Positions 1 to 64,000 of a stretch of DNA of 64,000 nt are shown in pieces (within the stretch, counting starts at the first letter, position 1; the number at the start of each line of letters is the position of its first letter). The DNA lies in the IMG/VR virus record IMGVR_UViG_3300025132_000028, positions 1 through 64,000 of that record. One strand, 5' to 3'. This DNA is from a virus. The notes below the pieces were generated by a model that worked only from the letters and a program-made list of their open reading frames with translations, searched no databases and had not been told where the DNA came from. Both the position numbers and the translations under genes were made by a program.

Positions 1-10
1 GGGAATTTTC

Positions 11-205
11 ATGAAAACTAAACGTCAAATCAAACTATCCGTGTTAATGGACAAACTATGTGACCTCGGATGGGAATACACTTGTAATAGAATGTCACGC
101 AGCGGTATGCAAACCTATGATGAGATTTTACAATACGTAGGGGCATTGAATTCTAATGAGCATTGGAACGAAGATGCATACATTGACAAACAGTGTGACC
201 ATTAG
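11..205 (+). CDS. small protein of unknown function (64 aa)
   Basis: I do not recognise this protein. It opens with a basic stretch (KTKRQIK), has cysteines at 17, 25 and 62, and ends in an acidic, His/Cys-containing tail. Only ten bases precede the ATG in the window, so a ribosome binding site cannot be judged and the start could lie further upstream. The stop codon sits two bases before the first copy of the repeated promoter box at 208, so this gene ends one transcription unit and the next begins at once. Short genes of this kind are common in the early regions of T4-like cyanophages, where many act against the host, but nothing in the sequence shows what this one does. Confidence 0.55.
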   Translation: MKTKRQIKLSVLMDKLCDLGWEYTCNRMSRSGMQTYDEILQYVGALNSNEHWNEDAYIDKQCDH

Positions 206-207
206 TG

Positions 208-263
208 GACAGTTAACAAAGTGGCACATGGGGAGGTTTACACCTCCCTTTGTCGTGTATAAT
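208..263 (+). promoter_or_regulatory. repeated promoter module, copy 1
   Basis: A 20-nt box, GACAGTTAACAAAGTGGCAC (208-227), is followed 30 nt later by TATAAT (258-263). A leader ending in AGGTTTCCACAAC then runs to the ATG at 293. The same box recurs perfectly at 1326 and in variant form at 659 and 1872, with the same spacing to TATAAT. The box is too far upstream to be a -35 element, so by inference it binds an activator or regulator. The -10 lies in an inverted repeat (GTGTATA 255-261, TATACAC 269-275). A terminator-like hairpin sits between box and -10. Confidence 0.7.
230..251 (+). terminator. terminator-like hairpin inside promoter module 1
   Basis: GGGAGGT (231-237) pairs perfectly with ACCTCCC (242-248) around a 4-nt loop, and a short TTT follows. 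It lies between the upstream box and the -10 of the next unit, so it could end transcripts of the 11-205 gene. The T-run is short, so termination may be weak. Confidence 0.55.
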
Positions 264-292
264 AATAGTATACACAAACAGGTTTCCACAAC

Positions 293-475
293 ATGTACGC
301 AACTGATCGTTTTAAAATTGACAGAGCACCAGTAGTCGCAGCATCCGATGCAGCAGATGAATTACTTGAAATTTTCAACATGTACCCACAGGAAGATGGT
401 AGTGATGAATACATGGCGGGTCTTTGTCGTGAGTTAGTATCACATTTAAACGAAGCATTAGGAGTAGAAGACTAA
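293..475 (+). CDS. small acidic protein of unknown function (60 aa)
   Basis: An unrecognised 60-residue protein. After a short basic start (DRFKIDR) it is acidic and likely helical (ADELLEIF, LCRELVSHLNEAL). It is the first gene after promoter module 1, about 24 nt below the -10. An AGG about ten bases upstream is the only ribosome binding signal. Its TAA stop overlaps the ATG of the next gene (TAATG), so the two are probably translated together. No homologue was recognised and no function is assigned. Confidence 0.6.
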   Translation: MYATDRFKIDRAPVVAASDAADELLEIFNMYPQEDGSDEYMAGLCRELVSHLNEALGVED

Positions 476-654
476 TGAACAAAAATTACTACATTAAAGA
501 AATCAGAGACTTAAGCAAAAACTATGATGCAGATGCCCAGTCAAAGATACTTGATGAACTTACAGATAAATTCTTTGATGTTAAAGGTATCAAAGAATTA
601 TATGACGTCCTTATGAAGGAAGTATATGGCGACGGAGGATTAAAAGGTTATTAA
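475..654 (+). CDS. small protein of unknown function (59 aa)
   Basis: A 59-residue reading frame, MNKNYYIKEIRDLS to KGY, whose ATG overlaps the stop of the preceding gene as TAATG. This is the usual sign of translational coupling. The product is charged and probably all helical, with a Gly-rich C-terminus (YGDGGLKGY). The stop at 652-654 lies five bases before promoter module 2. It was found from the overlap and from coding-like composition. No family was recognised. Confidence 0.6.
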   Translation: MNKNYYIKEIRDLSKNYDADAQSKILDELTDKFFDVKGIKELYDVLMKEVYGDGGLKGY

Positions 655-658
655 GTGT

Positions 659-715
659 GACAGTTAATAAAGTGTCCACTATCACTTGCAACATGCCCCC
701 TTTTATGGGTATAAT
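659..715 (+). promoter_or_regulatory. repeated promoter module, copy 2
   Basis: A variant of the repeated box (GACAGTTAATAAAGTGTCCAC, with one extra base, 659-679) lies 30 nt upstream of TATAAT at 710-715. TTGCAA at 686-691 with an 18-nt spacer makes an acceptable -35. The leader AAACAAACAAAGGTTTCCACA matches those of copies 1 and 3 and runs to the ATG at 749. Confidence 0.7.
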
Positions 716-748
716 AGTAGTATAAACAAACAAAGGTTTCCACAAACT

Positions 749-925
749 ATGTCAACATTACATCATGAATCCATATTTGAAGATTGTATGGAACAAGCAA
801 TCACAGAATTCTGTGAATCAAACAAATTAAACAGTAAGATGTTCAATTTGATCAAAGATCATTTAGGTGTTCAATTAGCACTTGATAAAAAAGCAAACTT
901 AATATTTGAAGGGAGGTGTGTATAA
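749..925 (+). CDS. small protein of unknown function (58 aa)
   Basis: The frame is open from 686, but the start is taken at 749 (MSTLHHESIFEDCM). The TATAAT of promoter module 2 lies at 710 inside the longer frame, and the leader AAAGGTTTCCACA ends just before 749. The product is 58 residues, probably helical, with two cysteines and the segment EQAITEFCESNKLNSKMFN. Its last codons contain GGGAGGTGTG, the ribosome binding site of the next gene, whose ATG overlaps this stop (TAATG). Function unknown. Confidence 0.6.
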   Translation: MSTLHHESIFEDCMEQAITEFCESNKLNSKMFNLIKDHLGVQLALDKKANLIFEGRCV

Positions 926-1098
926 TGATTGAAAAATTCATTGAAGTTCCAAACACGAACATCCGAGAGAGAGTCCAAACGACTTTCGCATATGATTTAC
1001 TTTATGACATGGCACAACAATATGGTCATGCCCAAATCGTATGGTATGCTCTTAATGGTAAAAGAGTCGTTGAAGGGGAGTATACTTCAAATGACTAA
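925..1098 (+). CDS. small protein of unknown function (57 aa)
   Basis: The start is placed at 925 (MIEKFIEVPN) because GGGAGG lies nine bases upstream and the ATG overlaps the previous stop. Earlier in-frame ATGs lack that signal. The product is 57 residues with an aromatic middle (YDLLYDMAQQYGHAQIVWYAL) and an ending (NGKRVVEGEYTSND) that reads like a beta strand pair. It overlaps the following gene by eight bases. It was not recognised; the layout suggests it is co-expressed with both neighbours. Confidence 0.6.
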   Translation: MIEKFIEVPNTNIRERVQTTFAYDLLYDMAQQYGHAQIVWYALNGKRVVEGEYTSND

Positions 1099-1327
1099 TA
1101 AAAAGTTTTCACAGTACAAATCATTTAAATCCGAAAGGAGTAATGGTATTAATATTGAGTTGACACAAACTCAATACGATTATCTTTATGAAGTCGTTAT
1201 GTTTGCATATGAAATGGAAGTCCCAGAGCAGAAAGAATGGGACATGCAAACCTTTGATAATATGCTTCATAATGTCACTAATGGTCAATCTACCATATTA
1301 AGTAACAACGTGAGAGGTGTACTGTGA
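1091..1327 (+). CDS. small protein of unknown function (78 aa)
   Basis: The frame is open from 929, but the likely start is the ATG at 1091 (MTNKKFSQYKSFK), which overlaps the end of the preceding gene by eight bases. The longer version would lie almost wholly over that gene. The product is 78 residues: a basic N-terminus, then LTQTQYDYLYEVVMFAYEMEVPEQ, then a polar tail. The TGA stop at 1325-1327 overlaps the repeated box of promoter module 3. No family was recognised. Confidence 0.55.
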   Translation: MTNKKFSQYKSFKSERSNGINIELTQTQYDYLYEVVMFAYEMEVPEQKEWDMQTFDNMLHNVTNGQSTILSNNVRGVL

Positions 1328-1382
1328 CAGTTAACAAAGTGGCACAAGGGGGGTTTCTTTTGATCTCCCTATTGTTTATAAT
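1326..1382 (+). promoter_or_regulatory. repeated promoter module, copy 3
   Basis: The box at 1326-1345 is identical over 20 nt to copy 1, and TATAAT at 1377-1382 follows 31 nt later. The leader ACAAACAAAGGTTCTCACAC matches copies 1 and 2 closely. An imperfect hairpin (AGGGGG against CTCCCT) lies between box and -10, in the same place as the terminator-like hairpin of copy 1. Confidence 0.7.
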
Positions 1383-1411
1383 AAGTACATAACAAACAAA
1401 GGTTCTCACAC

Positions 1412-1648
1412 ATGACCAAAACAGAAAGATTAATTAAAAGAATAAAGGAAGTTGATTCTTTTGAAAACATGGCATACGTTTGCGAAGACTTCGCAACTTT
1501 CATTGACGAAGTAAGCGAGTGGGGAGTAGACCACATTGCCCAAGTTGACTTTGACGATCCAGAGGTTAACGTCCCAATGATGAACGAATTTTTCGCATCA
1601 TTCGGATGCACACCATCAAACCCACATCCAGCAGGGAGGTATGCGTAA
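1412..1648 (+). CDS. small acidic protein of unknown function (78 aa)
   Basis: The first gene behind promoter module 3. Its N-terminal half is charged and helical (KTERLIKRIKEVDSFENM). The middle is acidic and aromatic (CEDFATFIDEVSEWGVDH), followed by a conserved-looking DFDDPEVNVPMMNEFFASFG. Its 3' end carries GCAGGGAGGT, the ribosome binding site of the next gene, whose ATG overlaps the stop. I do not recognise it. The architecture matches the two preceding operons, suggesting one set of early genes under common control. Confidence 0.6.
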   Translation: MTKTERLIKRIKEVDSFENMAYVCEDFATFIDEVSEWGVDHIAQVDFDDPEVNVPMMNEFFASFGCTPSNPHPAGRYA

Positions 1649-1740
1649 TGGTTGAAACATTTTTAACAATCGGTGTAATCGTCGTATTTGCGGATCTTAA
1701 TGATCGCTTAAGTGAATACATCAGAAATAGGAAGCACTAA
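1648..1740 (+). CDS. 30-aa peptide with a hydrophobic segment
   Basis: A 30-codon frame that starts in a TAATG overlap with the previous gene and has GGGAGG about nine bases upstream, so translation is likely despite its length. Residues 5-14 (FLTIGVIVVF) are hydrophobic and the C-terminus is charged (NDRLSEYIRNRKH). It could sit in or on the membrane, although the hydrophobic stretch is short for a full span. Its stop overlaps the ATG of the next gene. Function unknown. Confidence 0.5.
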   Translation: MVETFLTIGVIVVFADLNDRLSEYIRNRKH

Positions 1741-1892
1741 TGAATTACGACGAAATCCTTAAGTGTTATGATGGTGTAACCGAACAACACGCAAACACGT
1801 CTTTTGAGTTCGGGTTAATGAACGACACCTATTATAACCTATTCAGAGAGCATGATGTGTTAGAGTATGCCACTAAACAAACTGGCACATGA
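1740..1892 (+). CDS. small protein of unknown function (50 aa)
   Basis: A 50-codon frame, MNYDEILKCYDG to TKQTGT, starting in a TAATG overlap with the preceding peptide. It is acidic and rich in Tyr and Asn (NDTYYNLFREHDVLEYA). The region coding its last residues also holds the fourth copy of the repeated promoter box (1872-1888), so coding and regulatory sequence overlap. No homologue was recognised. Support comes from the overlaps and from the clean frame. Confidence 0.5.
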   Translation: MNYDEILKCYDGVTEQHANTSFEFGLMNDTYYNLFREHDVLEYATKQTGT

Positions 1893-1925
1893 CCTATACA
1901 CAGTTCATATATAACCCCTTATAAT
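1872..1925 (+). promoter_or_regulatory. repeated promoter module, copy 4 (diverged)
   Basis: ACTAAACAAACTGGCAC (1872-1888) keeps the AACAAA-TGGCAC core of the other boxes and is followed 31 nt later by TATAAT at 1920-1925, then AAGTACATACCACACAGGAG before the ATG at 1951. Box and -10 keep their distance although sequence between them differs, which supports a functional pair. Here the leader has a true Shine-Dalgarno (AGGAG). Confidence 0.6.
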
Positions 1926-1950
1926 AAGTACATACCACACAGGAGCATTC

Positions 1951-2202
1951 ATGACTTCAACTTATCAAACAACTACAACTGACACAGACTACAACGGTTG
2001 GACTAATTATGAGACATGGAACGCAGCACTTTGGATAGGCAGCGATGAAGGACTTTATGACATCGCCCGCAGAGCGATGGACTGGTCACACTTACTTGAG
2101 ATCTTCAACAACTATGGCATAGACACCACAGGAGACAAGGTAAGATGGGATGACCCATTAATCAACTCATGTGAGATGGATGAGATGCTGGAGGAACTCT
2201 GA
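1951..2202 (+). CDS. DUF7249-like small protein
   Basis: An 83-residue protein. Residues 14-30 read YNGWTNYETWNAALWIG, the signature of a family I know as DUF7249, found in many phages and some bacteria. Its function is unknown. The N-terminus is Thr-rich (TSTYQTTTTDTD); the rest is acidic and helical (DEGLYDIARRAMDW, MDEMLEEL). The start is supported by AGGAG ten bases upstream and by promoter module 4. It is followed by a noncoding stretch with strong RNA structure, so its mRNA would have a structured 3' end. Confidence 0.75.
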   Translation: MTSTYQTTTTDTDYNGWTNYETWNAALWIGSDEGLYDIARRAMDWSHLLEIFNNYGIDTTGDKVRWDDPLINSCEMDEMLEEL

Positions 2203-2384
2203 TCCTCTGGGCATTGGTCAGGCAAGGGTGGGCGACCCCAACGGAACATGCCCTTTATGTGTGGAGACCTCTGACCAAGTAAGACCCATTGTTTGTGAGG
2301 TGAAGTTCTGCCTTTATGGAGCAACAGACAACACCTCACCCTTATATAATACGTTAGGGGCAATGGTTATGCCCCTTTCTTATT
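2203..2384 (+). ncRNA. structured noncoding RNA region with predicted pseudoknot
   Basis: Between the gene at 1951 and a terminator there is no credible gene but much pairing. GGGCAT (2209-2214) pairs with ATGCCC (2248-2253), and TTGGTCAG (2214-2221) with CTGACCAA (2271-2278). Their order makes an H-type pseudoknot sharing one base. GGGT/ACCC (2226-2238) nests inside. A second domain is GTGAGGTG (2295-2302) with CACCTCAC (2332-2339), enclosing TCTG/CAGA. Then comes the terminator. It could be a 3' UTR element, a processed small RNA or an unrecognised regulatory RNA. Pairings were found by eye. Confidence 0.55.
2356..2384 (+). terminator. intrinsic terminator
   Basis: AGGGGCA (2356-2362) and TGCCCCT (2370-2376) form a perfect 7-bp stem with a 7-nt loop, followed by TTCTTATT. 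It ends the early cluster and the structured RNA region. Confidence 0.7.
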
Positions 2385-2499
2385 GTGTGTTTAATCGCGT
2401 AGGTACCATCTAACCTACAGAGGTGACAATTCGACCTTTAAATATACTTCAAATGAAAATTTTTTCCGCCATATATAAACTCAGAGAGGGTCGATACAA
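2385..2499 (+). promoter_or_regulatory. leader region with hairpin before the secreted protein gene
   Basis: A noncoding stretch. GTAGGT and ACCTAC form a 6-bp hairpin near 2399-2418. Two A+T-rich boxes follow (TTTAAATATA near 2437 and ATATATAAACTC near 2473), either of which could be a late-type promoter for the gene at 2500, but neither matches TATAAATA fully. AGAGAGGG about 12 bases before the ATG serves as ribosome binding site. Confidence 0.4.
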
Positions 2500-2856
2500 A
2501 TGAACTATAACTATCACGAAGTAATGGAAGTATACAAGAGACCAATGAGTGTCAGGTATATACCACAGATTTTCTGGGTGTTTGTATGCTTGATATCATT
2601 AACGTTATTTCCTACTATCACTCATGCAAATCACTTACCCGTGATGTACGTTCAAGTACCTCAATGGGCAGATGACTGGGCAGTCTGTGCTGTTGATATA
2701 CCTGATGCAAAATGTCATTGGTATGTGATAGCACCTGATAATACATTCGGTGAAGGATTCTCTTGGGAAGATGCACCATGGTTTGATGCAAATGGTCTTA
2801 ATGATGTTGCACCCATGCAAGCATCAACAGTTGTGGAAAAATTACAAAAGAGATGA
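2500..2856 (+). CDS. secreted or membrane-anchored protein of unknown function (118 aa)
   Basis: The N-terminus has a signal-peptide layout. Positive residues (KRPMSVR) precede a hydrophobic core (IPQIFWVFVCLISLTLFP, about residues 21-38) and a likely signal peptidase site after THA, near residue 43. The mature part is rich in Trp, Asp and Pro (PQWADDWAVCAVDIPDAKCHWYVIAP, FSWEDAPWFDANG) and has two cysteines that could form a disulphide in the periplasm. It would act in the host envelope, for example in superinfection exclusion or lysis timing, but that is inference. The next gene overlaps its stop (ATGA). Confidence 0.65.
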   Translation: MNYNYHEVMEVYKRPMSVRYIPQIFWVFVCLISLTLFPTITHANHLPVMYVQVPQWADDWAVCAVDIPDAKCHWYVIAPDNTFGEGFSWEDAPWFDANGLNDVAPMQASTVVEKLQKR

Positions 2857-3032
2857 AGCACATTCGCAAAACAGTGATTCAACAAGATCCTCAAACAGGA
2901 GATCTATATGTTACAATTCCAGAAGAAGTCCTTAAAGATCTCACATGGGAAGAAGGAGATGTGGTAGAATGGGAGATGAAATCAGAAGTTGAACTTACTT
3001 GTAAATTTATCGATGAGGAAGAGGATTTGTAA
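2853..3032 (+). CDS. AbrB/MazE-like (SpoVT fold) small protein
   Basis: A 59-residue protein starting in an ATGA overlap with the gene before. Residues 16-41 (GDLYVTIPEEVLKDLTWEEGDVVEWE) match the swapped-hairpin AbrB/MazE signature: a strand, IP-x-E-V-L, then W-x-x-G-D-x-V. In bacteria this fold binds DNA, either as antitoxin or as transition-state regulator. Similar small proteins are familiar in T4-like cyanophages. No toxin gene lies next to it, so a DNA-binding regulator is more likely than an antitoxin. The acidic C-terminus (FIDEEEDL) is unusual for a DNA binder. Confidence 0.65.
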   Translation: MKHIRKTVIQQDPQTGDLYVTIPEEVLKDLTWEEGDVVEWEMKSEVELTCKFIDEEEDL

Positions 3033-3034
3033 TC

Positions 3035-3205
3035 ATGTATAATATTGTTATTAAAGATAAGGTAGTTTATGATCATCTCTCAAACGAAGAAAAAGATAAT
3101 ACACTCAAGATGCTCAAAACAATTATTGATAATAAGTTACTTAATGATTTCAAATACACATTCGATGACATTAAAGTAGAGGAGGTTTATGACTTCGACA
3201 ACTAG
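3035..3205 (+). CDS. small protein of unknown function (56 aa)
   Basis: A 56-residue frame starting three bases after the previous stop. It is charged and probably alpha/beta (MYNIVIKDKVVYDHLSNEEKDNTLKML split across a strand and a helix) and ends in VEEVYDFDN. Its 3' end contains AGAGGAGGTTT, which is the ribosome binding site of the next gene, and overlaps that gene by 17 bases. No family was recognised. Confidence 0.6.
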   Translation: MYNIVIKDKVVYDHLSNEEKDNTLKMLKTIIDNKLLNDFKYTFDDIKVEEVYDFDN

Positions 3206-3365
3206 CGTAACATATCACATTTACTTAAACGACAGATGTTTGTTTAAAAATTTAAATCAAGAAGAGTTTGATATAATATGGGGAAGAATATACCGTTCTT
3301 ATTGGGATGGTCTTACATACACAGAATGTCTTGGTGATGTATGTACCGAAGAATCCTCTTATTGA
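3189..3365 (+). CDS. small cyanophage protein of unknown function (58 aa)
   Basis: The start at 3189 is fixed by a strong ribosome binding site (GGAGG at 3181-3185) inside the previous gene. The product has 58 residues with a compact aromatic pattern (YHIYLNDRCLFKNL, EEFDIIWGRIYRSYWDG, YTECLGDVC) and three cysteines. The pattern looks like a small domain seen in other cyanophage genomes, but I cannot name it. Its stop overlaps the -35 element of the next promoter. Confidence 0.6.
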   Translation: MTSTTSVTYHIYLNDRCLFKNLNQEEFDIIWGRIYRSYWDGLTYTECLGDVCTEESSY

Positions 3366-3390
3366 CAATGACTACATACTATAGTATGAT
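3362..3390 (+). promoter_or_regulatory. sigma70-type promoter with palindromic operator-like site
   Basis: TTGACA (3362-3367), a 17-nt spacer and TATGAT (3385-3390) form a near-consensus vegetative promoter for the glycosyltransferase gene at 3413. CATACTATAGTATG (3375-3388), a perfect 14-bp palindrome, spans the spacer and most of the -10, the typical place for a repressor site. A related inverted repeat overlaps the promoter at 55633. Confidence 0.75.
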
Positions 3391-3412
3391 AATGATGTAA
3401 CCCACTCAAATT

Positions 3413-4177
3413 ATGGCTAAAGGATTTACTGTAAAAGCAAAGACCCCAACTAAGGGCGGAAATAAAAAAGAACCAGAATACGACTACGAAAAAGCAAAAG
3501 AACTGATAAAAGGTAAGGCAGTTGTACTGTGCCTACCTGGTCGTGGTTGTTCATATGCATTCATGAAGAACTTTGTTCAACTATGTTTTGATCTAGTACA
3601 AATGGGAGTGAGTATTCAGATCTCTCAAGATTACTCATCAATGGTTAACTTTGCACGTTGTAAGGTATTAGGTGCAAATGTTCTCCGTGGTCCTAACCAA
3701 ATCCCATGGGACGGCAAACTCAAGTATGATTATCAACTGTGGATTGATAGTGATATTATCTTTAACTCTGCACAATTTCTGCAGTTAGTTCTTATGCAGA
3801 AGGATATTGCTGCTGGTTGGTACATGACCGAAGATGGACGCACAACTTCTGTTGCTCACTGGTTGGAGGAGCAAGACTTCCGTACCAATGGAGGTGTCAT
3901 GAATCATGAAACTGGTGAAAGTATGCAAAAGCGCCGTAAGCCCTTCACGGTGGACTACACAGGATTTGGGTGGGTACTGATCAAAAATGGAGTTTTTGAA
4001 CACGAAGAAATGAAATATCCTTGGTTTGCTCCTAAGATGCAAGAATTTGAGTCTGGAGAGGTACAAGATATGTGCGGAGAAGATGTTTCTTTCTGTCTAG
4101 ATGCGATTGCAGCAGGTTTTGAGATCTACTGTGACCCAAATATCAGAGTTGGACATGAAAAAACAAGAGTTATCTGA
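3413..4177 (+). CDS. glycosyltransferase (GT-A fold, family 2-like)
   Basis: 254 residues. About residues 36-50 (AVVLCLPGRGCSYAF) form the first strand and nucleotide-binding loop. YDYQLWIDSDIIF near 105-117 carries the DxD-type motif (DSD) that binds the metal and sugar nucleotide in GT-A enzymes. MCGEDVSFC near 223 resembles the acceptor-side E-D motif. The Lys-rich N-terminus (about 30 residues) is likely flexible. Such genes are common upstream of the baseplate genes in T4-like cyanophages. Donor and target are unknown; phage DNA, virion proteins or host surface glycans are all possible. It has its own vegetative promoter and overlaps the next gene. Confidence 0.8.
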   Translation: MAKGFTVKAKTPTKGGNKKEPEYDYEKAKELIKGKAVVLCLPGRGCSYAFMKNFVQLCFDLVQMGVSIQISQDYSSMVNFARCKVLGANVLRGPNQIPWDGKLKYDYQLWIDSDIIFNSAQFLQLVLMQKDIAAGWYMTEDGRTTSVAHWLEEQDFRTNGGVMNHETGESMQKRRKPFTVDYTGFGWVLIKNGVFEHEEMKYPWFAPKMQEFESGEVQDMCGEDVSFCLDAIAAGFEIYCDPNIRVGHEKTRVI

Positions 4178-4325
4178 TAGATATAACGTTTCAATCAAGG
4201 GTGTAGTGGCATGGAAGGATCTTTCAGAGGAAGAAATGTTCAATACTCTTGAAGATCTTGCCATTCAGTACTACGAAAAGGGGCATCCTAACGCAAAAGA
4301 CATTAATGTAGAGGTAATTAAGTGA
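4155..4325 (+). CDS. conserved cyanophage small protein (56 aa)
   Basis: The start at 4155 (MKKQELSDRYNVSIKGVVAW) gives a compact protein; the longer open frame only overlaps the glycosyltransferase. YNVSIKGVVAWKDLSEEEMF looks like a small helical domain and recurs in this position in other T4-like cyanophages as far as I know. NAKDINVEVIK closes it. Its stop overlaps a GTG start of the next gene. No function is known. Confidence 0.65.
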   Translation: MKKQELSDRYNVSIKGVVAWKDLSEEEMFNTLEDLAIQYYEKGHPNAKDINVEVIK

Positions 4326-4435
4326 ATACTATTGAAAGAAAACCGAAAAAAACAAAACAAGGGAAGGGTAGACATACAAAATATGCTGCAAGTTCCCGTA
4401 ATTCCAAGAAAAAGCGTCCTAGAGGTCAAGGATGA
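4322..4435 (+). CDS. very basic 37-aa peptide
   Basis: A frame starting with GTG in the overlap GTGA with the previous stop, and ending in ATGA with the next start, so it is embedded in a coupled chain of three genes. The product (NTIERKPKKTKQGKGRHTKY, then AASSRNSKKKRPRGQG) is almost entirely basic and polar, like a ribosomal-protein tail, and probably binds nucleic acid. A very similar short gene is familiar in related phages. No function is known. Confidence 0.6.
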   Translation: MNTIERKPKKTKQGKGRHTKYAASSRNSKKKRPRGQG

Positions 4436-5118
4436 ACCTAATTTGCAATCTTCCTGCCGAAAAAGTTTGGGTACGTAAGGAATATTTGCGAGATCATCAA
4501 GATGGACATGGTGAATATGTAGAGGGCGTCTGGGTTTCGGCAAAATCGATACCTGGTCGCGCTTTTTACTTTGAGACATACCTACCAGAATACGGTGCAA
4601 TGTTCGATAAACTGCCTATTAGTGCATTTGTCAGAGCACCAAAGGCACCAGATCCTGATATGACACTTGAAAATCTCCAATTTTGGAACTGTATGGACTA
4701 TGGAGTCGTGGCAATCAACAAAGGTTTCGTCTCTTCAATGGATTGTGAGGTCTATACAAGAGATCATGGATTCATTAAAGGTCAATATTTGTTTACATTA
4801 GACAATTACCATGCAAATCCAGACGTAGTAGACAATAATGTAAGTGAAGTTCCACAAGAACACAAGTCTCATAACTGCATAGCACTCGAAAATGGGCAGT
4901 TTGCACTGTATCCTAACAATCGGATGCGTCTATATGACCTTTCTATCACTCCTGAGATGCCAAAGAAACCTGATTTTAAGGTTTCTACTATAGAATATCA
5001 AGTTGAGGCAGGAACAGACTGGGGAAGACTGGGAGATACTGATGAATATTTCTGGGAAACAGCAAAAGAGAGGTCAGTTAGCGAGTGGATTGACGAAAAA
5101 AGTGGAGAAATTGAGTAG
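4432..5118 (+). CDS. conserved cyanophage protein upstream of gene 25 (228 aa)
   Basis: A 228-residue soluble protein with no signal or membrane segment. It begins MNLICNLPAEKVWVRKEYL and has GVWVSAKSIPGRAFYFETYLPEYGAMFDKLPISAF at about 30-65, a mixed strand pattern. The middle, CMDYGVVAINKGF and HGFIKGQYLFTLDN, looks like a beta domain. The end (GTDWGRLGDTDEYFWETAKERS) is acidic. Its place just before gene 25 is typical of T4-like cyanophages, where it is annotated only as hypothetical. Being next to baseplate genes it may be structural, but it lies before the late box, so this is not certain. Confidence 0.65.
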   Translation: MNLICNLPAEKVWVRKEYLRDHQDGHGEYVEGVWVSAKSIPGRAFYFETYLPEYGAMFDKLPISAFVRAPKAPDPDMTLENLQFWNCMDYGVVAINKGFVSSMDCEVYTRDHGFIKGQYLFTLDNYHANPDVVDNNVSEVPQEHKSHNCIALENGQFALYPNNRMRLYDLSITPEMPKKPDFKVSTIEYQVEAGTDWGRLGDTDEYFWETAKERSVSEWIDEKSGEIE

Positions 5119-5144
5119 TTGTAAAAAAAGTTGTCGTTAATACG

Positions 5145-5152
5145 TATAAATA
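5145..5152 (+). promoter_or_regulatory. late promoter (TATAAATA) for gene 25
   Basis: A perfect TATAAATA, the T4 late promoter box read by gp55, lies 27 nt before the gene 25 ATG. It sits in the loop of an inverted repeat (TTGTCGT 5131-5137, ACGATAA 5164-5170, one G-T pair) whose 3' arm abuts the start codon. Confidence 0.75.
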
Positions 5153-5171
5153 AATTTAAAGCTACGATAAT

Positions 5172-5579
5172 ATGCCTATTTCCAATAGGATTACCTCAAA
5201 ATCGTTCAAAGATATCAGTTTTTCATTCACACCTCACCCAGTAACGAATGATTTGCTCGTTGTTAAGAACGAAGATGCAATAAAGACAGCAATTAAGAAT
5301 TGTGTTTTTACACTTCCTGGTGAAAAATTTTTTAATGCACAATTTGGATCGCCAATAAGAGATACTCTGTTTAATTTAATTGATGATGCAACTGCTTCTG
5401 TAGTTTCTGATACAATTAAGAACACAATTCAGTTATATGAAACTAGAGTTAGTAATGTTAGTGTTGAAGTTGAGTCTAGACCTGACCTAAATGCATTTGG
5501 AGTAACAATATTTTATGATATTATTGGGGATTTATCCTCAGCCCAAGCAATTTCGTTCATCCTAGAGGCTACAAGATAA
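5172..5579 (+). CDS. 25: baseplate wedge subunit gp25
   Basis: 135 residues, close to T4 gp25 (132). Gp25 has a lysozyme-like fold without needing lysozyme activity and forms part of the inner baseplate wedge, where it helps start sheath assembly. Diagnostic segments are FSFTPHPVTNDLLVVKNEDAI and IKNCVFTLPGEKFFNAQFGS followed by IRDTLFNLID, the GPW/gp25 pattern including the E-x-x-F turn. It starts behind a perfect late promoter, and its stop overlaps the ATG of gene 6 (TAATG), matching the coupled expression of two wedge proteins that bind each other. Confidence 0.93.
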   Translation: MPISNRITSKSFKDISFSFTPHPVTNDLLVVKNEDAIKTAIKNCVFTLPGEKFFNAQFGSPIRDTLFNLIDDATASVVSDTIKNTIQLYETRVSNVSVEVESRPDLNAFGVTIFYDIIGDLSSAQAISFILEATR

Positions 5580-7471
5580 TGCCATCTAATAAGTTTACAA
5601 ATTTAGACTATGAGGATATTAAATCCTCTATTAAAGACTACCTAAGAGCAAATACCGACTTTACTGGTTTTGACTATGAAGGGTCAAACATGTCGGTTCT
5701 TATCGATACATTAGCATATAACACATATCAGACTGCATTTAACACTAATATGGTTGTTAATGAATCTTTTATAGATTCTGCTACTCTTAGAGAGAACGTT
5801 GTTTCACTTGCTAGAAATATTGGTTATGTTCCTAGATCAAGAACTGCTGCACAAGGTACAATAAGTCTTAGTGTTACTGATCCAAGTAGTGTTATCAATG
5901 GAAATACACTGACTTTAAGAAAGGGTCTAGTTTGTACTGGTGATTCTTCTGGAACAACATATGCTTTTGCCATTCCAGAGGATAGAACAGTAGCAGTTGT
6001 AAATGGAGTTGCTGATTTTGGGCAGTTTGAGGTATATGAAGGAACATTATTATCAAAAGCATTTACAGTTAGTGGTCATAGTGAGCAGAAGTTTGTTTTA
6101 GATAATCCATTTATTGATACATCGACTATTAGAAGTGTTATTTTTAGACCTGGAGAGATTGGAGATGGTAGAAGATATAGATTAGTTGATAATATCGTTA
6201 AAATTACCAAAGACTCTGAAATTTTCCTACTTCAGGAGATTGAAGATGAAAAATATGAAGTTCTTTTTGGTGATGGATTTTTTGGTAAGAAATTAGATCC
6301 AAATACAGATATTAGAATCGATTATATTGTAACTGAGGGTAGAGAAGGAAACGGTGCTCGTAATTTTTCATTTGGAGGAGATTTTTATGATGGTTTGAAT
6401 GTTAGTGTAAATCAGAGCACTCTAACTATCACGTTAACTACCGTTCAAGCCGCTCAGAGTGGCGATGAGATCGAGTCAATTAACTCAGTTAAGTATTATG
6501 CTCCTAGGTTATATTCATCGCAATACAGGGCGGTTTCTGCAACTGATTATGAAGCGATAATTCAGCAAATTTATCCCGATACTGAGAGTGTTTCAGTCGT
6601 TGGTGGTGAAGAGTTAGACCCACCACAATTTGGAAATGTCATAATTAGTATCAAACCAAGAAATGCTAACTTTATTTCTGACTTTACTAAACAACAAATT
6701 ACAACTGAGTTAAAGAAATTTGCTCTTGCAGGAATTAATCAACAATTAGTTGATCTACAAATCCTAACTGTTGAGTATGATTGTTTTGTATATTATAACA
6801 GTAATATATTCAATGATGTATCTACTCTTCAAACAAGAATCAGTAATTCTGTTCAAAAGTATGCTAATTCCTTAGATCTCAATAAATTCGGTGGAAGATT
6901 CAAGTATAGTAAGTTCGTTAATATTGTCGATGATTCTGATAGATCGATTACGTCAAATATTACAAGAATCCAAATGAGAAGAGACCTTCGTGCAGAAATT
7001 AATGTTACGAGTCAATATGAATTATGTTATGGTAACCAATTCCACGTTAATTTAGAAGGTAGGAACATTAAATCCACTGCTTTTAATATCAGAGGAGAAA
7101 GTGCACCTGTTTACTTTAGTGATGAACCAGATGGCAGCACAACCACAGGAAGACTAACTATTGTTAGCGTAGATAGTAATGGTGAAGTTGTTACTATAGA
7201 CGGTAATGCAGGTACAGTTGATTATACGCATGGAGAAGTTCTTATTAATTCAATTTTCATTACTGGAACTTCTTTAAGTCAAAATATTATTGAAATACAA
7301 GCAACTCCAGAGTCTAATGATGTCATAGGATTAAAAGATTTGTACCTCAATGTAGATTTATCTAAAAGTACTATAAATATGATTAAAGATACGATTAGTT
7401 CGGGAGATCAGATTTCTGGAGTATCATATCCAACTTCTTCTAGCTACACTAACGGATCACTAACTCGATAG
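5579..7471 (+). CDS. 6: baseplate wedge subunit gp6
   Basis: 630 residues against 660 in T4. Gp6 forms the ring of cross-linked dimers that holds baseplate wedges together. The N-terminus (NLDYEDIKSSIKDYLRANTDF, FDYEGSNMSVLIDTLAYNT) is the conserved phage baseplate J-like start. RENVVSLARNIGYVPRSRTAA at about 80-100 and VSATDYEAIIQQIYPDTESVSVVGGEE at about 320-345 are also characteristic. It is coupled by TAATG to gene 25 and ends one base before the start of the giant gene. Length and order leave little doubt. Confidence 0.93.
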   Translation: MPSNKFTNLDYEDIKSSIKDYLRANTDFTGFDYEGSNMSVLIDTLAYNTYQTAFNTNMVVNESFIDSATLRENVVSLARNIGYVPRSRTAAQGTISLSVTDPSSVINGNTLTLRKGLVCTGDSSGTTYAFAIPEDRTVAVVNGVADFGQFEVYEGTLLSKAFTVSGHSEQKFVLDNPFIDTSTIRSVIFRPGEIGDGRRYRLVDNIVKITKDSEIFLLQEIEDEKYEVLFGDGFFGKKLDPNTDIRIDYIVTEGREGNGARNFSFGGDFYDGLNVSVNQSTLTITLTTVQAAQSGDEIESINSVKYYAPRLYSSQYRAVSATDYEAIIQQIYPDTESVSVVGGEELDPPQFGNVIISIKPRNANFISDFTKQQITTELKKFALAGINQQLVDLQILTVEYDCFVYYNSNIFNDVSTLQTRISNSVQKYANSLDLNKFGGRFKYSKFVNIVDDSDRSITSNITRIQMRRDLRAEINVTSQYELCYGNQFHVNLEGRNIKSTAFNIRGESAPVYFSDEPDGSTTTGRLTIVSVDSNGEVVTIDGNAGTVDYTHGEVLINSIFITGTSLSQNIIEIQATPESNDVIGLKDLYLNVDLSKSTINMIKDTISSGDQISGVSYPTSSSYTNGSLTR

Positions 7472-7472
7472 A

Positions 7473-10400
7473 ATGATAAACAAGAGAGTTAAAATAAAAG
7501 ATGTTATTGAGAGCCAACTTCCTCGGTTTGTATTAGAAGATAACCCAAAATTTGCCGATTTTCTAAGACAATACTACATTTCTCAAGAATTTCAAGGTGG
7601 TGCGATTGATCTTGCGGAAAATTTAGATCAATACATCAAATTAGATAATCTGGTTGATAATGTAATTAATCCAGACATTATTTTAGAGAGAGCGTGTACA
7701 TCTACAGACACTGATATTGTATTGTCTAGTTCTGATGGTTTGCCTGATGAATATGGTTTAATAAAAGTTGGTGATGAGATCATAACATATACTGAAAGAG
7801 ATGGTAATACTGTTAAGGGTTGTATTAGAGGGTTTAGTGGTATATCAAAGTATAGAGATGAAAACAACCCTGAAGAGTTAATTTTTGAATCTACAGATAC
7901 ATCTGCTCACGTTTCAGGAGTTGTTGTATTTGATACAACTGGATATACTGCTGCTGATTACTATTATCAGAGTGCCACCATCACTAAAATGTTTGGCATC
8001 ATTCGTGTTAAAGCTAGCGGAACTAGTGGTAGAAGCACTCCCACTACATTCAGACTAGGTATCACGAATATTGATAATGATTTTTACCAATTAAGTAATG
8101 CTAATAGAGATTCAAATGCAAATGATTTAACAACTCTTGGTATTGATTCTTTAGGTTTAAATCAAACTATTGTAATTGATGAAGGTGATACAATTGAGTT
8201 CATTGTAAATGCACAGGGATTCCCTCTTTGGATTCAAAGTACAGGTAATGGATATGATACAACTACAGTTTTAACAACTGGTATTACTAATGGTGGAGCA
8301 AGTACAACTACAACAGTTCAAAATCTTAGTGTAGAATTTTTAAAAGAGTATTATATTAAATTAAAAGAATTATATGCTCCTGGTTTTGAAGATAGAACCT
8401 TAAGTTCAGGTATTAATGTAGGAAATTTCCTCAAAAACGTAAATTCTTTCTATAAAACAAAAGGAACTAGAGAATCATTTAGAATTTTATTTAATGTTCT
8501 TTATGGTAAAAAGGTTCAAGTAGTTGACCTTGAAGATTTTGTTGTCAAATCATCTACTTCTGATTATTTAAGAAGAGCTATTGTTGTTGTAAAAGCGATT
8601 AGTGGAAATCCTCTACTACTTACTGGTCAAACTCTTTATCAAGATTCAGACCCAACTAATGCAGATGTTCAAGTTGCATCTGGTCCTATTTCTGAGGTAG
8701 AAATTTTTACTCGTCAGGGTGAAGAGTTTTATAAAATTCCTCTTTTTGTTGGATTTAACGAACAGTCTTTGGTCTCTGGTGAATTCTTTGTTCCAGGTTT
8801 TACTAAAAATACTCTACTTGCTTCTGCTAATACCAGAGTTATCAACGTAGATAGTACCGTTGGTTTTTCTAGGAGTGGTTCATTCTTTATTGATTCTCTT
8901 GGAATTACTGTAACTTACACTGATAAAAACCTAACTCAATTTTTAGGTTGTTCTGGTTTAACATCTGATCTACCAGTTGGAAGTGAAGTCAGATCTACAG
9001 TTATTGCATATGGTTATGAAGGTGGAGATTCTACTAAAAAGGTAGAAATGAGAATTACTGGAGTTCTCGGAGAGTTTGAGGCTCAAGGAAATAACTATTA
9101 TCTTGATGTTGGTAATGAAATCTATATCAAGAGTATTGGTGAAAACATTTCTCCACCTGCAGATCCATTAACATTACCGACTTATAAACAAAGAATCTTT
9201 AACTCTTGGATCTATAATATTGCAACAAGATATGAAGTAGCTGAAATTACTGGTTCTACATTGTCTGTTTCAGATAAGTTTGATAAGAGTAATTTAAGAA
9301 CAGGAGATTCTGTAGAAATTCTTGCTAGAGGAACAAATACAATTACAACAACCGCTGTTGTAACTGTTATTGATAGCAATACTCTACAATTATCTAATAC
9401 AACAGGAATTACTACTGATAGAAATTGGGATATTAGAAGAGTAATTAGTAGGGCAACTTCTAGTAATGATTTAATTGAATTTGGAAATCAAACAATTATT
9501 TCCAATATTCAAAATGCATATGTTACCAAAAATAAAGTTAATGAGTCCATGTACGTTGCGACTCAAGGTTTACCTTCTTTCTCATTTAGTGTTGATAAAG
9601 TTTTTGTCGATTTTAGAGGACAAGATGTTGGTATTGGTCAAATCGATCAATTAGTATCATTCCAGACAAATTTACCCTTTGTTACAGGTGACGAAATTGT
9701 ATATGAGGCATTATCTGGATCTACTGCCCTAGAGGGATTAGTAAGTGGTACGAGATACTTTATTTGGGTAAATCCAGCTGCTAATAATCAACTAAAACTA
9801 GCAAATGCTAGATCGTTTATTGAAGTTAGTAAATTTATTGAATTAAAAACAGGAACAGGTACACATAGACTAACTCTTGCTTCTCAGTACGGTAAGAATA
9901 TACAACCTCAAAAAATTCTAAGGCAATTCCCATTAAAACCAAGTGTTTCTTCTGGTCTTGCTCAAACCACTTCCTATGGTCCAACAGGAATGTTGATCAA
10001 TGGTATTGAAATACTAAACTATAAGTCAAATGATTACTTATATTATGGTCCTCTTCAATCTGTTGAATTAGTTAGTGGTGGTTCTGATTATGATGTTATC
10101 AATCCACCAAAAATTACAGTATCTAATCCTGGAGTTGGTGGAACAGTTGCTGTAATTAATCCTGTTCTTAGTGGATCTCTAAAGTCTTTATATCTTGAAA
10201 ACAGAGAGTCTTATGATATTGACCAAGTTTTTGGTATCAATATTGAAGGTGGTAATGGAGAAGGTGCTAGTGGTGAAATTACACTGTCTCAAGATTATAC
10301 AGAAGCAAATTTCAATGCTAAAGATATTTTAGCAAATGGTGGTGTTGATATTCCTGCGAATACACTTACTTTTATTGGGGAGCATAATTTTAAAACTGGA

Positions 10401-13400
10401 CAAAAAATTGTTTATAATCCAAATGGAAACCAACCATTAGGTGTTGCAATTACATTAGGTTCTGATGATAATACCCAGTATGATGCTGAAAATACTTTAC
10501 AATCTGGTGTTGCATATTTTGCCAATGTAATTAACACAACTACTATTAAACTTCATGAAACAGAAGATGATGCTAATGCAGGTCTTAGTACTGTTGGTAT
10601 CACAACTTTCAATACTTTAGGTATTCATAAGTTTAGATCTTTTGATTTTAAAAATAAAATTCAAAATATTTCTGTTGTTACTGAAGGTTCTGGATATAAG
10701 AAAAGAACTTATGAAACTAAAACAACAGGTATCAGTACAGGAACTAATTGTTTTATTATAAAACAACATGGTTTCCTAGACAATGAAGAAGTAATTTATC
10801 AAGCAACTAATTCTATTCGAGAATTAACCACAGAAACAAATTATAGGATTATTCGTATAAATGCAGATGCGTTTAGATTAGCTCTTTCTGAAACTGATGT
10901 TAATAGAGGTAGATATATTTTCCTTAGCGATGTTGGTAGTGGTATTCATACTGTTAAATATCCAGATATTACTGCTACTGTTGTAGCATCTATTGGTGGA
11001 ACAACAGTATCCATTCCTTGCGAACCAGATGTAAGAGGTGAGATTATTGGTGCATACTTATCTGAACCTGGATCAAATTATGGTTCTAAAGTATTAAACT
11101 TTGAAAAACCACCTCTAATTACAGTTTCAAGTGGTACTGGAGCACAATTCCAACCATTGATTAGTAATGGAGTTATTACACAGGTTCAAATCATTGGTGC
11201 TGGTTCAAATTATACTTCTGCTCCAGATTTAACAGTTACAGGTCCTACAGGTTCTGGTGCACAACTAAAGGCAAAACTTAATGCAAATGGTAAGGTTTCT
11301 ACAGTTGAGGTAATTTCTGGTGGTTTAAACTACGATGCAGAAGATACAGCTATTGTTGTAAGGTCTGTAGGACAGTCTGGTATTATTGAATCAACAGTAA
11401 GACCATTAACTGTTAATTTGCATGAAAAGTATTCAACAGATGATTTCTTAAATGCTGAGACTCAATATCCAATTCAATATGCATCTTTAGCATATTCTAC
11501 AGATCTTCAAACTGATTTTGGAGATTCTCTTGCACAAAGATCTCCTATTATTGGTTGGGCATACGATGGAAACCCAATTTTTGGTCCTTTTGCAACAAGA
11601 GATCCAAAACAAAACACAGGTATTACAACATATGTTCGTTCTGGATATCAATTAGCGAGTAATCTAGTTCCAAATAGACCAACTGCAGGAGAATATCCCG
11701 CTGGTTTCTTTGTTGAAGATTATAAGTTCATGGGAACTGGTGATCTTGATGTTCATAATGGTAGATGGTTTGTATCTGACGATTTCCCTGATGGAATTTA
11801 TGGATATGTCGCTACCCTTGAAATAGACCCAGGAACTGGTTTACCAAGAGCATCCTTCCCATATTATATTGGAGACACTTATATCGCTCCTAGAGCGTCT
11901 CAGTCCATCTCTCAGGACGATGATATTAATGCATTAGATCTTAGTAGGAATACTTATCCTTACAGATTAAAAAGTCTTAATGCTAGTTACGATTTTGTTA
12001 TCGAAGCTGATGAATTAATTGGACAAGAAGGTGTTATTGATTCTGTCTTTACTGGTGGTGTTGAAGAGTTAGAAATCGTTGAAGCAGGTGATCTTTATAA
12101 AGTTGGAAATACTTTACTATTTGATGAAGAAGGAACTAATGGTAATGGGGTATCTGCACAGGTTTCTTTCATTAAAGGTAAAAGTGTTACTGATTTACAA
12201 AGCACTAATGTTCAATTTGATGAGGTAACTTTCCAAAAAACAGGTGATACAGAAATTACAGGAATTATTCAACCAAATCATGATTTTAACAATGGTGAGG
12301 TTATCGAAATATTTAACACGAATACTGATATTAAAGGTCTTCAAGGATTCCATGTAGTTGGTGTTGCATCAGAAAGAGCTATACTTTTAGATCCAGTTAA
12401 AGCGGGAGCAGTTGGTGTTGTAACTGATCTTATTGTAAGTAGAATACCAGGAAATGTAAGTGGTGGATCTAGTATTAAATTTAGTGATGGTGAAGTTGCT
12501 AAAGTATTAAATGTAATTAAGGGTAAAAATTTAGTACGTATTGAGAGAACAGGTATTGCATCATTTAGTGCTTCTGGTACTATCAGTTATCTTCAAGATA
12601 GATTCACTATTGCTAGTGATGCTCCACAATTTGTATCTGAATTCTTCCCTAAAAAATTCTTTAATCCAAAACAAACAGTTGGTGTAGGTACAACTGTAGG
12701 TAATTATGAGACTCTTAGTTATACAGAAAATAACATTGCCCAAACTAGAGTAGTTGAGCATGGATCTATTTTCTTAAATAAACATCCTTTCTTGGATGGA
12801 CAAAAAGCTTTATTTGTTAAGAAATCAGGTCAACTTTCTCTTGGTGTTGCTACTGCAATTGGTATTGGAACAACAGCTACTCTTGTTGCCGATTCTTTAC
12901 CTAGATCAGGTGTCGAACAAGAAGTTTTCATTATATACAAATCAATCAATACAATTGGCATCAAAACTCAGAAAAATGGTGCTGAATTGTTCTTTACTAG
13001 CGATGGTAGTGACGATGATGGATATTTTGTTCAAGGTATCGGTACAGCAGTAAGAGGATCTGTATTACAACCAACTACAACAGTTACTACAACTCAAGCT
13101 CATGGGTTAAAAATAGGAGATACTGTTAACTTTAATGTAATTGCAAATCAAGAAGTTGGTTTAGGTGCAAGTTCTAGAGTAAGAATAGAACTTAATTCTG
13201 AAGGTTTGATTATTGTTGATTCTCAAGGCATTTCTTCTACTGGCGTTAATACATCGACTAATAGAATTTCTATTTCAGGTAATAATTTTAGAACAGGTGA
13301 TAGAGTTTACTATGAACCTAAATCAGAAGTTATTGGTGGACTAGGAACTGGTAGATATTACATTTACAGAGATTCTCCTGAAAATTTCAGATTATGTGAA

Positions 13401-16400
13401 ACATATGAAGATTCTGTGGCAGATGTCCCCGTTATAGTTTCTTTAACAAGTATTGGTGGTACGAGTCATAACTTTGGTTTAATTAATCCAAAAGTAGAAA
13501 TTCCTAGCAGATCTACAACTGTATTTGATTTACAAAACTATGAGTTAAATGGATATAATTTCAAAATTTATTATGACCAAGGATTTAATAGTGAGTTTGT
13601 AGGAACTGGTCAAAGTACATCTGCTGAAGTTGGTGATGTTCTTGATGCAGAAGATCGTGTAATTAGTATTGGTAACACTTATGCTAGATTAGATGTTAAT
13701 AATAATACCTTCTGTCCTAAGATTCTCTATTATAATGTTACTAAAGATGGAACACCATTAATTCCAGATAATGATGTAAAAGAAAATAATACTATTAAGT
13801 ATGTGGATAGTGCATACACTGGTATGTTTACGATCACTGGTATTGGTACTTCCGCAGTTGGAGTCGGTACTACTACATTTAGTTTTGCGATCGCAAAAAA
13901 TCCAGAGCAAGTTTCTTATGCTGCAACTGAGGGTAGAAGGTTCTATGCTACTGGTGCTGTTGGTCCAGAAGGTCCAATTGATCAGATTAGTTTACTATCC
14001 AGTGGAGAATTCTATAGAAAATTACCAAGATTCTTAGGTGTTGATTCTGAAAATGGTGATAACTCCACTATTAAACCAAAATCAACCAGAATTGGTCAAA
14101 TTAACTCAATTCAGTTAGTAAATGAAGGATTTAACTATTCTTCTGATACTACTTTAAGACCAATTGTTGATGTTCCTACTGTTACTACTATTAGAGACTT
14201 TAATACTGTTGGTACAATTAGTATTTTATCTAATGGTAAGAACTATATTTCTGCTCCTAAGTTAGAACTTGTTGATAGATTTGTAGGTACAAAAGTTCCT
14301 GGTGCTAATATTGTTGCAAGAATTAATGAAAACTCAGGTTCTATTGTAGATACAGAAATTGCAGCTAATCCTGTAGGTCTACAAAATAGAGAGTATAGGT
14401 TATATTCAGTTAATAATACAAACGGTATTGTCATCACAAAATCAGAATCTAACCCAACTAGAAGTGGTATTGTAACATTTACAATTTCTACTCCTGTTCT
14501 TGGGTTTAGTTCTCCTCCATTTGCTGTTAATGATGAAGTTTGGATCGAAGGTTTTTCAAAAGATTCTGGTTCAGATGGTTATAACTCATCTGATCATCTA
14601 TACAATTTCTTAAAAGTTAATAATGTTGTAACAACTAATCCATTCTCCTTTGAAGTTGATTATTCAAATTACACATTTAATGTTGGTTTGGGTGTTAGTG
14701 ATACTCAAAACTTCTCTCGTGTTATTGGTAAAGAAGAACTACCTACATTTAGTATTGGTTTACAACAAGCTTCATTTGATAAAAATGAAAAACTACTTGT
14801 AAATAATGCAGAGACTGATTTACAAGTTATCTCTTTTGATGCAACTGCTGAAAATATTAAGTTTGTTGGTACTGCTCCTATTGTTCCTGATGATATTATC
14901 ATTGGAGCAAAGAGTGGTAGTCAAGCAAAAGTTGTAGAAATCTTAAGATTTGATGGTGTTTACAGTGTAGAAGCTGAAACAGATAAGACTATTGAAGGAA
15001 CATCTGATTCTGGAAAACTAAATTCAAGTGCTCAAGTTATCCAAGATAATAATTATTATCAGAATCTTTCATATACACTTAAAACTGAAGTCTCTTATGA
15101 AGATTGTATTGATGCGGTAAACAACAGTGTTCACCCAACAGGTCTTAAAAACTTTGTTGATAGTCAGTTAGTAACTATTGGTAAGAATGCTGGTATTCAA
15201 ACTTCTACTACTGTTACTAATGCTACAGTAGATCTTGTTGAAGAAGTAAGAGTTGATGATCAATATTATTTTGATATAGGTAGAGATGTTAATATTGCAA
15301 CTAGAAGTGAGGTAGAACTCAGTAATGAGATTGAATTGGAAAATGCAAAATTATCTGACTATTTTGAATCTATTACAAACAGAGTTCTAAACATTGACGA
15401 TATTTCAAGTCAGTTTAGTAATATTAGTAATCCAAACACTTTGGATCTATTTGAAAATATTTACAGATATCCATTTAACTTTATCTCAAATAGATTCCTT
15501 GTTCAAATTACTAGTGAAGATCGTAGAGATTTCCAAGTTTCTGAAATTACTATTCTTCAAGATGGAACTAATACTTACTATGCAGAACCAACCTTTAAGA
15601 AATTACATAGTACACCACAAGAAATAGGAACTCTTGAAGGTTCTGTAGACACAGAGAATTCACAAGTTCGTTTAAGATTCTTCCCTGCTGATCCATTTGA
15701 TAAAAATTATGATATTAAAGTTCTAAATCAGTTTTATAATACTGAATCAACACTGACTGGTATTGGTACCACTGCGTTTGGTTTTGCTGCTCTAATGGGT
15801 TCTGATGCTGAAATTGGACCTTCTACATCTAAATCTTTTGTTTCTGTTGCAGCAACAAACTTTGATTATCTACATTCTCAAGTTGAAGTAGAAACTGTAT
15901 CTTCTGGTCAAAAAGAGACCATGTTTGTTGAACTGAAAGCAATTCATGATGGAAATGATAGTTATATGTCTGAATATAATATCATTCTTTCTGATGGTTC
16001 TTTTGGTGGTACTAACGCAGGTGCATTTGGTACATTTGGAACTACTTATGATCCTAGTGGTAATAACTTTAGTATTGAATTTTATAATGCTAGACCTTCT
16101 GAGTTTGTAAACTTAAAAGCAAGAACATTAGGTTTTGGTAATACTACTGGAACTACTAACAGAGACTATAGATTCTTAGCAACAGGAATGATTCCTAATA
16201 ACGAAAGATCTGCTCAGTATTATACTGAATATCAGACTGTTGGTGTTGGATCTACCGCAAACTTTGCTGGTATTAAGAGTGATATTCAGTCCGTAAACCA
16301 GTGTACAATGGTTGTTGGATATGGAAGGACAGTATCTGCCTTCCAGTATATGTTCTTGAATGACCAACTTGGTGATTCTCTATACTTCTCGGAATATCCC

Positions 16401-19400
16401 GTATTATCGGTCGGTAATACGACGGGTCTGGGAACGGTATTTGCCAAATATGATGGTGAAAAGGCTGTTCTTGTGTTTACACCTGAGGCAGGTATAAATG
16501 ACAAAATGTTCATGAGAACATTTAATGAAGTCCTTTACTTAGAACTTGAAAGAAATATTGTAAATCCATTGGAATATGGAGCAGTTGTTGAAGAAACTTT
16601 CAATACTACTTACACAGGTTTGAATTTCAGAAATATCTTTGAATTCCCAATGTTGTGGAATGGATATCCAATTTTCTCTAAAACATTTAATCCTTCTAAT
16701 ACTTCTGCACTTAATCTTGCTACTGGTCAATTTACTATTAAAAATCACTTCTTTGCAAGTGGTCAAGAATTAGAATATCTCCCTGGTGGAACATTTGTTG
16801 GTGTTGTCACAGCACCAATGACTCTTGCAAACGGAAATCCTCTACCATCTCCAGTTTACGCAATTAAAGATAATGAAGATCAGTTTAGAATCGGTCTCAG
16901 CACGGTAGCTGCCTTAGCTGGTATTGGAACTACTTTAGGATCTGTTGGTGCAGGTAATCTTCACGAATTTGATTCAACTGGTAAACTATCCAGATCTCTT
17001 ATTGCGATTGATGGTCTTGTTCAAAAACCACTTACTTGGTCACCAATTACTAGGACTCTAGAGAATAATACAACTCTTTCTGGTTCTAGTCTTGGTCTTG
17101 GTAAAACTTCCACATTTATGGCAGTTTCTGGTATTTCATCTATTGTTCTTGGTGATTTATTTGAGATTAATGATGAATTTGTACTTGTTGAAGCTGTTGG
17201 TGTTGGAACAACTACTACTGATATTAATTCTAGTGGTATTGGTACAATTAACTTATGTAAGATTCAACGTGGTTCAGTAGGAACAGCAGCATCGTTCCAT
17301 GCTAATGGTTCAATAATTCAAAAATACACTGGTTCTTATAACTTCTCTAGAAATAATATTTTCTTCACTGGTGCTCCTAATGGTGGTAAATCTTCTGATG
17401 AAGCATCTACAACTGGTATACCAGAAGCAGGATCTAGTTTTAATGGAAGAGTTTATTTGAGAAAAAATTATGATTCCAATAAAATCTTTGATGATATTTC
17501 TGGTCAGTTTACTGGTATTGCAAAAACATTTACTCTTAGATCTGAAGGTGAAGATATAACTGGTATTGGTAGTGAAGGTGGTTTTGGTATCTTCTTTGTG
17601 AACAATATGTTCCAAAAACCACAAACTCCAAATAACTTTAATGCAAACCTATTCATTAGAGAAACTGGTGGTCAGACTGATCTAACTTTCACTGGTATTC
17701 TTAATGAAAGTGGAGATCCTATTGTTTCTGCAACAGATATTAACCAAAATGGTTTACCTAGAGGTGGTGTTGTTGTTACTTTAGGTTCTAGCGAAGGTAA
17801 AGGATTTGCAAACCTAGGTAATCCATCTATTGGTGCTTCTATCAACCATGCAGGTGAAGTTTATAAGATTCTGACTGCACCAACAACTCAAGGAATGAGT
17901 AGCATTACCAATTATGTCTACGATCATACTATAGGACTTTCTACAGTTACAACCTCACAAGCACATGGATTAGAAGCAGGTGATAGTATTGATTTTGTAG
18001 GTATTGGATTTACTTGTGTACCAACTAAATCTGGAATTACTACTGGTGTCTTCCCATATACTAGAGGTCAGAAGAAGACTGTGGTTGACTTCCTTTATGA
18101 TAATAAAACTGGAATGGCAACAGTAACCACTCTAGAAAGATTTGGTATTTTAGAAGTAGGTGAGGAAGTATTCTTCAATGGTATTGGTTTCACATGTATT
18201 GGTCAAAAGTTTGCTCAAATCAGTCAGAAAGCTGGAATTACAACCACTCTCTTCCCTTGTAGAGCAGGTATTGCTAAGACTATCTCTGCCTTTAATTATG
18301 ATAATCAGTCTGGTATTGCTACTATTACTTTGGCAACTCCTCACAGATATGTGGAAGGGGAAAGACTCTTTATTGAAAATCTTAACTTAAAGTGTGGATA
18401 TGGTGCTAACATTACTAATGCCATCTATGACGCACCAACAGGTCTTACAACAATAACTACAGCAACTCCTCATAAATTCTCCAAAGGAGATAAGGTTAGA
18501 TTGCAGGGTCTTGAATTCTCTTGTGCTGGATATGGAATAACATTTGCTATTTCTACCTTTGAATATAATAATTCTACAGGTATTACTACGATTACAACTC
18601 CTAGTCCTCATGGAGCACTACCTGGAGAACAGATAAAATTAACTGGTCTTGGATTTACATGTCCAAAAGTTAATGTTGGAACACCTATTGGATTTACTTA
18701 TGAACCTTTAACTGGTCTTTCTACAGTCACATTTGCTTCTAATCATGGATTAACAAATGGTGATAAAATCTCCATTGGTGCAAGTAGTATTGTATTTACA
18801 TGTACTTTAGATGGTGGTGCTACAACTCATCCATATCCTCGTCCTACAGACTTTGCATATAATAAGTATCTACCAATTTCAGGTGTAACTACAAATTCAT
18901 TCCAAGTTAATGTTGGAACTGGTGGTACAGGTACATTCCCACATACCTTTGTTAGTGCAACTACAAATGCGATTAAAACTCTTAACTATCTTGGAGTAAC
19001 AACTTCAACATTCCCAGATGGTACACAGGGAAATCAATTCAGAGTTACTAAAGTTCTTTCTCCAACCAAGATTCTAACAAATGTTGGTATAACTTCTATT
19101 CCTCATGTTTATACTGAAGGTGGTGAGGTACAGGTTGGTGTTACATCTCATATCTACCCAACTGGTAAATATGGATTTGAATTTATTGTTTCTAGCACAC
19201 CAACTAGAAATAAGTTCAGAGTTAACGTAGGACCTTCCACAATTGCTCACACTTATGTAAGTGGTGGTACTGCACTTCTTGGATTAAGTACAACCATATA
19301 TCCATCATCGCAATCAGGTATTGGTCACAGTATAACTGACTTTATTTACGATAATACTACTGGTCTTTCTACTATTACTGTTGCAAGAAATTCTATACCA

Positions 19401-22400
19401 TTTGCATTGGGTGATAGAGTCAACTTTGCTGGTTTAGGATTTACATGTCCTAGTGGTTTTGCTGGTCTAACATCAACTATTTTCCCACAATCATTAGGAA
19501 GAAAATATAATATTGGAACAGTTTTCTATAATAATGCTACTGGTCTTGCTACTGTAACCACAACTGCTGCTCATGATTTTAAAGTAACAGATAGTCTAGA
19601 TTTACAAAATCTTCTCTTTAATTGTTCTTCAGCATATGCTGGCGTAACTACTCATAGATTCCCAGATTATGTTGACGAACCTAATAGATCTTACAGAGTT
19701 CTAAGAATAGTTGATCCAAATACAATCTGGGTTGATGTTGGTGTTTCTACAATTGTTCACACATATAACCTTGGTAGACATACATGGGTAGGAGGAACAG
19801 CAAGTAATGCAGTTCAGTCTGGTGGTAATTATGTACATACATTCTTATCTGCTGTAACAAATGGAGTTACAAGTGACGTTGGTAATTTACCAAACCCAAT
19901 TACAAACGTAGCATATACTCCTAACACAGGTAATATGGTAATTACCTCTGCTACTCATTTATTAACAACTTCTAATACACTTACCATCGCTGATAACGCA
20001 TTGTCCTTCACATGTACAATGGATGGAAATACAGCAACGAAGACTTATCCAAGATCTACTGACCCTGTATCTGGACAAACTATTACTATTACAGGAACAA
20101 CTACTAATACTATTACAATTAACGTTGGAGCATCACCTATTGTTAATCATGATGTAACAAATGCTACTTATGACAACGATACAGGTGTAATGGTCTTAAC
20201 TATTGGTGCCCATACTCTAACAACTGGAACCAGTATTAAGATAGCAAACGGAGCATTGAGTTTTACATGCGAGGACGATAATAATGTAACAACTAAGACT
20301 TATCCTCGTGCTAGTGACCCTTATTATGATACTGCAATTAACATTGATGCAGTAGGGGCAGATACTATTACATTAAATGTTGGAATTAATACTCGTGGTA
20401 CAGTTTCTGCAATTAAGAAAACTGGTCCTTATGAAGTAACCAGACTTCTTGCACCTAGACCATATGATGTAACTAATGCCATCTATGATCCTGTTGTAGG
20501 TATCATGACTGTTACTGTTGGTAATGGACATGGTATTTCTGTTGGTGAAACTGTTGATATTGGAACTAATGCATTAACATTTACCTGTGATATGGATTCC
20601 ACAGGTTCTCAAAAAACATATCCAAGAAATTTAATTAAAACCTTTACAGCAACTAATGCCATCTATGATCCTGTTGTAGGTGTAACAACTATAACTGTTG
20701 CTGGTCATGGCATGGATGATGGATGTTGGGTCAAATTAGCAGATGAATCATTATCATTCATATGTGGTTATGGTGTAACTACTCATATATTTGTATCTGC
20801 AACAACTAATGCTGTTAATGTCCAGAGTGGTGCAGAATCTGGAAATGAAAAGACCCCTAACGCAGCAACTTATAATGCATCAACAGGTCTTCTTACATTA
20901 GGATTTGCAGCTGCTCATGGAATGTCAACTAGTGATACAATTACTCTTGATTTCAATTCATTAACATTTACTTGTGCTGCAGATTATCATGCAACAACCC
21001 ACACATATCCTCGTGTTACTGATCCTATTGCAGGAGTAACCACTGCTGTAACTGTTACATCAGGAACTGAGTTTACACTTAATGTTGGAGATTCTCTAGG
21101 AAGTAAGAGTGCAAAATCATATCCACGTTCTAGTGATCCTATTAGTGGAGAATGGATACAAGTTTCTAATACTACAACAGATACTTTTGAGATTCAGTCT
21201 TTATCTGACAATTCTACCCCATCTACAAACATAGATGCACATACATTTACATCTGCTGTAACAGGTGGTATTACACATAAAGTAGATAAATCATTCGAGC
21301 AACCAGTTTCAGTTGTTGGCGTTGGAAATACTACCATCGATCTTCAAGTTGGTAGATCACCGATAGTTAATTTCAACGTAACTAACGCTACATACGAACC
21401 AACAACAGGTGTTATGGAGTTGACTATTGGTTCTCATGCTTTTGCAGTCGGTCAACATATAAAATTAGCAGATAACTCAATATCATTTACTTGTACTTTA
21501 GATGGTAACACTTTAGTCAAGTCATATCCTCGTGCTAGTGGTACTGGTATCAATGCTGGTACTCCAGATTATGCATATCAGAAATCTTTAGAAATTAGTG
21601 CAGTAACCTCAACGACTATTACTATCAATGTCAACTCTAGTGTAGGTCTTTCTTCTATCAGTGACTTATCTGCTCATACATTTGATAGTGCAACTGCAGG
21701 CGCTGTTATTGCAGGTGGTAACTATGCACATACATTTGTTGGTGTTGCTACTGGTGCTATCACAAAAGGTGGTCCTAGATTCAACTGTAACGTCGGTATT
21801 ACCACTTACAAACACAACTATACACCTTCAATTGGCGTTGGTGAAGTAAGAAAACAGAACTTTGGTGGTGTAGATGATACCTTTATCGTAACTGGTATTG
21901 TCGGTAAGAAGTCGTTTACAATTGATGCTGGTATTTCAACTTATACTCACTTCTACGATGTAGATACAAAAAATGCAATCAGTAAGAAGAAACTAAGGAC
22001 TGATTCATTCATTGTTGATACTATTTACAGTGATAGGTCATTTAGAACTAATGTAGGGGTTTCTTCATATCGTCACGTATACGATCCAAAACCAAGTAAA
22101 GAACCTGGTGGTATTAGTAGTATTACTGGAATGACATACAACACCTCTACTGGTATTGCAACATTTACTGTTCCTAATCATGGAGCAATTGGTGGTGAAC
22201 TAATCAGTATTTCTGGTCTTGCCTTAACTTGTCCTGGCGGTACAGGTATTACAACTCATATTTTCCCAGATCCTAATGGTTTAAGTAGAAATATTAGCAC
22301 CGCTAATTATAATAATTTCACAGGTATAATGACAGTGACCACTAACGTTGGTCATGGTGTTACATTTGTTGGTCAGTTTGTAAAACTTGAAAATCTTGGT

Positions 22401-25400
22401 TTCGCTTGTACTGGCGGAGCTGGTGGAAGTCATACTTTTGTAAGTGCAGCAACTAGCGCAGTCCAGACTGGTGGTAACTATACACATACATTTGTTCCTC
22501 AATTTGGTTTGACACCAGATACTGCTTTGTATGATCCAGTTACAGGTATAATGACTGTTACTAATCAGCAATTGACTGTATCAGATGCGATTTATGATCC
22601 TGTTAGTGGTGAAATGACATTGACTGTTGGAGTTCATAGATTAACAAATTATGATAGTGTACGTCTTGACACAGAATCAATATCCTTTAGTTGTGTATTT
22701 GAAGGTAAGTTACAAACTAAGGCATATCCAAGATCAAATGGTAATGATTATGTCTATGATAAGGATTTACCAATCATACGTTATACATCTGACACAATTA
22801 CAGTCAATGTTAATGGTGGAAAAGGTGCTATCAGTCATGCTGTTCCTCATACCTTCATGAGTGCTACTTCAAAGGGTGTTAAAGTTAATCATGGATTAAG
22901 AAATGGTGATTATATTAAGTTTGATGATTATGCAGTAACATTTACATGTAATAAAGATGGTAATGCAACTCTTCATCCATATCCAAGACCTACTGATCCT
23001 CTTAGTGGTACATTTACACAGGTTACTGTTGTTGATGAGAACAAATTTAGTGTAGGAGTATTAACAGTTACACCTTCCACAGATACTTCAGTTCATACAT
23101 TTGTATCTGCTCTTGAGGGTGGTATTAAGAAAGAAGTAATTAATAGTGGCGGTGACCATCCACATACATTTGTTGGTACAGCAACTAGTGCAATCCAATC
23201 AGGTGGTAATTATGTTCATACATTCTTATCTGCTGTAGCAAACAGTGTTACCTCAAATGTTGGTAATTTACCTAATGCAGTAACAGATGTAGTATATACA
23301 CCTTCCAGTGGTGATATGGTAATTACTTCTGCTGCTCATTTATTAACTGGATCAAATACAATTTCTATTGCTAATAATGGATTATCCTTTACCTGTACAA
23401 TGGATGGCAATACAGCGACTAAGACATATCCTAGATCAACTGATCCTATTTCTGGAATTGCAACTGCTATTACAGCAACAACCACAGATACATTTACAAT
23501 CAACGTTGGTGCATCACCTATCGTAAATCATGATGTTACGGATGCAACTTATGATGCAGCGACAGGTGTGATGGTACTAACAATAGGTGCTCATACATTA
23601 CCAACTGGAACAAGTGTTAAGATTGCTAATGGTTCACTACCATTTACTTGCACAATGGATGGTAATACATCAACGAAGAATTATCCAAGATCTACTGATC
23701 CATTCTATGATACTGCTGTTGGTATTGCTTCGACAACCAGTACTACAATCACACTTAATGTAGGTAAATCTCCTATTCTCCCATTTGATGTTAGTGCTGC
23801 AACTTACGATGCTGCTACAGGTGTAATGGTAGTAAACATTGGTGCTCATACCTTAAAAACTGGAACAAGTGTTAAAATTAATGAAAAATCATTACTATTC
23901 ACATGTTCACAGGATGATAATGCAACAGTTCATGCATATCCTCGTTCAACTACTGCTTCTCTTACCGCAACAACTGGCACAGTTTATGATCCTGTTGTAG
24001 GTATCATGACCATCACCACTCCTGCTGCTCATGGAATGAAAAATGGTGATGAAGTTAAATTTGCTGATGGTGCGGTTTCATTCTCATGTCAATATGGTGT
24101 AGGTTCAGCACATACATGGGCTGGTGGAACAGTAACTGATGCTGTTACAATTACTGTTGGTCCTGTCCAGACAAAACATGATGTAACTAATGCCACATAT
24201 AATCCTGCAACTGGTGTTATGGTATTTACCATTGGGGCACATAGTTTCACAACTGATGACTTAGTAGAAATTGGTGCTGAGAAGTTTGCATTTACTTGTA
24301 CTGCTGACGGTAACGTCAAGACTAAGTATTATCCTCGTGCAACTGATCCTGCATATAATACTCCTCTATTAATTACTGCTGTAGACCAAGCTGGTGGAAC
24401 AATCACAGTTAATGTTGGTGCTACTAGTGGAACTGTGGCAACCGCATATCCTCGTTCTACTGATTTCATTAGTAATAGGTGGGTTGAAATTTCTAATGTA
24501 ACCACAAAAACATTTGATGTCCAAGTATTAGATGTAATCCCTTCTACAAATACTGATGCTCATACATTTGTATCTGGAGTTACTAATGGCATCACATTCA
24601 AACGTGCAAAAGACCCATACTATAATACTTCTGTTGCTATTGCTGCTACAACTAGTGATACAGTCAGTTTAAATGTTGGTGTATCAACTATCGTAAATTA
24701 TAATGTTTCTGATGCGAGTTACGATCCAAATTCAGGTAAAATGGTACTTACCATTGGTTCTCATGACTTAGATGTAGGAACAAGTATCAAGATAGCAGAT
24801 AACTCACTCACATTTACATGTGATAAAGATAATAATGCGACTCAGCATAGTTATCCTAGAACTCTTATAGAGACTAAAACTGTAACTGATGCTAATTACG
24901 ATCCTACTACTGGTATGATGGTACTTACTGTTCCTAACCACGGATTTGAGAATGGTAGGCAAATTAAGTTAGCAGATAATTCATTAACATTTACTTGTAC
25001 TCTTGATGGAAATACTACAAATAAAACTTATCCAAGACCAACTGATCCTTTCAGTGGTAAGTGGATAAAAGTACAAAACGTCACTACAAATACTTTTGAA
25101 GTACAAACATTAGCAACTGTACCTTCCACAAACGTTTCTGTACATACATTTGTAAGTGCAACTGATGAAGGTTTATCACATAAGAGAGATCCATTCTATG
25201 ATAATAATATTAATATTGAGGCAAGAACTCCAAATACTATTACTGTTAATATTGGTGCAACTCCAGATCTTCAGCAGAGTACTGGATTAACAGGACCAAC
25301 ATATTTCACTGATGTTCCTATCACTGGATTTAACTATACTAACGCTACTGGTGTTACAACTATAACCGCAGTTGGTCATGGACTAACAACAGGTGAAAAT

Positions 25401-28400
25401 GTAAAACTATCTGGTATTGCTTTGACATGTACTTCTGGTATGAAAACATATCCAGATGGTGGAACAGGATTCTTCTTCGGAGTAACTAACGTTATTGATG
25501 CTAATACTTTCGTAACAAACACAGGTATCTCAACTATAGTACACACATATGTCAGTGGTGGTAATGTAAGAACTGGTGTTACAAGTGACAAGTTCCCTAA
25601 TCCTCAAGGTTCATTTAGTAAGATTGCTAATTTTGAATATAACAATATGACTGGTTTGGCAACAGTAACAACCAATGGTTTCAATCAACTTGGAACTGGG
25701 CAGTTAATTAACTTTGAAAATATCCATATGCTTTGCCCAATTGGTAGTGGTACTACACATGTATTCCCACAAGATACTGGAACAGTTGTTAATATTAGTA
25801 ACTTCCAATATGATAATCAGTCTGGTATTGCGACCGTTACTACCGCAACCAACCATAATTTTGTCCGATTTAAGAAGGTTAGATTGCAGGGTATGACCGT
25901 ATCATGTGCATATGGTTCTAAGACTTATCCAGATAAGCAAACTGACTTTGAATTAACGACTATTGTTAACTCAACAACATTTGTAACTAATGTAGGAGTA
26001 TCAACTCTTGCTCATACATATGTTTCTGGTGGTACTGCAGCAGAAGTTAAATTTGCTGGTCCTTACACAGTTAAGGAAAGAATTGACAGAAATACATTCA
26101 CTGTTAATGTTGGTGTTTCTACTTACGTCCATACTTATGATCACTCTGGTAGAGTATCTCCTGTAAGATATACTGGACCTTATGAAGTACTTGCTATTAC
26201 TAATAGTAAGGAATATACCATCAATGTTGGAAGATCTCCAATTGCTCATACTTACACTGGTGGCGGTACATCCAAACCACAACAATACACTGGTCCTTAT
26301 AAGATAATTGCTGCACCTGACGCAAATACATTAAGAGTAAGAGTTGGTATTTCGACTTATCAACACTTCTACGGTAGTGGAGGTATGATTGCTAGGTTAC
26401 GCTCTGGTATTGCTGAGAAGAAACTAAATCCAGGTCCATTTAGAGTTAAAGATGTATATTCTGCTACTGAATTTACTACTGACGTTGGTATCTGTACATT
26501 TAAACACTTCTATCACTCTGGTGGTAAAGTTGGTAAGGTTAATCAATTCTTCCCTGGTAGTGGATTCTATGGAAATAATGTTCCAGTAACAGTAGTTCCT
26601 GAAAATGGTGTTGGAAGTGGTTTAACAGTTACTACTACAGTTGGTTTTGGTGGAAGTCTTGTTCCTTCTCTAGATTATGTTGGAACTGGATTTACTATTG
26701 CTCCAAGGTTAGAAACTCCTGGACCAGCTTATGATGATCTCCCAGTTAGAGGTCTCTTTAGACTAGGTATTGGTCAGACAACTGCTACTGGTATTGGATT
26801 ATCTGTAACTTTAAATGTTGGTGGTATTAGTACTAGTGGTGTTGCATCAGAAACAAGTGGCGTTAAAAACTTTACAATTGGAAACAGAGGATATGGTTTC
26901 CAACTCAATGATAAAGTTAGTCCTGTTGGTTTAGTAACCGCTGCGAAAATCCTTGCTGGATCTAAGACCGTTGGTTACACAACTGAAACTGAACCATTTG
27001 AACTTACAGTTATTGATACATTCTCTGATACTTTCTACGGATGGCAATTCGGTCAACTTGATTATATTGATGATATTACTTCATTACAAGATGGTGTAAC
27101 AAAGAGATTCCCACTATTCCAAAATGAGCAGTTAGTCAGTTTTGAGAAAGCAGATGGAACACCTATTAGTTTCCCATCACTTCTTATCATCTTTATTAAT
27201 GGTGTTCTTCAAATTCCAAACAAAGATTACATATTTGAAGGTGGTACTGCATTTGAATTCACAAGTCCTCCACAAGAGGCAGACCAAGTTACAATTTACT
27301 TCTATAGAGGTAGTAATGATGATGTTAATACTGTTAACGTAGTTGAATCCATTAAAATTGGTGATGAATTAATCTTAATTAAACCAGTTGGTGTTTCTAC
27401 TGTTCCAGATCAAGACCCAAGAGTTGTTAATGAAATTGTTGCATCTGATATTCTTGCAACTAACTTATACTCTCTACAGGGTATTGATAACAACTTCAAG
27501 AGACCTGTTGTTTGGAGAAAACAAAAAGTTGATAGAACTGTTGATGGACGTATTATTCCTAAGACTCGTGAAGCACTAGAACCACAAATCTATCCAACAG
27601 CAAGAATTATTGGTTCTGCATCTACAACTCAAGATTTCCTCTTCCTTGATAATGCTAGTTTGTTTAACTATGAAGCAGTGACTCCATCTACCAACTTCGA
27701 TGGTATCATTACTCAAGGAGAAGATCCAGTTGTAGGTATTCTAAGTGTTGGAGTAAATGCTGGTACAATTTCTACAATCACTGTTATCAATGGTGGTTCT
27801 GGATATACTGGAATCGTAACAATTTCCATATCCAATCCACCTGATATCACGGTTGGTTTTGGAACAACTGCATTAGCAACTGCAATTATTTCCAACGGTG
27901 CAGTTATTGGTGCAAATATCACCAATGCTGGTAGTGGATATGGAACAAGTGCATATGCGTTATTACCAACTCCACCTGTAAGTATTGAAAGTGTTTCATT
28001 AATACCAACTGTAAATGGTTATGAAGGTGATATTATTGGAATTGCAACTGCCACTGGAATTGGTACCAATCTCAGCGTCAAGTTTACTTTAGATCTTCCA
28101 AATTCTCCATCAGATACTCTTAGAGATGGAATGAGAATATTTGTTAACAATACTAATGTTGGTTCAGGTGTAACTTCTATTGATACCAACAACTCTCAAG
28201 TAATTGGTATTGGAACAACTGCTTGTGATAACATCTTTAAGGTTCACCAAGTTCAGTATGATGCAGGTAACGGAATCATAACCGCTTTCTGTAATATTGA
28301 TTCAAATTCAAATACTTCTGGACTTAATACTGTTGGATTTGCATACACTAATGTCGGTTTCTACAGTTGGGGAATTGTTACTGGATTTAGTAGAGGAACT

Positions 28401-28514
28401 GCTCCAATTGCAATAAATGTTGATGGAAATACGTTCTCTGTTGGTCTCGGATCATACCCACTTTTCCAGAGAAGAGGGTTTGGTTTAAGGGGTACTGGAG
28501 GAATCACAAAATAA
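7473..28514 (+). CDS. giant 7,013-residue baseplate/tail structural protein at the gene 7 position
   Basis: One open frame of 7,013 codons occupies the gene 7 slot between 6 and 8; T4 gp7 has about 1,030 residues. The N-terminus (FVLEDNPKFADFLRQYYISQ) is typical of cyanophage proteins in this slot. A YHYH-type domain lies at about 1350-1470 (GWAYDGNPIFGPF, later DLDVHNGRWF and FPYYIGDTY). Residues 3476-6355 are about 28 related modules, each with one FTC-like Cys. Residues 6537-6600 (DGVTKRFPL, FINGVLQIPNKDY, DQVTIYFYRG) are a domain common in these phages. G-x-G-Y beta repeats occur throughout. By position it should join the wedge or project from the baseplate; a host-contact role is inference. 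No frameshift is evident. Confidence 0.85.
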   Translation: MINKRVKIKDVIESQLPRFVLEDNPKFADFLRQYYISQEFQGGAIDLAENLDQYIKLDNLVDNVINPDIILERACTSTDTDIVLSSSDGLPDEYGLIKVGDEIITYTERDGNTVKGCIRGFSGISKYRDENNPEELIFESTDTSAHVSGVVVFDTTGYTAADYYYQSATITKMFGIIRVKASGTSGRSTPTTFRLGITNIDNDFYQLSNANRDSNANDLTTLGIDSLGLNQTIVIDEGDTIEFIVNAQGFPLWIQSTGNGYDTTTVLTTGITNGGASTTTTVQNLSVEFLKEYYIKLKELYAPGFEDRTLSSGINVGNFLKNVNSFYKTKGTRESFRILFNVLYGKKVQVVDLEDFVVKSSTSDYLRRAIVVVKAISGNPLLLTGQTLYQDSDPTNADVQVASGPISEVEIFTRQGEEFYKIPLFVGFNEQSLVSGEFFVPGFTKNTLLASANTRVINVDSTVGFSRSGSFFIDSLGITVTYTDKNLTQFLGCSGLTSDLPVGSEVRSTVIAYGYEGGDSTKKVEMRITGVLGEFEAQGNNYYLDVGNEIYIKSIGENISPPADPLTLPTYKQRIFNSWIYNIATRYEVAEITGSTLSVSDKFDKSNLRTGDSVEILARGTNTITTTAVVTVIDSNTLQLSNTTGITTDRNWDIRRVISRATSSNDLIEFGNQTIISNIQNAYVTKNKVNESMYVATQGLPSFSFSVDKVFVDFRGQDVGIGQIDQLVSFQTNLPFVTGDEIVYEALSGSTALEGLVSGTRYFIWVNPAANNQLKLANARSFIEVSKFIELKTGTGTHRLTLASQYGKNIQPQKILRQFPLKPSVSSGLAQTTSYGPTGMLINGIEILNYKSNDYLYYGPLQSVELVSGGSDYDVINPPKITVSNPGVGGTVAVINPVLSGSLKSLYLENRESYDIDQVFGINIEGGNGEGASGEITLSQDYTEANFNAKDILANGGVDIPANTLTFIGEHNFKTGQKIVYNPNGNQPLGVAITLGSDDNTQYDAENTLQSGVAYFANVINTTTIKLHETEDDANAGLSTVGITTFNTLGIHKFRSFDFKNKIQNISVVTEGSGYKKRTYETKTTGISTGTNCFIIKQHGFLDNEEVIYQATNSIRELTTETNYRIIRINADAFRLALSETDVNRGRYIFLSDVGSGIHTVKYPDITATVVASIGGTTVSIPCEPDVRGEIIGAYLSEPGSNYGSKVLNFEKPPLITVSSGTGAQFQPLISNGVITQVQIIGAGSNYTSAPDLTVTGPTGSGAQLKAKLNANGKVSTVEVISGGLNYDAEDTAIVVRSVGQSGIIESTVRPLTVNLHEKYSTDDFLNAETQYPIQYASLAYSTDLQTDFGDSLAQRSPIIGWAYDGNPIFGPFATRDPKQNTGITTYVRSGYQLASNLVPNRPTAGEYPAGFFVEDYKFMGTGDLDVHNGRWFVSDDFPDGIYGYVATLEIDPGTGLPRASFPYYIGDTYIAPRASQSISQDDDINALDLSRNTYPYRLKSLNASYDFVIEADELIGQEGVIDSVFTGGVEELEIVEAGDLYKVGNTLLFDEEGTNGNGVSAQVSFIKGKSVTDLQSTNVQFDEVTFQKTGDTEITGIIQPNHDFNNGEVIEIFNTNTDIKGLQGFHVVGVASERAILLDPVKAGAVGVVTDLIVSRIPGNVSGGSSIKFSDGEVAKVLNVIKGKNLVRIERTGIASFSASGTISYLQDRFTIASDAPQFVSEFFPKKFFNPKQTVGVGTTVGNYETLSYTENNIAQTRVVEHGSIFLNKHPFLDGQKALFVKKSGQLSLGVATAIGIGTTATLVADSLPRSGVEQEVFIIYKSINTIGIKTQKNGAELFFTSDGSDDDGYFVQGIGTAVRGSVLQPTTTVTTTQAHGLKIGDTVNFNVIANQEVGLGASSRVRIELNSEGLIIVDSQGISSTGVNTSTNRISISGNNFRTGDRVYYEPKSEVIGGLGTGRYYIYRDSPENFRLCETYEDSVADVPVIVSLTSIGGTSHNFGLINPKVEIPSRSTTVFDLQNYELNGYNFKIYYDQGFNSEFVGTGQSTSAEVGDVLDAEDRVISIGNTYARLDVNNNTFCPKILYYNVTKDGTPLIPDNDVKENNTIKYVDSAYTGMFTITGIGTSAVGVGTTTFSFAIAKNPEQVSYAATEGRRFYATGAVGPEGPIDQISLLSSGEFYRKLPRFLGVDSENGDNSTIKPKSTRIGQINSIQLVNEGFNYSSDTTLRPIVDVPTVTTIRDFNTVGTISILSNGKNYISAPKLELVDRFVGTKVPGANIVARINENSGSIVDTEIAANPVGLQNREYRLYSVNNTNGIVITKSESNPTRSGIVTFTISTPVLGFSSPPFAVNDEVWIEGFSKDSGSDGYNSSDHLYNFLKVNNVVTTNPFSFEVDYSNYTFNVGLGVSDTQNFSRVIGKEELPTFSIGLQQASFDKNEKLLVNNAETDLQVISFDATAENIKFVGTAPIVPDDIIIGAKSGSQAKVVEILRFDGVYSVEAETDKTIEGTSDSGKLNSSAQVIQDNNYYQNLSYTLKTEVSYEDCIDAVNNSVHPTGLKNFVDSQLVTIGKNAGIQTSTTVTNATVDLVEEVRVDDQYYFDIGRDVNIATRSEVELSNEIELENAKLSDYFESITNRVLNIDDISSQFSNISNPNTLDLFENIYRYPFNFISNRFLVQITSEDRRDFQVSEITILQDGTNTYYAEPTFKKLHSTPQEIGTLEGSVDTENSQVRLRFFPADPFDKNYDIKVLNQFYNTESTLTGIGTTAFGFAALMGSDAEIGPSTSKSFVSVAATNFDYLHSQVEVETVSSGQKETMFVELKAIHDGNDSYMSEYNIILSDGSFGGTNAGAFGTFGTTYDPSGNNFSIEFYNARPSEFVNLKARTLGFGNTTGTTNRDYRFLATGMIPNNERSAQYYTEYQTVGVGSTANFAGIKSDIQSVNQCTMVVGYGRTVSAFQYMFLNDQLGDSLYFSEYPVLSVGNTTGLGTVFAKYDGEKAVLVFTPEAGINDKMFMRTFNEVLYLELERNIVNPLEYGAVVEETFNTTYTGLNFRNIFEFPMLWNGYPIFSKTFNPSNTSALNLATGQFTIKNHFFASGQELEYLPGGTFVGVVTAPMTLANGNPLPSPVYAIKDNEDQFRIGLSTVAALAGIGTTLGSVGAGNLHEFDSTGKLSRSLIAIDGLVQKPLTWSPITRTLENNTTLSGSSLGLGKTSTFMAVSGISSIVLGDLFEINDEFVLVEAVGVGTTTTDINSSGIGTINLCKIQRGSVGTAASFHANGSIIQKYTGSYNFSRNNIFFTGAPNGGKSSDEASTTGIPEAGSSFNGRVYLRKNYDSNKIFDDISGQFTGIAKTFTLRSEGEDITGIGSEGGFGIFFVNNMFQKPQTPNNFNANLFIRETGGQTDLTFTGILNESGDPIVSATDINQNGLPRGGVVVTLGSSEGKGFANLGNPSIGASINHAGEVYKILTAPTTQGMSSITNYVYDHTIGLSTVTTSQAHGLEAGDSIDFVGIGFTCVPTKSGITTGVFPYTRGQKKTVVDFLYDNKTGMATVTTLERFGILEVGEEVFFNGIGFTCIGQKFAQISQKAGITTTLFPCRAGIAKTISAFNYDNQSGIATITLATPHRYVEGERLFIENLNLKCGYGANITNAIYDAPTGLTTITTATPHKFSKGDKVRLQGLEFSCAGYGITFAISTFEYNNSTGITTITTPSPHGALPGEQIKLTGLGFTCPKVNVGTPIGFTYEPLTGLSTVTFASNHGLTNGDKISIGASSIVFTCTLDGGATTHPYPRPTDFAYNKYLPISGVTTNSFQVNVGTGGTGTFPHTFVSATTNAIKTLNYLGVTTSTFPDGTQGNQFRVTKVLSPTKILTNVGITSIPHVYTEGGEVQVGVTSHIYPTGKYGFEFIVSSTPTRNKFRVNVGPSTIAHTYVSGGTALLGLSTTIYPSSQSGIGHSITDFIYDNTTGLSTITVARNSIPFALGDRVNFAGLGFTCPSGFAGLTSTIFPQSLGRKYNIGTVFYNNATGLATVTTTAAHDFKVTDSLDLQNLLFNCSSAYAGVTTHRFPDYVDEPNRSYRVLRIVDPNTIWVDVGVSTIVHTYNLGRHTWVGGTASNAVQSGGNYVHTFLSAVTNGVTSDVGNLPNPITNVAYTPNTGNMVITSATHLLTTSNTLTIADNALSFTCTMDGNTATKTYPRSTDPVSGQTITITGTTTNTITINVGASPIVNHDVTNATYDNDTGVMVLTIGAHTLTTGTSIKIANGALSFTCEDDNNVTTKTYPRASDPYYDTAINIDAVGADTITLNVGINTRGTVSAIKKTGPYEVTRLLAPRPYDVTNAIYDPVVGIMTVTVGNGHGISVGETVDIGTNALTFTCDMDSTGSQKTYPRNLIKTFTATNAIYDPVVGVTTITVAGHGMDDGCWVKLADESLSFICGYGVTTHIFVSATTNAVNVQSGAESGNEKTPNAATYNASTGLLTLGFAAAHGMSTSDTITLDFNSLTFTCAADYHATTHTYPRVTDPIAGVTTAVTVTSGTEFTLNVGDSLGSKSAKSYPRSSDPISGEWIQVSNTTTDTFEIQSLSDNSTPSTNIDAHTFTSAVTGGITHKVDKSFEQPVSVVGVGNTTIDLQVGRSPIVNFNVTNATYEPTTGVMELTIGSHAFAVGQHIKLADNSISFTCTLDGNTLVKSYPRASGTGINAGTPDYAYQKSLEISAVTSTTITINVNSSVGLSSISDLSAHTFDSATAGAVIAGGNYAHTFVGVATGAITKGGPRFNCNVGITTYKHNYTPSIGVGEVRKQNFGGVDDTFIVTGIVGKKSFTIDAGISTYTHFYDVDTKNAISKKKLRTDSFIVDTIYSDRSFRTNVGVSSYRHVYDPKPSKEPGGISSITGMTYNTSTGIATFTVPNHGAIGGELISISGLALTCPGGTGITTHIFPDPNGLSRNISTANYNNFTGIMTVTTNVGHGVTFVGQFVKLENLGFACTGGAGGSHTFVSAATSAVQTGGNYTHTFVPQFGLTPDTALYDPVTGIMTVTNQQLTVSDAIYDPVSGEMTLTVGVHRLTNYDSVRLDTESISFSCVFEGKLQTKAYPRSNGNDYVYDKDLPIIRYTSDTITVNVNGGKGAISHAVPHTFMSATSKGVKVNHGLRNGDYIKFDDYAVTFTCNKDGNATLHPYPRPTDPLSGTFTQVTVVDENKFSVGVLTVTPSTDTSVHTFVSALEGGIKKEVINSGGDHPHTFVGTATSAIQSGGNYVHTFLSAVANSVTSNVGNLPNAVTDVVYTPSSGDMVITSAAHLLTGSNTISIANNGLSFTCTMDGNTATKTYPRSTDPISGIATAITATTTDTFTINVGASPIVNHDVTDATYDAATGVMVLTIGAHTLPTGTSVKIANGSLPFTCTMDGNTSTKNYPRSTDPFYDTAVGIASTTSTTITLNVGKSPILPFDVSAATYDAATGVMVVNIGAHTLKTGTSVKINEKSLLFTCSQDDNATVHAYPRSTTASLTATTGTVYDPVVGIMTITTPAAHGMKNGDEVKFADGAVSFSCQYGVGSAHTWAGGTVTDAVTITVGPVQTKHDVTNATYNPATGVMVFTIGAHSFTTDDLVEIGAEKFAFTCTADGNVKTKYYPRATDPAYNTPLLITAVDQAGGTITVNVGATSGTVATAYPRSTDFISNRWVEISNVTTKTFDVQVLDVIPSTNTDAHTFVSGVTNGITFKRAKDPYYNTSVAIAATTSDTVSLNVGVSTIVNYNVSDASYDPNSGKMVLTIGSHDLDVGTSIKIADNSLTFTCDKDNNATQHSYPRTLIETKTVTDANYDPTTGMMVLTVPNHGFENGRQIKLADNSLTFTCTLDGNTTNKTYPRPTDPFSGKWIKVQNVTTNTFEVQTLATVPSTNVSVHTFVSATDEGLSHKRDPFYDNNINIEARTPNTITVNIGATPDLQQSTGLTGPTYFTDVPITGFNYTNATGVTTITAVGHGLTTGENVKLSGIALTCTSGMKTYPDGGTGFFFGVTNVIDANTFVTNTGISTIVHTYVSGGNVRTGVTSDKFPNPQGSFSKIANFEYNNMTGLATVTTNGFNQLGTGQLINFENIHMLCPIGSGTTHVFPQDTGTVVNISNFQYDNQSGIATVTTATNHNFVRFKKVRLQGMTVSCAYGSKTYPDKQTDFELTTIVNSTTFVTNVGVSTLAHTYVSGGTAAEVKFAGPYTVKERIDRNTFTVNVGVSTYVHTYDHSGRVSPVRYTGPYEVLAITNSKEYTINVGRSPIAHTYTGGGTSKPQQYTGPYKIIAAPDANTLRVRVGISTYQHFYGSGGMIARLRSGIAEKKLNPGPFRVKDVYSATEFTTDVGICTFKHFYHSGGKVGKVNQFFPGSGFYGNNVPVTVVPENGVGSGLTVTTTVGFGGSLVPSLDYVGTGFTIAPRLETPGPAYDDLPVRGLFRLGIGQTTATGIGLSVTLNVGGISTSGVASETSGVKNFTIGNRGYGFQLNDKVSPVGLVTAAKILAGSKTVGYTTETEPFELTVIDTFSDTFYGWQFGQLDYIDDITSLQDGVTKRFPLFQNEQLVSFEKADGTPISFPSLLIIFINGVLQIPNKDYIFEGGTAFEFTSPPQEADQVTIYFYRGSNDDVNTVNVVESIKIGDELILIKPVGVSTVPDQDPRVVNEIVASDILATNLYSLQGIDNNFKRPVVWRKQKVDRTVDGRIIPKTREALEPQIYPTARIIGSASTTQDFLFLDNASLFNYEAVTPSTNFDGIITQGEDPVVGILSVGVNAGTISTITVINGGSGYTGIVTISISNPPDITVGFGTTALATAIISNGAVIGANITNAGSGYGTSAYALLPTPPVSIESVSLIPTVNGYEGDIIGIATATGIGTNLSVKFTLDLPNSPSDTLRDGMRIFVNNTNVGSGVTSIDTNNSQVIGIGTTACDNIFKVHQVQYDAGNGIITAFCNIDSNSNTSGLNTVGFAYTNVGFYSWGIVTGFSRGTAPIAINVDGNTFSVGLGSYPLFQRRGFGLRGTGGITK
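19811..20270 (+). repeat. long duplicated block in the giant gene, copy A
   Basis: About 460 nt that align without visible gaps to 23192-23651, exactly 3,381 nt (1,127 codons) downstream. Both encode QSGGNYVHTFLSAV, VGNLPN, FTCTMDGNTATKTYPRSTDP and NVGASPIVNHDVT in the same order. Confidence 0.75.
23192..23651 (+). repeat. long duplicated block in the giant gene, copy B
   Basis: The second copy of the 460-nt block at 19811. Most differences are third-position changes, with some amino acid replacements, for example ITNVAYTPNTGN against VTDVVYTPSSGD. The reading frame is kept throughout. Confidence 0.75.
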
Positions 28515-28518
28515 TGAG

Positions 28519-28526
28519 TATAAATA
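28519..28526 (+). promoter_or_regulatory. late promoter (TATAAATA) for gene 8
   Basis: A perfect TATAAATA lies 37 nt before the gene 8 ATG, just after the giant gene's stop. It gives gene 8 and the genes behind it transcription independent of the 21-kb gene upstream. Confidence 0.75.
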
Positions 28527-28563
28527 ATAACTAGATCCAATGTGTTTTAATTTTTAGAAAGCA

Positions 28564-30120
28564 ATGCCCGCTATAGTATCAGACCAATTCAGGATCCTAA
28601 ACGCAGCCAATTTCGTGTCTGATGTTTCAGATTCAAATAATTCGTATTATGTCGTTCTTGGACTCGCGAACCCAACTCAGGTTGGTTTTGGTAGGAGTTC
28701 CAATTGGGATAATTCAACCCCGTATCCAGTAGATGATTTTAATTATTCTAATCATGTTCGCGATACCATGCTTTTTGGTAAGAAAATTACCAAAGACAAT
28801 ATCAGAAGATTGATTAGAAGAGTTGACTGGACGCAAGGTACAATTTATGAAATGTACCGACACGATTACAGTATTCAAGCTCCATCTCCTGTAACCAACT
28901 CTACTAGATTATATGATGCGAACTATTATGTAATGAATTCAGACTTCCAAGTTTATATTTGTTTACAGAATGGTTCTTCAGGTATCAATACTGTTGGTAA
29001 TCAATCTCTTGATGAACCAACTTTTACTGATCTTGAACCATCTAAAGCGGGTAATAGTGGAGATGGTTATGTTTGGAAATATATGTATACTGTCTCACCT
29101 GGAGACATCATTAAGTTTGATACATTAGAATACATCCCGATACCAAATGATTGGGAAACGGTTACGGGTCCTGTTGCATCTGTTAGAGATAATGGAAACT
29201 CGGATGTAAACCTGAACCAAATTAAAACAGTTTATATTGAAAAACAAGGTGCGGGATATGGTATTGGGCAAAACCAACCCGTTGATATTCTTGGCGATGG
29301 AACAGGAGGAAAGGCAGTTCTATCTGTAGATTCTTCAGGTAAAGTTACTAGTGCTACTGTATCATCTGGTGGTAGTGGTTATTCTTTTGGTATTATTGAT
29401 TTATCTTCAATTAATACTGGATCTATTACTGACAGAGCATTCTTAATTCCAATCATCCCACCAACAAAAGGACATGGTTTTAATGCATATAATGAATTAG
29501 GTGCTGACAAAGTTTTGATTTATGCTCGTTTTGACGACATTGGTGATTTCCCAACTTCTACAAAATTTGCACAAGTTGGTCTACTTAAGAATCCACTTTC
29601 TGTTGGTTCAACATCTGTACAGTCTTCAAATTCATTTAGTTCTACAAATGCGATCGTCTTAAATACAATTTCTGACGTCACGCAAATTTCAGTAGGATCT
29701 AAAATTTCTCAAACTATTGGTACTGGTGTTACTGCCTTTGGATGGATAACATCTTTTGACAATACAACAAATGTTGTTAGATACGCTCAAGATAGATCTT
29801 TATACTTTAATCAGTCTACAACAAATCAAGAAGATGACCCATTTGCTTCTCGTCAATCTTTTATAAAACATGCTTTTACAAGTGCTGTAGCGAACATCAC
29901 GATTGGTTCTGCAAGTTGCACAATCAACACAGGATTTACTGGTATTAATACAGTAGGTACTTCAGGTGCTCTAGTCGATCTTGGAATTAACTTCACAAGT
30001 GGTCTTTCTGGTCCAGAAATTGAAGTTTCATCTGGTGAGCTTATATATATTGATAACAGGCAAACCGTTTCGAGGAACCTGAGACAAAGAGAAGACGTAA
30101 AAATCGTACTGGAATTCTAA
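28564..30120 (+). CDS. 8: baseplate wedge subunit gp8
   Basis: 518 residues; T4 gp8 has 334. Gp8 is a dimeric wedge protein that binds gp7 and gp10. Recognised by position and by the conserved start (IVSDQFRILNAANFVSDVSD), SNWDNSTPYPVDDFNYSNHVRDTMLFGKKIT at about 54-85 and WTQGTIYEMYRHDYSI at about 92-107. The extra length is partly a beta insertion at about 215-285 (GAGYGIGQNQPVDILGDGTG, SGGSGYSFG), the same G-x-G-Y motif seen in the giant protein. It has its own late box and stops nine bases before the next gene. Confidence 0.9.
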   Translation: MPAIVSDQFRILNAANFVSDVSDSNNSYYVVLGLANPTQVGFGRSSNWDNSTPYPVDDFNYSNHVRDTMLFGKKITKDNIRRLIRRVDWTQGTIYEMYRHDYSIQAPSPVTNSTRLYDANYYVMNSDFQVYICLQNGSSGINTVGNQSLDEPTFTDLEPSKAGNSGDGYVWKYMYTVSPGDIIKFDTLEYIPIPNDWETVTGPVASVRDNGNSDVNLNQIKTVYIEKQGAGYGIGQNQPVDILGDGTGGKAVLSVDSSGKVTSATVSSGGSGYSFGIIDLSSINTGSITDRAFLIPIIPPTKGHGFNAYNELGADKVLIYARFDDIGDFPTSTKFAQVGLLKNPLSVGSTSVQSSNSFSSTNAIVLNTISDVTQISVGSKISQTIGTGVTAFGWITSFDNTTNVVRYAQDRSLYFNQSTTNQEDDPFASRQSFIKHAFTSAVANITIGSASCTINTGFTGINTVGTSGALVDLGINFTSGLSGPEIEVSSGELIYIDNRQTVSRNLRQREDVKIVLEF

Positions 30121-30129
30121 TCTGAGACA

Positions 30130-33100
30130 ATGCCACAAAGAACCAATTTAAATATTAATCCATATTATGACGATTTTGACGCAGAAAACAATTACTATAG
30201 GGTATTGTTCAAGCCTGGTTTTCCAGTTCAGGCTAGAGAATTAACTACATCTCAATCTATTCTTCAGAATCAGATTGAGAAATTTGCTAGACATACTTTC
30301 AAAGATGGATCTGTTGTAATACCTGGTGGAGTTAGTTATGATTTTGATTATCAATCAATTCAGATTGAATCAACTTTCCTTGGTTTGAATGTTGGTGATT
30401 ATATTACATCTTTTATAGGAAAAGAGATTAGAGGTCAACAAACAGGTCTTGAAGCAAAGATTGTAAATGTTCTTCTTTCTTCGCAAACATCGAGTGGTAA
30501 TATTACTCTTTTCATAAAATATACTTCTGGTACATCTGGTAATCAAGTAGGTGCTTTCCAAGACGGAGAGACTTTAATTACTGAAGAAAACGTTGTATAT
30601 GGAAATACAACTATTTCTAGTGGAAACACTTTTGCAGTTACTATTGCAACTAATGCAGCACAAATAGGTTCTGCTGCTCACGTAGATGCTGGTACTTTCT
30701 TCTTCAGAGGTTATTTTGTTGATGTTAAAAAGCAAACAGTAGTTTTAGACGAAGCCGACGATACCCCTTCATACAGAGTTGGTCTTCAAATTAGTGAAGA
30801 GATTGTAAACGCAAAGCAAGATAATACTTTATATGATAATGCAAAGGGTTTTACTAACTTTGCTGCTCCTGGTGCTGATAGATTTAAAATCCAAACTACT
30901 TTAGTTAAAAAGAGTCTTACTGATCTTAATGACTCAAGTTTTATTGAACTCTTAAGAGTTGACGAAGGTGTACTTTTAAATGTACCCAATAAACCAGCGT
31001 ATTCTGTTATTAAAGATTATATTGCTGAAAGAGATTTTGAGAGAACTGGTAACTTCTTCGTTGAACCTTTTGATATTACTTTCCATGAGTGTTTGAATAA
31101 TAGAAGAGGTAATAATGGTCTGTTTTATGATAATCAAGTAACTGATGAAGGTGCTGTTCCTTCTAACGATTTAGCTTGTGTTTCTGTAGGTTCTGGTAAA
31201 GCATATGTAAAAGGTTATGATATTGATAGACCTGTTGCAACAATTTTAGATATTCCAAAACCAAGAACAACTCGTAAAATTGAAGATGCTTTTGTTCCAT
31301 ATAATCTAGGTAGTCAAGTTCAAGTAAATAATGTTTATGGACATCCTGCAATTAAGAGAGAAGTTCAATTATACAGTCAAAGATTAGGTGCTAATGGAAC
31401 TACTCTTGCGGGTGAAAGAATTGGTGATTGTAGGTGCTATTCTTTTAATTTAACTTCTGGAGAATACTTATCTCCTAAAACTCCATTTACTTTATTTGTT
31501 TATGATGTAACATTATATCAGAAGTTACATCTTGCTAATCCTCTCAGTGCTGCTCAACTTCCTGCTGGTGCATATATTACAGGTCAATCTAGTGGTGCAT
31601 CTGGATATGTAACCGCAGCTGGTACTGGAAGTGCCAAAGTCTTTGTAAGAGATACAAGTGGAACTTTCATCCAAGGTGAAACAATTTATATTAATGGCAT
31701 TAAAGAGAATGCTAGAAAAACTTTAGATGTAAGAGTATATGATAGTACTGATGTAAAATCTGTTTATCAACAAGCTTCTGCATTAGGTCTACAGGCAAAT
31801 TTCTATGGTGATGTACTTTTAGTAGGTCAACCTGTTCCTGGATTTAAAGAAACAGACCAATTTAATATTACTGCTGCTGGTAAAGTATCAATTAACAGTA
31901 AAACTCTTACTGGTATTAAAACAGATTCTTTACTCGCTGTTCAGCAAGTTGGTTTTACAACAACCACTTTGTATAGAGTAAAAGATATTGCAAAAACTGG
32001 ACTTGAAGTTACTATAGAAGCAACCACAGATGTTGTTGGAATTACTACTGGTGCTCTTCCTGCAGCGAATATTACATCAACAATTATTGCTTTTACACCT
32101 ATTGTACAAAATATTAATCAGGATGAGATGTATGTTTCTCTTCCACAAAGTGATGTTGCTACAGTAGATTTACAAAATTCAAGTCTTGAGTTTCATACCC
32201 AACTTACTGCATTAGCAACTAATGGTTCTGGTGAAATGACAATCACTAATACCAGTGGTGTTCAAGGTGCTTTATTTGAAGCATTTGATGAAGAAAGATA
32301 TAGTATTGTTTATTCTGATGGTGTTATTGCAACAATATCATCAAATAAATTTGAATATAACAGTGGTTCAAATACAATCACAATTAAAGGTTTAAGACAA
32401 TCTCAAACTAACGTTGTTGCCAATGTTGTGATGAAGAAACCTCAGTTTAAGGCAAAGAGTAAGGTTGTTAATCGATCACAAGTTGTAAATATTACTAGAT
32501 CTGCAAATAAACAATCTGGATCTACAGCAAATAATAGTTTAAATGATGGTTTGTCATTTAGTACGTTTTTTGGAACTAGAATTCAAGATAAGAAAATTTG
32601 TTTGAATTATCCAGAGGTTATTGAAGTTCTTGCTATTCATGAATCTTTTGATTCTAATGCACCTACATTCGATAAACTAAATCTCACTTCTGTAGAAAAT
32701 GTACAGACTAGTGCTATTATTGGTGAAAGTATTATTGGTAATGATAGTAAAGCAATTGCAAGACTTGTAGCAAAACCTGGTGCTGCTCAAGTAGAGTTTG
32801 TATATTTAACTGATGCTAGATTTATTCTTGGGGAAGATATTTCTTTTAATGAGAGTGATATTGTTGCAAGTATTGATAGTATTGTTAATGGAAGTTATAA
32901 AGATATTACTTACAGATATTCATTAAGTAATGGTCAAGAACATGCGTTCTCAAACTATGCTTCTCTTAGTCGAAGTGCTAGTAGTGGTCAACCTCCAACT
33001 AGACAGTTAAAAGTTGTATTTGATTATTACTCTGTTCCTTCTGGTGATGATGGTGATGTTGTAACTGTAGATAGTTACCCACAGTCTGTGTTTAGAGGAT

Positions 33101-36100
33101 TGATCCCAGATATGGAGTCTGAACGGGATGGTTCTACTACTGGTGGTACAAACGTCTTAGACTTTAGACCTGCTGTTGCCATATACGATCCAGCAACTGC
33201 ATCAGCACCTCCATTTAGTTTTGCATCTAGAGACTTTGGTGCTCTTAATAAACCAGCTCTACCTCTAGCAGTTGGGGAAGGATCTTTAGTAAGTTTTGAA
33301 TATTACTTATCAAGAAAAGATAAACTATTCTTGAATAAAAATGGTGATCTATCTATTGTTCAAGGTGTGCCTGGTGAAGGTGAACCTGACGATTTAGATG
33401 CTGACCATATGTTATTGGGTACTATCAGTTTACCTGCATATACAGATGAAACTGATTCTATTGATATTGATTTAGAAAACCCAAGAAGATATACTTTTGC
33501 TGATATTGCTAAATTAGATAATAAAATTAGTGCTCTTGAAAATTCAGTTACTCTTTCTATGTTAGAAGAGGAAACAAAAAACGTTGACATTAGAGATGCA
33601 ACTGGTAAAGCACGTTTCAAAAATGGTTTCTTTGCTGATAATTTCCAAACTAGTGAACAAATTGATGATGACCACCCAGATAATAAGTGCGAACAGACCG
33701 ATGAAGGTAGCGGTACAATTACACCATTACCATCAAACGCATCTTTAAAAACATTAATTGTAACTAAAGATGAAACAACATCTGCTACTTACGATAGTAC
33801 AACTGATTATGACCTTTTAGATGATAATGTTGTTAAGAGGGGTGACCTCTTGATGCTTAAGTATGAAGAGAAAGAGTGGGTAAAACAACTTGCAGCAACT
33901 GGTGTAAGTAATATTAACCCATTTAATGTTATTACATGGGCAGTTGCAATTACACTAAAACCTGATATTGATAGTTGGTCTAGAAAAATTCAAACTCAAC
34001 AAACTGTAAAGATTAAAGGTAAACAAAAAACAGTAAAGGTTGTTACTAAGCGTTATAAGTGGGTTCGTACTGGTTACTGGTGGGGCTGGTGGGGTCGTTG
34101 GCGTTGGTATTGGCGTCGTTATAGATGGAGATGGTGTCATTGGAGTTGGGGGTACTACTGGTATCGTCGTGGTTGGAGATATGGATGGAGATGGCGTTAC
34201 GGTTACTACAGATATCGTTGGAGATACGGCTATTGGGGCTGGTGGGGCTGGGGCAACCGTTGTATGCGTCGAGTTGCTACTTACACTACTACTTACAAGA
34301 AGGTTGATGTACCAACACCAACGCCTGCAGATAAGGTCGAGAAGATCAAGTCGCAAGCAGAAGAGTATATGCGTTCTAGAAACGTACTTGTTGATGCACT
34401 GTCTTGTAAACCAAAGACTAGGTATTACCACTTCTTTGATGGAAGTAATACTTTGGATATTGTACCAAAACTTCTTGAAATCAAGAATGTTACAGCAGCA
34501 TTCAAAGTTGGTGAAACTGTAATTGGTAAGAGTGGGAAAGCAAGAATTAAGTTCAGAGTTTGTACACCTAACCATAAGAGAGGTAAGTATAACAAACCAG
34601 ATAGAACTTATAGCATAAACCCATACAATACTGCACAGAATATTCCTACGACATATTCTAAGTCTTCGACAGTCTTAAACGTAGACGTCGCTTCGATGGC
34701 GGAGGAAGCACAAGGTTCATTCAGTGGATATGTTGTTAATGGCATGTTACTGACTGGTCAACAGTCTGGTGCGACTGCAAAGGTAAGTCAGATTCGTTTG
34801 GTTTCTGATAAGTTTGGTGATATTCAAGCAACGTTCTTTATCAGAGATCCTCTTGCAAATCCTGCACCTCCAAACAGATTTAAGACAGGTACTAAGCAAT
34901 TTGTTCTTAATACTGATATTAACAACACTAAAGCAGTTCCTGGATCTACCAAGATCTCTTCAGGACAAGCAGATTATAAGTCTACTGGTGTTATTGAAAC
35001 TTGGAGAACGACAAAGTATAAGGTTTACTTCCATAGAGACCCTCTTGCACAGTCGTTTACAACAGATGCTAGTGGTGTATTCCTTACTAGTCTTGACGTT
35101 TGGTTCTATACTAAGGATGAAAAACTCCCAGTATTCCTTGAAGTCAGACAAATGCAGTTGGGTATTCCAACCAGAAATGTTTTAGAATATTCTGAAGTAA
35201 AACTTGATCCAGACCAAGTTACATTGGTTCCTGACACTGGTGCATCTGCAGGTAATAACACTTATAAGACCACATTTACATTTAAGTCTCCTGTATTCTG
35301 TTCTCCAAACACTGAATTCTGTGTCGTTCTCTTGTCTGAGTCTGATTCTTATGAAGTCTTCCTTGCAAGGATGGGTTCTAAGACACTCAACTTTAAGGCA
35401 CTAGGATTAGGTCAGAACTCTCAGCACAGTAAACAGTGGGGTGCTGGTTCTCTATTCAAGTCTCAGAACGGTTCTATTTGGACTCCAACTCAGGAAGAAG
35501 ATTTAACATTCAGACTTAAGAGAGCAAACTTTACAGCTACCTCTGGTACTGTTTATATGCACAACCCAGATCTTGATGTAAGTAATAATTACATTAGAAG
35601 ACTCGATCCCGATTCTTTCCAAGTCGTTTCTAGATCTGTAACTGTTGGTATTGATACAGTCACAAATGGAACTACCATGGCAGGTATTCTTACTACTGGT
35701 AGGAAAATTGGTGAAGCAACTTCTTCTGAAGGTGGTACTTCTGGTAAGTCTTATGTCTTTGGTACTATTGAAAGTACTGGTGGTCCTATTGACCTAACAT
35801 TTGGTTCTTACGCAGGTATTTCTACAGTTGCTATTGGTGGTACTGATTACATCGATGGTCAATATAATAATGTTGATCTGTTCGCTGTTACTGGTAATGG
35901 AGTTGGTGCAAAAGCAAACCTCTTTGTTGAAAATGGAAACGTAACTGCTGCTGGTGCAACTATTGTAGATGCAGGACATGGTTATACTGTGGGTGATATT
36001 ATCGGTATTACAACTGCTGATGCTGGTGGTGCTGGTTCTCAATGTCAATTGTCAATTGAAGCAACTAGTGGTGTTGATAGATTATTCCTAGAAGATGTAC

Positions 36101-37566
36101 GTGGTAACACTTTTGTTACTAGTGAAAAACTTGTTTACTTCAATGATTCTGGAACTAGAGTAGCACTTGCAAACACGACAATTACATTGTCCGCAAGAAC
36201 TGGTCCTACCTCTAATGAAGGTGACATGATAATTGTTTATCTTCCAAATCATGGAATGTATAGTGGATCTAACAAGATTACTATTAGTGGATGTAAGGAT
36301 CTTGCAGATGCAACACAACTATCTGCTGATGTTACTTCTACTAGCACGGTAATTTCTGTTGCTTCTACCATGGGTTATGAAACATTTGAAGGAATGCCAG
36401 TAAGTGCAACAAATCCAGGTTATGTATTAGTTGACGATGAACTTATTTCTTACACTGGTATTGGTGCGGGAACATTAACTATTGGTACTAGAGGTGTTGA
36501 TGGTACAGTTTCTACTCCACACACTAACGGAGAAGAAGTTGACCTGTATGAACTACAAGGTGTATCTCTCAGAAGAATTAACACAACTCATGACATTGAC
36601 CCTTATGAGTTTGATATTGATAACTTCTATATCAGAATTCAGAGAGATCAAAATGGTACAACCAGAAATGATGATGGAACATTGGTTAATGCTCCACTCC
36701 TAAGTTTCGCTGATAGTGGAGCTGCTGGTGGTGATGAAATCGATACCACAACTAACTTGTTGTACTCTAGCATCAAACCTAACTACAGAGTTATTAAACC
36801 TACTGGTAAGACTTCTGTTACTGCACAAGCCAGAACAATCACAGGTACAAGTCCAAGTGGAAATGAAGTCTCTTATGTAGATAAGGGTTATGTAAACATT
36901 GATCTTGGTAATGTTAATGAGTTTAGAGATGTAAGAATGATTGCTTCTAAAGTTAATGAAGACACATATAACACTGAACTATTCAGGAATAAGTCTTTCA
37001 CAACTGCGATCACATTACAAACAACAGATACAAATGTATCTCCAACTATTGACTCAACGGTTGGTGCAACTGAATTTGAATTCTTTAGACTTAATGATCC
37101 AGTCAATAATTATGCCCTAGATGGTCGTGTTAACATTGCTGGTGAAGATCCACATGCATCCGCATACGTAAGTAAGAATGTTTCGCTTGAGAATGAATCA
37201 CAAGCACTAAAAGTGATTATTGAAGCATACAGAAGTGACACATCTGATTTCCGTGTTGCATATCAACTCCAAACAAGTGCTGAAGGTGGTGCTGCTCCAT
37301 GGCGTCTCTTCCCTGGTTTTGATAACTTGAAAGACACTGATGGTAACGGATTAGGTGATGAAGTTATTACTCAATTGAATAATAACGGTAAGCCAGATAG
37401 AAAGATCAGAGCATCTGCTCCTTTATCTGATGAATTCATCCAGTATGAGTTTAATGCTCAGAACTTAACTGAATTCACAGGATTTAGAGTCAAGATTATG
37501 ATGTCTGGTACAAATGCTGCTGATCCTCCAAAGTTCAGATCAATCAGAGCGATTGCATACACATAG
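30130..37566 (+). CDS. DUF4815-like virion protein (2,478 aa) with Trp/Arg/Tyr tract
   Basis: The N-terminal 80 residues (NPYYDDFDAENNYYRVLFKP, PVQARELTTSQSILQNQIEK, FKDGSVVIPGG) match the DUF4815 domain of tail-associated phage proteins. It fills the place of T4 genes 9-12, so it is probably a baseplate appendage or fibre-like protein. TGQ-x-SGA segments recur (about 487 and 1540). Residues 1311-1377 are almost only Trp, Arg, Tyr and Gly. About 1400-1425 (CKPKTRYYHFFDG) is a known tail protein motif. Near 2402 a D-x-D-x-N-G-x-G-D loop looks calcium binding. The C-terminus (FTGFRVKIMMSGTN, PPKFRSIRAIAYT) is conserved in related phages. A terminator follows. Confidence 0.82.
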   Translation: MPQRTNLNINPYYDDFDAENNYYRVLFKPGFPVQARELTTSQSILQNQIEKFARHTFKDGSVVIPGGVSYDFDYQSIQIESTFLGLNVGDYITSFIGKEIRGQQTGLEAKIVNVLLSSQTSSGNITLFIKYTSGTSGNQVGAFQDGETLITEENVVYGNTTISSGNTFAVTIATNAAQIGSAAHVDAGTFFFRGYFVDVKKQTVVLDEADDTPSYRVGLQISEEIVNAKQDNTLYDNAKGFTNFAAPGADRFKIQTTLVKKSLTDLNDSSFIELLRVDEGVLLNVPNKPAYSVIKDYIAERDFERTGNFFVEPFDITFHECLNNRRGNNGLFYDNQVTDEGAVPSNDLACVSVGSGKAYVKGYDIDRPVATILDIPKPRTTRKIEDAFVPYNLGSQVQVNNVYGHPAIKREVQLYSQRLGANGTTLAGERIGDCRCYSFNLTSGEYLSPKTPFTLFVYDVTLYQKLHLANPLSAAQLPAGAYITGQSSGASGYVTAAGTGSAKVFVRDTSGTFIQGETIYINGIKENARKTLDVRVYDSTDVKSVYQQASALGLQANFYGDVLLVGQPVPGFKETDQFNITAAGKVSINSKTLTGIKTDSLLAVQQVGFTTTTLYRVKDIAKTGLEVTIEATTDVVGITTGALPAANITSTIIAFTPIVQNINQDEMYVSLPQSDVATVDLQNSSLEFHTQLTALATNGSGEMTITNTSGVQGALFEAFDEERYSIVYSDGVIATISSNKFEYNSGSNTITIKGLRQSQTNVVANVVMKKPQFKAKSKVVNRSQVVNITRSANKQSGSTANNSLNDGLSFSTFFGTRIQDKKICLNYPEVIEVLAIHESFDSNAPTFDKLNLTSVENVQTSAIIGESIIGNDSKAIARLVAKPGAAQVEFVYLTDARFILGEDISFNESDIVASIDSIVNGSYKDITYRYSLSNGQEHAFSNYASLSRSASSGQPPTRQLKVVFDYYSVPSGDDGDVVTVDSYPQSVFRGLIPDMESERDGSTTGGTNVLDFRPAVAIYDPATASAPPFSFASRDFGALNKPALPLAVGEGSLVSFEYYLSRKDKLFLNKNGDLSIVQGVPGEGEPDDLDADHMLLGTISLPAYTDETDSIDIDLENPRRYTFADIAKLDNKISALENSVTLSMLEEETKNVDIRDATGKARFKNGFFADNFQTSEQIDDDHPDNKCEQTDEGSGTITPLPSNASLKTLIVTKDETTSATYDSTTDYDLLDDNVVKRGDLLMLKYEEKEWVKQLAATGVSNINPFNVITWAVAITLKPDIDSWSRKIQTQQTVKIKGKQKTVKVVTKRYKWVRTGYWWGWWGRWRWYWRRYRWRWCHWSWGYYWYRRGWRYGWRWRYGYYRYRWRYGYWGWWGWGNRCMRRVATYTTTYKKVDVPTPTPADKVEKIKSQAEEYMRSRNVLVDALSCKPKTRYYHFFDGSNTLDIVPKLLEIKNVTAAFKVGETVIGKSGKARIKFRVCTPNHKRGKYNKPDRTYSINPYNTAQNIPTTYSKSSTVLNVDVASMAEEAQGSFSGYVVNGMLLTGQQSGATAKVSQIRLVSDKFGDIQATFFIRDPLANPAPPNRFKTGTKQFVLNTDINNTKAVPGSTKISSGQADYKSTGVIETWRTTKYKVYFHRDPLAQSFTTDASGVFLTSLDVWFYTKDEKLPVFLEVRQMQLGIPTRNVLEYSEVKLDPDQVTLVPDTGASAGNNTYKTTFTFKSPVFCSPNTEFCVVLLSESDSYEVFLARMGSKTLNFKALGLGQNSQHSKQWGAGSLFKSQNGSIWTPTQEEDLTFRLKRANFTATSGTVYMHNPDLDVSNNYIRRLDPDSFQVVSRSVTVGIDTVTNGTTMAGILTTGRKIGEATSSEGGTSGKSYVFGTIESTGGPIDLTFGSYAGISTVAIGGTDYIDGQYNNVDLFAVTGNGVGAKANLFVENGNVTAAGATIVDAGHGYTVGDIIGITTADAGGAGSQCQLSIEATSGVDRLFLEDVRGNTFVTSEKLVYFNDSGTRVALANTTITLSARTGPTSNEGDMIIVYLPNHGMYSGSNKITISGCKDLADATQLSADVTSTSTVISVASTMGYETFEGMPVSATNPGYVLVDDELISYTGIGAGTLTIGTRGVDGTVSTPHTNGEEVDLYELQGVSLRRINTTHDIDPYEFDIDNFYIRIQRDQNGTTRNDDGTLVNAPLLSFADSGAAGGDEIDTTTNLLYSSIKPNYRVIKPTGKTSVTAQARTITGTSPSGNEVSYVDKGYVNIDLGNVNEFRDVRMIASKVNEDTYNTELFRNKSFTTAITLQTTDTNVSPTIDSTVGATEFEFFRLNDPVNNYALDGRVNIAGEDPHASAYVSKNVSLENESQALKVIIEAYRSDTSDFRVAYQLQTSAEGGAAPWRLFPGFDNLKDTDGNGLGDEVITQLNNNGKPDRKIRASAPLSDEFIQYEFNAQNLTEFTGFRVKIMMSGTNAADPPKFRSIRAIAYT
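34060..34260 (+). other. Trp/Arg/Tyr/Gly-rich coding tract
   Basis: Codons 1311-1377 of the 2,478-residue protein. Counted by hand, 67 residues contain 21 Trp, 16 Arg, 13 Tyr and 11 Gly, leaving only six others. Flanks are Lys-rich on the N-side (KIKGKQKTVKVVTKRYK). Arginine is CGT in 10 of 16 cases here while AGA dominates elsewhere in the gene, and local G+C is visibly higher than in the surroundings. Confidence 0.9.
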
Positions 37567-37572
37567 ACTATA

Positions 37573-37600
37573 AAAGACACCTAAATATAGGTGTCTTTTT
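37573..37600 (+). terminator. intrinsic terminator with late box in its loop
   Basis: AAAGACACCT (37573-37582) and AGGTGTCTTT (37589-37598) make a perfect 10-bp stem with a 6-nt loop and a T-run. The loop side reads CTAAATA (37581-37587), which resembles a late -10 box and could start transcription of the next gene at 37610. Confidence 0.8.
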
Positions 37601-37609
37601 AATAATAAA

Positions 37610-38071
37610 ATGTCATCACCTGATCCTGACTTATCAGCTTTTAATGAATTTGCCTTTCAAACTATCTTGGATCAATACCAAGAAGATGAAATTTGGAAGA
37701 TGTATAAAGATCAGCAAAAACTTGATGATCAATTAAAAGAGGAAGAAAAAGAAATTGAATACATTGAAGAAGCAAGAGAAGGCGATGAGGAATTTTCTTT
37801 AATGAATTTTACTGAAGAATTTGATATCAGACCAGTAGCAGATAATCCTGGTCTTTATAAAGATATGAGTACTGGTGCAGTTTTAAATATGGACAATACT
37901 GCTTTTAAGATGTATCAAACTAACAAAATAAGATCTGAAGCAGTCCAAAGAAAACAAGAAGAGACAAATGAAAAAGTTTCTAAAATGGATCTTGAAGTGG
38001 AAGAAATGAAAGGAGATCTTAAAGAATTGAAAGGTTTAATTAGAGATTTGATAAAAGGACTAAATAACTAA
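37610..38071 (+). CDS. acidic coiled-coil protein of unknown function (153 aa)
   Basis: 153 residues. The N-terminus (DPDLSAFNEFAFQTILDQYQ) is polar. Residues 30-65 are nearly all Glu, Lys and Asp (KDQQKLDDQLKEEEKEIEYI). About 110-150 form a heptad-like coiled coil (VQRKQEETNEKVSKMDLEVE, MKGDLKELKGLIRDLIKGL). The middle (FDIRPVADNPGLYKDMSTGA) may be a small globular part. It lies among neck and tail genes, so it may be a virion or assembly protein. No T4 counterpart was recognised; the fibritin (wac) position is near, but nothing else supports that. Confidence 0.6.
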   Translation: MSSPDPDLSAFNEFAFQTILDQYQEDEIWKMYKDQQKLDDQLKEEEKEIEYIEEAREGDEEFSLMNFTEEFDIRPVADNPGLYKDMSTGAVLNMDNTAFKMYQTNKIRSEAVQRKQEETNEKVSKMDLEVEEMKGDLKELKGLIRDLIKGLNN

Positions 38072-38091
38072 ACGGTATATATTTTTTTCTG

Positions 38092-38430
38092 ATGGCAGCA
38101 GTTTACAATAAAAATATTGTTATTAATACTGGTTCAACTTTCAATGAGACCTATAACTTAAGAAATCCAGATGAGACTTCTTACAGTTTAGTTGGTGCTG
38201 GAATGAGTGGTATTTTGAAAAAACATCCTGGTGCTAGTTCTGGAGTTGGTTTTGCAATGACTTCTACTGATCTTGCAGGAGGAGAATTAAAATTGACAAT
38301 GACCTCAACAGATACTAACAAATTAAAAGAAGGTCGTTACAGATATGATGTTTTGGTCACAGAATCTGGTGGAGATAAAGTCCATATTATAGAAGGTTCA
38401 GCAATGGTAAGAGCAGGAGTAACCACATGA
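38092..38430 (+). CDS. beta-rich virion-associated protein (112 aa)
   Basis: 112 residues with an immunoglobulin-like strand pattern: NKNIVINTGSTFNETYNLRN, YSLVGAGMSGILKKHPG, GELKLTMTSTDT, GRYRYDVLVTES and KVHIIEGSAMVRAG. The order (intrinsic strand, ligand-free 'leading' strand, then LKEGRYRYDVLV) resembles small domains attached to phage baseplates and fibres. It sits between the large appendage gene and gene 13 and its stop overlaps the start of the next small gene (ATGA). Function is not known; a structural role is inferred from context and fold. Confidence 0.6.
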   Translation: MAAVYNKNIVINTGSTFNETYNLRNPDETSYSLVGAGMSGILKKHPGASSGVGFAMTSTDLAGGELKLTMTSTDTNKLKEGRYRYDVLVTESGGDKVHIIEGSAMVRAGVTT

Positions 38431-38564
38431 CTTATACTCAAAAAATAATTGTTCCTAAAAACGGAGAAGTAGATACAAAGTTAATTAAAACCTCTACTGC
38501 CCAGAAGGTAAGCGTTCTAAATAATAATAATAAAGATAATATTGACATTACTATAAGCGGGTAA
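38427..38564 (+). CDS. 45-aa protein of unknown function
   Basis: A 45-codon frame overlapping the stop of the previous gene as ATGA and ending two bases before gene 13. The product (MTYTQKIIVPKNGEVDTKLI, then KTSTAQKVSVLNNNNKDNID) looks like a few beta strands with an Asn-rich loop. Overlap with one neighbour and tight spacing to the other support expression. It may be a partner of the 112-residue protein. Confidence 0.5.
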   Translation: MTYTQKIIVPKNGEVDTKLIKTSTAQKVSVLNNNNKDNIDITISG

Positions 38565-38566
38565 AT

Positions 38567-39409
38567 ATGGCAAAACCATCTACCAGAGAAGGATTTAAAG
38601 ACTATTGCCTAAGGCAATTGGGTGCTCCTGTATTAGAAATCAACGTTGATGATGACCAACTAGATGATTTGGTGGATGATGCTTTGCAGTTTTGGCAAGA
38701 GAGACATTTTGATGGAACGGAAAGTCAATATTTAAAATATAAGATTACACAAGATGATATTGATAGAGGAAAGGCAAGGGTTGGAAATCAAGGTGCAGGT
38801 ATTACTACAACAACAGATAGTGCTACTATTGTTGGAAGTAGTGTTGGTTTTAACTTTGAAGAAAATAGTAACTTTTTAAAAATTCCAGATGATGTTATCG
38901 GAGTAAATAAAGTATTCAGATTTGACAGTAGTACCATTTCTAGTGGAATGTTCAGTGTTAAATATCAATTATTTTTAAATGACATTTATTTCTTAGGTGC
39001 TAGTGAGTTATTAAGTTACTCTATGGTCAAGAGTCACTTGGAGACTATTGATAGGTTACTTACAACTGATAAGCAAATAAGATTCAATAAAACTCAAGGA
39101 AAACTTTATATTGATATTGAGTGGAATAATGCAACTCCAGATGATTATATTATTATTGATTGTTACAGAGCACTTGATCCATCAACCAATCAGTTAGTTT
39201 GGAATAATTATTTCTTAAAACGATATGCCACCGCATTGATTAAAAGACAATGGGGTCAAAACTTAATTAAATTTCAAGGTGTAAAACTTCCTGGTGGTAT
39301 TGAATTAAATGGCAGACCAATATATGATGATGCTGAAAGAGAACTTACTGAATTGAGACAGGCAATGATTAGTGAATACGAACTTCCACCTTTTGATCTT
39401 ATCGGATAA
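38567..39409 (+). CDS. 13: neck protein gp13
   Basis: 280 residues against 309 in T4. Gp13 closes the filled head together with gp14 and joins head to tail. Conserved features are the start (REGFKDYCLRQLGAPVLEIN) and DDQLDDLVDDALQFWQERHFDG at about 28-50, then FLNDIYFLGASELLSYSMVK and the C-terminal RQWGQNLIKFQGVKLPGGIE with ELRQAMISEYELPP. The stop overlaps the gene 14 ATG, as expected for two proteins that form one complex. Confidence 0.93.
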   Translation: MAKPSTREGFKDYCLRQLGAPVLEINVDDDQLDDLVDDALQFWQERHFDGTESQYLKYKITQDDIDRGKARVGNQGAGITTTTDSATIVGSSVGFNFEENSNFLKIPDDVIGVNKVFRFDSSTISSGMFSVKYQLFLNDIYFLGASELLSYSMVKSHLETIDRLLTTDKQIRFNKTQGKLYIDIEWNNATPDDYIIIDCYRALDPSTNQLVWNNYFLKRYATALIKRQWGQNLIKFQGVKLPGGIELNGRPIYDDAERELTELRQAMISEYELPPFDLIG

Positions 39410-40794
39410 TGGCACTCAATCCCTTTTTTATACAAGGTTCATCTGGAGAACAGAACCTTGTACAAGATTTAATCAACGAACAGTTGAGGATGTATGGTAT
39501 TGATGTAACCTACATTCCAAGGAAGTTTGTAAATAAACAATCAATTATAGAAGAAGTACAATCATCAAAATTTGATGATAATTTTACCATTGAAGCATAT
39601 TTGCAAAACTATGATGGGTTCCAAGGTAATGGAGATATTCTAACAAAATTTGGAATCACTCTAAAAGATGAAGTACAATTAATTATTTCTAAAGAGAGGT
39701 TTACTGATTTTATCCGTCCATTCATGGATCAGATGGATGATGATGAAGTTGAATTTTTTGATACCCCTAGAGAGGGAGATTTAATATACTTCCCACTTGG
39801 GAAAAAGTTATTTGAGATCAAGTATGTAGAAGTAGAAAAACCATTCTTCATGCTTCGTAAAAACTACGTTTTTGAACTTAGATGTGAACTCTTTGAATAC
39901 GAGAATGAGGTTCTTGATACTGGTATTGATTCTATTGATAAGACAGTTCTTGACGAAGGATTCATCACCACATTAAACATTGTAGGAAATGGAAGCACTG
40001 CTCTAGGAACTGCAAGTACAACTACTGGTTATGTTGGTCAAGTATTCTTACAAAATGATGGATATGGATTTACTAGTACTCCTTTAGTAACATTCACTTC
40101 TCCTCCAGTTGGATTTACAACTGCTACTGCTGTTGCAATCACAACTACCATGGGAACATTACGAGCGGTAGAAGCAATCAGATTGACAAATGCTGGTTAT
40201 GGATATAGTGAAAAACCAACCATCTTTATCACAGGTGGTGGTGGATCTGGTGCAATTGCAACCTGTACTTTTGTGGTTGGATCTGGAACTTCCTTCGGTG
40301 TTGGAGAAATTACTGTTGGAACATCAGGAACTCAATATGCTGCTTCACCAACTGTTGCTATTGGAACTGCTCCAGCTGGTGGAGTTGATGCAACTGCATT
40401 TGCAACTCTTAATTCCAGAGGTCAGGTTAATAATGTATACATTACCAATGCAGGTACTGGATATACCGAAGCACCTTCTGTAACCTTCTCTGGTGCTCCT
40501 CAGAACGGTTCTGGCAGTTATGTATACAATGAACTAGTTACTGGGCAATCAAGCAATACAACAGCAAGAGTTAGGGAATGGGATGCAACCACTAATGTTC
40601 TTAAGGTTGGTATTGTTACTGGAACCTTCTATGATGGAGAAACAGTTGTTGGTTCTGCGTCTTCTGCTACATATACTGTGAGAACATATACTTTTGAAGA
40701 TACTTACGATGCTTTCAATGAAGGTGATGTCTTTGAGACAGAGGCAGATTTAATCGTAGATTTCTCTGAAAGAAACCCATTTGGTGATTTCTAA
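39409..40794 (+). CDS. 14: neck protein gp14, enlarged
   Basis: 461 residues, much longer than T4 gp14 (256). The first 170 residues carry the gp14 pattern (QNLVQDLINEQLRMYGIDVT, YIPRKFVNKQSIIEEVQSSKF, FFDTPREGDLIYFPLGKKLFEIKYVE). About 190-370 is an insertion of G-x-G-Y/F beta repeats (NDGYGFTSTPLVTF, NAGYGYSEKPTIFITGGGGSG, NAGTGYTEAPSVTF). A TGQSSNTTARV segment follows. The extreme C-terminus (EADLIVDFSERNPFGDF) returns to the gp14 type. The insertion motif is shared with gp8 and the giant protein. Confidence 0.9.
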   Translation: MALNPFFIQGSSGEQNLVQDLINEQLRMYGIDVTYIPRKFVNKQSIIEEVQSSKFDDNFTIEAYLQNYDGFQGNGDILTKFGITLKDEVQLIISKERFTDFIRPFMDQMDDDEVEFFDTPREGDLIYFPLGKKLFEIKYVEVEKPFFMLRKNYVFELRCELFEYENEVLDTGIDSIDKTVLDEGFITTLNIVGNGSTALGTASTTTGYVGQVFLQNDGYGFTSTPLVTFTSPPVGFTTATAVAITTTMGTLRAVEAIRLTNAGYGYSEKPTIFITGGGGSGAIATCTFVVGSGTSFGVGEITVGTSGTQYAASPTVAIGTAPAGGVDATAFATLNSRGQVNNVYITNAGTGYTEAPSVTFSGAPQNGSGSYVYNELVTGQSSNTTARVREWDATTNVLKVGIVTGTFYDGETVVGSASSATYTVRTYTFEDTYDAFNEGDVFETEADLIVDFSERNPFGDF

Positions 40795-41648
40795 TGTTAG
40801 GACAGTATTACTACCACGAAATCTTAAGAAAAACAATTATTGGTTTCGGAACTTTATTTAATAATATTCAACTACGCCATCAAGATGCTGCTGGTAAGGA
40901 TATTAGTGCGATCAAAGTTCCCCTAGCATATGGTCCTGCACAAAAATTCTTGGCAAGAATTGAGCAAGGTAAAACAAACGAGAGAGACATTGCAATTACT
41001 TTACCACGAATGTCATTTGAAATGACTGGTATTGAGTATGATGCAACAAGAAAAACAGGAATTACTCAAACATTCAAAACCACTATGAAATCTAGTGGTG
41101 ATATGAAAAAGGTATTCATGCCTGTTCCTTATACTCTTAGTTTTTCATTATCAATTTTTACAAAATTGAACGATGATGCTTTACAAATTATTGAACAGAT
41201 ATTACCTTATTTCCAACCAAGTTTTAATATTACAATAGATCTAGTAAGTTCTATTGGAGAAAAAAGAGATATTCCAGTTACATTAAACAATATTAGTTTT
41301 TCTGATGAATATGAGGGAGACTTTACAACTCGTAGAGCACTCATTTATACATTGACTTTTTCTGCAAAAACTCAACTCTTCGGTGCAATCGCAGATTCTC
41401 CAGATGGAATCATCAAGAAGGTTATGGTCGATATCTACCAAGATACAAATACAAGGACTGCAAGAAAGAGTGTCAGATATACAACTACACCAAAAGCGAA
41501 GAAAGATTACGACAACGACGGAGCGATTACTGCTGCCGATGATCCATTAGTTGAAGCTGGTGATGACTTTGGATTTAATGAAAGTACATCAATTTATTTG
41601 ACTCCAACTAAATATAGTCCAAGTGAAGGTAAGGATGTTGACGGATGA
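40794..41648 (+). CDS. 15: tail completion and sheath stabiliser gp15
   Basis: 284 residues against 272 in T4. Gp15 caps the finished tail and binds the neck. The start (GQYYYHEILRKTIIGFGTLF, NNIQLRHQDAAGK) and PVPYTLSFSLSIFTKLNDDALQIIEQILPYF at about 110-140 are typical. Residues 238-249 read DYDNDGAITAAD, a canonical D-x-D-x-D-G-x-I-x-x-x-D calcium-binding loop of the EF-hand/dockerin kind, which I do not know from T4 gp15. The start overlaps the gene 14 stop, and the stop overlaps gene 16. Confidence 0.92.
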   Translation: MLGQYYYHEILRKTIIGFGTLFNNIQLRHQDAAGKDISAIKVPLAYGPAQKFLARIEQGKTNERDIAITLPRMSFEMTGIEYDATRKTGITQTFKTTMKSSGDMKKVFMPVPYTLSFSLSIFTKLNDDALQIIEQILPYFQPSFNITIDLVSSIGEKRDIPVTLNNISFSDEYEGDFTTRRALIYTLTFSAKTQLFGAIADSPDGIIKKVMVDIYQDTNTRTARKSVRYTTTPKAKKDYDNDGAITAADDPLVEAGDDFGFNESTSIYLTPTKYSPSEGKDVDG

Positions 41649-42073
41649 TGAAAGATAATAAATTTGACCAAATTAATGAAGCATTAGATACATCAATTGA
41701 ATCTAGTATTACTGAGATTCAGAAAGATGCTGTGCCAGTTCCTAAACAAGAAACAAATGATGTAGGTAAAGATTATGAATACACTAGAGGTAACTTGTAT
41801 TCTTTAATTGAAAAGGGACAAGAAGCACTCAACGGAATCATGGAACTAGCAGCAGAGAGTGACAGTCCTAGAGCATATGAAGTTGCTGGTCAAATTTTAA
41901 AAAGTGTTGGTGACACTACAGATAAACTTTTAGATTTACAAAAGAAATTGAAAGATATTGAGGAAGATACTGGAAAACCAATAGGTGGTAATATAACTAA
42001 TAATGCTGTTTTTGTTGGGTCAACTACAGAGTTACAGAAATTGTTAAAGAAAGGATTACTAAATAATAAGTAA
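41645..42073 (+). CDS. 16: small terminase subunit gp16
   Basis: 142 residues; T4 gp16 has 164. It forms the ring that recognises DNA and regulates the large terminase. The central helices EYTRGNLYSLIEKGQEALNG, AAESDSPRAYEVAGQILKSV and TDKLLDLQKKLKDIEED match the gp16 coiled-coil core. The ATG is doubled (ATGATG at 41645), so the protein starts at either codon. It overlaps gene 15. In T4 gene 17 follows directly; here three extra genes intervene, which is common in cyanophages. Confidence 0.9.
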   Translation: MMKDNKFDQINEALDTSIESSITEIQKDAVPVPKQETNDVGKDYEYTRGNLYSLIEKGQEALNGIMELAAESDSPRAYEVAGQILKSVGDTTDKLLDLQKKLKDIEEDTGKPIGGNITNNAVFVGSTTELQKLLKKGLLNNK

Positions 42074-42090
42074 CTGTTCTATCATTTACG

Positions 42091-43011
42091 ATGAGATTAG
42101 ATGAAAACAAAAGTGGTGATAGTTCTTTGCGTGACTGGTTTAGCAAGAGTCGCTCTTCTGATGGTACCCCTGGTTGGGTTCAAATGGGCGGTAAATACTC
42201 AGGAAAACCCTGTGCTAAACAACCAGGACAAAAGACTAAACCAAAATGCGGATCTTCTAAGATGAAGAGCAACCTTAATAAAAAGGAAGAGGATTCTGCT
42301 TTTCGTCGTAAGAACCGTCAAGATCCTAACCCAAATAGAAAAGGTAAGGCAAAGAACGTAGCAACAGAACAAATGAAAACATTTAACACATTTTTTGAGG
42401 GCAAGAAAGATGCCTGTTATACGAAAGTAAAATCTCGTTATTCAGTTTGGCCAAGTGCTTATGCAAGCGGTGCACTTGTCAAATGCCGAAAAGTTGGTGC
42501 AAAGAATTGGGGAAATAAAACTAAGAAAGAAGAATTTGAAGGTACAACGACCTTTGCTAAATTCCAATCAGAATGTTGGAAAACGCATAAAAAAGTAGGA
42601 ATGAAAATGAAAGGAGGCAAGTTGGTAAATGATTGTCGCCCTAAGAATGAAGAAGTTACTAACGAAGCGAAAAATTGTTGGAAAGGTTATGAGAAAAAAG
42701 GATCCCAAAAACTATTCGGAAAAACGTACAACCGCTGTGTAAAAAAAGAGGAGACAACTAATGTCGAAGAAGGAGCAGCATGGACAAAAAAGTCAGGACA
42801 AAGTAAGTCAGGAGGACTTAACGAAAAAGGCAGAAAAAGTTACGAACGCGAAAATCCTGGATCTGACCTTAAAGCACCTAGCAAGAAGGTTGGAAACAAG
42901 CGTAGGTCATCATTCTGCGCTCGAATGAAAGGAATGAGAAAGAGACAGAAACCATCTAACAATACAGGTGATGATAGATTATCTAAGTCACTCAGAGCAT
43001 GGAACTGTTAA
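42091..43011 (+). CDS. modular basic Cys-containing protein, probable internal/virion protein (306 aa)
   Basis: Four parts are visible. Residues 10-70 (LRDWFSKSRSSDGTPGWVQM, GGKYSGKPCAKQPG, KPKCGSSKMKSNLNK) resemble DUF5872. Residue 95 starts MKTFNTFFEGKK, like the targeting peptide of T4 internal proteins, then DACYTKVKSRYSVWPSAYAS. About 180-215 is CWKGYEKKGSQKLFGKTYNR. The end (GRKSYERENPGSDLKAPSKK, RRSSFCARMKGM, SLRAWNC) resembles DUF6321. Each part has paired cysteines and many lysines, suggesting nucleic acid binding. An alternative start at 42373 would yield the targeting peptide as true N-terminus. Its place before gene 17 fits a packaged protein. Family names are from memory. Confidence 0.65.
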   Translation: MRLDENKSGDSSLRDWFSKSRSSDGTPGWVQMGGKYSGKPCAKQPGQKTKPKCGSSKMKSNLNKKEEDSAFRRKNRQDPNPNRKGKAKNVATEQMKTFNTFFEGKKDACYTKVKSRYSVWPSAYASGALVKCRKVGAKNWGNKTKKEEFEGTTTFAKFQSECWKTHKKVGMKMKGGKLVNDCRPKNEEVTNEAKNCWKGYEKKGSQKLFGKTYNRCVKKEETTNVEEGAAWTKKSGQSKSGGLNEKGRKSYERENPGSDLKAPSKKVGNKRRSSFCARMKGMRKRQKPSNNTGDDRLSKSLRAWNC

Positions 43012-43012
43012 G

Positions 43013-43522
43013 ATGAAAAGTTTTCAACAGTTTATGGCAGAGGGTAACCCTACTACCCGTATGATGCAGAAGTCTCAGACACAACAGACTGGTAACATTA
43101 GTGCCGATCGTGGAACTAATGAAAAAGCAAACAGAGTAAAACGTAAAGGTCTCGAAACAGATTTAAAGAAGAAAGGAATTGGATACAAAAAGGGAGTTGG
43201 TGAATATAAATATTCATCAGGAGAAGGTACAGGACGTGAGGTTTCATACCAAACAAGTCCTAAACCAGGAATGTCCAAACGTCGTTTTGGAAAGGTCATG
43301 CGTCGTCTCGGTAGAAAGCATGGTCAAGAGTCTGTAATTACAAAGGATAAAAACAAACCTGCAAGATTACATGACACCGAATCTAAAAAACCTAGTCCCT
43401 CCTTTGGTATAGGTAAATCAAAACCAGGTAAGAATCCTTCTGGTATGGGTCAAACTTCTGGCACAAAAGTTAGAAGTGGAAAACTAGGTAAAACTAATAA
43501 ACCTGCATTTCATTATAATTAA
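43013..43522 (+). CDS. basic protein with capsid-targeting-like N-terminus (169 aa)
   Basis: The start at 43013, one base after the preceding stop, gives MKSFQQFMAEGNPTTR. This matches the N-terminal capsid targeting sequence of T4 internal proteins (MKTYQEFIAE, cut by gp21 after Glu). After the predicted cut the protein is very basic (KRKGLETDLKKKGIGYKKGV, SKRRFGKVMRRLGRKHGQ) with a Lys/Ser/Gly-rich C-terminus, fit for DNA binding inside the head. The longer open frame from 42968 would overlap the previous gene and bury the motif. The identity as an internal head protein is inferred; I do not know a named family. Confidence 0.65.
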   Translation: MKSFQQFMAEGNPTTRMMQKSQTQQTGNISADRGTNEKANRVKRKGLETDLKKKGIGYKKGVGEYKYSSGEGTGREVSYQTSPKPGMSKRRFGKVMRRLGRKHGQESVITKDKNKPARLHDTESKKPSPSFGIGKSKPGKNPSGMGQTSGTKVRSGKLGKTNKPAFHYN

Positions 43523-43523
43523 C

Positions 43524-43598
43524 ATGCCTATTTTTGTTATTGCTGTAGTGCTCATTGTTACAACAGGAGCATTTATAAGATATTATGACCCCCATTAA
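43524..43598 (+). CDS. 24-aa membrane peptide
   Basis: A 24-codon frame filling the gap between two genes: MPIFVIAVVLIVTTGAFIRY then YDPH. Residues 3-18 are a full hydrophobic segment, so it would sit in the inner membrane. The ending FIRYYDPH resembles FHIRYHDRG in the short membrane peptide at 54563. No ribosome binding site is clear. The fit to the gap (one base after the previous stop, three bases before gene 17) argues that it is real. Confidence 0.45.
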   Translation: MPIFVIAVVLIVTTGAFIRYYDPH

Positions 43599-43601
43599 AC
43601 T

Positions 43602-45257
43602 ATGAGTGAGAATGTATATCTTGGTAATCCAAATCTAAAAAGAGCAAATACTCAAATTCAATTTACTGAGGATCAAGTTGTTGAGTTCCTCAAATGTAAA
43701 GATGATCCTGTATATTTTGCTTTAAATTATATAAAGATTGTTTCTCTTGATGAGGGAGAAGTTCCCTTTAAGATGTATGCTTTTCAAGAGAAGTTGGTAA
43801 AAAGATTTCATGCGAATAGATTTAACATCTGTAAGATGCCACGACAGACAGGTAAGTCTACAACTTGCGTGTCGTATCTCTTACACTATGCTCTCTTTAA
43901 TGCCAATGTTAATATTGCTATTCTGGCAAACAAAGCATCAACTGCAAGAGATCTACTAAACAGATTACAATTTGCATACGAAAAACTGCCCAAATGGATG
44001 CAGCAAGGAATCCTTGTGTATAATAAAGGTTCCATGGAATTGGAGAATGGATCTAAAATTATCGCAGCATCTACGTCTGCATCTGCTGTTCGTGGTGGAT
44101 CTTATAATATCATATTCTTAGACGAATTTGCGTTCATCCCGAATCATATTGCTGAACAATTCTTTGCATCTGTTTATCCTACTATTTCTTCTGGTAAAAA
44201 CACCAAAGTAATTATGGTATCTACCCCTCACGGGATGAATCATTTTTACAGATATTGGCATGATGCTGAAAGAGGAGAAAATGAATATGTACCTACTGAA
44301 GTTCACTGGTCAGAAGTACCAGGCAGAGATGCTGTATGGAAAGAGCAAACAATCAAGAACACTTCTGAATCACAGTTTAGAGTTGAGTTTGAATGTGAAT
44401 TCTTAGGATCTGTTGATACCTTAATTGCACCATCAAAACTGAAAACGATGGTTTATGAAAATCCATCCACACAAAATGCTGGTTTGGATGTATATGAACA
44501 ACCTAAAGACAATCATGATTATATGATTACAGTTGACGTTGCAAGAGGTGTTGGTTTTGACTACTCTGCATTTGTTGTAGTTGATATTACTGAGTTTCCA
44601 CATCGTCTTGTAGCAAAATATAGAAATAATGAAATCAAACCTATGTTGTTTCCAAATATTATTTGGCAAGTAGGAAAGAATTACAATAACGCATACATCT
44701 TATGTGAGGTAAATGATATTGGTGATCAAGTTGCATCAATAATTCAATATGATCTTGAGTATCAAAATCTTCTTATGTGTTCTATGAGAGGTAGAGCAGG
44801 TCAAGTTGTTGGACAAGGTTTCTCTGGTAAGAAGACTCAACTAGGTGTAAAAATGTCCAAGACAGTAAAAAAAGTTGGATCATTAAACCTTAAGACAATG
44901 ATTGAGGGTGATAAAGTTATCATTAATGATTATGATATCATCTCAGAACTTACTACATTCATATCTAAAAGCAATTCATTTGAGGCAGAAGAAGGATGTA
45001 ATGATGACCTTGCTATGTGTCTTGTAATATATGCATGGTTAGTTGCCCAAGATTATTTTAAAGAACTTACCGATCAAGATGTTCGTAAAAGGTTATATGA
45101 AGAACAGAAAAATCAAATTGAACAGGACATGGCACCATTTGGTTTTATAGATGATGGTTTAGACAGTGATACATTTGTAGATGCAGAAGGAGACCGATGG
45201 AATAAAGCTTCAGATGAATATGGCGAAAGATCATATATGTGGGATTATCTTTCTTGA
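43602..45257 (+). CDS. 17: large terminase subunit gp17
   Basis: 551 residues; T4 gp17 has 610. It is the ATP-driven packaging motor and headful nuclease. Walker A is RQTGKS at 81-86, Walker B is IIFLDEFAF with D174 and catalytic E175, and the coupling motif is MVSTPHG near 206-211. The nuclease domain has VDVARG with D312 and EVNDIGDQ further on, and the third acidic residue in CNDDLAMCLVIYAW near 472. All catalytic residues seem present. It overlaps the next small gene by one base (TGATG). Confidence 0.95.
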   Translation: MSENVYLGNPNLKRANTQIQFTEDQVVEFLKCKDDPVYFALNYIKIVSLDEGEVPFKMYAFQEKLVKRFHANRFNICKMPRQTGKSTTCVSYLLHYALFNANVNIAILANKASTARDLLNRLQFAYEKLPKWMQQGILVYNKGSMELENGSKIIAASTSASAVRGGSYNIIFLDEFAFIPNHIAEQFFASVYPTISSGKNTKVIMVSTPHGMNHFYRYWHDAERGENEYVPTEVHWSEVPGRDAVWKEQTIKNTSESQFRVEFECEFLGSVDTLIAPSKLKTMVYENPSTQNAGLDVYEQPKDNHDYMITVDVARGVGFDYSAFVVVDITEFPHRLVAKYRNNEIKPMLFPNIIWQVGKNYNNAYILCEVNDIGDQVASIIQYDLEYQNLLMCSMRGRAGQVVGQGFSGKKTQLGVKMSKTVKKVGSLNLKTMIEGDKVIINDYDIISELTTFISKSNSFEAEEGCNDDLAMCLVIYAWLVAQDYFKELTDQDVRKRLYEEQKNQIEQDMAPFGFIDDGLDSDTFVDAEGDRWNKASDEYGERSYMWDYLS

Positions 45258-45487
45258 TGGAATTTGATTTAGATGAGAACCTGTCATTAGGTCATTTGTT
45301 ACTTTCTGATAGACAGTGTAGGACTTGTAGACAGACAAAAAATTTAGTTGATGGGTTTTATCGTACTAGGAAAGATAGAGGACCAGTTGAATCATCATAC
45401 TCATATGAATGCAAAAAATGCACTATTGAAAGGGTAAAGAACAAAAAATTGACAACTAATGAAAGGTGGCAATATCCTGACTGGTAG
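45257..45487 (+). CDS. zinc-ribbon, HNH-like small protein (76 aa)
   Basis: The start at 45257 overlaps the gene 17 stop. The product has CRTCRQTKNLVDGFYRTRKD (about 21-40) and later YECKKCTIERVKNKK: two C-x-x-C pairs about 32 residues apart, the zinc-ribbon layout found in HNH and endonuclease VII-like proteins. The catalytic histidines of an HNH nuclease are not visible, so it may only bind zinc or nucleic acid. In related phages a similar gene follows gene 17, suggesting an accessory to packaging; that role is inference. Confidence 0.65.
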   Translation: MEFDLDENLSLGHLLLSDRQCRTCRQTKNLVDGFYRTRKDRGPVESSYSYECKKCTIERVKNKKLTTNERWQYPDW

Positions 45488-45527
45488 TAAGTTCACGCTA
45501 AGTTTCCCCTGTGTAAAGGTTCAAAAC

Positions 45528-45535
45528 AATAAATA
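45528..45535 (+). promoter_or_regulatory. late-type promoter box before gene 18
   Basis: AATAAATA (one mismatch to TATAAATA) lies 38 nt before the gene 18 ATG in an 85-nt noncoding gap. AAGGAG ten bases before the ATG is a strong ribosome binding site, as expected for a highly made protein. Confidence 0.6.
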
Positions 45536-45572
45536 TTTCTAGACTATTTCTGAGTACGCCAAGGAGTAACAA

Positions 45573-47828
45573 ATGGGCTATCTAAACTTAGCATCTCCAG
45601 GTATTCTGGTTAGAGAAGTTGACTTGACCACTGGTAGAGTGGATGCAACTTCTGATAGTATCGGAGCGCTATGTTCGCCTTTTGCAAAAGGTCCTGTAAG
45701 CCAAGCAACACTCATCGAGAGTGAGCAAGATTTGCTCAACATTTTCGGATCTGCATACAGTGCAGATAGACATTATGAGCATTGGATTTCGGCTTCTTCA
45801 TACCTTGCATATGGAGGTGCATTACGTGTTGTCAGAGCTGACGGCACTGCACTAAAGAATGCATGTGCTGACGATACACCAGGTATTGCCTTTACGGGGA
45901 CTGCTATTAAAATTAAAAACGATCTGGATTTTGAATCGACTGGATATCTAGAAAACGGTATTAGTGGTGTTTCTTTCGTTGCACAAACACCAGGTACATG
46001 GGCAAATAACGTAACTATCTGCGTTGTTGACGGTCAAGCCGATCAACAAATGACTGGTATTAATACAACACAGTTTGCATCTGTCGTTGGTGTTGGTACT
46101 ACACAAAGTGTAAGAGTAACACACTCTCTACAAGTTGGTTATGGTGTAACACAAGCAGTTCCTGCTAACACAGTTCTTGCTGGTGCTGGTTCTACATCAC
46201 TATTGGATGGATTTTTCAAAGGTGTTATTACTGGTATTAGTAGTGCTAAAGGTGGTACTGTTGATGTTAAATTCCATTCTCATGTTTCTACAGCAGGTAC
46301 TGAAACTGAGGTAGATTACACGCCAACTGGTATCTATAGATTTGGAGATACTGGATCACTTGCTTTCCATACTGTTGACGGTGTAACAATCGGTGTTACT
46401 ACGTTAACTAATTCGGATGTTGCTTATGGTACTACTTCTTATACTGGCGAGAACGATTGGTTTGATAACCAATACGTAGGTATTGATAATAATAACTTTA
46501 AGTGGAACGCTGTAGCAGATCGTCCTGGTACTTCTCAGTATTGTTCTGAGAGAAACTCCAGACATGACGAAATGCACATCCTTGTCATTGATGACAAAGG
46601 TTTAATTACAGGTGTTCCTGGTCAAATTTTAGAGAAGCACTTTAATCTTTCCAAAGCAAAGGATGCAACTTCTTCTGTTGCAACACCTTCATGGTATAGA
46701 AAGTATCTTGTCGAAGATTCAGATTACATCTTCGGTGGTAACCAACCTGTTGGTGTTACTACTTCTAGTTTCCAGAAAGATAAGTTTGAGCAAGACAGTG
46801 ACGTTAACTGGAACCAAGATGCACAAGACATCAGTTTTGCTGGTAGAGGTGCTTGGAAGGTTGTAATGTCTAAGGGCGTTAACTACGCTGCATCTGGTTT
46901 AACTGGTGAATTTGCTGCTTCAGTTGGCAACATCTATGCTGGTTATGAATTGTTTGAGAATCCTGAAGAGATTGAAATTAACTTCCTCATCATGGGTTCT
47001 GCGAACTACAGCAAAGAAGGTGCTGCTGCAATTGCAAACAAACTAATTGAAGTTGCAGAATTAAGAAAGGATGCTGTTGCATTCATTTCTCCTTATAGAG
47101 GTGCATTCTTAACAGACGATGCCCTCAACCCAACATCTGAGATCTTAGCTAAGATCACAGGATACTATGCTCCTGTCACATCATCATCTTTCGCTGTTCT
47201 TGATTCTGGTTACAAGTATACCTTTGACCGTTTCAACAAAGAGTTTAGATGGGTTCCAATGAACGCTGATATCGCTGGTCTTTGTGCTAGAACTGATATC
47301 AATAACTTCCCATGGTACTCACCTGCTGGTACTTCCAGAGGTGCGATCCTTAACGCTGTTAAACTTGCGTTCAATCCTGGCAAGAGAGCAAGAGACGAAC
47401 TTTATTCTAATAGAATTAACCCAATCACCTTTAATCCAGGTGGCGGTATCATTCTATTTGGTGATAAGACTGGTCTTGCTAAAGCATCTGCATTCGACAG
47501 AATCAACGTCCGTCGTTTGTTCATCTTCCTAGAGAAGGCGATATCAGCTGCTGCTAGAGATCAACTCTTTGAGTTCAACGATGATATTACAAGAACAAAC
47601 TTTGTAAATATCATTGAACCATTCTTACGTGATGTTCAGGCAAAGAGAGGTATTAGTGACTTCTTAGTTGTTTGTGATGAAACTAACAACACTCCTGACG
47701 TTATTGATCGTAACGAATTTATTGCAGACATATTCATTAAGCCTGCACGTTCCATCAACTTCATCGGTCTTACATTCGTTGCTACTAGAACTGGCATCTC
47801 GTTTGAAGAAGTCGTTGGTAGAGTTTAA
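45573..47828 (+). CDS. 18: tail sheath protein gp18
   Basis: 751 residues against 659 in T4. It forms the contractile sheath. The N-terminus LASPGILVREVDLTTGRVDA is the typical sheath start that links neighbouring subunits. The C-terminal half carries GKRARDELYSNRINPITFNPGGGIILFGDKT and FDRINVRRLFIFLEKAISAA, the most conserved sheath segments, followed by FVATRTGISFEEVVGRV. The extra length lies in a Gly/Thr-rich middle domain (about 130-330), usually the protruding, variable part of sheath proteins. A good ribosome binding site precedes it. Confidence 0.95.
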   Translation: MGYLNLASPGILVREVDLTTGRVDATSDSIGALCSPFAKGPVSQATLIESEQDLLNIFGSAYSADRHYEHWISASSYLAYGGALRVVRADGTALKNACADDTPGIAFTGTAIKIKNDLDFESTGYLENGISGVSFVAQTPGTWANNVTICVVDGQADQQMTGINTTQFASVVGVGTTQSVRVTHSLQVGYGVTQAVPANTVLAGAGSTSLLDGFFKGVITGISSAKGGTVDVKFHSHVSTAGTETEVDYTPTGIYRFGDTGSLAFHTVDGVTIGVTTLTNSDVAYGTTSYTGENDWFDNQYVGIDNNNFKWNAVADRPGTSQYCSERNSRHDEMHILVIDDKGLITGVPGQILEKHFNLSKAKDATSSVATPSWYRKYLVEDSDYIFGGNQPVGVTTSSFQKDKFEQDSDVNWNQDAQDISFAGRGAWKVVMSKGVNYAASGLTGEFAASVGNIYAGYELFENPEEIEINFLIMGSANYSKEGAAAIANKLIEVAELRKDAVAFISPYRGAFLTDDALNPTSEILAKITGYYAPVTSSSFAVLDSGYKYTFDRFNKEFRWVPMNADIAGLCARTDINNFPWYSPAGTSRGAILNAVKLAFNPGKRARDELYSNRINPITFNPGGGIILFGDKTGLAKASAFDRINVRRLFIFLEKAISAAARDQLFEFNDDITRTNFVNIIEPFLRDVQAKRGISDFLVVCDETNNTPDVIDRNEFIADIFIKPARSINFIGLTFVATRTGISFEEVVGRV

Positions 47829-47850
47829 TTTTAATCCCAGGTAAACAACA

Positions 47851-48477
47851 ATGGCACACAGAGGGCAACAAAATTCGATTGCTACCAAATCTAGGACAAT
47901 CGATGACTTTAAACAAAGACTAATTGGGGGCGGTTCAAGAAGCAACCTATTTGAGGTTGTTATGAACTTCCCTGAAGGAGTTGTAGGAGCTGATGTTACG
48001 GATATCGAACTTAAGTCTCGTTTCCTTATCAAAGCAGCACAACTTCCCGCATCCAATGTCACACCAATCGAAGTACCTTTCAGAGGAAGAACTCTGAAAG
48101 TTGCTGGTGACAGAACATTTGATGCATGGACAGTCACAGTAATTAACGATACTGATTTCGCACTTCGTTCTTCTTTTGAGAGATGGATGAACTTTATTAA
48201 TAAGGTATCCGATGCTTCAGGTAGAGTAAATCCTGAAGATTACCAAGTAGACGCTTGGATTCATCAACTTGGTAGAGCAGATGTTTCACCTAATGGTGAG
48301 CAACCAAGTTCTGACTCATTACCTATTCTAAGAACGTATCATTTCTATAATATCTTCCCAACTCAGGTAGCACCTATCGAAGTTTCTTATGAAACAACCG
48401 ATACTATCGAAGAGTTTACTGTTGAATTACAAGTTCAGTGGTGGGAAGCAGGTGGAAATGGCGGATCTGTAGAGTGA
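47851..48477 (+). CDS. 19: tail tube protein gp19
   Basis: 208 residues; T4 gp19 has 163. It stacks into the inner tail tube through which DNA passes. Diagnostic segments are FKQRLIGGGSRSNLFEVVMN, KAAQLPASNVTPIEVPFRGR, LKVAGDRTFDAWTVTVINDT and FALRSSFERWMNFINKVSD, with the end YETTDTIEEFTVELQVQWWE. It follows gene 18 by 22 bases, and its stop lies at the edge of the late box of gene 20. Confidence 0.95.
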   Translation: MAHRGQQNSIATKSRTIDDFKQRLIGGGSRSNLFEVVMNFPEGVVGADVTDIELKSRFLIKAAQLPASNVTPIEVPFRGRTLKVAGDRTFDAWTVTVINDTDFALRSSFERWMNFINKVSDASGRVNPEDYQVDAWIHQLGRADVSPNGEQPSSDSLPILRTYHFYNIFPTQVAPIEVSYETTDTIEEFTVELQVQWWEAGGNGGSVE

Positions 48478-48483
48478 TAAATA
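48476..48483 (+). promoter_or_regulatory. late-type promoter box before gene 20, next to a 10-bp inverted repeat
   Basis: GATAAATA (one mismatch) lies 31 nt before the gene 20 ATG and overlaps the 5' arm of a perfect inverted repeat: ATAGTTAAAC (48481-48490) and GTTTAACTAT (48502-48511), 11-nt loop, 3 nt before the ATG. A transcript started from this box would lack most of the 5' arm, while read-through RNA would keep the hairpin. Confidence 0.65.
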
Positions 48484-48514
48484 GTTAAACAGTAGTCACA
48501 AGTTTAACTATAAA

Positions 48515-50119
48515 ATGGCGAAACTATTTGGTTTTTCAATTGAAGACAAAAAGGGCGATAAAAAGCCTAAAGGCGTAGTCTCCCCTGTCCCCGAAAATAA
48601 CGAGGACGGGGTTGATTACTATATGAGTAGTGGCTTTTATGGTCAGTATGTAGATATTGAGGGTGTCTTTAAAAATGAACAAGACTTAATGCGTAGATAT
48701 CGTGAGATGGCGTTACACCCAGAGTGTGACAATGCTATCGAAGATGTTGTAAATGAAGCAATTGTTTCAGACTTAAACGATTCTCCAGTTGAAATTGAGT
48801 TATCTAATCTTAATGCTAGTGAACCACTAAAGAAAATTATTAGAGAAGAGTTCAAATATATTAAAGATCTTCTATCATTTGATAAGAAGTGTCATGAGAT
48901 ATTCCGTAATTGGTATGTTGACGGAAGAGTTTATTATCATAAGGTAATTGATTTAGATAAACCTTCAGAAGGAATTAAAGAAATCAGGCACATGGATGCC
49001 ATGAAAGTGAAATATATGAGAGTCCTTAAAAAAGAAAAGGGCAATGAGTTGCAAATTGCACAAAATTATGTGCCTGGTAGAAATAATACAATAGCTTTAA
49101 AAGATCCTCAGATCGATGAATTTTTTGCATTTAGTCCTGATAGGAAAGCATATAGTTCAAACGCACAAAAAACAGTCAAAATTGCACCCGATGCTGTAAC
49201 CTATATCACATCTGGATTAGTAGATAGAAATAAACATTTAACACTATCATATCTTCATAAAGCAATCAAGGGTCTTAATCAACTTCGCATGATCGAAGAT
49301 GCACTTGTTATCTACAGATTATCAAGAGCACCCGAAAGAAGAATTTTCTACATTGATGTTGGTAATCTTCCAAAAGTAAAATCTGAGCAATACCTCAGAG
49401 ATGTTATGAATCGTTATCGTAACAAATTAGTTTACGATGCAAACACTGGTGAGATTCGTGATGATCGTAAGCACATGAGTATGCTTGAAGATTTCTGGTT
49501 ACCTCGTCGTGAAGGTGGTAGAGGAACTGAAATCTCTACACTTCCTGGTGGTCAAAATCTTGGAGAACTTGCTGACATTGAATATTTCCAAAAGAAACTA
49601 TATCGTGCACTGAATGTTCCTGAGTCTAGAATTGCTGGAAGTGGTGATGGTTTTAATCTTGGTAGAAGTTCTGAAATTCAAAGAGACGAATTAAAATTCA
49701 ACAAATTTGTTGGACGTTTGAGAAAGAGATTTAGTAATGTATTCCTTGATCTTTTAAAGACACAATTAATTCTAAAAAATATTGTTACTCCAGATGACTG
49801 GGAGGTTCTATCTGAGCATATCCAGTTTGATTACTTAAAAGATAATCATTTCTCTGAACTAAAAGAGAATGAAATGATTACTTCTAGAGTAACATTAGCA
49901 TCTCAAGTAGAACCATATTTGGGTAAGTACTATTCTGTTGAATATGTTAGACGCCATGTTCTTCATCAAACTGATGAAGAAATTAGAGAGATTGATAAAC
50001 AGATTGATCAAGAAATTGAAAATGGAATTCTTCCTGATCCTAATGCTCCAGTCGATGAAATGGGTAATCCCATAGAAGGTGGAGGGGAAGAAATTAACCC
50101 CGAAGGTGGGGAAATATAA
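48515..50119 (+). CDS. 20: portal vertex protein gp20
   Basis: 534 residues against 524 in T4. It forms the dodecameric portal that starts head assembly and binds terminase and neck. Typical segments are LMRRYREMALHPECDNAIED at about 60-80, VDGRVYYHKVIDLD, YLHKAIKGLNQLRMIEDALV, IYRLSRAPERRIFYIDVGNL, DRKHMSMLEDFWLPRREGGR and VPESRIAGSGDGFNLGRSSE. The C-terminus is acidic and Gly/Pro-rich (LPDPNAPVDEMGNPIEGG). The TAA stop overlaps the TATAAATA box of the next gene. Confidence 0.95.
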   Translation: MAKLFGFSIEDKKGDKKPKGVVSPVPENNEDGVDYYMSSGFYGQYVDIEGVFKNEQDLMRRYREMALHPECDNAIEDVVNEAIVSDLNDSPVEIELSNLNASEPLKKIIREEFKYIKDLLSFDKKCHEIFRNWYVDGRVYYHKVIDLDKPSEGIKEIRHMDAMKVKYMRVLKKEKGNELQIAQNYVPGRNNTIALKDPQIDEFFAFSPDRKAYSSNAQKTVKIAPDAVTYITSGLVDRNKHLTLSYLHKAIKGLNQLRMIEDALVIYRLSRAPERRIFYIDVGNLPKVKSEQYLRDVMNRYRNKLVYDANTGEIRDDRKHMSMLEDFWLPRREGGRGTEISTLPGGQNLGELADIEYFQKKLYRALNVPESRIAGSGDGFNLGRSSEIQRDELKFNKFVGRLRKRFSNVFLDLLKTQLILKNIVTPDDWEVLSEHIQFDYLKDNHFSELKENEMITSRVTLASQVEPYLGKYYSVEYVRRHVLHQTDEEIREIDKQIDQEIENGILPDPNAPVDEMGNPIEGGGEEINPEGGEI

Positions 50120-50122
50120 ATA
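50115..50122 (+). promoter_or_regulatory. late promoter (TATAAATA) for gene 67
   Basis: A perfect TATAAATA that uses the stop codon of gene 20 and lies 38 nt before the next ATG. It allows the prohead core genes to be expressed independently of the portal gene. Confidence 0.7.
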
Positions 50123-50160
50123 AATATTAGGATTATAATTTTTATATAAAAAATCAAACT

Positions 50161-50451
50161 ATGAAACCTACTGCTGAACTAACTGATATGTTGACTGGCG
50201 GAACTTCTAATACAGAGGTTGCTGACAAGATCAAAGAGCTTTTGTACGCAAAAGCAGCTGAAAAAGTTGACGCTTTCCGTCCTCAAGTTGCCGATACTTT
50301 TTTTGGTCAACCTGAGCAAGAGGAAGAGGGTGAAGCAAGTGCTGAGGTAGAAACTGAAGTTGGCGATGAATCCGAAACTCAAGTAGATGTCGAAGCAAGT
50401 GCGGAAACAGATACTGAAGAAACCGTAACCGATGAAGAGGAAAAAGAATGA
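50161..50451 (+). CDS. 67: prohead core protein gp67-like
   Basis: 96 residues; T4 gp67 has 80. In T4 it is a minor, acidic component of the prohead scaffold that is degraded by gp21. Here the first half is helical (GTSNTEVADKIKELLYAKAA, EKVDAFRPQVADTFFG) and the second half is nearly all Glu, Asp, Thr, Ala and Val. The assignment rests on position between 20 and 21, size and acidity, because sequence identity cannot be judged by eye. It overlaps the next gene by four bases. Confidence 0.78.
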   Translation: MKPTAELTDMLTGGTSNTEVADKIKELLYAKAAEKVDAFRPQVADTFFGQPEQEEEGEASAEVETEVGDESETQVDVEASAETDTEETVTDEEEKE

Positions 50452-50717
50452 CTCAACGAGTTAATCTAATTGCAAATGAACAGGCATCGCCAACAACCGC
50501 AGGTACTGCAAGCAGTATCAGTAAAGCAACTTGTGTAAGACTTTACAACCAGACTGGTGCTGATGTTGTTGTTAATGTGAGTGCCACTGTTGGTGCAGCA
50601 AGTACAAATCAATTTACTATGTCAGCAGGTAGGACTGAATTTTTGGAAAAACTATCTACCGATGTTATTTTTACAGGTTCTGCAATTAAAGCAGCAAAGG
50701 TAGGATTTACAAACTAA
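50448..50717 (+). CDS. small beta-rich protein at the gene 68 position (89 aa)
   Basis: 89 residues between 67 and 21, where T4 has gene 68 (141 aa, helical). This protein does not look like gp68. It is Thr/Ala/Val-rich and beta-stranded (RVNLIANEQASPTTAGTASS, CVRLYNQTGADVVVNVSATV, QFTMSAGRTEFLEKLSTDVI), reminiscent of small decoration or head-surface proteins. It starts in an overlap with gene 67 and lies five bases before gene 21, so it is made with the head proteins. A capsid decoration role is a guess. Confidence 0.6.
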   Translation: MTQRVNLIANEQASPTTAGTASSISKATCVRLYNQTGADVVVNVSATVGAASTNQFTMSAGRTEFLEKLSTDVIFTGSAIKAAKVGFTN

Positions 50718-50722
50718 GAACC

Positions 50723-51370
50723 ATGAAACTAATTAGAGAAGAAATCGAAAATGTAGAAGTCGTAACTGAAGAAGTTAACGGTAAAAAGAAACTACATATC
50801 GAAGGTGTTTTCCTACAGGGTGAAATCAAGAATCGCAATGGACGTATGTATCCAATGAATGTTCTTGATAAAGAAGTATCACGTTACAACGAAGGTTTTG
50901 TAACGAAAGGTCGTGCACTTGGAGAATTAGGGCATCCTGATGGTCCTGTTGTAAACCTTGATCGTGTTTCTCATAAGATTACCTCTCTTGTAAAAGAGGG
51001 TTCAAACTATATTGGAAAGGCGAGAATACTTGATACTCCCATGGGAAAAATAGCAGCTTCTCTTTTAGATGAAGGAGTAAAACTAGGTGTTTCATCTCGT
51101 GGTATTGGTTCTTTAGTCAAGCAAGAAAGTTGCAGTGTAGTCGGTGATGACTTCATCCTTGCAACTGCTGCTGATATAGTAGCAGATCCTTCTGCTCCTG
51201 ATGCTTTTGTTAATGGAGTAATGGAAGGAAAAGAGTGGGTTTGGGAAGGTGGTTCTATTCGCGAAGCAGCTGCTGAAAAGGCAAGAATTGCTATCGAGAA
51301 TGCAGTAACCCAACGAGAATTAGAAGAACAGAAACTCTCAATGTTCAATAATTTTCTCTTAAATCTATAA
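50723..51370 (+). CDS. 21: prohead maturation protease gp21
   Basis: 215 residues; T4 gp21 has 212. It is a serine protease of the herpesvirus assemblin fold that degrades the scaffold and trims gp23 after Glu. FLQGEIKNRNGRMYPMNVLD is the conserved N-terminal motif. The likely catalytic residues are His71 in GELGHPDG, Ser124 or Ser125 in LGVSSRGIGS, and a second His at 84 (VSHKI). The C-terminal EEQKLSMFNNFLLNL resembles the segment removed in self-cleavage. It lies 4 bases after the previous gene. Confidence 0.93.
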   Translation: MKLIREEIENVEVVTEEVNGKKKLHIEGVFLQGEIKNRNGRMYPMNVLDKEVSRYNEGFVTKGRALGELGHPDGPVVNLDRVSHKITSLVKEGSNYIGKARILDTPMGKIAASLLDEGVKLGVSSRGIGSLVKQESCSVVGDDFILATAADIVADPSAPDAFVNGVMEGKEWVWEGGSIREAAAEKARIAIENAVTQRELEEQKLSMFNNFLLNL

Positions 51371-51374
51371 ACTC

Positions 51375-51382
51375 TATAAATA
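51375..51382 (+). promoter_or_regulatory. late promoter (TATAAATA) for gene 22, inside an inverted repeat
   Basis: A perfect TATAAATA flanked by AATCTATA (51362-51369) and TATAGATT (51385-51392), an 8-bp perfect inverted repeat with the box in its loop. The ATG of gene 22 is 54 nt further, preceded by CGGAGAG. Confidence 0.75.
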
Positions 51383-51435
51383 AGTATAGATTAAAACAAT
51401 TTTGTAACAATTTTGTTTTTGTCGGAGAGTAAACA

Positions 51436-52533
51436 ATGTCCGTTGGTAACCAATTAAAAGAAATGGCAGAAAGCGTAGTAACCAAAGGGGCACAATCTGC
51501 AGAACCTATGCAGAAGACCCCCAATTATGTCCCAGGTCAGGCATCTGTAGAAGATCTTGGCGGGCCATCCCCAGAAAATTACAAACCAGATGATGATTCA
51601 GCTAAACTGAAGACTCCATCTGCTGTTGTCGCAAAACCACCAGGAAAACCAGGTGCTAAGGCAGATTCTATGCCAAAAGCTCCTGATTATGCACCTGGTA
51701 AAGGTGGCGCTGACAGTTACAGCACTGGTAGTGGTAAAGCAAAGACTAAGGTTGAAGAGACCGAAGTTGAAGGTGATGTAGTTGAAGAAGAAAAAATCGA
51801 AACTACTGGAGATATTAATATCGATGTCACCGACGACATTAATGCAATGTTTAATGGTGAAGAACTCTCCGAGGAATTCAAAGGTAAAGCAGCAACAATT
51901 TTTGAAGCTGCTGTTCGTGCTAAAGTTAACGAACTTGCAGAGTCTATCGAAAAGCAGTATGCAGATGCAGCTGCTGAAGAAGTCACTGAGTTCAAGACTG
52001 AACTAACAGAAAGAATTGACAGCTACCTTGAGTACGTTGCCAATGAATGGTTCAGTTCTAATCAACTTGCAGTTGAGCACGGACTCAAAACAGAAATGAC
52101 TGAATCATTCCTTAAAGGAATGAAAGGTCTATTTGAAGATCATTATGTATCCATCCCTGAAGATAAATATGATGTACTTGAGGCTTTAAGCGTCAAGTTA
52201 GATGAAATGGAAACAAAACTCAACGAGCAGATTGAAGCTAACGTCACACTTCACTCAAAACTATCTGAGTCTACTAAGGCTGAGATCGTAAGTGAAATAT
52301 CCCGTGGTTTAGCTGAGTCTCAAAAAGATAAACTCGCCTCTCTTGCAGAAGGTGTTGAGTTTGAGAGTGAAAAACAATTTACAGAGAAGTTGAATACTAT
52401 TAAAGAATCTTATTTCTCTAACGGTACAACTACTCAAATTAGTGATCAGGCAGAGGTACCCTCATCGGATAAAGGGGAAACCGCATCTATGTCTGCTTAC
52501 ATCAGAGCACTAGGTAAGTACTCTGGAAAGTGA
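51436..52533 (+). CDS. 22: prohead scaffold protein gp22
   Basis: 365 residues; T4 gp22 has 269. It is the main scaffold inside the prohead, degraded by gp21. The first 120 residues are Pro/Gly/Lys-rich with repeats (KTPNYVPGQASVEDLGGPSP, MPKAPDYAPGKGGADSYSTG). The rest is long acidic helix (about 150-340) typical for gp22: AKVNELAESIEKQYADAAAE, VEHGLKTEMTESFLKGMKGL, FEDHYVSIPEDKYDVLEALS. The C-terminus is MSAYIRALGKYSGK. The N-terminal extension with two similar PNYxPG/PDYAPG segments appears to be a cyanophage feature. Confidence 0.92.
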   Translation: MSVGNQLKEMAESVVTKGAQSAEPMQKTPNYVPGQASVEDLGGPSPENYKPDDDSAKLKTPSAVVAKPPGKPGAKADSMPKAPDYAPGKGGADSYSTGSGKAKTKVEETEVEGDVVEEEKIETTGDINIDVTDDINAMFNGEELSEEFKGKAATIFEAAVRAKVNELAESIEKQYADAAAEEVTEFKTELTERIDSYLEYVANEWFSSNQLAVEHGLKTEMTESFLKGMKGLFEDHYVSIPEDKYDVLEALSVKLDEMETKLNEQIEANVTLHSKLSESTKAEIVSEISRGLAESQKDKLASLAEGVEFESEKQFTEKLNTIKESYFSNGTTTQISDQAEVPSSDKGETASMSAYIRALGKYSGK

Positions 52534-52577
52534 TTTTTATATGATTATACAAACTCAAACATCTCACATTCTCTAAA

Positions 52578-54008
52578 ATGTTAGGCAATGCCAATTACTT
52601 AGAGGAGAAGTGGGCTCCTCTTCTCGACGCTGAAGGCGTTGAGAAAATCTCAGACCCACATAGAAGAGCAGTTACTGCTGCTATTCTAGAGAACCAAGAA
52701 AAAGCACTTAAAGAAGAAGCAGGCTTGCTACAAGAAGCACCTACTTCTGGTTTTGGTGGTGCTCTTTCAGGTGGTGCAGACTTTAAAGGTGGTGCACTTA
52801 CTTCTACTGGTTCACCCACCGCAGGTTTCGACCCAGTTTTAATTTCATTGATCAGAAGATCAATGCCAAACTTGGTTGCTTATGACCTTGCTGGTGTTCA
52901 ACCAATGAACGGTCCTACAGGACTTATCTTCGCAATGAGATCTAAGTTCGTTAATGACGACGGTACACTAGGTAGCGAAGCATTATTCAACGAGCCAGAT
53001 ACAACCTTCTCTGGTTTATCAACCGCTAAGGGACAAACACTTGGTGCAGACTACACTGGTGCTACTGATGGTGGCGCTGCTGTTGGTTTCGGTACTACCG
53101 AGCAACAAGGTGCTAATCCTGGTCTTCTTACTCTTAATGCTGACGGCAAGAGCTACAACGTAGGTCAAGCAATGAGCACTGCTGAGGCAGAAGCACTTGG
53201 TGATGCTGGTAACGCTTTCCGCGAAATGTCATTCAGCATCGAGAAAGTTGCTGTTCAGGCACGTTCAAGAGCGCTAAAGGCAGAGTACAGTTTGGAACTA
53301 GCACAGGATCTCCGCGCTATTCATGGTTTAGATGCTGAGGCTGAACTCGCAAATATTCTCTCAACAGAGATTCTTGCTGAGATCAACCGCGAAGTTATCA
53401 GAACCATCTATAAGTCTGCTGAGGCAGGTGCTCAGAACAACGTTGCAACCGCTGGTGCGTTTGACTTAGACGTTGACTCCAATGGTAGATGGTCAGTTGA
53501 GAAGTTCAAAGGTTTACTTTTCCAAATCGAGAGAGACGCTAACGCGATCGCACAAAGAACTCGTAGAGGAAAGGGTAACATAATCCTATGTTCTTCTGAT
53601 GTTGCTTCTGCATTAACAATGGCTGGTGTATTAGATTACACACCTGCACTTAATGCTAACCTTAACGTTGATGACACTGGTAATACATTTGCTGGTACAA
53701 TCAATGGTAAGTACAGAGTATTCATCGACCCATTCTCAGGTGGTCAGAACGCTTCTGGCGCTCAGTACTACGTTGTTGGTTACAAAGGTACTTCACCTTA
53801 TGATGCTGGATTATTCTACTGTCCTTACGTTCCATTACAGATGGTAAGAGCAGTTGGAGAAAACACATTCCAACCAAAAATCGGGTTTAAGACTCGTTAC
53901 GGTATGGTTTCTAACCCATTTGCTGAAGGCGACAATGCTGGTGCAGGTCGTATCTTCGCTGGTGTTAACAGATACTATAGACGTGTACGTGTTGACAACT
54001 TAATGTAA
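52578..54008 (+). CDS. 23: major capsid protein gp23
   Basis: 476 residues; T4 gp23 has 521. It forms the hexamers of the head. The N-terminal 53 residues (YLEEKWAPLLDAEG, RRAVTAAILENQEKALKEEA) are the pro-region. The gp21 site is likely LLQE53/A54, in the place of the T4 cut. Then come LISLIRRSMPNLVAYDLAGV, QPMNGPTGLIFAMRSKF and the HK97-fold core, with SMRR-type ends FQPKIGFKTRYGMVSNPFAE and NRYYRRVRVDNLM. A strong terminator follows. No gene 24 (vertex protein) follows, as usual in cyanophages. Confidence 0.96.
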   Translation: MLGNANYLEEKWAPLLDAEGVEKISDPHRRAVTAAILENQEKALKEEAGLLQEAPTSGFGGALSGGADFKGGALTSTGSPTAGFDPVLISLIRRSMPNLVAYDLAGVQPMNGPTGLIFAMRSKFVNDDGTLGSEALFNEPDTTFSGLSTAKGQTLGADYTGATDGGAAVGFGTTEQQGANPGLLTLNADGKSYNVGQAMSTAEAEALGDAGNAFREMSFSIEKVAVQARSRALKAEYSLELAQDLRAIHGLDAEAELANILSTEILAEINREVIRTIYKSAEAGAQNNVATAGAFDLDVDSNGRWSVEKFKGLLFQIERDANAIAQRTRRGKGNIILCSSDVASALTMAGVLDYTPALNANLNVDDTGNTFAGTINGKYRVFIDPFSGGQNASGAQYYVVGYKGTSPYDAGLFYCPYVPLQMVRAVGENTFQPKIGFKTRYGMVSNPFAEGDNAGAGRIFAGVNRYYRRVRVDNLM

Positions 54009-54030
54009 GCGAGATGCTTATATTTTTCCA

Positions 54031-54058
54031 AGAGACTCCTTAGGGGGTCTCTTTTTTT
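54031..54058 (+). terminator. terminator after gene 23
   Basis: AGAGACTCC (54031-54039) and GGGGTCTCT (54044-54052) form a 9-bp stem with one G-T pair, a TTAG loop and a run of seven T. It ends the head operon after its most abundant product. Confidence 0.9.
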
Positions 54059-54066
54059 GTCAAGAT

Positions 54067-54095
54067 CTCCTGACACTAAATAATGTTACAGGAGG
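54067..54095 (+). promoter_or_regulatory. hairpin that covers a Shine-Dalgarno, with late box in its loop
   Basis: CTCCTG (54067-54072) pairs with CAGGAG (54089-54094) and ACA/TGT extends the stem. The 3' arm contains the AGGAGG ribosome binding site of the gene at 54105. The loop holds ACTAAATA (54075-54082), which resembles the late box. A transcript begun from it would start near 54088 and lack the 5' arm, freeing the site. Confidence 0.6.
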
Positions 54096-54104
54096 CTAAG
54101 ACAA

Positions 54105-54281
54105 ATGTTACACTTATTAGGTAAAGGAATTCAACCAGAATGGGATGATGAGAAGCATGATAGAGATGAGGTCTTTGCTTTTCTGTGTTACCGTGGAATT
54201 CACTATGCAAAAACTGTTTATATAGATTTTACGATGGAAGGTCCATCTTGGTTTCTAAGAAATCCTAGAAAGGGGGAGTAG
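54105..54281 (+). CDS. small protein of unknown function (58 aa)
   Basis: A 58-residue frame with a strong AGGAGG nine bases before the ATG. The sequence (LLGKGIQPEWDDEKHDRDEV, FAFLCYRGIHYAKTVYIDFT, MEGPSWFLRNPRKGE) looks like a compact alpha/beta domain with several aromatic residues. It lies behind the gene 23 terminator, so it depends on its own promoter, probably the late-type box in the leader hairpin. I do not recognise it. Confidence 0.6.
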   Translation: MLHLLGKGIQPEWDDEKHDRDEVFAFLCYRGIHYAKTVYIDFTMEGPSWFLRNPRKGE

Positions 54282-54314
54282 GCATTTCTTTTTATTAAGA
54301 AATACCCGACTAAG

Positions 54315-54322
54315 TATAAATT
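54315..54322 (+). promoter_or_regulatory. late-type box before the gene at 54361
   Basis: TATAAATT (one mismatch) sits in the loop of ACTAA (54309-54313) and TTAGT (54325-54329). A separate 7-bp inverted repeat, ATTTCTT/AAGAAAT, lies just upstream near 54284-54303, without a T-run. Confidence 0.45.
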
Positions 54323-54360
54323 TTTTAGTAAATAGTTATGTGTTTAATTCAAAACAATTC

Positions 54361-54513
54361 ATGCATAATCTAATACCACGCAGCGAATTAGACTCGTGGC
54401 AACACAACAGTAGATCAGACGACGAGACGATCAATGACTACTATGAATGTCTAGTTGAATGCGATTCAAGACAAAACGAATGCAAACGAATATGTAGAGA
54501 AATTCTACAATAA
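54361..54513 (+). CDS. small Cys-rich acidic protein (50 aa)
   Basis: A 50-codon frame: MHNLIPRSELDSWQHNSRSD then DETINDYYECLVECDSRQNE and CKRICREILQ. Four cysteines are spaced C-x4-C-x6-C-x3-C in a helical, acidic context, so it may bind metal or form disulphides. There is no clear ribosome binding site. Small proteins with a DYYECL-x-ECD-type motif seem familiar from other cyanophages, but I cannot name the family. A terminator follows four bases after the stop. Confidence 0.5.
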   Translation: MHNLIPRSELDSWQHNSRSDDETINDYYECLVECDSRQNECKRICREILQ

Positions 54514-54517
54514 ATAC

Positions 54518-54542
54518 AGGGGGTCAAGAGACCTCCTTTTTT
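54518..54542 (+). terminator. intrinsic terminator
   Basis: AGGGGGTC (54518-54525) and GACCTCCT (54530-54537) form an 8-bp stem with one G-T pair, AAGA loop and six T. It separates the small genes after gene 23 from the region with the leader RNA. Confidence 0.85.
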
Positions 54543-54562
54543 ATGTAATGAAATAAAAGACA

Positions 54563-54718
54563 ATGAAAGTCTTAACTCATCCTCTGACGATCTGTAACCT
54601 AATCATAGTAGGGTCTCTCGTCATGATCGAAACATTCCACATAAGATATCACGATAGAGGGTTGACACAATGTGATGGGTCTGTTATAATGAAAGAGTTG
54701 GACGCAACATGGGAGTGA
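54563..54718 (+). CDS. possible membrane peptide (51 aa)
   Basis: A 51-codon frame, MKVLTHPLTICNLIIVGSLV then MIETFHIRYHDRG and a polar tail. Residues 8-22 are hydrophobic enough for one membrane span. FHIRYHDRG resembles the end of the 24-residue peptide at 43524 (FIRYYDPH). The last third of the frame overlaps a consensus sigma70 promoter (54662-54690), so the tail may not be under coding constraint. There is no clear ribosome binding site. Moderately uncertain as a gene. Confidence 0.4.
   Translation: MKVLTHPLTICNLIIVGSLVMIETFHIRYHDRGLTQCDGSVIMKELDATWE
54662..54690 (+). promoter_or_regulatory. consensus sigma70 promoter
   Basis: TTGACA (54662-54667), 17 nt, TATAAT (54685-54690): both hexamers and the spacing are perfect. 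Transcription would start near 54697 and enter the structured leader. This is the strongest vegetative promoter seen in the window and should be read by unmodified host polymerase. Confidence 0.85.
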
Positions 54719-54926
54719 CTGAATAAACTTACTGGCAACCGCTAGTTAAGGTGATGAGACACAGGTGGTGCTGCTACGAAAGTAGAACCGATCAACCAAT
54801 CGGGTCTCAGGCAATAACGTTTTTACTTCTGTAGTAATGCCCGTTATTTGTTGGTATACAGGATTCCAACCTCCCTCCTTTTTTATTATGGTTTGTTTTC
54901 GTAGGGTGGTATGACCACCCTTTTTT
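54697..54926 (+). ncRNA. structured leader RNA or small RNA (riboswitch-like layout)
   Basis: About 230 nt between a perfect promoter and a terminator seven bases before the next ATG. Pairings seen: CTTACTGG/CTAGTTAAG (54728-54750, one bulge, one G-T); TGAGAC/GTCTCA (54755-54760, 54804-54809) enclosing CTAC-GAAA-GTAG (54774-54785) and CCGAT/ATCGG (54788-54803), a three-way junction; AATAACG/CGTTATT (54813-54819, 54842-54848) enclosing TTACT/AGTAA (54823-54837); then the terminator. ACCTCCCT (54870-54877) could pair at 7 of 8 positions with AGGGTGGT (54903-54910) and so disrupt the terminator. This is the layout of a transcription attenuator. A free-standing small RNA is the alternative. The RNA class was not identified. 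Confidence 0.6.
54904..54926 (+). terminator. intrinsic terminator directly before the phosphomannomutase gene
   Basis: GGGTGG (54904-54909), loop TATGA, CCACCC (54915-54920) and six T. The T-run ends six bases before the ATG at 54933, so this hairpin can either end the leader RNA or, if it does not form, allow expression of the gene. Confidence 0.85.
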
Positions 54927-54932
54927 AATGCT

Positions 54933-55652
54933 ATGAAGAAATTTATTTTTGATGTAGACGGGACTTTAACAGAAAGTCGAAAACCTATGGACATGGGGTT
55001 CATGGCAGAGTTTATAAAGTTTGAATGTAAATTTGATACCTACTTAGTCACTGGAAGTGATAGAGATAAAACAGTAGAGCAAGTAGGACTTGATGTTTAT
55101 AATCGTGCTGTTAGAGTTTTTAATTGTTCTGGAGCAGACATATATGTAAGAGATAAGAATGTTTATAGATCAAAATGGCAACCACCAAGAAGTTTAGTTA
55201 ATTTTCTTAGTGATGAATTAGATTACAGCACCTTTCCACATAAAACAGGTAATCATATTGAACATAGACCTGGTGGAATAAACTTTAGTATTATTGGAAG
55301 GGGTGATAATAGTATGGAATATAGGAAAGAATATGTAAAATGGGATATTAATACTGATGAAAGAATTAGTATTGCAGATAGAATTATAAATGAGTTCCCT
55401 TATTTAAATATTCAGATAGGTGGACAAACAGGATTAGATATATCAGATAATGATAAGAGCCAGATATTAAAATATTTTAGTCCTTTTGATGAAATACATT
55501 TCTTTGGTGATATGATGAAGGAAGGACAGAACGATTATCCTTTAGCAGAGGCACTAAGGGAATGGGGCGGTTATCCGCACTGTGTTAAAAACTGGGAGGA
55601 TACCCGAACCGAACTCAGAAAATATGTGGAACTTGACACACTTATAGTATAG
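54933..55652 (+). CDS. phosphomannomutase-like HAD phosphatase
   Basis: 239 residues, close to eukaryotic-type phosphomannomutase (about 245). HAD motif I is FDVDGT with Asp7 and Asp9; VTGSDRDK near 40 holds motif II; HRPGGINFSIIGRG near 110 and GGQTGLDISDNDKS near 165 match the phosphomannomutase cap and core; motif IV is FFGDMMKEGQND near 190. The enzyme would convert mannose-6-phosphate to mannose-1-phosphate for GDP-sugars. Neighbouring epimerase and nucleotidyltransferase genes support sugar metabolism. No ribosome binding site is visible, as a terminator occupies that place. A phosphatase with another substrate cannot be excluded. Its 3' end holds the next promoter. Confidence 0.75.
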   Translation: MKKFIFDVDGTLTESRKPMDMGFMAEFIKFECKFDTYLVTGSDRDKTVEQVGLDVYNRAVRVFNCSGADIYVRDKNVYRSKWQPPRSLVNFLSDELDYSTFPHKTGNHIEHRPGGINFSIIGRGDNSMEYRKEYVKWDINTDERISIADRIINEFPYLNIQIGGQTGLDISDNDKSQILKYFSPFDEIHFFGDMMKEGQNDYPLAEALREWGGYPHCVKNWEDTRTELRKYVELDTLIV

Positions 55653-55666
55653 TGCTATACTAAATA
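55633..55666 (+). promoter_or_regulatory. sigma70 promoter with inverted repeat, overlapping a late-type box
   Basis: TTGACA (55633-55638), 17 nt, TATACT (55656-55661). Around the -10 lies TAGTATAG-TG-CTATACTA, a perfect 8-bp inverted repeat, a likely operator. ACTAAATA (55659-55666) overlaps the -10 and resembles the late box, so the site could be used early and late. It lies across the end of the phosphomannomutase gene. Confidence 0.7.
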
Positions 55667-55694
55667 ACATTACGAGGACTCGAAAGATCGTAAC

Positions 55695-55746
55695 CCTGCG
55701 TAGAAAAATCACCCTTGTCGGGGGTGACATCATCCGCAGGTTTTTT
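55695..55746 (+). terminator. nested hairpin terminator in the leader of the gene at 55774
   Basis: CCTGCG (55695-55700) pairs with CGCAGG (55735-55740), enclosing TCACCC (55709-55714) and GGGTGA (55722-55727), and six T follow. It lies between promoter and ATG, so it could attenuate the gene behind it or end phosphomannomutase transcripts. Confidence 0.7.
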
Positions 55747-55773
55747 AGTATCTGCGAGACAAGAAAAAAACAA

Positions 55774-56130
55774 ATGATCAAATCAACAATCGCTGCAGTA
55801 GCAGCATCTCCATTCCTATTCGCTGGTGCAGCCTTTGCTGGTCCATACGTCAATTTGGAAGCAACTGGTTCATACCCTGATGGTTCTTATACATCTGGCG
55901 GACTAGAAGCAGTAGTTGGATATGAAGGAGAAACACCTAGTGGAATTGGTTGGTATGTATCTGGTGGTCCTACAGTGACTCACACAGAAACTACTGATGA
56001 GTTCGGTGATGTAGAATTCATTGGATACCTTGGTGGTTCTTATGATAAGTTCTACGGTGAAATCTCAGGTGTAACTGCAGAAGACGATATCGACTGGGGT
56101 GCTAAAGCAGGTGTGAAGTTCACATTCTAA
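55774..56130 (+). CDS. secreted, beta-rich small protein (118 aa)
   Basis: A clear signal peptide (IKSTIAAVAASPFLFAGAAF, cleaved after AFA, about residue 22) precedes about 96 residues of alternating strands: PYVNLEATGSYPDGSYTSGG, LEAVVGYEGETP, IGWYVSGGPTVTHTE, EFIGYLGGSYDKFYGEISGV and the end WGAKAGVKFTF with terminal Phe. This resembles a small outer-membrane beta-barrel or part of a porin. It would be exported to the outer membrane or periplasm of the host, for example to block secondary infection; that role is inference. It has its own promoter, leader hairpin and terminator, so it is a single-gene unit. Confidence 0.7.
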   Translation: MIKSTIAAVAASPFLFAGAAFAGPYVNLEATGSYPDGSYTSGGLEAVVGYEGETPSGIGWYVSGGPTVTHTETTDEFGDVEFIGYLGGSYDKFYGEISGVTAEDDIDWGAKAGVKFTF

Positions 56131-56165
56131 ATTAGTAGACAATAATACATCTAGATGTTATAATT

Positions 56166-56189
56166 AGGGTGCGACGGCACCCTTTTTTT
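56166..56189 (+). terminator. intrinsic terminator
   Basis: AGGGTGC (56166-56172), loop GACG, GCACCCT (56177-56183) and a run of seven T. It isolates the secreted protein gene from gene 3. Confidence 0.9.
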
Positions 56190-56198
56190 ATGTTGTCA

Positions 56199-56206
56199 GA
56201 TAAATA
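56199..56206 (+). promoter_or_regulatory. late-type promoter box before gene 3
   Basis: GATAAATA (one mismatch) lies 16 nt before the gene 3 ATG. AAAGG before the ATG could pair with CCTTT of the upstream terminator tail in read-through RNA. Confidence 0.6.
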
Positions 56207-56221
56207 AAAATAAAAGGCGAA

Positions 56222-56761
56222 ATGTCTACGAATCGGTTTTACGCGAAAGAAATACAGAATAGGAATTATTTGTCCCCAGTAGGGTTCAAGTTTGCACTAA
56301 CAAAATATCCTAAAGTTTCTTTCCTAGCAAATAGAGCAACAATACCAAGTATCCAAGCAGGTACTGCTATCCAACCATCCTACCTTAAGGATGTTAATGT
56401 TCCTGGTGATAAACTAGTATATGATGATTTCCAATTAACATTCATTGTGGATGAGAATATGGAAAATTATATGAGTATTCATAATTGGTTAGTTGGATTA
56501 ACATATCCAGAATCAGTACAACAATTTACTGATCAAATTGCTGGTGATATGAAAAATCAATTTAGTGAAGGAACTTTACTTATTCTTAATAGTAGTTTCC
56601 AAACTCAGACACAGGTTAAATTTAGGGAACTATTCCCAATATCACTAACTCCTCTTGAGTTCTTAGCTGATGAAACTGAAACAAACTACTTTACAGCAAC
56701 AGCATCTTTCAAGTATACTATTTACAATATATTCGCAGCGGACGGTAGAACTCCTTTATGA
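56222..56761 (+). CDS. 3: tail completion protein gp3
   Basis: 179 residues, like T4 gp3 (176). It caps the tail tube before gp15 binds. NRNYLSPVGFKFALTKYPKV at the start, FLANRATIPSIQAGTAIQPS, VNVPGDKLVYDDFQLTFIVD and MENYMSIHNWLVGLTYPESV are the conserved features of gp3 in these phages, with a tube-like fold related to gp19. It stands apart from the other tail genes, just before uvsY, as in other T4-like cyanophages. It overlaps uvsY by four bases. Confidence 0.9.
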   Translation: MSTNRFYAKEIQNRNYLSPVGFKFALTKYPKVSFLANRATIPSIQAGTAIQPSYLKDVNVPGDKLVYDDFQLTFIVDENMENYMSIHNWLVGLTYPESVQQFTDQIAGDMKNQFSEGTLLILNSSFQTQTQVKFRELFPISLTPLEFLADETETNYFTATASFKYTIYNIFAADGRTPL

Positions 56762-57186
56762 ATCTAAGTGACATTGAAAAGATGTGGGAGAAAGACTCTC
56801 GTATCGATCCAGATAATTTACATACAGAATCTCAAAATATTCCTTCTTTACATGCGAAGTATCATCAACTTCACAATCAATTTGTGCAACTAAAAATTCA
56901 GGCAAAGACTAAGTATGATAATGTTTACTTAGAACGTCATGTTTATTACTCAGGAAAGGCAGATCCAGAGATCTATGAGAAAGAACCTTTCCCGTATAAA
57001 GTTAGAGATAAAGAAGCAATGGACAGATATATGAGGGCAGATGATAAAGTTGCTCTTGCACAACAGAAAATATCTCTCTATGAAATGATCATTAAATACC
57101 TTGAGGATATTATCAAATGTATCCATAATAGAAGTTATCATATCAATAATTCTATTGAGTGGCACAAGTTCCAAGGAGGATTCTAA
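56758..57186 (+). CDS. uvsY: recombination mediator UvsY
   Basis: 142 residues; T4 UvsY has 137. It loads the UvsX recombinase onto DNA covered by single-strand binding protein. The pattern LSDIEKMWEKDSRIDPDNLH, IPSLHAKYHQLHNQFVQLKI, KAKTKYD-like stretch and MIIKYLEDIIKCIHNRSYHI, ending NNSIEWHKFQGGF, is distinctive. It overlaps gene 3 at its start and the epimerase gene at its stop (TAATG), so a recombination protein and a sugar enzyme share a message. Confidence 0.93.
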   Translation: MNLSDIEKMWEKDSRIDPDNLHTESQNIPSLHAKYHQLHNQFVQLKIQAKTKYDNVYLERHVYYSGKADPEIYEKEPFPYKVRDKEAMDRYMRADDKVALAQQKISLYEMIIKYLEDIIKCIHNRSYHINNSIEWHKFQGGF

Positions 57187-58091
57187 TGGCAACAAGTTTA
57201 GTCACTGGTGGTGCAGGATTTATAGGATCTAATCTAGTGGATAAACTCCTTGAAATGGGACATAAAGTTATTGTTATTGATAATGAATATTCTGATGCTC
57301 ATGATCAGTTTTACTATAATGACAAAGCATATTATGTGAAACAAGATATTTGTAGTTATCAACGCACTAGAATTTTTTATCATGATGTAGATTATGTGTT
57401 TCATATTGCAGCAGAAGCACGTATTCAACCCGCTGTTGAAAATCCCCTTAATGCAGTTAGAATCAATGCTCTCGGTACAGCAACTGTTCTTCAGTGTGCT
57501 CGTGAAGCAGGTGTTAAAAAAGTAATGTATTCTTCTACGTCTTCTGCATATGGTCTTGCCAATGAATCACCTAATGTAGAAACACAACCTAATGACTGTT
57601 TGAATCCATACTCAGTCTCTAAAGTTGCAGGAGAAAATCTATGTAAGATGTATACTGAACTCTTTGATCTTCCTACTGTCATCTTCAGATACTTTAATGT
57701 ATATGGTGAGAGACAACCATTAAGAGGACAGTATGTACCAGTGGTTGGTATATTTTTAAGACAACTTGCAGCAGGTGAACCACTTACTATTTGTGGTGAT
57801 GGAGAACAACGTAGGGACTTTGTACATGTCAGTGATGTTTGTAATGCAAATATAATGGCAGCAATATCAAATCCTGATGAGGATGCTTATGGTCAGATAT
57901 ATAATATTGGTTGTGGTATAAACTATTCAATCAATCAGATTGCTAATATGATTTCTGATAATCAGGTTACTCTTCCAGGTCGACCTGGTGAGTGTAGAGT
58001 TACCCAAGCAAATACTGATAAGGTAAGAAAAACCTTTGGTTGGAAACCACAAGTAGATCTTGAAGATTGGATTATTGCTAATGTTTTTTGA
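57186..58091 (+). CDS. NAD-dependent sugar-nucleotide epimerase/dehydratase (extended SDR)
   Basis: 301 residues starting at the TAATG overlap with uvsY; the longer frame from 57159 only covers uvsY. The NAD motif GGAGFIG is at 8-14; the active site has S118/S119 with Y142 and K146 in YSVSK. HIAAEARIQPAVENP, FRYFNVYGERQPL and GDGEQRRDFVHVSDV are typical of UDP-glucose or UDP-GlcNAc 4-epimerases. With the adjacent nucleotidyltransferase and the phosphomannomutase it suggests synthesis of an activated sugar. Exact substrate is unknown. It overlaps the next gene by 11 bases. Confidence 0.85.
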   Translation: MATSLVTGGAGFIGSNLVDKLLEMGHKVIVIDNEYSDAHDQFYYNDKAYYVKQDICSYQRTRIFYHDVDYVFHIAAEARIQPAVENPLNAVRINALGTATVLQCAREAGVKKVMYSSTSSAYGLANESPNVETQPNDCLNPYSVSKVAGENLCKMYTELFDLPTVIFRYFNVYGERQPLRGQYVPVVGIFLRQLAAGEPLTICGDGEQRRDFVHVSDVCNANIMAAISNPDEDAYGQIYNIGCGINYSINQIANMISDNQVTLPGRPGECRVTQANTDKVRKTFGWKPQVDLEDWIIANVF

Positions 58092-58539
58092 AAAATTGAG
58101 TTTGGTTACGGGTGGGTTTGATCCTATCCACAGTGGACATATAAGATATTTTGAGAGAGCAAAGGATCTTTCAAACTATCTCGTGGTTGGTTTGAATGGA
58201 GATCCTTGGTTGAAGAGAAAGAAAGGACAGTATTTTCAATGTTGGACTGAGAGAGCAGAGATTGTTAGGAATTTAAATATGGTTGATGCTGTCATATCTT
58301 GGGAAGATGCAGATGACAGTGCCTGTGGTGCAATTGAAAAGTGTTTGGATATTGCTGATACCGTTATTTTTTGTAATGGTGGTGATAGAGGTAAATTTAA
58401 TACACCAGAAACTGATAAGTATGGTGGAGATCCACGAGTACAATTTGAATTTGGTATTGGTGGTGAAGATAAAATGAATAGTAGTTCATGGATTCTTCAT
58501 GGGTATTTTGAAAGACAACGTAAGATATTAGGCATATAA
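58081..58539 (+). CDS. cytidylyltransferase-like nucleotidyltransferase
   Basis: 152 residues from the ATG at 58081; the frame is open from 58060 but that start has no better signal. LVTGGFDPIHSGHIRYFERA carries the HxGH motif (H17-S-G-H20) that binds the nucleotide triphosphate. VVGLNGDPWLKRKKG and the late NSSSWIL (ISSS-like motif) complete the family pattern, as in RfaE C-terminal, TagD and related enzymes. It would join a nucleotide to a sugar phosphate or alditol phosphate. It overlaps the epimerase gene, so the two probably act in one pathway. Confidence 0.8.
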   Translation: MFFEKLSLVTGGFDPIHSGHIRYFERAKDLSNYLVVGLNGDPWLKRKKGQYFQCWTERAEIVRNLNMVDAVISWEDADDSACGAIEKCLDIADTVIFCNGGDRGKFNTPETDKYGGDPRVQFEFGIGGEDKMNSSSWILHGYFERQRKILGI

Positions 58540-58546
58540 GACCCAT

Positions 58547-58563
58547 CTAAATAACCATAGATG
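58547..58563 (+). promoter_or_regulatory. late-type box in an inverted repeat before uvsW
   Basis: CTAAATA (58547-58553) overlaps the 5' arm and loop of CATCTA (58544-58549) and TAGATG (58558-58563), a 6-bp inverted repeat ending two bases before the uvsW ATG. Confidence 0.45.
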
Positions 58564-58565
58564 AC

Positions 58566-60041
58566 ATGTGGATTATGTCAAACTTGGTTATTAAAAAGAA
58601 GAACGAAGTATTTTTAGAGATACTTGCCGAACCACACGTCTGTCATGAACTGTCAGATCATTTTACTTTTGAGGTTCCTGGCGCAAAGTTCATGCCTCAG
58701 TATAGAAGTAAGTACTGGGACGGAAAGATTAGATTGTTTGATTCTAGAAAAAATCAAATTTACGTTGGGTTGCTTGATAAACTGGTAAGTTTTTGTAAGA
58801 ATTATGAATACGAATATGAATTTTTAAATAACAAATACTATGGTACTCCCTTTGAAGTCAATGAGAATATCTCATATGAGGGTGTCAAGGATTACGTAAC
58901 ATCAATATCAAAATATAAACCTAGAGACTATCAGATTGATGGCATATATGATGCCTTAAAAAATAATCGTAAACTATTGATAGCTCCAACTGCTTCAGGA
59001 AAGTCGCTGATGATATACGGGATTGTGAGATATTTTGTTGAAAAAAAGCAAAATACTCTGATTGTTGTTCCCACGACTTCCCTTGTAGAACAAATGTATA
59101 AAGACTTTGCGGACTATGGTTGGGATGTTGGTTCATATTGTCACAAGATATATGCAGGAAAAGAAAGAGAAACAGACTCTCAGGTTATTATAACCACTTG
59201 GCAATCAATTTACAAGTTACCTCGTAAATATTTTGAAAGATTTTCTGTAGTGATAGGTGATGAAGCACACCAGTTTAAAAGTAAATCACTGATATCTATA
59301 ATGACAAAACTTGGAAATGCCAAGTATCGTTATGGTTTTACAGGAACTCTTGATGGTACACAGACTCATAAGTGGGTGTTAGAGGGTCTTTTCGGACCTT
59401 CTTATAAAATTATTCGTACTGACGAATTGATGGAGAAAGGTTATCTTGCCAACTTAGATATTAAAATTATTCTACTCAAGCATCCTCCTAAAAAGTTTGA
59501 GGTATTTGAAGATGAAATACAGTATATTATAAAACACGAGCAAAGAAACAACTTCATTAAAAACCTGACATTAGATCTAAAAGGTAATACTCTAGTTCTT
59601 TTCAATAGAGTGGAAGATCATGGTATGCCTCTTTTTGAATTAATAAATAGTAGTACGAGTAATAAAAAAGTCTTCTTCATCTACGGCGGTGTAAATGTAG
59701 AATCTCGTGAGGAAGTAAGAGCAATTGCTGAAAAGGAAGATAATGCAATCATAGTTGCTTCTTACGGTACATTTTCAACTGGTATAAACATTAAAAAACT
59801 GCACAATGTTATCTTTGCTTCTCCTTCTAAATCTAGGATTCGTAACCTTCAAAGCATTGGACGAGTACTTAGGAGGGGAAAAAATAAATCTATGGCAACC
59901 CTATACGACATTGCAGATGACATCAGTTACAAAACAAGAAAAAATTATACACTCAATCATATGATTGAAAGAGTTAAGATTTACTCAGAAGAGAATTTTA
60001 ACTATGATATAGTAAACGTTACTTTAAAAAATAATGGATGA
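58566..60041 (+). CDS. uvsW: recombination helicase UvsW
   Basis: 491 residues against 503 in T4. UvsW is a superfamily 2 helicase that migrates Holliday junctions and unwinds R-loops in the switch to recombination-dependent replication. Present are a T4-like N-terminal DNA-binding domain (YRSKYWDGKIRLFDSRKNQI), KPRDYQIDGIYDAL, Walker A APTASGKS near 141, DEAH near 231 (GDEAHQF), YGFTGTLDG, and motifs V-VI YGTFSTGINIKKL and LQSIGRVLRRGKNKS. The start is 58566 (MWIMSN) or 58575. It overlaps the next gene. Confidence 0.95.
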   Translation: MWIMSNLVIKKKNEVFLEILAEPHVCHELSDHFTFEVPGAKFMPQYRSKYWDGKIRLFDSRKNQIYVGLLDKLVSFCKNYEYEYEFLNNKYYGTPFEVNENISYEGVKDYVTSISKYKPRDYQIDGIYDALKNNRKLLIAPTASGKSLMIYGIVRYFVEKKQNTLIVVPTTSLVEQMYKDFADYGWDVGSYCHKIYAGKERETDSQVIITTWQSIYKLPRKYFERFSVVIGDEAHQFKSKSLISIMTKLGNAKYRYGFTGTLDGTQTHKWVLEGLFGPSYKIIRTDELMEKGYLANLDIKIILLKHPPKKFEVFEDEIQYIIKHEQRNNFIKNLTLDLKGNTLVLFNRVEDHGMPLFELINSSTSNKKVFFIYGGVNVESREEVRAIAEKEDNAIIVASYGTFSTGINIKKLHNVIFASPSKSRIRNLQSIGRVLRRGKNKSMATLYDIADDISYKTRKNYTLNHMIERVKIYSEENFNYDIVNVTLKNNG

Positions 60042-60459
60042 CACTTATTACGCACTTATAAAACTGAAGACTGGCGAGGAAATTATCTCTCATATCTTTT
60101 CTGATGATGAGAATGAAGACCCGATTATATGTTTGGGTTCTCCTGTAACAATTGAAATTACTAGCAGATCAAATCATAATGTCTTAAAATTTGAACCTTG
60201 GATAAAGGTTTGTCTTGAAGAAACACTGTTCATAAAACTTAGTGATGTAATTACTATGACTGAATTACCTGAAAACAATTATTATGTACAGTGCTACAAA
60301 GAATACGTCAAGGCGGGTTTTCAGGATGTCAACCTCCCTAACAACCCTAAGAGTAAAACGAGAGGAGTTAAACTCAATAGGACAATGGGTTCTCTTGGCA
60401 CAGTAGAAGATGCAAGAAAGACCCTAGAGAAATGCTTAAGACTTAAATTAGATACTTAA
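60034..60459 (+). CDS. conserved cyanophage protein, possibly Sm-like (141 aa)
   Basis: 141 residues starting inside uvsW. The first 70 residues (YALIKLKTGEEIISHIFSDD, PIICLGSPVTIEITSR, VLKFEPWIKVCLEETLFIKL) form a strand pattern like that of Sm-like RNA-binding domains, where KTGEEI starts strand two. The second half has NYYVQCYKEYVKAGFQDVNL and a basic end (KSKTRGVKLNRTMG, ARKTLEKCLRLKLDT). The position between uvsW and gene 55 is typical for these phages. T4 gene 33, the late co-activator, is a possible but unsupported alternative. Function is not known. Confidence 0.6.
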   Translation: MDDTYYALIKLKTGEEIISHIFSDDENEDPIICLGSPVTIEITSRSNHNVLKFEPWIKVCLEETLFIKLSDVITMTELPENNYYVQCYKEYVKAGFQDVNLPNNPKSKTRGVKLNRTMGSLGTVEDARKTLEKCLRLKLDT

Positions 60460-60503
60460 TATATCCCTCTGAACCTCCACAAGGTTATTGTACATACATT
60501 AAG

Positions 60504-60537
60504 AACACTTGTCAAGCTCTGCTTAAAGTGTTATAAT
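60504..60537 (+). promoter_or_regulatory. sigma70-type promoter for gene 55 with inverted repeat
   Basis: TTGTCA (60509-60514), 17 nt, TATAAT (60532-60537). AACACTT (60504-60510) and AAGTGTT (60526-60532) are a perfect 7-bp inverted repeat spanning the -35 and the spacer end, suitable for a regulator. A vegetative promoter fits the need to make the late sigma factor before late promoters work. Confidence 0.75.
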
Positions 60538-60559
60538 AAAACCATGATAAAGGTAAATA

Positions 60560-61036
60560 ATGCCCAAAGCCAGATCTGAACATTATGTTAATAATAAGCA
60601 ACTCTTAGAAGCACTTATTGTTTACAAAAGCAAAGTAAAAGAAGCACTAGAGAACGAGAAACAAAAACCTCGTATCACGAACTATCTTGGTGAGTGCTTC
60701 TTGAAGATAGCAACACACTTGTCATATAAACCAAACTTTGTTAATTATATGTTCCGTGAAGATATGATTTCTGATGGTATAGAGAACTGTGTTCAGTACA
60801 TCAATAACTTTGATCCTGAAAAGTCAAGGAACCCATTTGCTTATTTTACTCAGATCATCCATTACGCTTTTCTGAGACGTATTCAAAAAGAGAAAAAGCA
60901 GATGGAGATTAAGAATAAAATTTTAGAGAAGACTGGTTATGACCAAGTTTTCAAGGTTGATGATAATGTTTTGAGTAATAGTAAAAGTGATTATAATTCA
61001 ATTAAAGATAATGTGCAGTATAGATTGAAAAAATGA
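60560..61036 (+). CDS. 55: late transcription sigma factor gp55
   Basis: 158 residues; T4 gp55 has 185. It replaces the host sigma factor and recognises TATAAATA. Conserved segments are YVNNKQLLEALIVYKSKVKE, YLGECFLKIATHLSYKPNFV, MISDGIENCVQYINNFDPEK and NPFAYFTQIIHYAFLRRIQK, the reduced sigma region 2 typical of gp55 including the aromatic residues that melt the -10. The C-terminus is basic. AAAGG precedes the ATG. It overlaps the next gene by four bases. Confidence 0.93.
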   Translation: MPKARSEHYVNNKQLLEALIVYKSKVKEALENEKQKPRITNYLGECFLKIATHLSYKPNFVNYMFREDMISDGIENCVQYINNFDPEKSRNPFAYFTQIIHYAFLRRIQKEKKQMEIKNKILEKTGYDQVFKVDDNVLSNSKSDYNSIKDNVQYRLKK

Positions 61037-62316
61037 ATACTGAATTTAAGAAGATTAAAATTGCTGTAATTGGAACAGGGACAGCAGGTTGTATTCAGAC
61101 TCTTCAGTTCTCTCAAGAATTAAATTTTCAATATTTTGAACTTGATTGGATTTATGATCCAGAAACTCCCATCTTTGGAATTGGAGAAGCAACTACACCT
61201 CACATTCCTCAGATTTTAAGAAGATCTAAATTTAGTACTGATATGCTTTTTAATGAATTAAAAGGTAGTCTTAAGTATGGAGTCAGGTTTTTTAATTGGG
61301 GAAAGAAAAATAAAAGATTTGAACATGACTTTGGGGTAGGTCAATATGGTATTCATATGGATACAAGTGCCTTAAGTACTTTTACATTAAAACATATAGA
61401 AAAAATTGAAGGAACTAACATTAAAGTTGTTCCTGAAAAAGTAGACACTATCGAATCTTTGCCTAGCGGATGTGTTGTCAACGGACGTAATTATAATTTT
61501 GTTGTTGATTGTAGTGGAAATGAACCTTTGTTATACAAAGATGAGTATATAGAATCTGAATTACCTACTGTCGATTCAGCAGTCATCTACAGGAGAATGT
61601 CTGCTGGCAATTGGAATCATACTGTTCACTTTGCTCATGAAAATGGTTGGATGTTTGGTATTCCTTTGAAAGATCGTCAAACTTGGGGATATACTTTTAG
61701 TAGTAAATTTACTACAGAAGAAGAAGCAAGAGAAGGATTACAAAAAATGCTTCCAGATGAAGATGTATCTACAGCAAAATACGTTACTTGGAAACCTCAG
61801 TTTGCATCTTTTTTAATTGATGATAACGGTGTTTATGCTAGAAATGGAAATGCTGCAGGATTCATGGAACCTCTACAAAGTCTCTCTGGTCTTCATACAC
61901 ATCAAATTTCTAAAGTTTTGGTTGACTATGTAAATGATGATGCATCTAAACAAGATGTGAATACTGCTATTATTAGTAGTGAAAAAGAATGGATTGAAGG
62001 TTTAGCATACCATTATCAAATGGGATCTTCTTTTGATAGTCCATTTTGGGATGATGTTTCAGAGAGAGCAAAGAAGTTTTTAGAAAAAGAAAAATGTTCT
62101 GAGAGTGATATTTGGGATATCTACAAAGAAGATCCCAAAGATGTAGAAAGAGTTACATTAGGTTGCTTTGAGATACTTGATTTGGTACAATTGTCTCATG
62201 GTTTAGACACTCCAACTGCAAGTATTTTTGATCCTTGGAAACTTGCTGATCCTGATTTACAAAGTGTAGAATCATTTTGGGGAAGTCAAAACAGTATTGA
62301 GGATTATTTAAAATGA
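61033..62316 (+). CDS. flavin-dependent (tryptophan) halogenase-like protein
   Basis: 427 residues. The FAD motif GTGTAG is at 14-19, followed by GIGEATTPHIP near 49-59, the conserved GEAT turn. Lys81 in GSLKYGVRFFNWG corresponds in context to the catalytic lysine of tryptophan halogenases. GWMFGIP (205-211) stands where halogenases have GWxWxIP, so the second Trp is Phe. AGFMEPLQSLSGLHTHQ near 285 is the C-terminal FAD/flavin-coupling motif. Bacterial enzymes have about 530 residues; this is shorter. Such genes occur in several T4-like cyanophages with unknown substrate. It overlaps genes 55 and 47, so it is expressed with replication and transcription proteins. Confidence 0.8.
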   Translation: MNTEFKKIKIAVIGTGTAGCIQTLQFSQELNFQYFELDWIYDPETPIFGIGEATTPHIPQILRRSKFSTDMLFNELKGSLKYGVRFFNWGKKNKRFEHDFGVGQYGIHMDTSALSTFTLKHIEKIEGTNIKVVPEKVDTIESLPSGCVVNGRNYNFVVDCSGNEPLLYKDEYIESELPTVDSAVIYRRMSAGNWNHTVHFAHENGWMFGIPLKDRQTWGYTFSSKFTTEEEAREGLQKMLPDEDVSTAKYVTWKPQFASFLIDDNGVYARNGNAAGFMEPLQSLSGLHTHQISKVLVDYVNDDASKQDVNTAIISSEKEWIEGLAYHYQMGSSFDSPFWDDVSERAKKFLEKEKCSESDIWDIYKEDPKDVERVTLGCFEILDLVQLSHGLDTPTASIFDPWKLADPDLQSVESFWGSQNSIEDYLK

Positions 62317-63356
62317 ATGTAGCAGTAATTACTGACCAACACTTTGGTGCTCGTAAGAATTCTCAAACTTTCCATAATTATTTTTTAGATTTTTATAATG
62401 AGGTTTTCTTTCCAGAACTAGAAAAACGCAAGATCACAACAGTCATTGACATGGGTGATACATTTGACAATCGCCGTGGCATTGATTTCTGGGCACTTGA
62501 TTGGGCAAAGAAAAACTATTATGATCGTCTTGCTGAGATGGGAATTGAAGTACATACGATCGTTGGTAACCATACCGCTTATTACAAAAATACAAATAAT
62601 TTAACAAGTGTTGGATTATTTTTAAGAGAGTATGACAATATAAAAATTTATCCAGATCCCCAAGAAGTAAGTATTGGTGGTCGTGATATTTTATTTTTAC
62701 CTTGGGTTAATAAAGAAAACGAAAAAGAAAGTTTTGAATGTATCAAAAAGTCATCATCTAAACTTGCAATGGGACACCTTGAACTCAAAGGATTTAAAGT
62801 TAACCATCATGTTGTTATGGAGCATGGTAGTATGGACGTTAACCTCCTTAACAAGTTTGATAAGGTATACTCTGGACATTTTCATACAAGATCAAATAAT
62901 GGAACTGTCTACTACCTAGGCAACCCTTACGAGATCTATTGGAATGATGTAAATGATAATCGTGGTTTCCATATCCTTGATCTGGATACCCTAGAAACCA
63001 CTGCTATCAATAATCCCTTTTCGATGTATAAGCACATCTATTACGAAGATACCCCTAGACAAACTTTTAACTTTAGTAACTATAAAAATAAAATTGTTAA
63101 AGTTATTGTTAGAAAGAAAAGTAGTGAAAAGGATTTTGAGAAGTTCATTGACAAACTCCTCTCAGTAAATGTTTATGACCTTAAGGTTGTTGAAAACTTT
63201 GAGATGATAGATGCAGGTGATATCCAGATTGAAGAATCTGAGAATACTATTTCTATCCTGAGCAAGTATATTGAAGAGTCTGAAGGTGATTTAGATAAGT
63301 CTAACTTGAAGAAACTTATTAATGAGATATATAATGAAGCATGCGAAATAGCGTAA
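62313..63356 (+). CDS. 47: recombination nuclease subunit gp47 (Mre11 type)
   Basis: 347 residues; T4 gp47 has 339. With gp46 it resects DNA ends for recombination and degrades host DNA. The metallophosphoesterase motifs are all present: ITDQHFG (Asp8, His10), DMGDTFDNRRG near 48, IVGNHTAYY near 87, and YSGHFHTR near 190. The C-terminal part is acidic and helical and would hold gp46. It overlaps the halogenase gene and ends directly at the next ATG. Confidence 0.95.
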   Translation: MNVAVITDQHFGARKNSQTFHNYFLDFYNEVFFPELEKRKITTVIDMGDTFDNRRGIDFWALDWAKKNYYDRLAEMGIEVHTIVGNHTAYYKNTNNLTSVGLFLREYDNIKIYPDPQEVSIGGRDILFLPWVNKENEKESFECIKKSSSKLAMGHLELKGFKVNHHVVMEHGSMDVNLLNKFDKVYSGHFHTRSNNGTVYYLGNPYEIYWNDVNDNRGFHILDLDTLETTAINNPFSMYKHIYYEDTPRQTFNFSNYKNKIVKVIVRKKSSEKDFEKFIDKLLSVNVYDLKVVENFEMIDAGDIQIEESENTISILSKYIEESEGDLDKSNLKKLINEIYNEACEIA

Positions 63357-63638
63357 ATGTTCCTTCTCATCAATCAAGAACAAAACGTCAATGATGGCGC
63401 TTATTGTGTCTTCGACAAAAAAGGAGAGAAAATATTATTTCTTTTTGAAGAGGTTGACGACGCAGAAAGATATGCTATAATGTTAAATGAGTTTGCAGAT
63501 ACTGAAGTAGAAGCAGTTGAAATAGATAAAGAACCCGCCATAAAAGCTTGTAAGCATCACGGTTACAAGTACGCAATTATATCACCCAATGATATTGTGA
63601 TCCTTCCCTCTCATTATGATCTCGTTTCAGACAATTAA
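63357..63638 (+). CDS. DUF3110-like small protein (93 aa)
   Basis: 93 residues starting directly at the gp47 stop. MFLLINQEQNVNDGAYCVFD, KGEKILFLFEEVDDAERYAI and IKACKHHGYKYAIISPNDIV resemble a cyanobacterial and cyanophage family I know as DUF3110, in which a strand with FLFE-x-x-DDAERYA is central. Its function is unknown. It is placed between genes 47 and 46 in many cyanophages. It overlaps gene 46 by 23 bases. The family name is from memory. Confidence 0.7.
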   Translation: MFLLINQEQNVNDGAYCVFDKKGEKILFLFEEVDDAERYAIMLNEFADTEVEAVEIDKEPAIKACKHHGYKYAIISPNDIVILPSHYDLVSDN

Positions 63639-64000
63639 ATGGAAAAACTTTCTCTCTACTGGAAATCAATTTACTGAAATAAATTTTCAAAAAAGCGATA
63701 CTACCTTAATTATTGGCACAAATGGTGCAGGTAAGTCCACTGTTTTGGATGCACTTTGTTTCGGTTTGTTTAATAAACCATTCAGAAAGATCTATAAATC
63801 TCAATTAATTAATACCATCAATGAAAAAGATTGTATGGTTGAGGTTGAGTTTTCTATTGGAAGTAGACAGTATCTTGTCAGAAGGGGAATTAAACCATCT
63901 GTCTTTGAGATACACCAAAACGGTAAATGTTTAGATCAACTTGCAAACGCAGTAGATCAACAAAAGTATCTGGAACAAAATATTTTAAAACTTAACTTTA
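63616..64000 (+). CDS. 46: recombination nuclease subunit gp46 (Rad50/SMC type), 5' part
   Basis: Only the first 128 codons are in the window. The N-terminus ISFQTIKWKNFLSTGNQFTE is the Rad50/SbcC-like first strand pair, and Walker A GTNGAGKST lies at 34-42, followed by LDALCFGLFNKPFR. The protein should continue past 64000 with a coiled coil and Walker B. It starts inside the preceding gene. With gp47 it forms the Mre11-Rad50-type complex. Confidence 0.93.
   Translation, partial: MISFQTIKWKNFLSTGNQFTEINFQKSDTTLIIGTNGAGKSTVLDALCFGLFNKPFRKIYKSQLINTINEKDCMVEVEFSIGSRQYLVRRGIKPSVFEIHQNGKCLDQLANAVDQQKYLEQNILKLNF

Follow-up and report, generated by a model that had tools for sequence, protein, structure and literature searches.

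A single 21-kb gene fills the place of T4 gene 7 in a T4-like cyanomyovirus and probably encodes a baseplate wedge subunit that combines a split gp7 core, serving as the anchor, with a modular arm of variable length. The gene lies in a window of 64,000 nucleotides (positions 1 to 64,000 of the 72,663-base IMG/VR virus record IMGVR_UViG_3300025132_000028). Giant proteins in this slot are a general cyanophage trait, recognized for years, and the 7,013-residue product described here is one member of that family.

An intact giant frame in the gene 7 slot

On the + strand, positions 7473-28514 form one ATG-to-stop frame of 7,013 codons with no internal stop, beginning one base past the stop codon of gene 6. 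The remaining two + frames across the same interval contain 384 and 962 stops, with longest runs of 91 and 56 codons, respectively, so that the giant frame is far beyond chance. The preliminary description of this DNA had reported an unbroken + strand frame flanked by genes 6 and 8, and both statements were borne out, the former by its recurrence on other contigs and the latter by Pfam matches of the neighboring products (Table 1). The description had also raised the worry that the frame is broken or misassembled across repeats. A repetitive protein on a metagenomic contig does invite suspicion of collapsed or chimeric repeats, but the longest exact DNA repeat within the ORF is only 31 nt, TRF detected no array within it, and four further contigs carry the frame. 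IMG/VR contig 3300049735 encodes an identical protein of 7,013 aa, and contig 3300017738 an essentially identical one that is truncated at the contig end; contigs 3300025151 (G002; 6,914 aa) and 3300020283 (G004; 7,120 aa) retain the intact frame at ~91-96% identity, diverged throughout. Cultured isolates have similar genes as well. The giant frame is confirmed as real and intact, and the probability of an assembly artefact is negligible. Across all five regions measured, repeats included, dN/dS was 0.15-0.26 against G002 and 0.15-0.32 against G004 (two sequence pairs and a simple method), which argues for translation and maintenance of the whole protein under purifying selection acting over its full length.

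Table 1. Features of the giant gene and its neighbors in the window
Feature	Residues	Position	Strand	Basis
gp25-like baseplate wedge protein		5172..5579	+	phrog_261 2e-46; Pfam GPW_gp25 9.6e-12
gp6-like baseplate wedge protein		5579..7471	+	phrog_219 2e-190; Gp6-like_1st 1.7e-16
Giant gp7-slot protein	7,013 aa	7473..28514	+	phrog_2885 "baseplate wedge subunit"
N-terminal module	1-151	7473..7925	+	cyanophage conservation
Insert (~129-130 aa)	152-281	7926..8315	+	missing in aligned cyanophage isolates
gp7 core piece 1	316-484	8418..8924	+	T4 gp7 723-849
Large insertion inside gp7 core	~541-2535	9093..15077	+	hhalign core boundaries
YHYH-family domain	1269-1450	11277..11822	+	Pfam YHYH (PF14240) 5.3e-24, cut-off passed
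gp7 core piece 2, HPxG motif	2536-2567	15078..15173	+	T4 gp7 866-897
Conserved stem, core to array	2568-3466	15174..17870	+	collinear 31-36% identity, cyanophage gp7s
Array of ~80-residue all-beta repeat	3478-6175	17904..25997	+	HMM
85-residue unit	~5348-5432	23514..23768	+	lacking in G002; one extra unit in G004
Conserved C-terminal region	6391-7013	26643..28511	+	no Pfam match
gp8-like baseplate wedge protein		28564..30120	+	phrog_438 1.8e-148; Phage-Gp8 4.6e-15
VrlC-like baseplate protein	2,478 aa	30130..37566	+	phrog_358; DUF4815 3.2e-59

The giant protein matches along the phrog_2885 profile (4,179 aa), with hits in all three of its thirds (E 0 to 1.6e-181), and occupies the same slot as the other family members, which lie between genes 6 and 8 or, in some phages, before gp9-like genes. 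The slot after gp8 holds a VrlC-like gene, as in the deposited annotation of cyanophages, where it is likewise named VrlC/VriC, and is followed by genes for gp13, gp14, a sheath stabilizer, terminase, sheath, portal, and capsid. Because the capsid protein shares 70-74% identity with cyanophage capsids (the best being those of Sf-CH5/CH8 and S-T4) and the gene context agrees, the phage is a T4-like cyanomyovirus infecting marine picocyanobacteria. Elsewhere in the window, two likely auxiliary metabolic genes were observed: one is tryptophan halogenase-like (61033-62316, phrog_2928), and the other belongs to the "ferredoxin" family phrog_3704 (4432-5118).

The exceptional size implied by the preliminary description proved overstated. 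According to deposited annotation, the gene 7 slot of cyanophage isolates encodes proteins ranging from 1,937 aa in S-CREM2 through 3,048 in S-PM2, 3,895 in S-SRM01, 4,225 in ACG-2014f, 4,314 in S-CAM7, 4,454 in P-HM2, 4,749 in S-T4, 4,878 in Sf-CH8, 5,195 in P-SSM2 (annotated gp7), 6,376 in Syn33, 6,395 in S-RIM8, and 6,603 in S-TIM4 to 8,573 in P-RSM6. Environmental contigs bearing the N-terminal module mostly have open frames of 3,587-5,216 aa, and another cluster lies near 8,030 aa (G036, G037, G040, and G041); a record size for the 7,013-residue protein was therefore rejected. Relatives of the N-terminal module occur in at least 579 viral-contig stretches. In Synechococcus phage S-SKS1 (NC_020851, 118000-143000), the slot consists of long, partly annotated open segments in different frames, probably reflecting frameshift errors in the record. 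Nearer members of phrog_2885 (P-SSM2, S-T4, Sf-CH8, S-SRM01, and ACG-2014f) are collinear with residues 1-3466 and 6391-7013, S-RIM8, Syn33, S-TIM4, and P-RSM6 being more distant, and the repeat described below is present in many members. Our literature search found no paper on the giant protein itself.

A split and partial resemblance to T4 gp7

At the sequence level, only 200-odd residues of the giant protein resemble T4 gp7 (1,032 aa; 5HX2, 5IV5), which shares the same gene order, and they fall in separated pieces. Residues 7-36 are collinear with T4 gp7 643-672 in a profile comparison that is weak by itself. Residues 316-484 align with T4 723-849 (hhalign E 5e-6, probability 86), and residues 2536-2567, carrying a VHPxG motif, align with T4 866-897 (E 4e-4 and probability 36% over 32 columns); reversed controls gave E values of 0.69 and 0.9. 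An HMM of T4-type gp7 matched the 7,013-residue protein with an E value of 2.5e-6 and nearly all family members at one place, marginally in some, while hmmsearch also matched several individual members at the position of core piece 2. Structural comparison points to the same region. Although AF2 modeled residues 1-620 with low overall confidence (mean pLDDT 61), the model's top three Foldseek matches in the PDB were gp7 chains (9f4a, 5iv5, and 5hx2). VIA aligned model residues 364-539 to gp7 763-851 with a Z score of 9.2, in a register that agrees with the sequence match; two unrelated chains on the same list score similarly (Z 9.4).

The two core pieces are ~15 residues apart in T4 gp7, whereas ~2,050 residues separate them in the giant protein, about 2,000-2,050 of which were inserted between the core halves. 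Some 4,400 further residues follow at the C-terminus relative to T4 gp7. Searched slice by slice, the family alignment gave no match to T4 gp7 residues 1-640; the C-terminal 620 residues had none to T4 gp7, and the N-terminal module, as a sequence or as an alignment, had none in the PDB. Since T4 1-640 lacks a detectable counterpart, the giant protein is best described as a homologue of part of gp7, not of full-length gp7. The earlier proposal of a greatly expanded wedge protein thus holds for the gene 7 slot and for gp7 homology, but that homology is partial and does not lie where it had been sought: the resembling pieces are at ~7-484 and 2536-2567, not at 1-110 and 6350-7013.

The split core is family-wide, not peculiar to the 7,013-residue protein, and, within a limited literature search, apparently undescribed. 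ORF122 of S-CREM2 (1,937 aa) has the N-terminal module and an HPAG motif in common with the giant protein but stops soon past core piece 2 (1868-1921 of 1,937), without stem, array, or C-terminal region. Virions of S-CREM2 yielded 91 unique peptides of this gene-7-slot protein (PMC10665884). The simplest reading of these comparisons is that two additions occurred: an old insertion into the core, which every cyanophage examined has, followed by the acquisition of the stem, array, and end region, or else their loss in S-CREM2. T4 gp7 has been described as missing from cyano- and pelagimyophages, with VrlC as its replacement (PMC7029224); for the giant-protein family, the sequence and model comparisons instead indicate that a gp7 homologue is present.

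The large core insertion contains a domain of the YHYH family, for which a YHYH motif or His-rich site and a predicted metal-dependent hydrolase function have been described (PMC7824862). Neither a YHYH nor an HYH motif occurs anywhere in the 7,013-residue protein, so a metal-dependent hydrolase role for residues 1269-1450 is unlikely. The shorter insert at residues 152-281 distinguishes the giant protein from other phrog_2885 members; it had no tblastn match among phages at E<=0.01 and no Pfam match, and by eye it looks cupredoxin-like. Matches to DUF5522 were discarded, as they cover 18-20 residues and fall under the family cut-off.

A repeat array between a conserved stem and end region

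The array that follows the stem yielded 32 HMM matches at a domain E<=1e-3 and 34 at a looser cut. Full-length matches number 13, and the remaining ones may represent half units, so the domain count is uncertain. A shuffled control gave no repeat matches. Among relatives, no repeats were found in S-SRM01, S-PM2, and S-CREM2, one each in S-CAM7, ACG-2014f, S-RIM8, and Syn33, six in S-T4 and P-HM2, seven in Sf-CH8, 11 in P-SSM2 and in contig G007 (61% identical), 19 in P-RSM6, and 20 in G036. The 7,013-residue protein has the longest repeat string in the set examined (32 versus 0-20), with close relatives at 31-33. Relatives without repeats are near 3,900 aa. S-SRM01 (3,895 aa) aligns with residues 282-3466 and 6362-7013 and with almost nothing between; as it joins 3466 to 6362 directly, the ~2,900 extra residues correspond to the array region.

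The array evidently changes through gain and loss of whole units, judging from the sequences of close relatives. The length differences of G002 and G004 amount to the loss or gain of one 85-residue unit plus a neighboring step of 18-19 residues at one place, the exact placement in the array being ambiguous, and DNA self-BLAST revealed a 544-nt block repeated within the array at 76% identity.

An AF2 model of two repeat units is all-beta and confident (mean pLDDT 91). Compared with solved structures, the unit scores Z 6.0-6.4 with an rmsd of 2.1-2.3 over 63-66 residues, where a Z below 8 may reflect a common arrangement. The best structures are a head-tail chain of phage FCWL1 (9JLF_E), the phi92 endosialidase (4HIZ), and E1 enzymes, whose matched segment we take to be the FCCH domain. 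Foldseek found nothing significant for the repeat in the PDB (E>0.5), a PDB sequence search with the repeat profile returned no match, Pfam had no match, and FCCH-like domains showed no sequence match to the repeat; a literature search on FCCH and phage yielded nothing relevant. On the basis of the model, the repeat is tentatively assigned as an FCCH-like small barrel. In viruses, the repeat matches structural proteins of cyanophages, among them a baseplate wedge initiator of S-SSM7, and it is present also in cyanophage fiber and neck proteins. The gp14 neck protein of this phage (39409-40794) was observed to carry a C-terminal extension of ~280 residues that partly matches cyanophage structural/tail-fiber modules.

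Residues 6391-7013 are ~40% identical in P-SSM2 and Sf-CH8 and 42-45% identical in S-SRM01 (36-44% by tblastn). In comparisons with close relatives, conservation in the bin 6750-7000 is 86-88%, among the lowest values along the protein.

Proposed role and competing readings

T4 baseplates contain six copies of gp7. In the cyanophage protein, the fixed part corresponds to residues ~640-900 of T4 gp7, in its second half, and the two pieces of this part would fold together with gp6 in the manner of the T4 wedge, anchoring six copies per baseplate while the inserted segment loops outward. The gene order 25-6-7-8 supports this wedge reading. The array would act as a spacer arm that carries the C-terminal region or sets its position at the rim of the baseplate, the array length tuned by recombination through unit gain and loss, and the arm most likely would contact the cyanobacterial surface or neighboring baseplate parts; the repeat may also do something other than spacing. 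Six copies would add ~42,000 residues per virion, modest beside the capsid, so the translation cost raised in the preliminary description is no strong objection.

Two competing readings concern whether the protein is a wedge subunit in one piece. It could be a tail-fiber or adhesin polyprotein that sits in the gene 7 slot while VrlC has the gp7 role, the gp7 similarity being a relic or docking motif. The published claim that VrlC replaces gp7 (PMC7029224), the PHROG families annotated as tail fiber or structural that most of the protein matches, and the sharing of its repeats with fiber and neck proteins all fit such a view. We consider it unlikely, as the sequence and fold matches to gp7 share one register and VrlC coexists as a separate gene behind gp8 in the same genomes, and so does not occupy the gene 7 place. 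Even less probable is a precursor cleaved into an arm and a wedge part that enter the virion as separate proteins: the modular layout would permit processing, and the S-SKS1 slot is annotated in several pieces (though frameshifts in that record look likelier), but we found no protease site or gene arrangement pointing to cleavage, and a cut before residue 2567 would break a core that spans residues 7-2567.

A more serious contender retains the split-core anchoring and assigns the arm to internal baseplate scaffolding, for example linking neighboring wedges or forming a second baseplate layer, with no host contact. The C-terminal region is 36-44% conserved over cyanophages, a moderate level that is less usual for a receptor-binding tip and could fit a structural part inside the baseplate as well; VrlC has moreover been linked to two-layered baseplates (PMC7029224). 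A variable array, with no units at all in S-SRM01, suits a fixed scaffold poorly, however, as does the comparatively low conservation of bin 6750-7000 in close relatives, and we regard scaffolding as possible but the weaker reading. Under the preferred reading of an anchored arm, the long flexible structure for host contact envisaged in the preliminary description is plausible. No gp9-12 homologues were found between gp8 and gp13, which may leave room for an attachment role, although these genes could lie elsewhere, as the record looks incomplete. The fullest version of the proposal, in which a looped-out core insertion and a one-fold arm with recombination-stepped reach serve host attachment in place of the missing short-fiber genes gp9-12, is speculative and rather doubtful.

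Giant gp7-slot proteins rank with the largest proteins of viruses, their carriers are very abundant in the ocean, and our search found no structure of any of them. The split-core anatomy predicts which residues belong to the wedge and which to appendages, and would make a cryo-EM map interpretable. A gp7 homologue in these phages disagrees with the published claim of gp7 absence, and close relatives, whose arms differ in length by whole units, form a natural series for relating arm length to host range.

Follow-up and report, generated by a model that had tools for sequence, protein, structure and literature searches.

In this work we have analysed a window of 64,000 nucleotides of viral DNA (IMG/VR record IMGVR_UViG_3300025132_000028, positions 1 to 64,000), in which one very large gene lies between homologues of gp6 and gp8 recognised by Pfam and PHROG. 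The features of this locus are as follows.

5579..7471, + strand: gp6-like baseplate wedge protein (Pfam Gp6-like_1st, E 1.7e-16; phrog_219)
7473..28514, + strand: giant ORF of 7013 aa, putative gp7-type baseplate wedge protein (PHROG 2885, baseplate wedge subunit; cyanophage gp7 matches)
7473..17900, + strand: N-terminal gp7-family core (phrog_2885 columns 152-3331 of 4179)
17901..26507, + strand: array of 28 putatively nested beta-barrel units, residues 3477-6345 (profile matches, motif counts, stack parse)
26541..28511, + strand: C-terminal gp7-family core (phrog_2885 columns 3525-4177; 99 phage records)
28564..30120, + strand: gp8-like baseplate wedge protein (Pfam Phage-Gp8, E 4.6e-15; phrog_438)

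The full-length profile of PHROG 2885 matches the giant ORF with 2497 bits in its N-terminal part and with a further 424 bits in its C-terminal part, and both the whole core and the gp6-gp7-gp8 synteny are as in marine T4-like cyanophages. On these similarities we assign the ORF to the gp7-type baseplate wedge proteins and the DNA to a marine T4-like phage infecting cyanobacteria. The Pfam family Baseplate_wedge (PF23786) reached 20 bits, under its cut-off of 27, and the N-terminal core contains a YHYH domain (residues 1269-1450; PF14240, E 1.2e-23). PMC7029224 states that these phages are without T4 Gp7 and that VrlC stands in for it; contrary to this statement, P-HM2 in GenBank has both an annotated gp7 and a separate VrlC gene.

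The array between the two cores begins at position 17901 (residue 3477), exactly where an earlier note on this DNA had placed it, and ends at about 26507 (26540 in the note). Building an HMM from the units had been proposed there as a check, and our profile of the first half of the unit, a 41-aa half-module ending in Cys (Y[DN]xxTG ... HGL..G ... FTC), recovered 27 full copies above 30 bits and two partial ones, at 5016 and 5138, which are two parts of one split copy. In five-fold held-out scoring all 25 seed copies reached 20.8-60.0 bits, while the best of 200 shuffles of the region reached 6.9 bits. A regular expression for the YP/FP strand found 29 motifs, or 28 after removal of the one at 3822, which belongs to another element, so the estimate of about 28 units holds. 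The same is true of the single Cys at one place in each unit: each of the 27 full copies ends with it, as does the split copy, and among contiguous units taken from other phages it is conserved without exception (72 of 72), 71 of these units lacking any further Cys. Two flavours of the unit, a YPR type and a GVTTxxFP...HTYVSGG type, do exist, but their order is not the strict alternation that had been described, and we rejected that part of the description. At the DNA level the copies have diverged: Tandem Repeats Finder reported no repeat within the array, and its ungapped repeats are 60-78% identical, some of them spaced 255 nt apart. The family had not been recognised from the letters, and known families covering the whole array had been named as an argument against its interpretation. 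No Pfam family reached its cut-off inside the array; PHROG families do cover it, with no function in their annotation.

How are these units arranged? The earlier note had imagined a simple head-to-tail rod. In contrast, whole units break up 15 of the 28, and the array appears from its sequence to contain many units split in two with the gap filled by other units, so that barrels sit in the loops of other barrels. Where only the first half of a unit is present we call it an opener, and where only the second half is present, a closer; the map of the array is given below with residue numbers of the ORF.

18279..18677, + strand: three successive openers at 3603, 3646 and 3693, spaced 43-47 aa (profile matches)
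18684..18926, + strand: complete innermost unit 3738-3818 (86 bits, profile 2-81)
18984..19232, + strand: two closers, 3838-3872 and 3889-3920
20466..20630, + strand: outer opener 4332-4386 of a double nest (profile 1-54)
20646..20777, + strand: inner opener 4392-4435 (profile 1-44)
20853..21095, + strand: complete unit 4461-4541 within the double nest (full profile match)
21102..21197, + strand: closer 4544-4575, completing 4392 (profile 45-76)
21282..21371, + strand: closer 4604-4633, completing 4332 (profile 55-84)
22512..22565, + strand: start of a split unit, its first 18 positions, at 5014-5031 (profile 1-18)
22575..22814, + strand: complete unit 5035-5114 lying inside the split unit (profile match)
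22887..23060, + strand: second part of the split unit, its positions 20-77, at 5139-5196 (profile match)
23280..23777, + strand: two contiguous tandem units, site of an 85-aa gain or loss between relatives (residue 5357)
23787..24701, + strand: double nest 5439 [5501 [5570] 5655] 5708 (profile matches)
24705..24863, + strand: outer opener of the AlphaFold2-modelled nested pair, 5745-5797 (profile 2-54)
24879..25106, + strand: inserted complete unit 5803-5878 (profile match, model)
25182..25274, + strand: outer closer 5904-5934 of the modelled pair (profile 54-84)
26070..26507, + strand: four closers in a row where the array ends, at 6200, 6238, 6278 and 6322 (inspection and weak profile matches)

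These last four closers may match openers left open upstream, the first of them since 3477, judging by weak profile matches. The window array can then be resolved into a single balanced nest of 28 barrels with an apparent depth of seven, a parse of the whole array that relies on weak closers assigned by eye, and this nest closes where the conserved gp7 core resumes. When four split fragments (5014, 5138, 4312 and 4768) were left out, the stack parse failed to balance, which we attribute to opener 3953 then lacking a closer.

The nesting was examined across loci as triples of half, whole unit and half, using a profile built from contiguous units of other phages; the O/F/K classes and the thresholds were fixed after the window had been examined. 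In the first locus set (44 triples, four of them from the window) the mean misfit between the two halves was 3.7 profile positions and 38 triples lay within 5, whereas permuted halves gave a mean of 15.9 and at best 9.1, none of 20,000 permutations being as good as the observed value. The loci L002-L007, L009-L013 and L016, near-identical to the window, were excluded from this permutation set and from the profile work on external units. Further loci, retrieved with a nested segment of the window as query (L107-L179 used out of L101-L179), gave 33 triples with a mean misfit of 3.8 and 26 within 5, again with 0 of 20,000 permutations as good. After removal of redundant triples at 80% (and 50%) identity, the combined set holds 78, of which 65 have halves of one domain around a whole domain with cut positions matching within 5, as is expected of domain insertion, and 13 are off by more than 5. 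The mirror control, in the order K-F-O, yielded 18 cases with a mean misfit of 14.6 and 9 within 5. Outer halves that were joined and scored as one unit reached 78-115 bits, which is comparable to intact units, and among consecutive opener-closer pairs none encloses more than 12 residues of non-unit sequence. In the alignment of these nests (A4) two rows are not clean nests (L058:6667-7224 and L132), and it contains a near-duplicate pair from L119. The same partial copies are present in the cultured phages P-SSM2 and P-HM2.

Could the array still be beads on a string, some of which are degenerate or truncated? Units of 85 aa do run head to tail at 4143-4305 and 5270-5435, and it is in head-to-tail stretches that gain and loss of units occurs. 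However, besides the frequent interruption, the points of truncation and restart are complementary around an enclosed whole unit, and random truncation would not yield that. We therefore rejected the tandem rod as contradicted by the sequence and consider it very unlikely. It is also conceivable that the halves pair with other partners, crossed or domain-swapped, and form an interlocked fibre instead of a nest. As judged by the profile, halves that share a cut type can replace each other, and the assignment in the window ties with another of 720. Among ten double nests, nested pairing was better than crossed pairing in seven and never worse, the other three being non-discriminating, and confidence in the model of the nested pair is high along its whole length, so that we find crossed pairing improbable, though a little less so than the rod.

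The confident prediction of the unit as an 85-aa beta-barrel (pLDDT 90.8) bears out the claim of small equivalent beta domains. The AlphaFold2 model of a nested pair had a pLDDT of 89.2 and a pTM of 0.78, with confident strands in the outer closer (92-93); in such a nest the split outer halves would be in contact. Among solved structures the fold is most like the FCCH domain of ubiquitin E1 and the beta-barrel of phage endosialidases. In VIA the best match of the nested model was UBA1, with a Z of 8.0 and 2.6 A for 75 residues, followed by the endosialidases of phi92 (Z 7.8) and K1F (residues 424-509, Z 7.1), a Z near 8 being, by the tool's own warning, a level that can be common; outside these two groups came the phage head-to-tail protein 9jlf at 6.9, and the next row stood at 5.7. 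The inner barrel alone was covered in 49 of the best 50 structure matches, and the outer barrel was unmatched on its own. Pfam points the same way: End_beta_barrel (PF12195) was the most frequently matched family, though weakly, with 13 of 68 members matching and a best E of 0.0063, and E1_FCCH (PF16190) reached 21 bits against a cut-off of 29.5. The likeness thus came from VIA and Pfam, not from Foldseek, which gave zero matches at E 0.001 for a three-unit model against the PDB. Against viral models, Foldseek at E 0.001 gave the nested model 34 matches; those that carry a name are mostly cyanophage structural proteins of no stated function. A PDB sequence search with two units and both cores as queries returned no convincing match.

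Relatives which are 92-95% identical differ by exactly one unit of 85 aa, which L005 and L007 have gained and L003 has lost, in addition to segments of 17-19 aa that vary; these unit numbers come from the alignment, as profile counts shift by one or two through partial matches. Units are gained and lost as whole barrels, and the expectation that length would change in this way is borne out. The suggestion that disulphides stabilise the rod fares worse, in spite of the Cys at one invariant position. Since this Cys is nearly always the only one, any disulphide would need to join two separate barrels, and because relatives have one barrel more or fewer, with odd as well as even numbers, a constant Cys pairing cannot hold. 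Phages are, moreover, assembled in the reducing cytoplasm. We rejected disulphide stabilisation on the single Cys and the changing parity, and regard it as the least probable of the alternatives.

Taking these points jointly, we think it quite probable that the array is a recursive nest of about 28 FCCH/endosialidase-type barrels in a gp7-type wedge protein, likely serving as a glycan-contact arm. The receiving barrels would take up others at three loops, which follow strand 2, the Cys strand and the YP strand, respectively, and the whole array would itself be an insertion in the wedge protein. The chain would run outward via first halves and return via the matching second halves; the two ends of the arm would therefore lie close together, and the arm could for this reason be suspended from a single loop of the wedge core and leave the core undisturbed. 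Exposed at the surface of the baseplate, such an arm may make multivalent contact with host surface glycans, which seems to us its likeliest role at the cell surface. Perhaps, however, the nested arm is a passive, ligand-free spacer or scaffold, for example for fibres. The FCCH domains of E1 are not known to bind sugars; the units have a single conserved core pattern and recur in numerous structural proteins whose annotations read baseplate, virion structural or tail fibre. Against a spacer, the endosialidase barrel, the other closest fold, is described in PMC12632334 as one of three polysialic-acid binding sites, although a shared fold is no proof of function, and the position in the phage tail argues indirectly in the same direction. 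We give the spacer somewhat less than an even chance. For a broader reading the chances appear about even: a bracket-like grammar, in which one family inserts into itself at a few permitted loops to a depth of seven, would make a branched, tree-like arm that grows by barrel cassettes inserted into barrels, a fast-evolving multivalent device for host contact across the structural proteins of marine T4-like phages.

Domain insertion is usually an occasional event, one domain into another. The present case resembles ordinary insertions in that a domain lies in the loop of another, and tandem-repeat fibres in the gain and loss of repeats; it differs in that insert and recipient belong to one and the same domain family, recursively and at several loops. 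The domain is here apparently its own insertion site in many marine phages. The FCCH domain of ubiquitin-activating enzymes (UBA1, UBA6 and UBA7), the best fold match, is itself an insertion in E1 with both ends together, but it occurs there in a single copy, and we know of no self-nesting of FCCH. The endosialidase barrel of K1F and phi92, likewise from a phage tail protein, is also a single copy and belongs to a capsule-cleaving tailspike, an enzyme of which there is no trace here. A literature search, judged by titles or the start of abstracts, returned no report of self-nested phage domains, nor did we come across a description of nested barrels as a way to build a long protein arm. Nesting would explain how very long arms are grafted on a conserved baseplate protein with their two ends together, and it would account for the confusing mix of halves that repeat finders return; it also offers a natural case for studying the folding of a chain of 28 nested barrels and the evolution of such arms.

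A search of plasmids gave zero matches, and in contigs of prokaryote genomes there were 14 loci, mostly with titles of marine MAG contigs; L091, which we checked, comes from a cyanophage. Among cultured phages, the gp7 of P-SSM2, P-HM2 and S-T4 carries the unit, with nested copies in P-SSM2 and P-HM2. By gene coordinates these proteins are shorter than the 7013 aa found here, with 4454 aa in P-HM2, 5195 in P-SSM2 and 4749 in S-T4, and they have 6 to 10 first-half profile matches (partial ones included, and for P-HM2 from a partial stretch) compared with the 28 barrels of the window.

The window, part of a virus contig of 72,663 bases, was annotated by Pfam and PHROG matches as the module for tail and head of a marine, T4-like myovirus whose capsid protein is closest to those of Synechococcus phages (74%). 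It contains:

5172-5579, baseplate wedge subunit
5579-7471, gp6
7473-28514 (+), giant ORF
28564-30120, gp8
30130-37566, DUF4815 protein, 2478 aa
also within the window: neck protein, sheath stabiliser, terminase, sheath, portal, scaffold and capsid

Other matches are to the ferredoxin-family PHROG phrog_3704 (4432-5118), an NAD-dependent epimerase/GDP-mannose dehydratase (57159-58091) and, an unusual neighbour for phage structural genes, tryptophan halogenase PF04820 (61033-62316, E 2.2e-42). The DUF4815 protein carries a stretch (window 34054-34310, residues about 1309-1394) extremely enriched in four amino acids (Trp 21, Arg 18, Tyr 16 and Gly 11 of 85 residues), which is kept in the relative L005.

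Of the 4179 columns of PHROG 2885 'baseplate wedge subunit', the giant ORF matches columns 152-3331 with its first 3465 residues, at 2497 bits, and columns 3525-4177 with its last 650, at 424 bits; the repeat array lies between these two matches. Phage records matched by the C-terminal part number 99, of which 83 are Synechococcus, 12 Prochlorococcus, 3 'Marine' and 1 Cyanophage, and many of the 60 matches listed are named gp7 or baseplate wedge. The array is thus a single-site expansion within a conserved baseplate protein. A profile of the first half-module found 27 complete copies and two partial hits that together make up one split copy, at residues 3477-6145; held-out scores were 20.8-60.0 bits in 25/25 copies, against a best of 6.9 bits in 200 shuffles. 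Faint matches in the N-terminal core at residues 964, 1590 and 1869 (window about 10362-10410, 12240-12311 and 13077-13136; best 10.3 bits) are possibly further, highly diverged barrels. A Pfam search of the array gave no family above cut-off, and its PHROG matches (phrog_5342, 1276, 18802, 3442, 701 and 17885) gave no function past 'tail fibre' or 'virion structural protein'. A single unit searched against 50,697 phage records matched 326, each of which bears the name Synechococcus, Prochlorococcus, Cyanophage or Marine; a plasmid search with three units found no match.

The predicted model of three tandem units (residues 5266-5497, 68-row alignment) had a mean pLDDT of 90.8, and its top VIA ranks were phi92 and K1F endosialidase (Z 6.2) and UBA6 (5.9). 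For a nested pair (residues 5739-5937; pLDDT 89.2, pTM 0.78) the best matches were the E1 enzymes UBA1 and UBA6 (Z 8.0) and phi92 endosialidase (7.8); outside these families the phage head-to-tail protein 9jlf reached 6.9 and the next row 5.7. The matched span, residues 61 to 166-169 of the model, takes in a short strand preceding the inner unit and the 'HTFVSA' strand following it. In Pfam, 13 of 68 members weakly matched End_beta_barrel and 4 matched E1_FCCH, so that two lines concur on the predicted fold. The unit fold and its families are of kinds already known. The barrel of E1, like that of endosialidase, is an inserted domain too.

Aligning the window against a profile of 72 contiguous units of other phages revealed openers, copies with the first half only, and complementary second halves, or closers; clear pairs are 4332/4604, 4392/4544, 5014/5139, 5439/5708, 5501/5655 and 5745/5904. 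Joined halves scored 78.0-115.1 bits against the profile. The first locus set gave 44 non-redundant triples of opener, full unit and closer with a mean misfit of 3.7 positions (38/44 within 5), against a mean of 15.9 and a minimum of 9.1 in 20,000 shuffles of the closers. Further loci gave 33 triples (mean 3.8, 26/33 within 5) and, at 50% redundancy, 27 (21/27), with no shuffle equalling the observed fit in either case (20,000 shuffles for the 33). Combined, 65 of 78 triples were within 5 positions; in the mirror-order control the mean was 14.6, with 9/18 within 5. Nested pairing fitted better than crossed in 7 of ten double nests and tied in 3. Non-unit sequence of more than 12 residues was found inside none of the consecutive complementary pairs. 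The cuts fall at profile positions of about 18-28, 42-47 and 54-58, loops of the predicted fold. Similar split copies appear in the sequences of cultured cyanophages: in P-HM2, 2407 (2-25) and 2542 (27-77) enclose a whole unit at 2436, and in P-SSM2, 3772 (2-20) and 4012 (27-80) enclose the pair 3804 (3-44) and 3954 (46-77), itself around 3871.

Parsed into first halves, YP strands and final strands, the array resolves into 28 barrels, 15 of them interrupted, to a depth of 7, and is closed by a last closer (6322-6345) directly ahead of the conserved core; none of 300,000 random orderings of the 33 incomplete fragments parsed. The depth and exact balance are held less firmly than the nesting itself, because placement by eye was needed for the weak second-flavour closers and for one split closer (4312/4768). 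In the literature searched we found no report of a single domain inserted into itself recursively on this scale, and the passages of PMC7029224 and PMC3037559 that treat these phages' baseplates and divergent gp7 do not mention it.

A barrel with adjoining ends could be inserted into a loop of another, and repetition of this step would build an arm departing from and coming back to one point, as would suit insertion within a baseplate protein. According to PMC12632334, the endosialidase barrel of the K1F tailspike is one of three polysialic-acid sites and a hotspot of host discrimination, from which we infer, at best evenly poised between yes and no, that the array may make multivalent glycan contact.

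The earlier note's expectation that relatives gain or lose units was borne out among close relatives collected with the C-terminal core. L005 and L007 (3286/3589 and 3279/3590 aligned residues identical to the window) gain an 85-aa unit at residue 5357 and a 19-aa segment; in L003 (3305/3490) one 85-aa stretch is missing at this site, as 75 plus 10, along with a 17-aa segment; L002 agrees at 3592/3593. The disulphides suggested in the same note are unlikely, judging from the single Cys per barrel and the difference of one barrel between relatives. A dN/dS of 0.14-0.47, alike for array and core, indicates that the array's sequence is under purifying selection. The 17-19 aa 'HTF/HTW' segment (residues 5223-5239 of the giant ORF, and in L005) is gained and lost independently between relatives, and segments resembling it occur before or after inserted units.

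Among the hits in the genome collection, L091 (NZ_RMVE01000006.1) is a 188-kb contig deposited under the name of a bacterium, Nonlabens xiamenensis; over the 10.6 kb compared it shares 98.8% identity with cyanophage P-TIM40 (188,632 bases), so this assembly probably contains a phage contaminant. The other such hits, L087-L090 and L092-L100, mostly titled as marine MAG contigs (Flavobacteriales, Euryarchaeota, Dehalococcoidia and others) with one Prochlorococcus contig, are probably phage contigs that were mis-binned or co-sorted.

Follow-up and report, generated by a model that had tools for sequence, protein, structure and literature searches.

An aromatic tract in the hypervariable insert of a DUF4815-family baseplate protein and its counterparts in other phages

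Results

The tract-bearing protein belongs to a known baseplate family

The window, that is, the whole 64,000-nucleotide stretch of marine phage DNA analysed here, carries a tail and baseplate module in which genes for a gp6-like wedge protein, gp8, neck, sheath stabiliser, sheath, portal and gp23 proteins surround one long open reading frame. The features of interest are the following.

28564-30120 (+): T4-type baseplate wedge gp8, directly upstream of the long reading frame (PF09215, E 5e-15; phrog_438, E 2e-148)
30130-37566 (+): 2478-aa baseplate protein of the DUF4815 / VriC-VrlC family (Pfam, PHROG, tblastn, PDB homologue)
33286-33981 (+): C-terminal part of DUF4815, residues 1053-1284, the best Pfam stretch, ending just before the insert
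33967-34065 (+): residues 1280-1296 and 1299-1312, modelled by AlphaFold2 as beta-strands entering the insert
34060-34260 (+): residues 1311-1377, the W/R/Y/G tract that fills the hypervariable insert (sequence; AlphaFold2)
34267-34308 (+): residues 1380-1393, modelled by AlphaFold2 as a beta-strand leaving the insert
34369-34386 (+): MRSRNV motif, residues 1414-1419, conserved in relatives, opening the downstream domain and marking the right-hand insert boundary

The 2478-aa protein matched PF16075 (DUF4815) with an E-value of 3.2e-59 (201 bits against a cut-off of 30) and PHROG_358, the VriC/VrlC family, over its full length (residues 1-2477, E 0). The family is already known: it comprises at least 1495 deposited phage records, including those of staphylococcal and Salmonella phages, and 369 phage records covered at least 80% of the protein. 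Its closest cultured homologues are the 'VriC' or virion structural proteins of Synechococcus myophages (S-SRM01, Sf-CH5, S-T4, S-SSM7), which are homologous over the full length with 37-42% identity (S-SRM01, 42% over 95% by tblastn); these cyanophages share the gene order beside gp8, and the gp23 of the window is 74% identical to that of Sf-CH5. VriC of Ackermannviridae is also homologous; it has been suggested to form downward-facing baseplate prongs and to resemble baseplate proteins of A511 and phi812 (PMC11721090). ORF65 of phi812 (Kayvirus, Twort-like; PDB 9EUF, 9EUI, 9EUJ and others) is homologous in the DUF4815 region and in the region downstream of it (E 2e-29 by phmmer, E 3e-103 with a profile) but is much shorter, 1152 against 2478 aa. 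In a fold search a phi812 baseplate chain was the sole match below E 0.001, at a low TM-score, and added little to the sequence comparison. The initial annotation had called the product a virion protein. Homology bears this out: besides the family matches and the adjoining gp8, the homologue ISP ORF36 is annotated as confirmed by ESI-MS/MS and the phi812 homologue is present in baseplate structures. We thus take the carrier to be a DUF4815 baseplate protein whose presence in the virion is predicted from its relatives.

One third of the window is occupied by another gene, between those of the gp6-like wedge protein and gp8 (7473-28514, +), which encodes a protein of 7013 aa, rich in Gly and Thr, in which many segments look alike. 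A record with a closely related gp23, AG-345-L05, begins downstream of the tract site.

Composition of the tract

Read in the frame of the 30130-37566 (+) ORF, residues 1311-1377 are WVRTGYWWGWWGRWRWYWRRYRWRWCHWSWGYYWYRRGWRYGWRWRYGYYRYRWRYGYWGWWGWGNR. The counts first reported for this tract are exact (21 W, 16 R, 13 Y and 11 G in 67 residues), and 61 residues are thus W, R, Y or G, compared with a maximum of 29 per 67 residues in 2000 shuffles of the protein. Only 8 Trp are found in the remaining ~2411 residues, and among the other ORFs of the window the runner-up has 5 Trp per 60 residues, against 20 for the tract. The codon usage also shifts as first described, CGT replacing AGA as the main Arg codon (10 CGT and 6 AGA in the tract, 10 and 73 in the rest of the protein). 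The GC content is 0.54, compared with ~0.36 for the genome, and 50 of the 67 codons have G at position 2. A tRNA was considered as the cause of the codon shift and rejected, the window containing none that could account for it; an RNA element was likewise rejected, as no Rfam match was found within 30000-38000. A tandem-repeat scan returned few repeats (units of 9-12 bases, ~2 copies) and no recognisable array of the kind expected of a low-complexity repeat expansion. The tract gave only a chance match to PDB sequences (E 0.49), and no match to phage records by tblastn with the low-complexity filter on.

The tract fills a hypervariable insert

The insert lies between two conserved blocks. The left one, at the end of DUF4815, reads ATxxENVNPFNV...LxPxxDxW and the right one MRSRNV...LKPxTRxYxFFDG, with R1415-S-R-N invariant in 49 relatives. 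Between them the family carries ~33-135 residues of free composition. In cyanophages the insert is rich in Ser, Thr, Arg and Asn with 0-5 Trp, unlike the tract; in phi812 ORF65 it occupies about residues 610-690, at the same place after NVNPYN...LTPSEDNW, and has an ordinary composition (2 W in 79; KRFWRHNESYYGETEHYLY...), and in Ackermannviridae VriC it has 4 Trp in 88 residues (SKML-39). A SPO1-like phage of Bacillus subtilis carries NFYRWWTHADG there. One Synechococcus phage, ACG-2014b (L018), has an Arg-rich insert instead (WRTTWRRRRRRTRTVNTRRRSNWGRGR).

An AlphaFold2 run on residues 1031-1650 with 49 sequences gave pLDDT values falling from ~90 to 41 toward the tract, ~30-45 within it, where no reliable structure was obtained, and above 90 over most of the downstream domain. 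A full-length model of a distant relative, L177 (see below), was poor overall (mean pLDDT 46) and showed the strand-tract-strand order too. Since this order is modelled in both proteins, the insert is likely to be a beta-hairpin with a variable end. The tract was first placed between ordinary domains, and this agrees with the DUF4815 region before it and the conserved domain after it; we are confident that it represents the expanded content of the hypervariable insert that separates the two.

Several short-type phages and prophages (L256, L257, L239-L242, L249 and L251; WO, Dolphis, Paenibacillus and others) encode the DUF4815 protein as two ORFs, with the break downstream of both the insert and the MRSRNV-like block; this suggests that a natural domain boundary lies at that point.

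The reading frame is intact and loosely constrained

The tract was found in contigs of several other metagenomes, as three distinct haplotypes, all of which keep its composition, its reading frame and the distance of 72 residues between the anchors. For the three haplotype pairs, pN/pS in the coding frame was 0.57, 0.57 and 0.21, compared with 0.15-0.24 for the flanks. This frame had no stops, whereas most alternative readings gave pN/pS values of at least 0.6 and two contained stops. All eight variable residues end in or move within W/Y/R/G/H, when 30% of single-base non-stop changes would be expected to do so. Some changes at residues 1353-1359 resemble a single block replacement inside the repetitive tract, and the composition may therefore be kept in part by the mutation mechanism. 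With the tract intact in independent contigs and pN/pS in the coding frame below that of most other readings, a sequencing error or a different frame, either of which would have undone the initial annotation, can be rejected; as far as the sequence can tell, the tract is real, translated in the frame of the 30130-37566 ORF, and under a constraint looser than that of its flanks, yet present. Overlapping genes (160 aa, 34040-34522, +; 206 aa, 33955-34575, -) were judged unlikely because neither frame showed consistent constraint among haplotypes. In one metagenome, two contigs matching the window at 100% end (L005) and start (L008) ~36 bases apart directly downstream of the tract, which may reflect a fault of assembly.

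Other phages carry aromatic expansions at the same site

Scanning viral contigs at the DNA level for WGWWGW codons, which gives lower bounds, we found at least two further aromatic expansions at the exact insert site; the majority of the matches listed were chance readings in short ORFs and were discarded. The first (L121/L234) lies in a protein 68.5% identical to that of the window over the whole length. The L234 tract has 31 W, 18 G, 8 Y, 7 H and 6 R in ~80 residues, with a GC content of 0.63, and Arg is mostly replaced by His, Gly or Ala, a residue-level comparison that depends on the alignment. The second (L177/L244) comes from a distant DUF4815 lineage with short proteins (~1066 aa), present in one metagenome (IMG/VR 3300045457), and its tracts, YFWYPWYYYGYWNPWYYYNWGWWGWYGWGYGYWN and FFWYPWRYYGWWNPWYFHNWKWWKWYPWKRPYWN, are of W/Y/G/N/P or W/Y/K rather than W/R/Y/G, with almost no Arg. 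Between these two 88% relatives, 10 of 10 Trp are kept while the non-aromatic residues are 55% identical and several Gly become Lys or Pro. Between the window and L038, every aromatic position remains aromatic. Paenibacillus prophages have a shorter Trp-rich version at the site (WGWWDAWW; YQTVWGWWDAWWTGNR).

The expansion of the window and that of L234 are probably shared by descent; that of L177/L244 is separate in origin, and aromatic expansion has therefore arisen at least twice. The initial annotation knew of no comparable tract in any virion protein; at least one separate lineage does possess one, at the same site. From these comparisons the conserved property is aromaticity, of Trp above all; positive charge is not conserved. 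In the window tract, aromatic and R/G residues alternate, with an excess at lag 2 (p 0.03) and a deficit at lag 1 (p 0.005); the same lag test showed no alternation in the L234 or L177 tracts.

Trp is enriched in the insert across the family

We then compared the insert with the rest of the same proteins in 19 cluster representatives, leaving out the tract-bearing lineages. Trp made up 2.54% of the insert and 0.43% elsewhere, a 5.9-fold excess that none of 5000 random segment sets reached, and 15 of the 19 clusters had at least one Trp in the insert. Arg was enriched 2.3-fold. A second large sample, from the short prophage-type subfamily and not de-replicated, gave a smaller excess (2.1% against 1.3% Trp). 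Many relatives function with a short or Trp-free insert.

Discussion

The explanation we favour overall, if with slightly less than even confidence, is that the insert is an exposed aromatic contact loop of the baseplate. Variable length and spacers point to a loop that is exposed, exposure being deduced here from this variability. The insert would act as an aromatic contact patch on the surface, its Trp and Tyr side chains carried on a flexible scaffold of Gly, Arg and His (or Lys, Pro and Asn) and stacking against a partner as the baseplate docks on a cell or assembles. That aromatic contact is its role, whether with the host surface or with a baseplate neighbour, is reasonably likely. Contact with the host surface, at a glycan or lipid interface, is by itself a real but uncertain possibility, slightly more likely than contact with a neighbouring subunit.

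In that second case the insert would pack against adjoining subunits of the baseplate, such as gp8, further copies of the protein itself or the large product of 7473-28514, and lock the structure before contraction. This internal glue would suit a baseplate protein whose aromatic positions are kept among relatives, and the alternation in the window tract is what a two-faced strand would show. We consider it rather unlikely, as the alternation is absent in L234 and L177, and such free variation in length and composition between relatives is unusual for a packed core. The sticky aromatic core joining subunits that was first proposed is therefore retained in part: stickiness fits the conservation of aromatics, but the joining of subunits is only one candidate role.

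A near-neutral origin, in which a tolerant loop is filled through slippage or recombination in TGG/GGN/CGT-rich DNA and selection acts only for an open frame, would account for a G-rich tract in a low-GC window, in base composition as in codon position 2, and for the block-like change at 1353-1359 and the raised pN/pS. It would not predict Trp enrichment across 19 clusters that include short, non-repetitive inserts, the Trp retained in L177/L244 while their neighbours change, or the 31 Trp of L234, and tandem repeats are very few; we regard it as improbable.

Still less probable is the membrane-disrupting or LPS-binding Trp/Arg segment, exposed or released on contraction, that the initial annotation had suggested. 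The 16 Arg and 21 Trp of the window tract speak for it, as does the Arg enrichment in relatives. However, Arg is mostly lost in the 68% relative and near absent in L177, and the tract lies inside the protein between segments modelled as structured, with nothing found that would support its release; unlike Trp/Arg-rich cationic antimicrobial peptides, its relatives do not combine Trp with a conserved positive charge. Paenibacillus, whose prophages carry a Trp-rich insert, is Gram-positive and has no LPS. With charge unconserved and Gram-positive hosts included, a common cationic or LPS-binding role is disfavoured.

The window also encodes a tryptophan halogenase homologue (61033-62316, +; PF04820, E 2e-42); the L234 phage also has a halogenase, as do 3 of the 7 cyanophages tested that lack the tract, and a review reports the enzyme in 20 of 153 cyanophages (PMC10452541). 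That it modifies the Trp tract is pure speculation and most improbable.

To return to the exposed contact loop, aromatics have come to fill this loop independently in unrelated phages, and the tract is therefore probably a selected contact surface rather than an oddity of one genome. A bolder proposal, that separate lineages convergently made one baseplate insert into a Trp-rich, low-complexity aromatic adhesive with fixed aromatics and drifting spacers, a class of virion contact element undescribed before, is put forward with marked reserve. In the open-licence papers searched, we found no Trp-rich phage baseplate or virion protein and no description of the aromatic expansion, of its repeated appearance at one site or of the family-wide Trp enrichment; among the papers found, none described a role for the central insert of DUF4815. 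The extreme aromatic versions mark this insert as a place to seek function in phages amenable to laboratory work. Should the insert prove to be a contact element, the means of phage attachment or of baseplate assembly would include a contact surface based on Trp.
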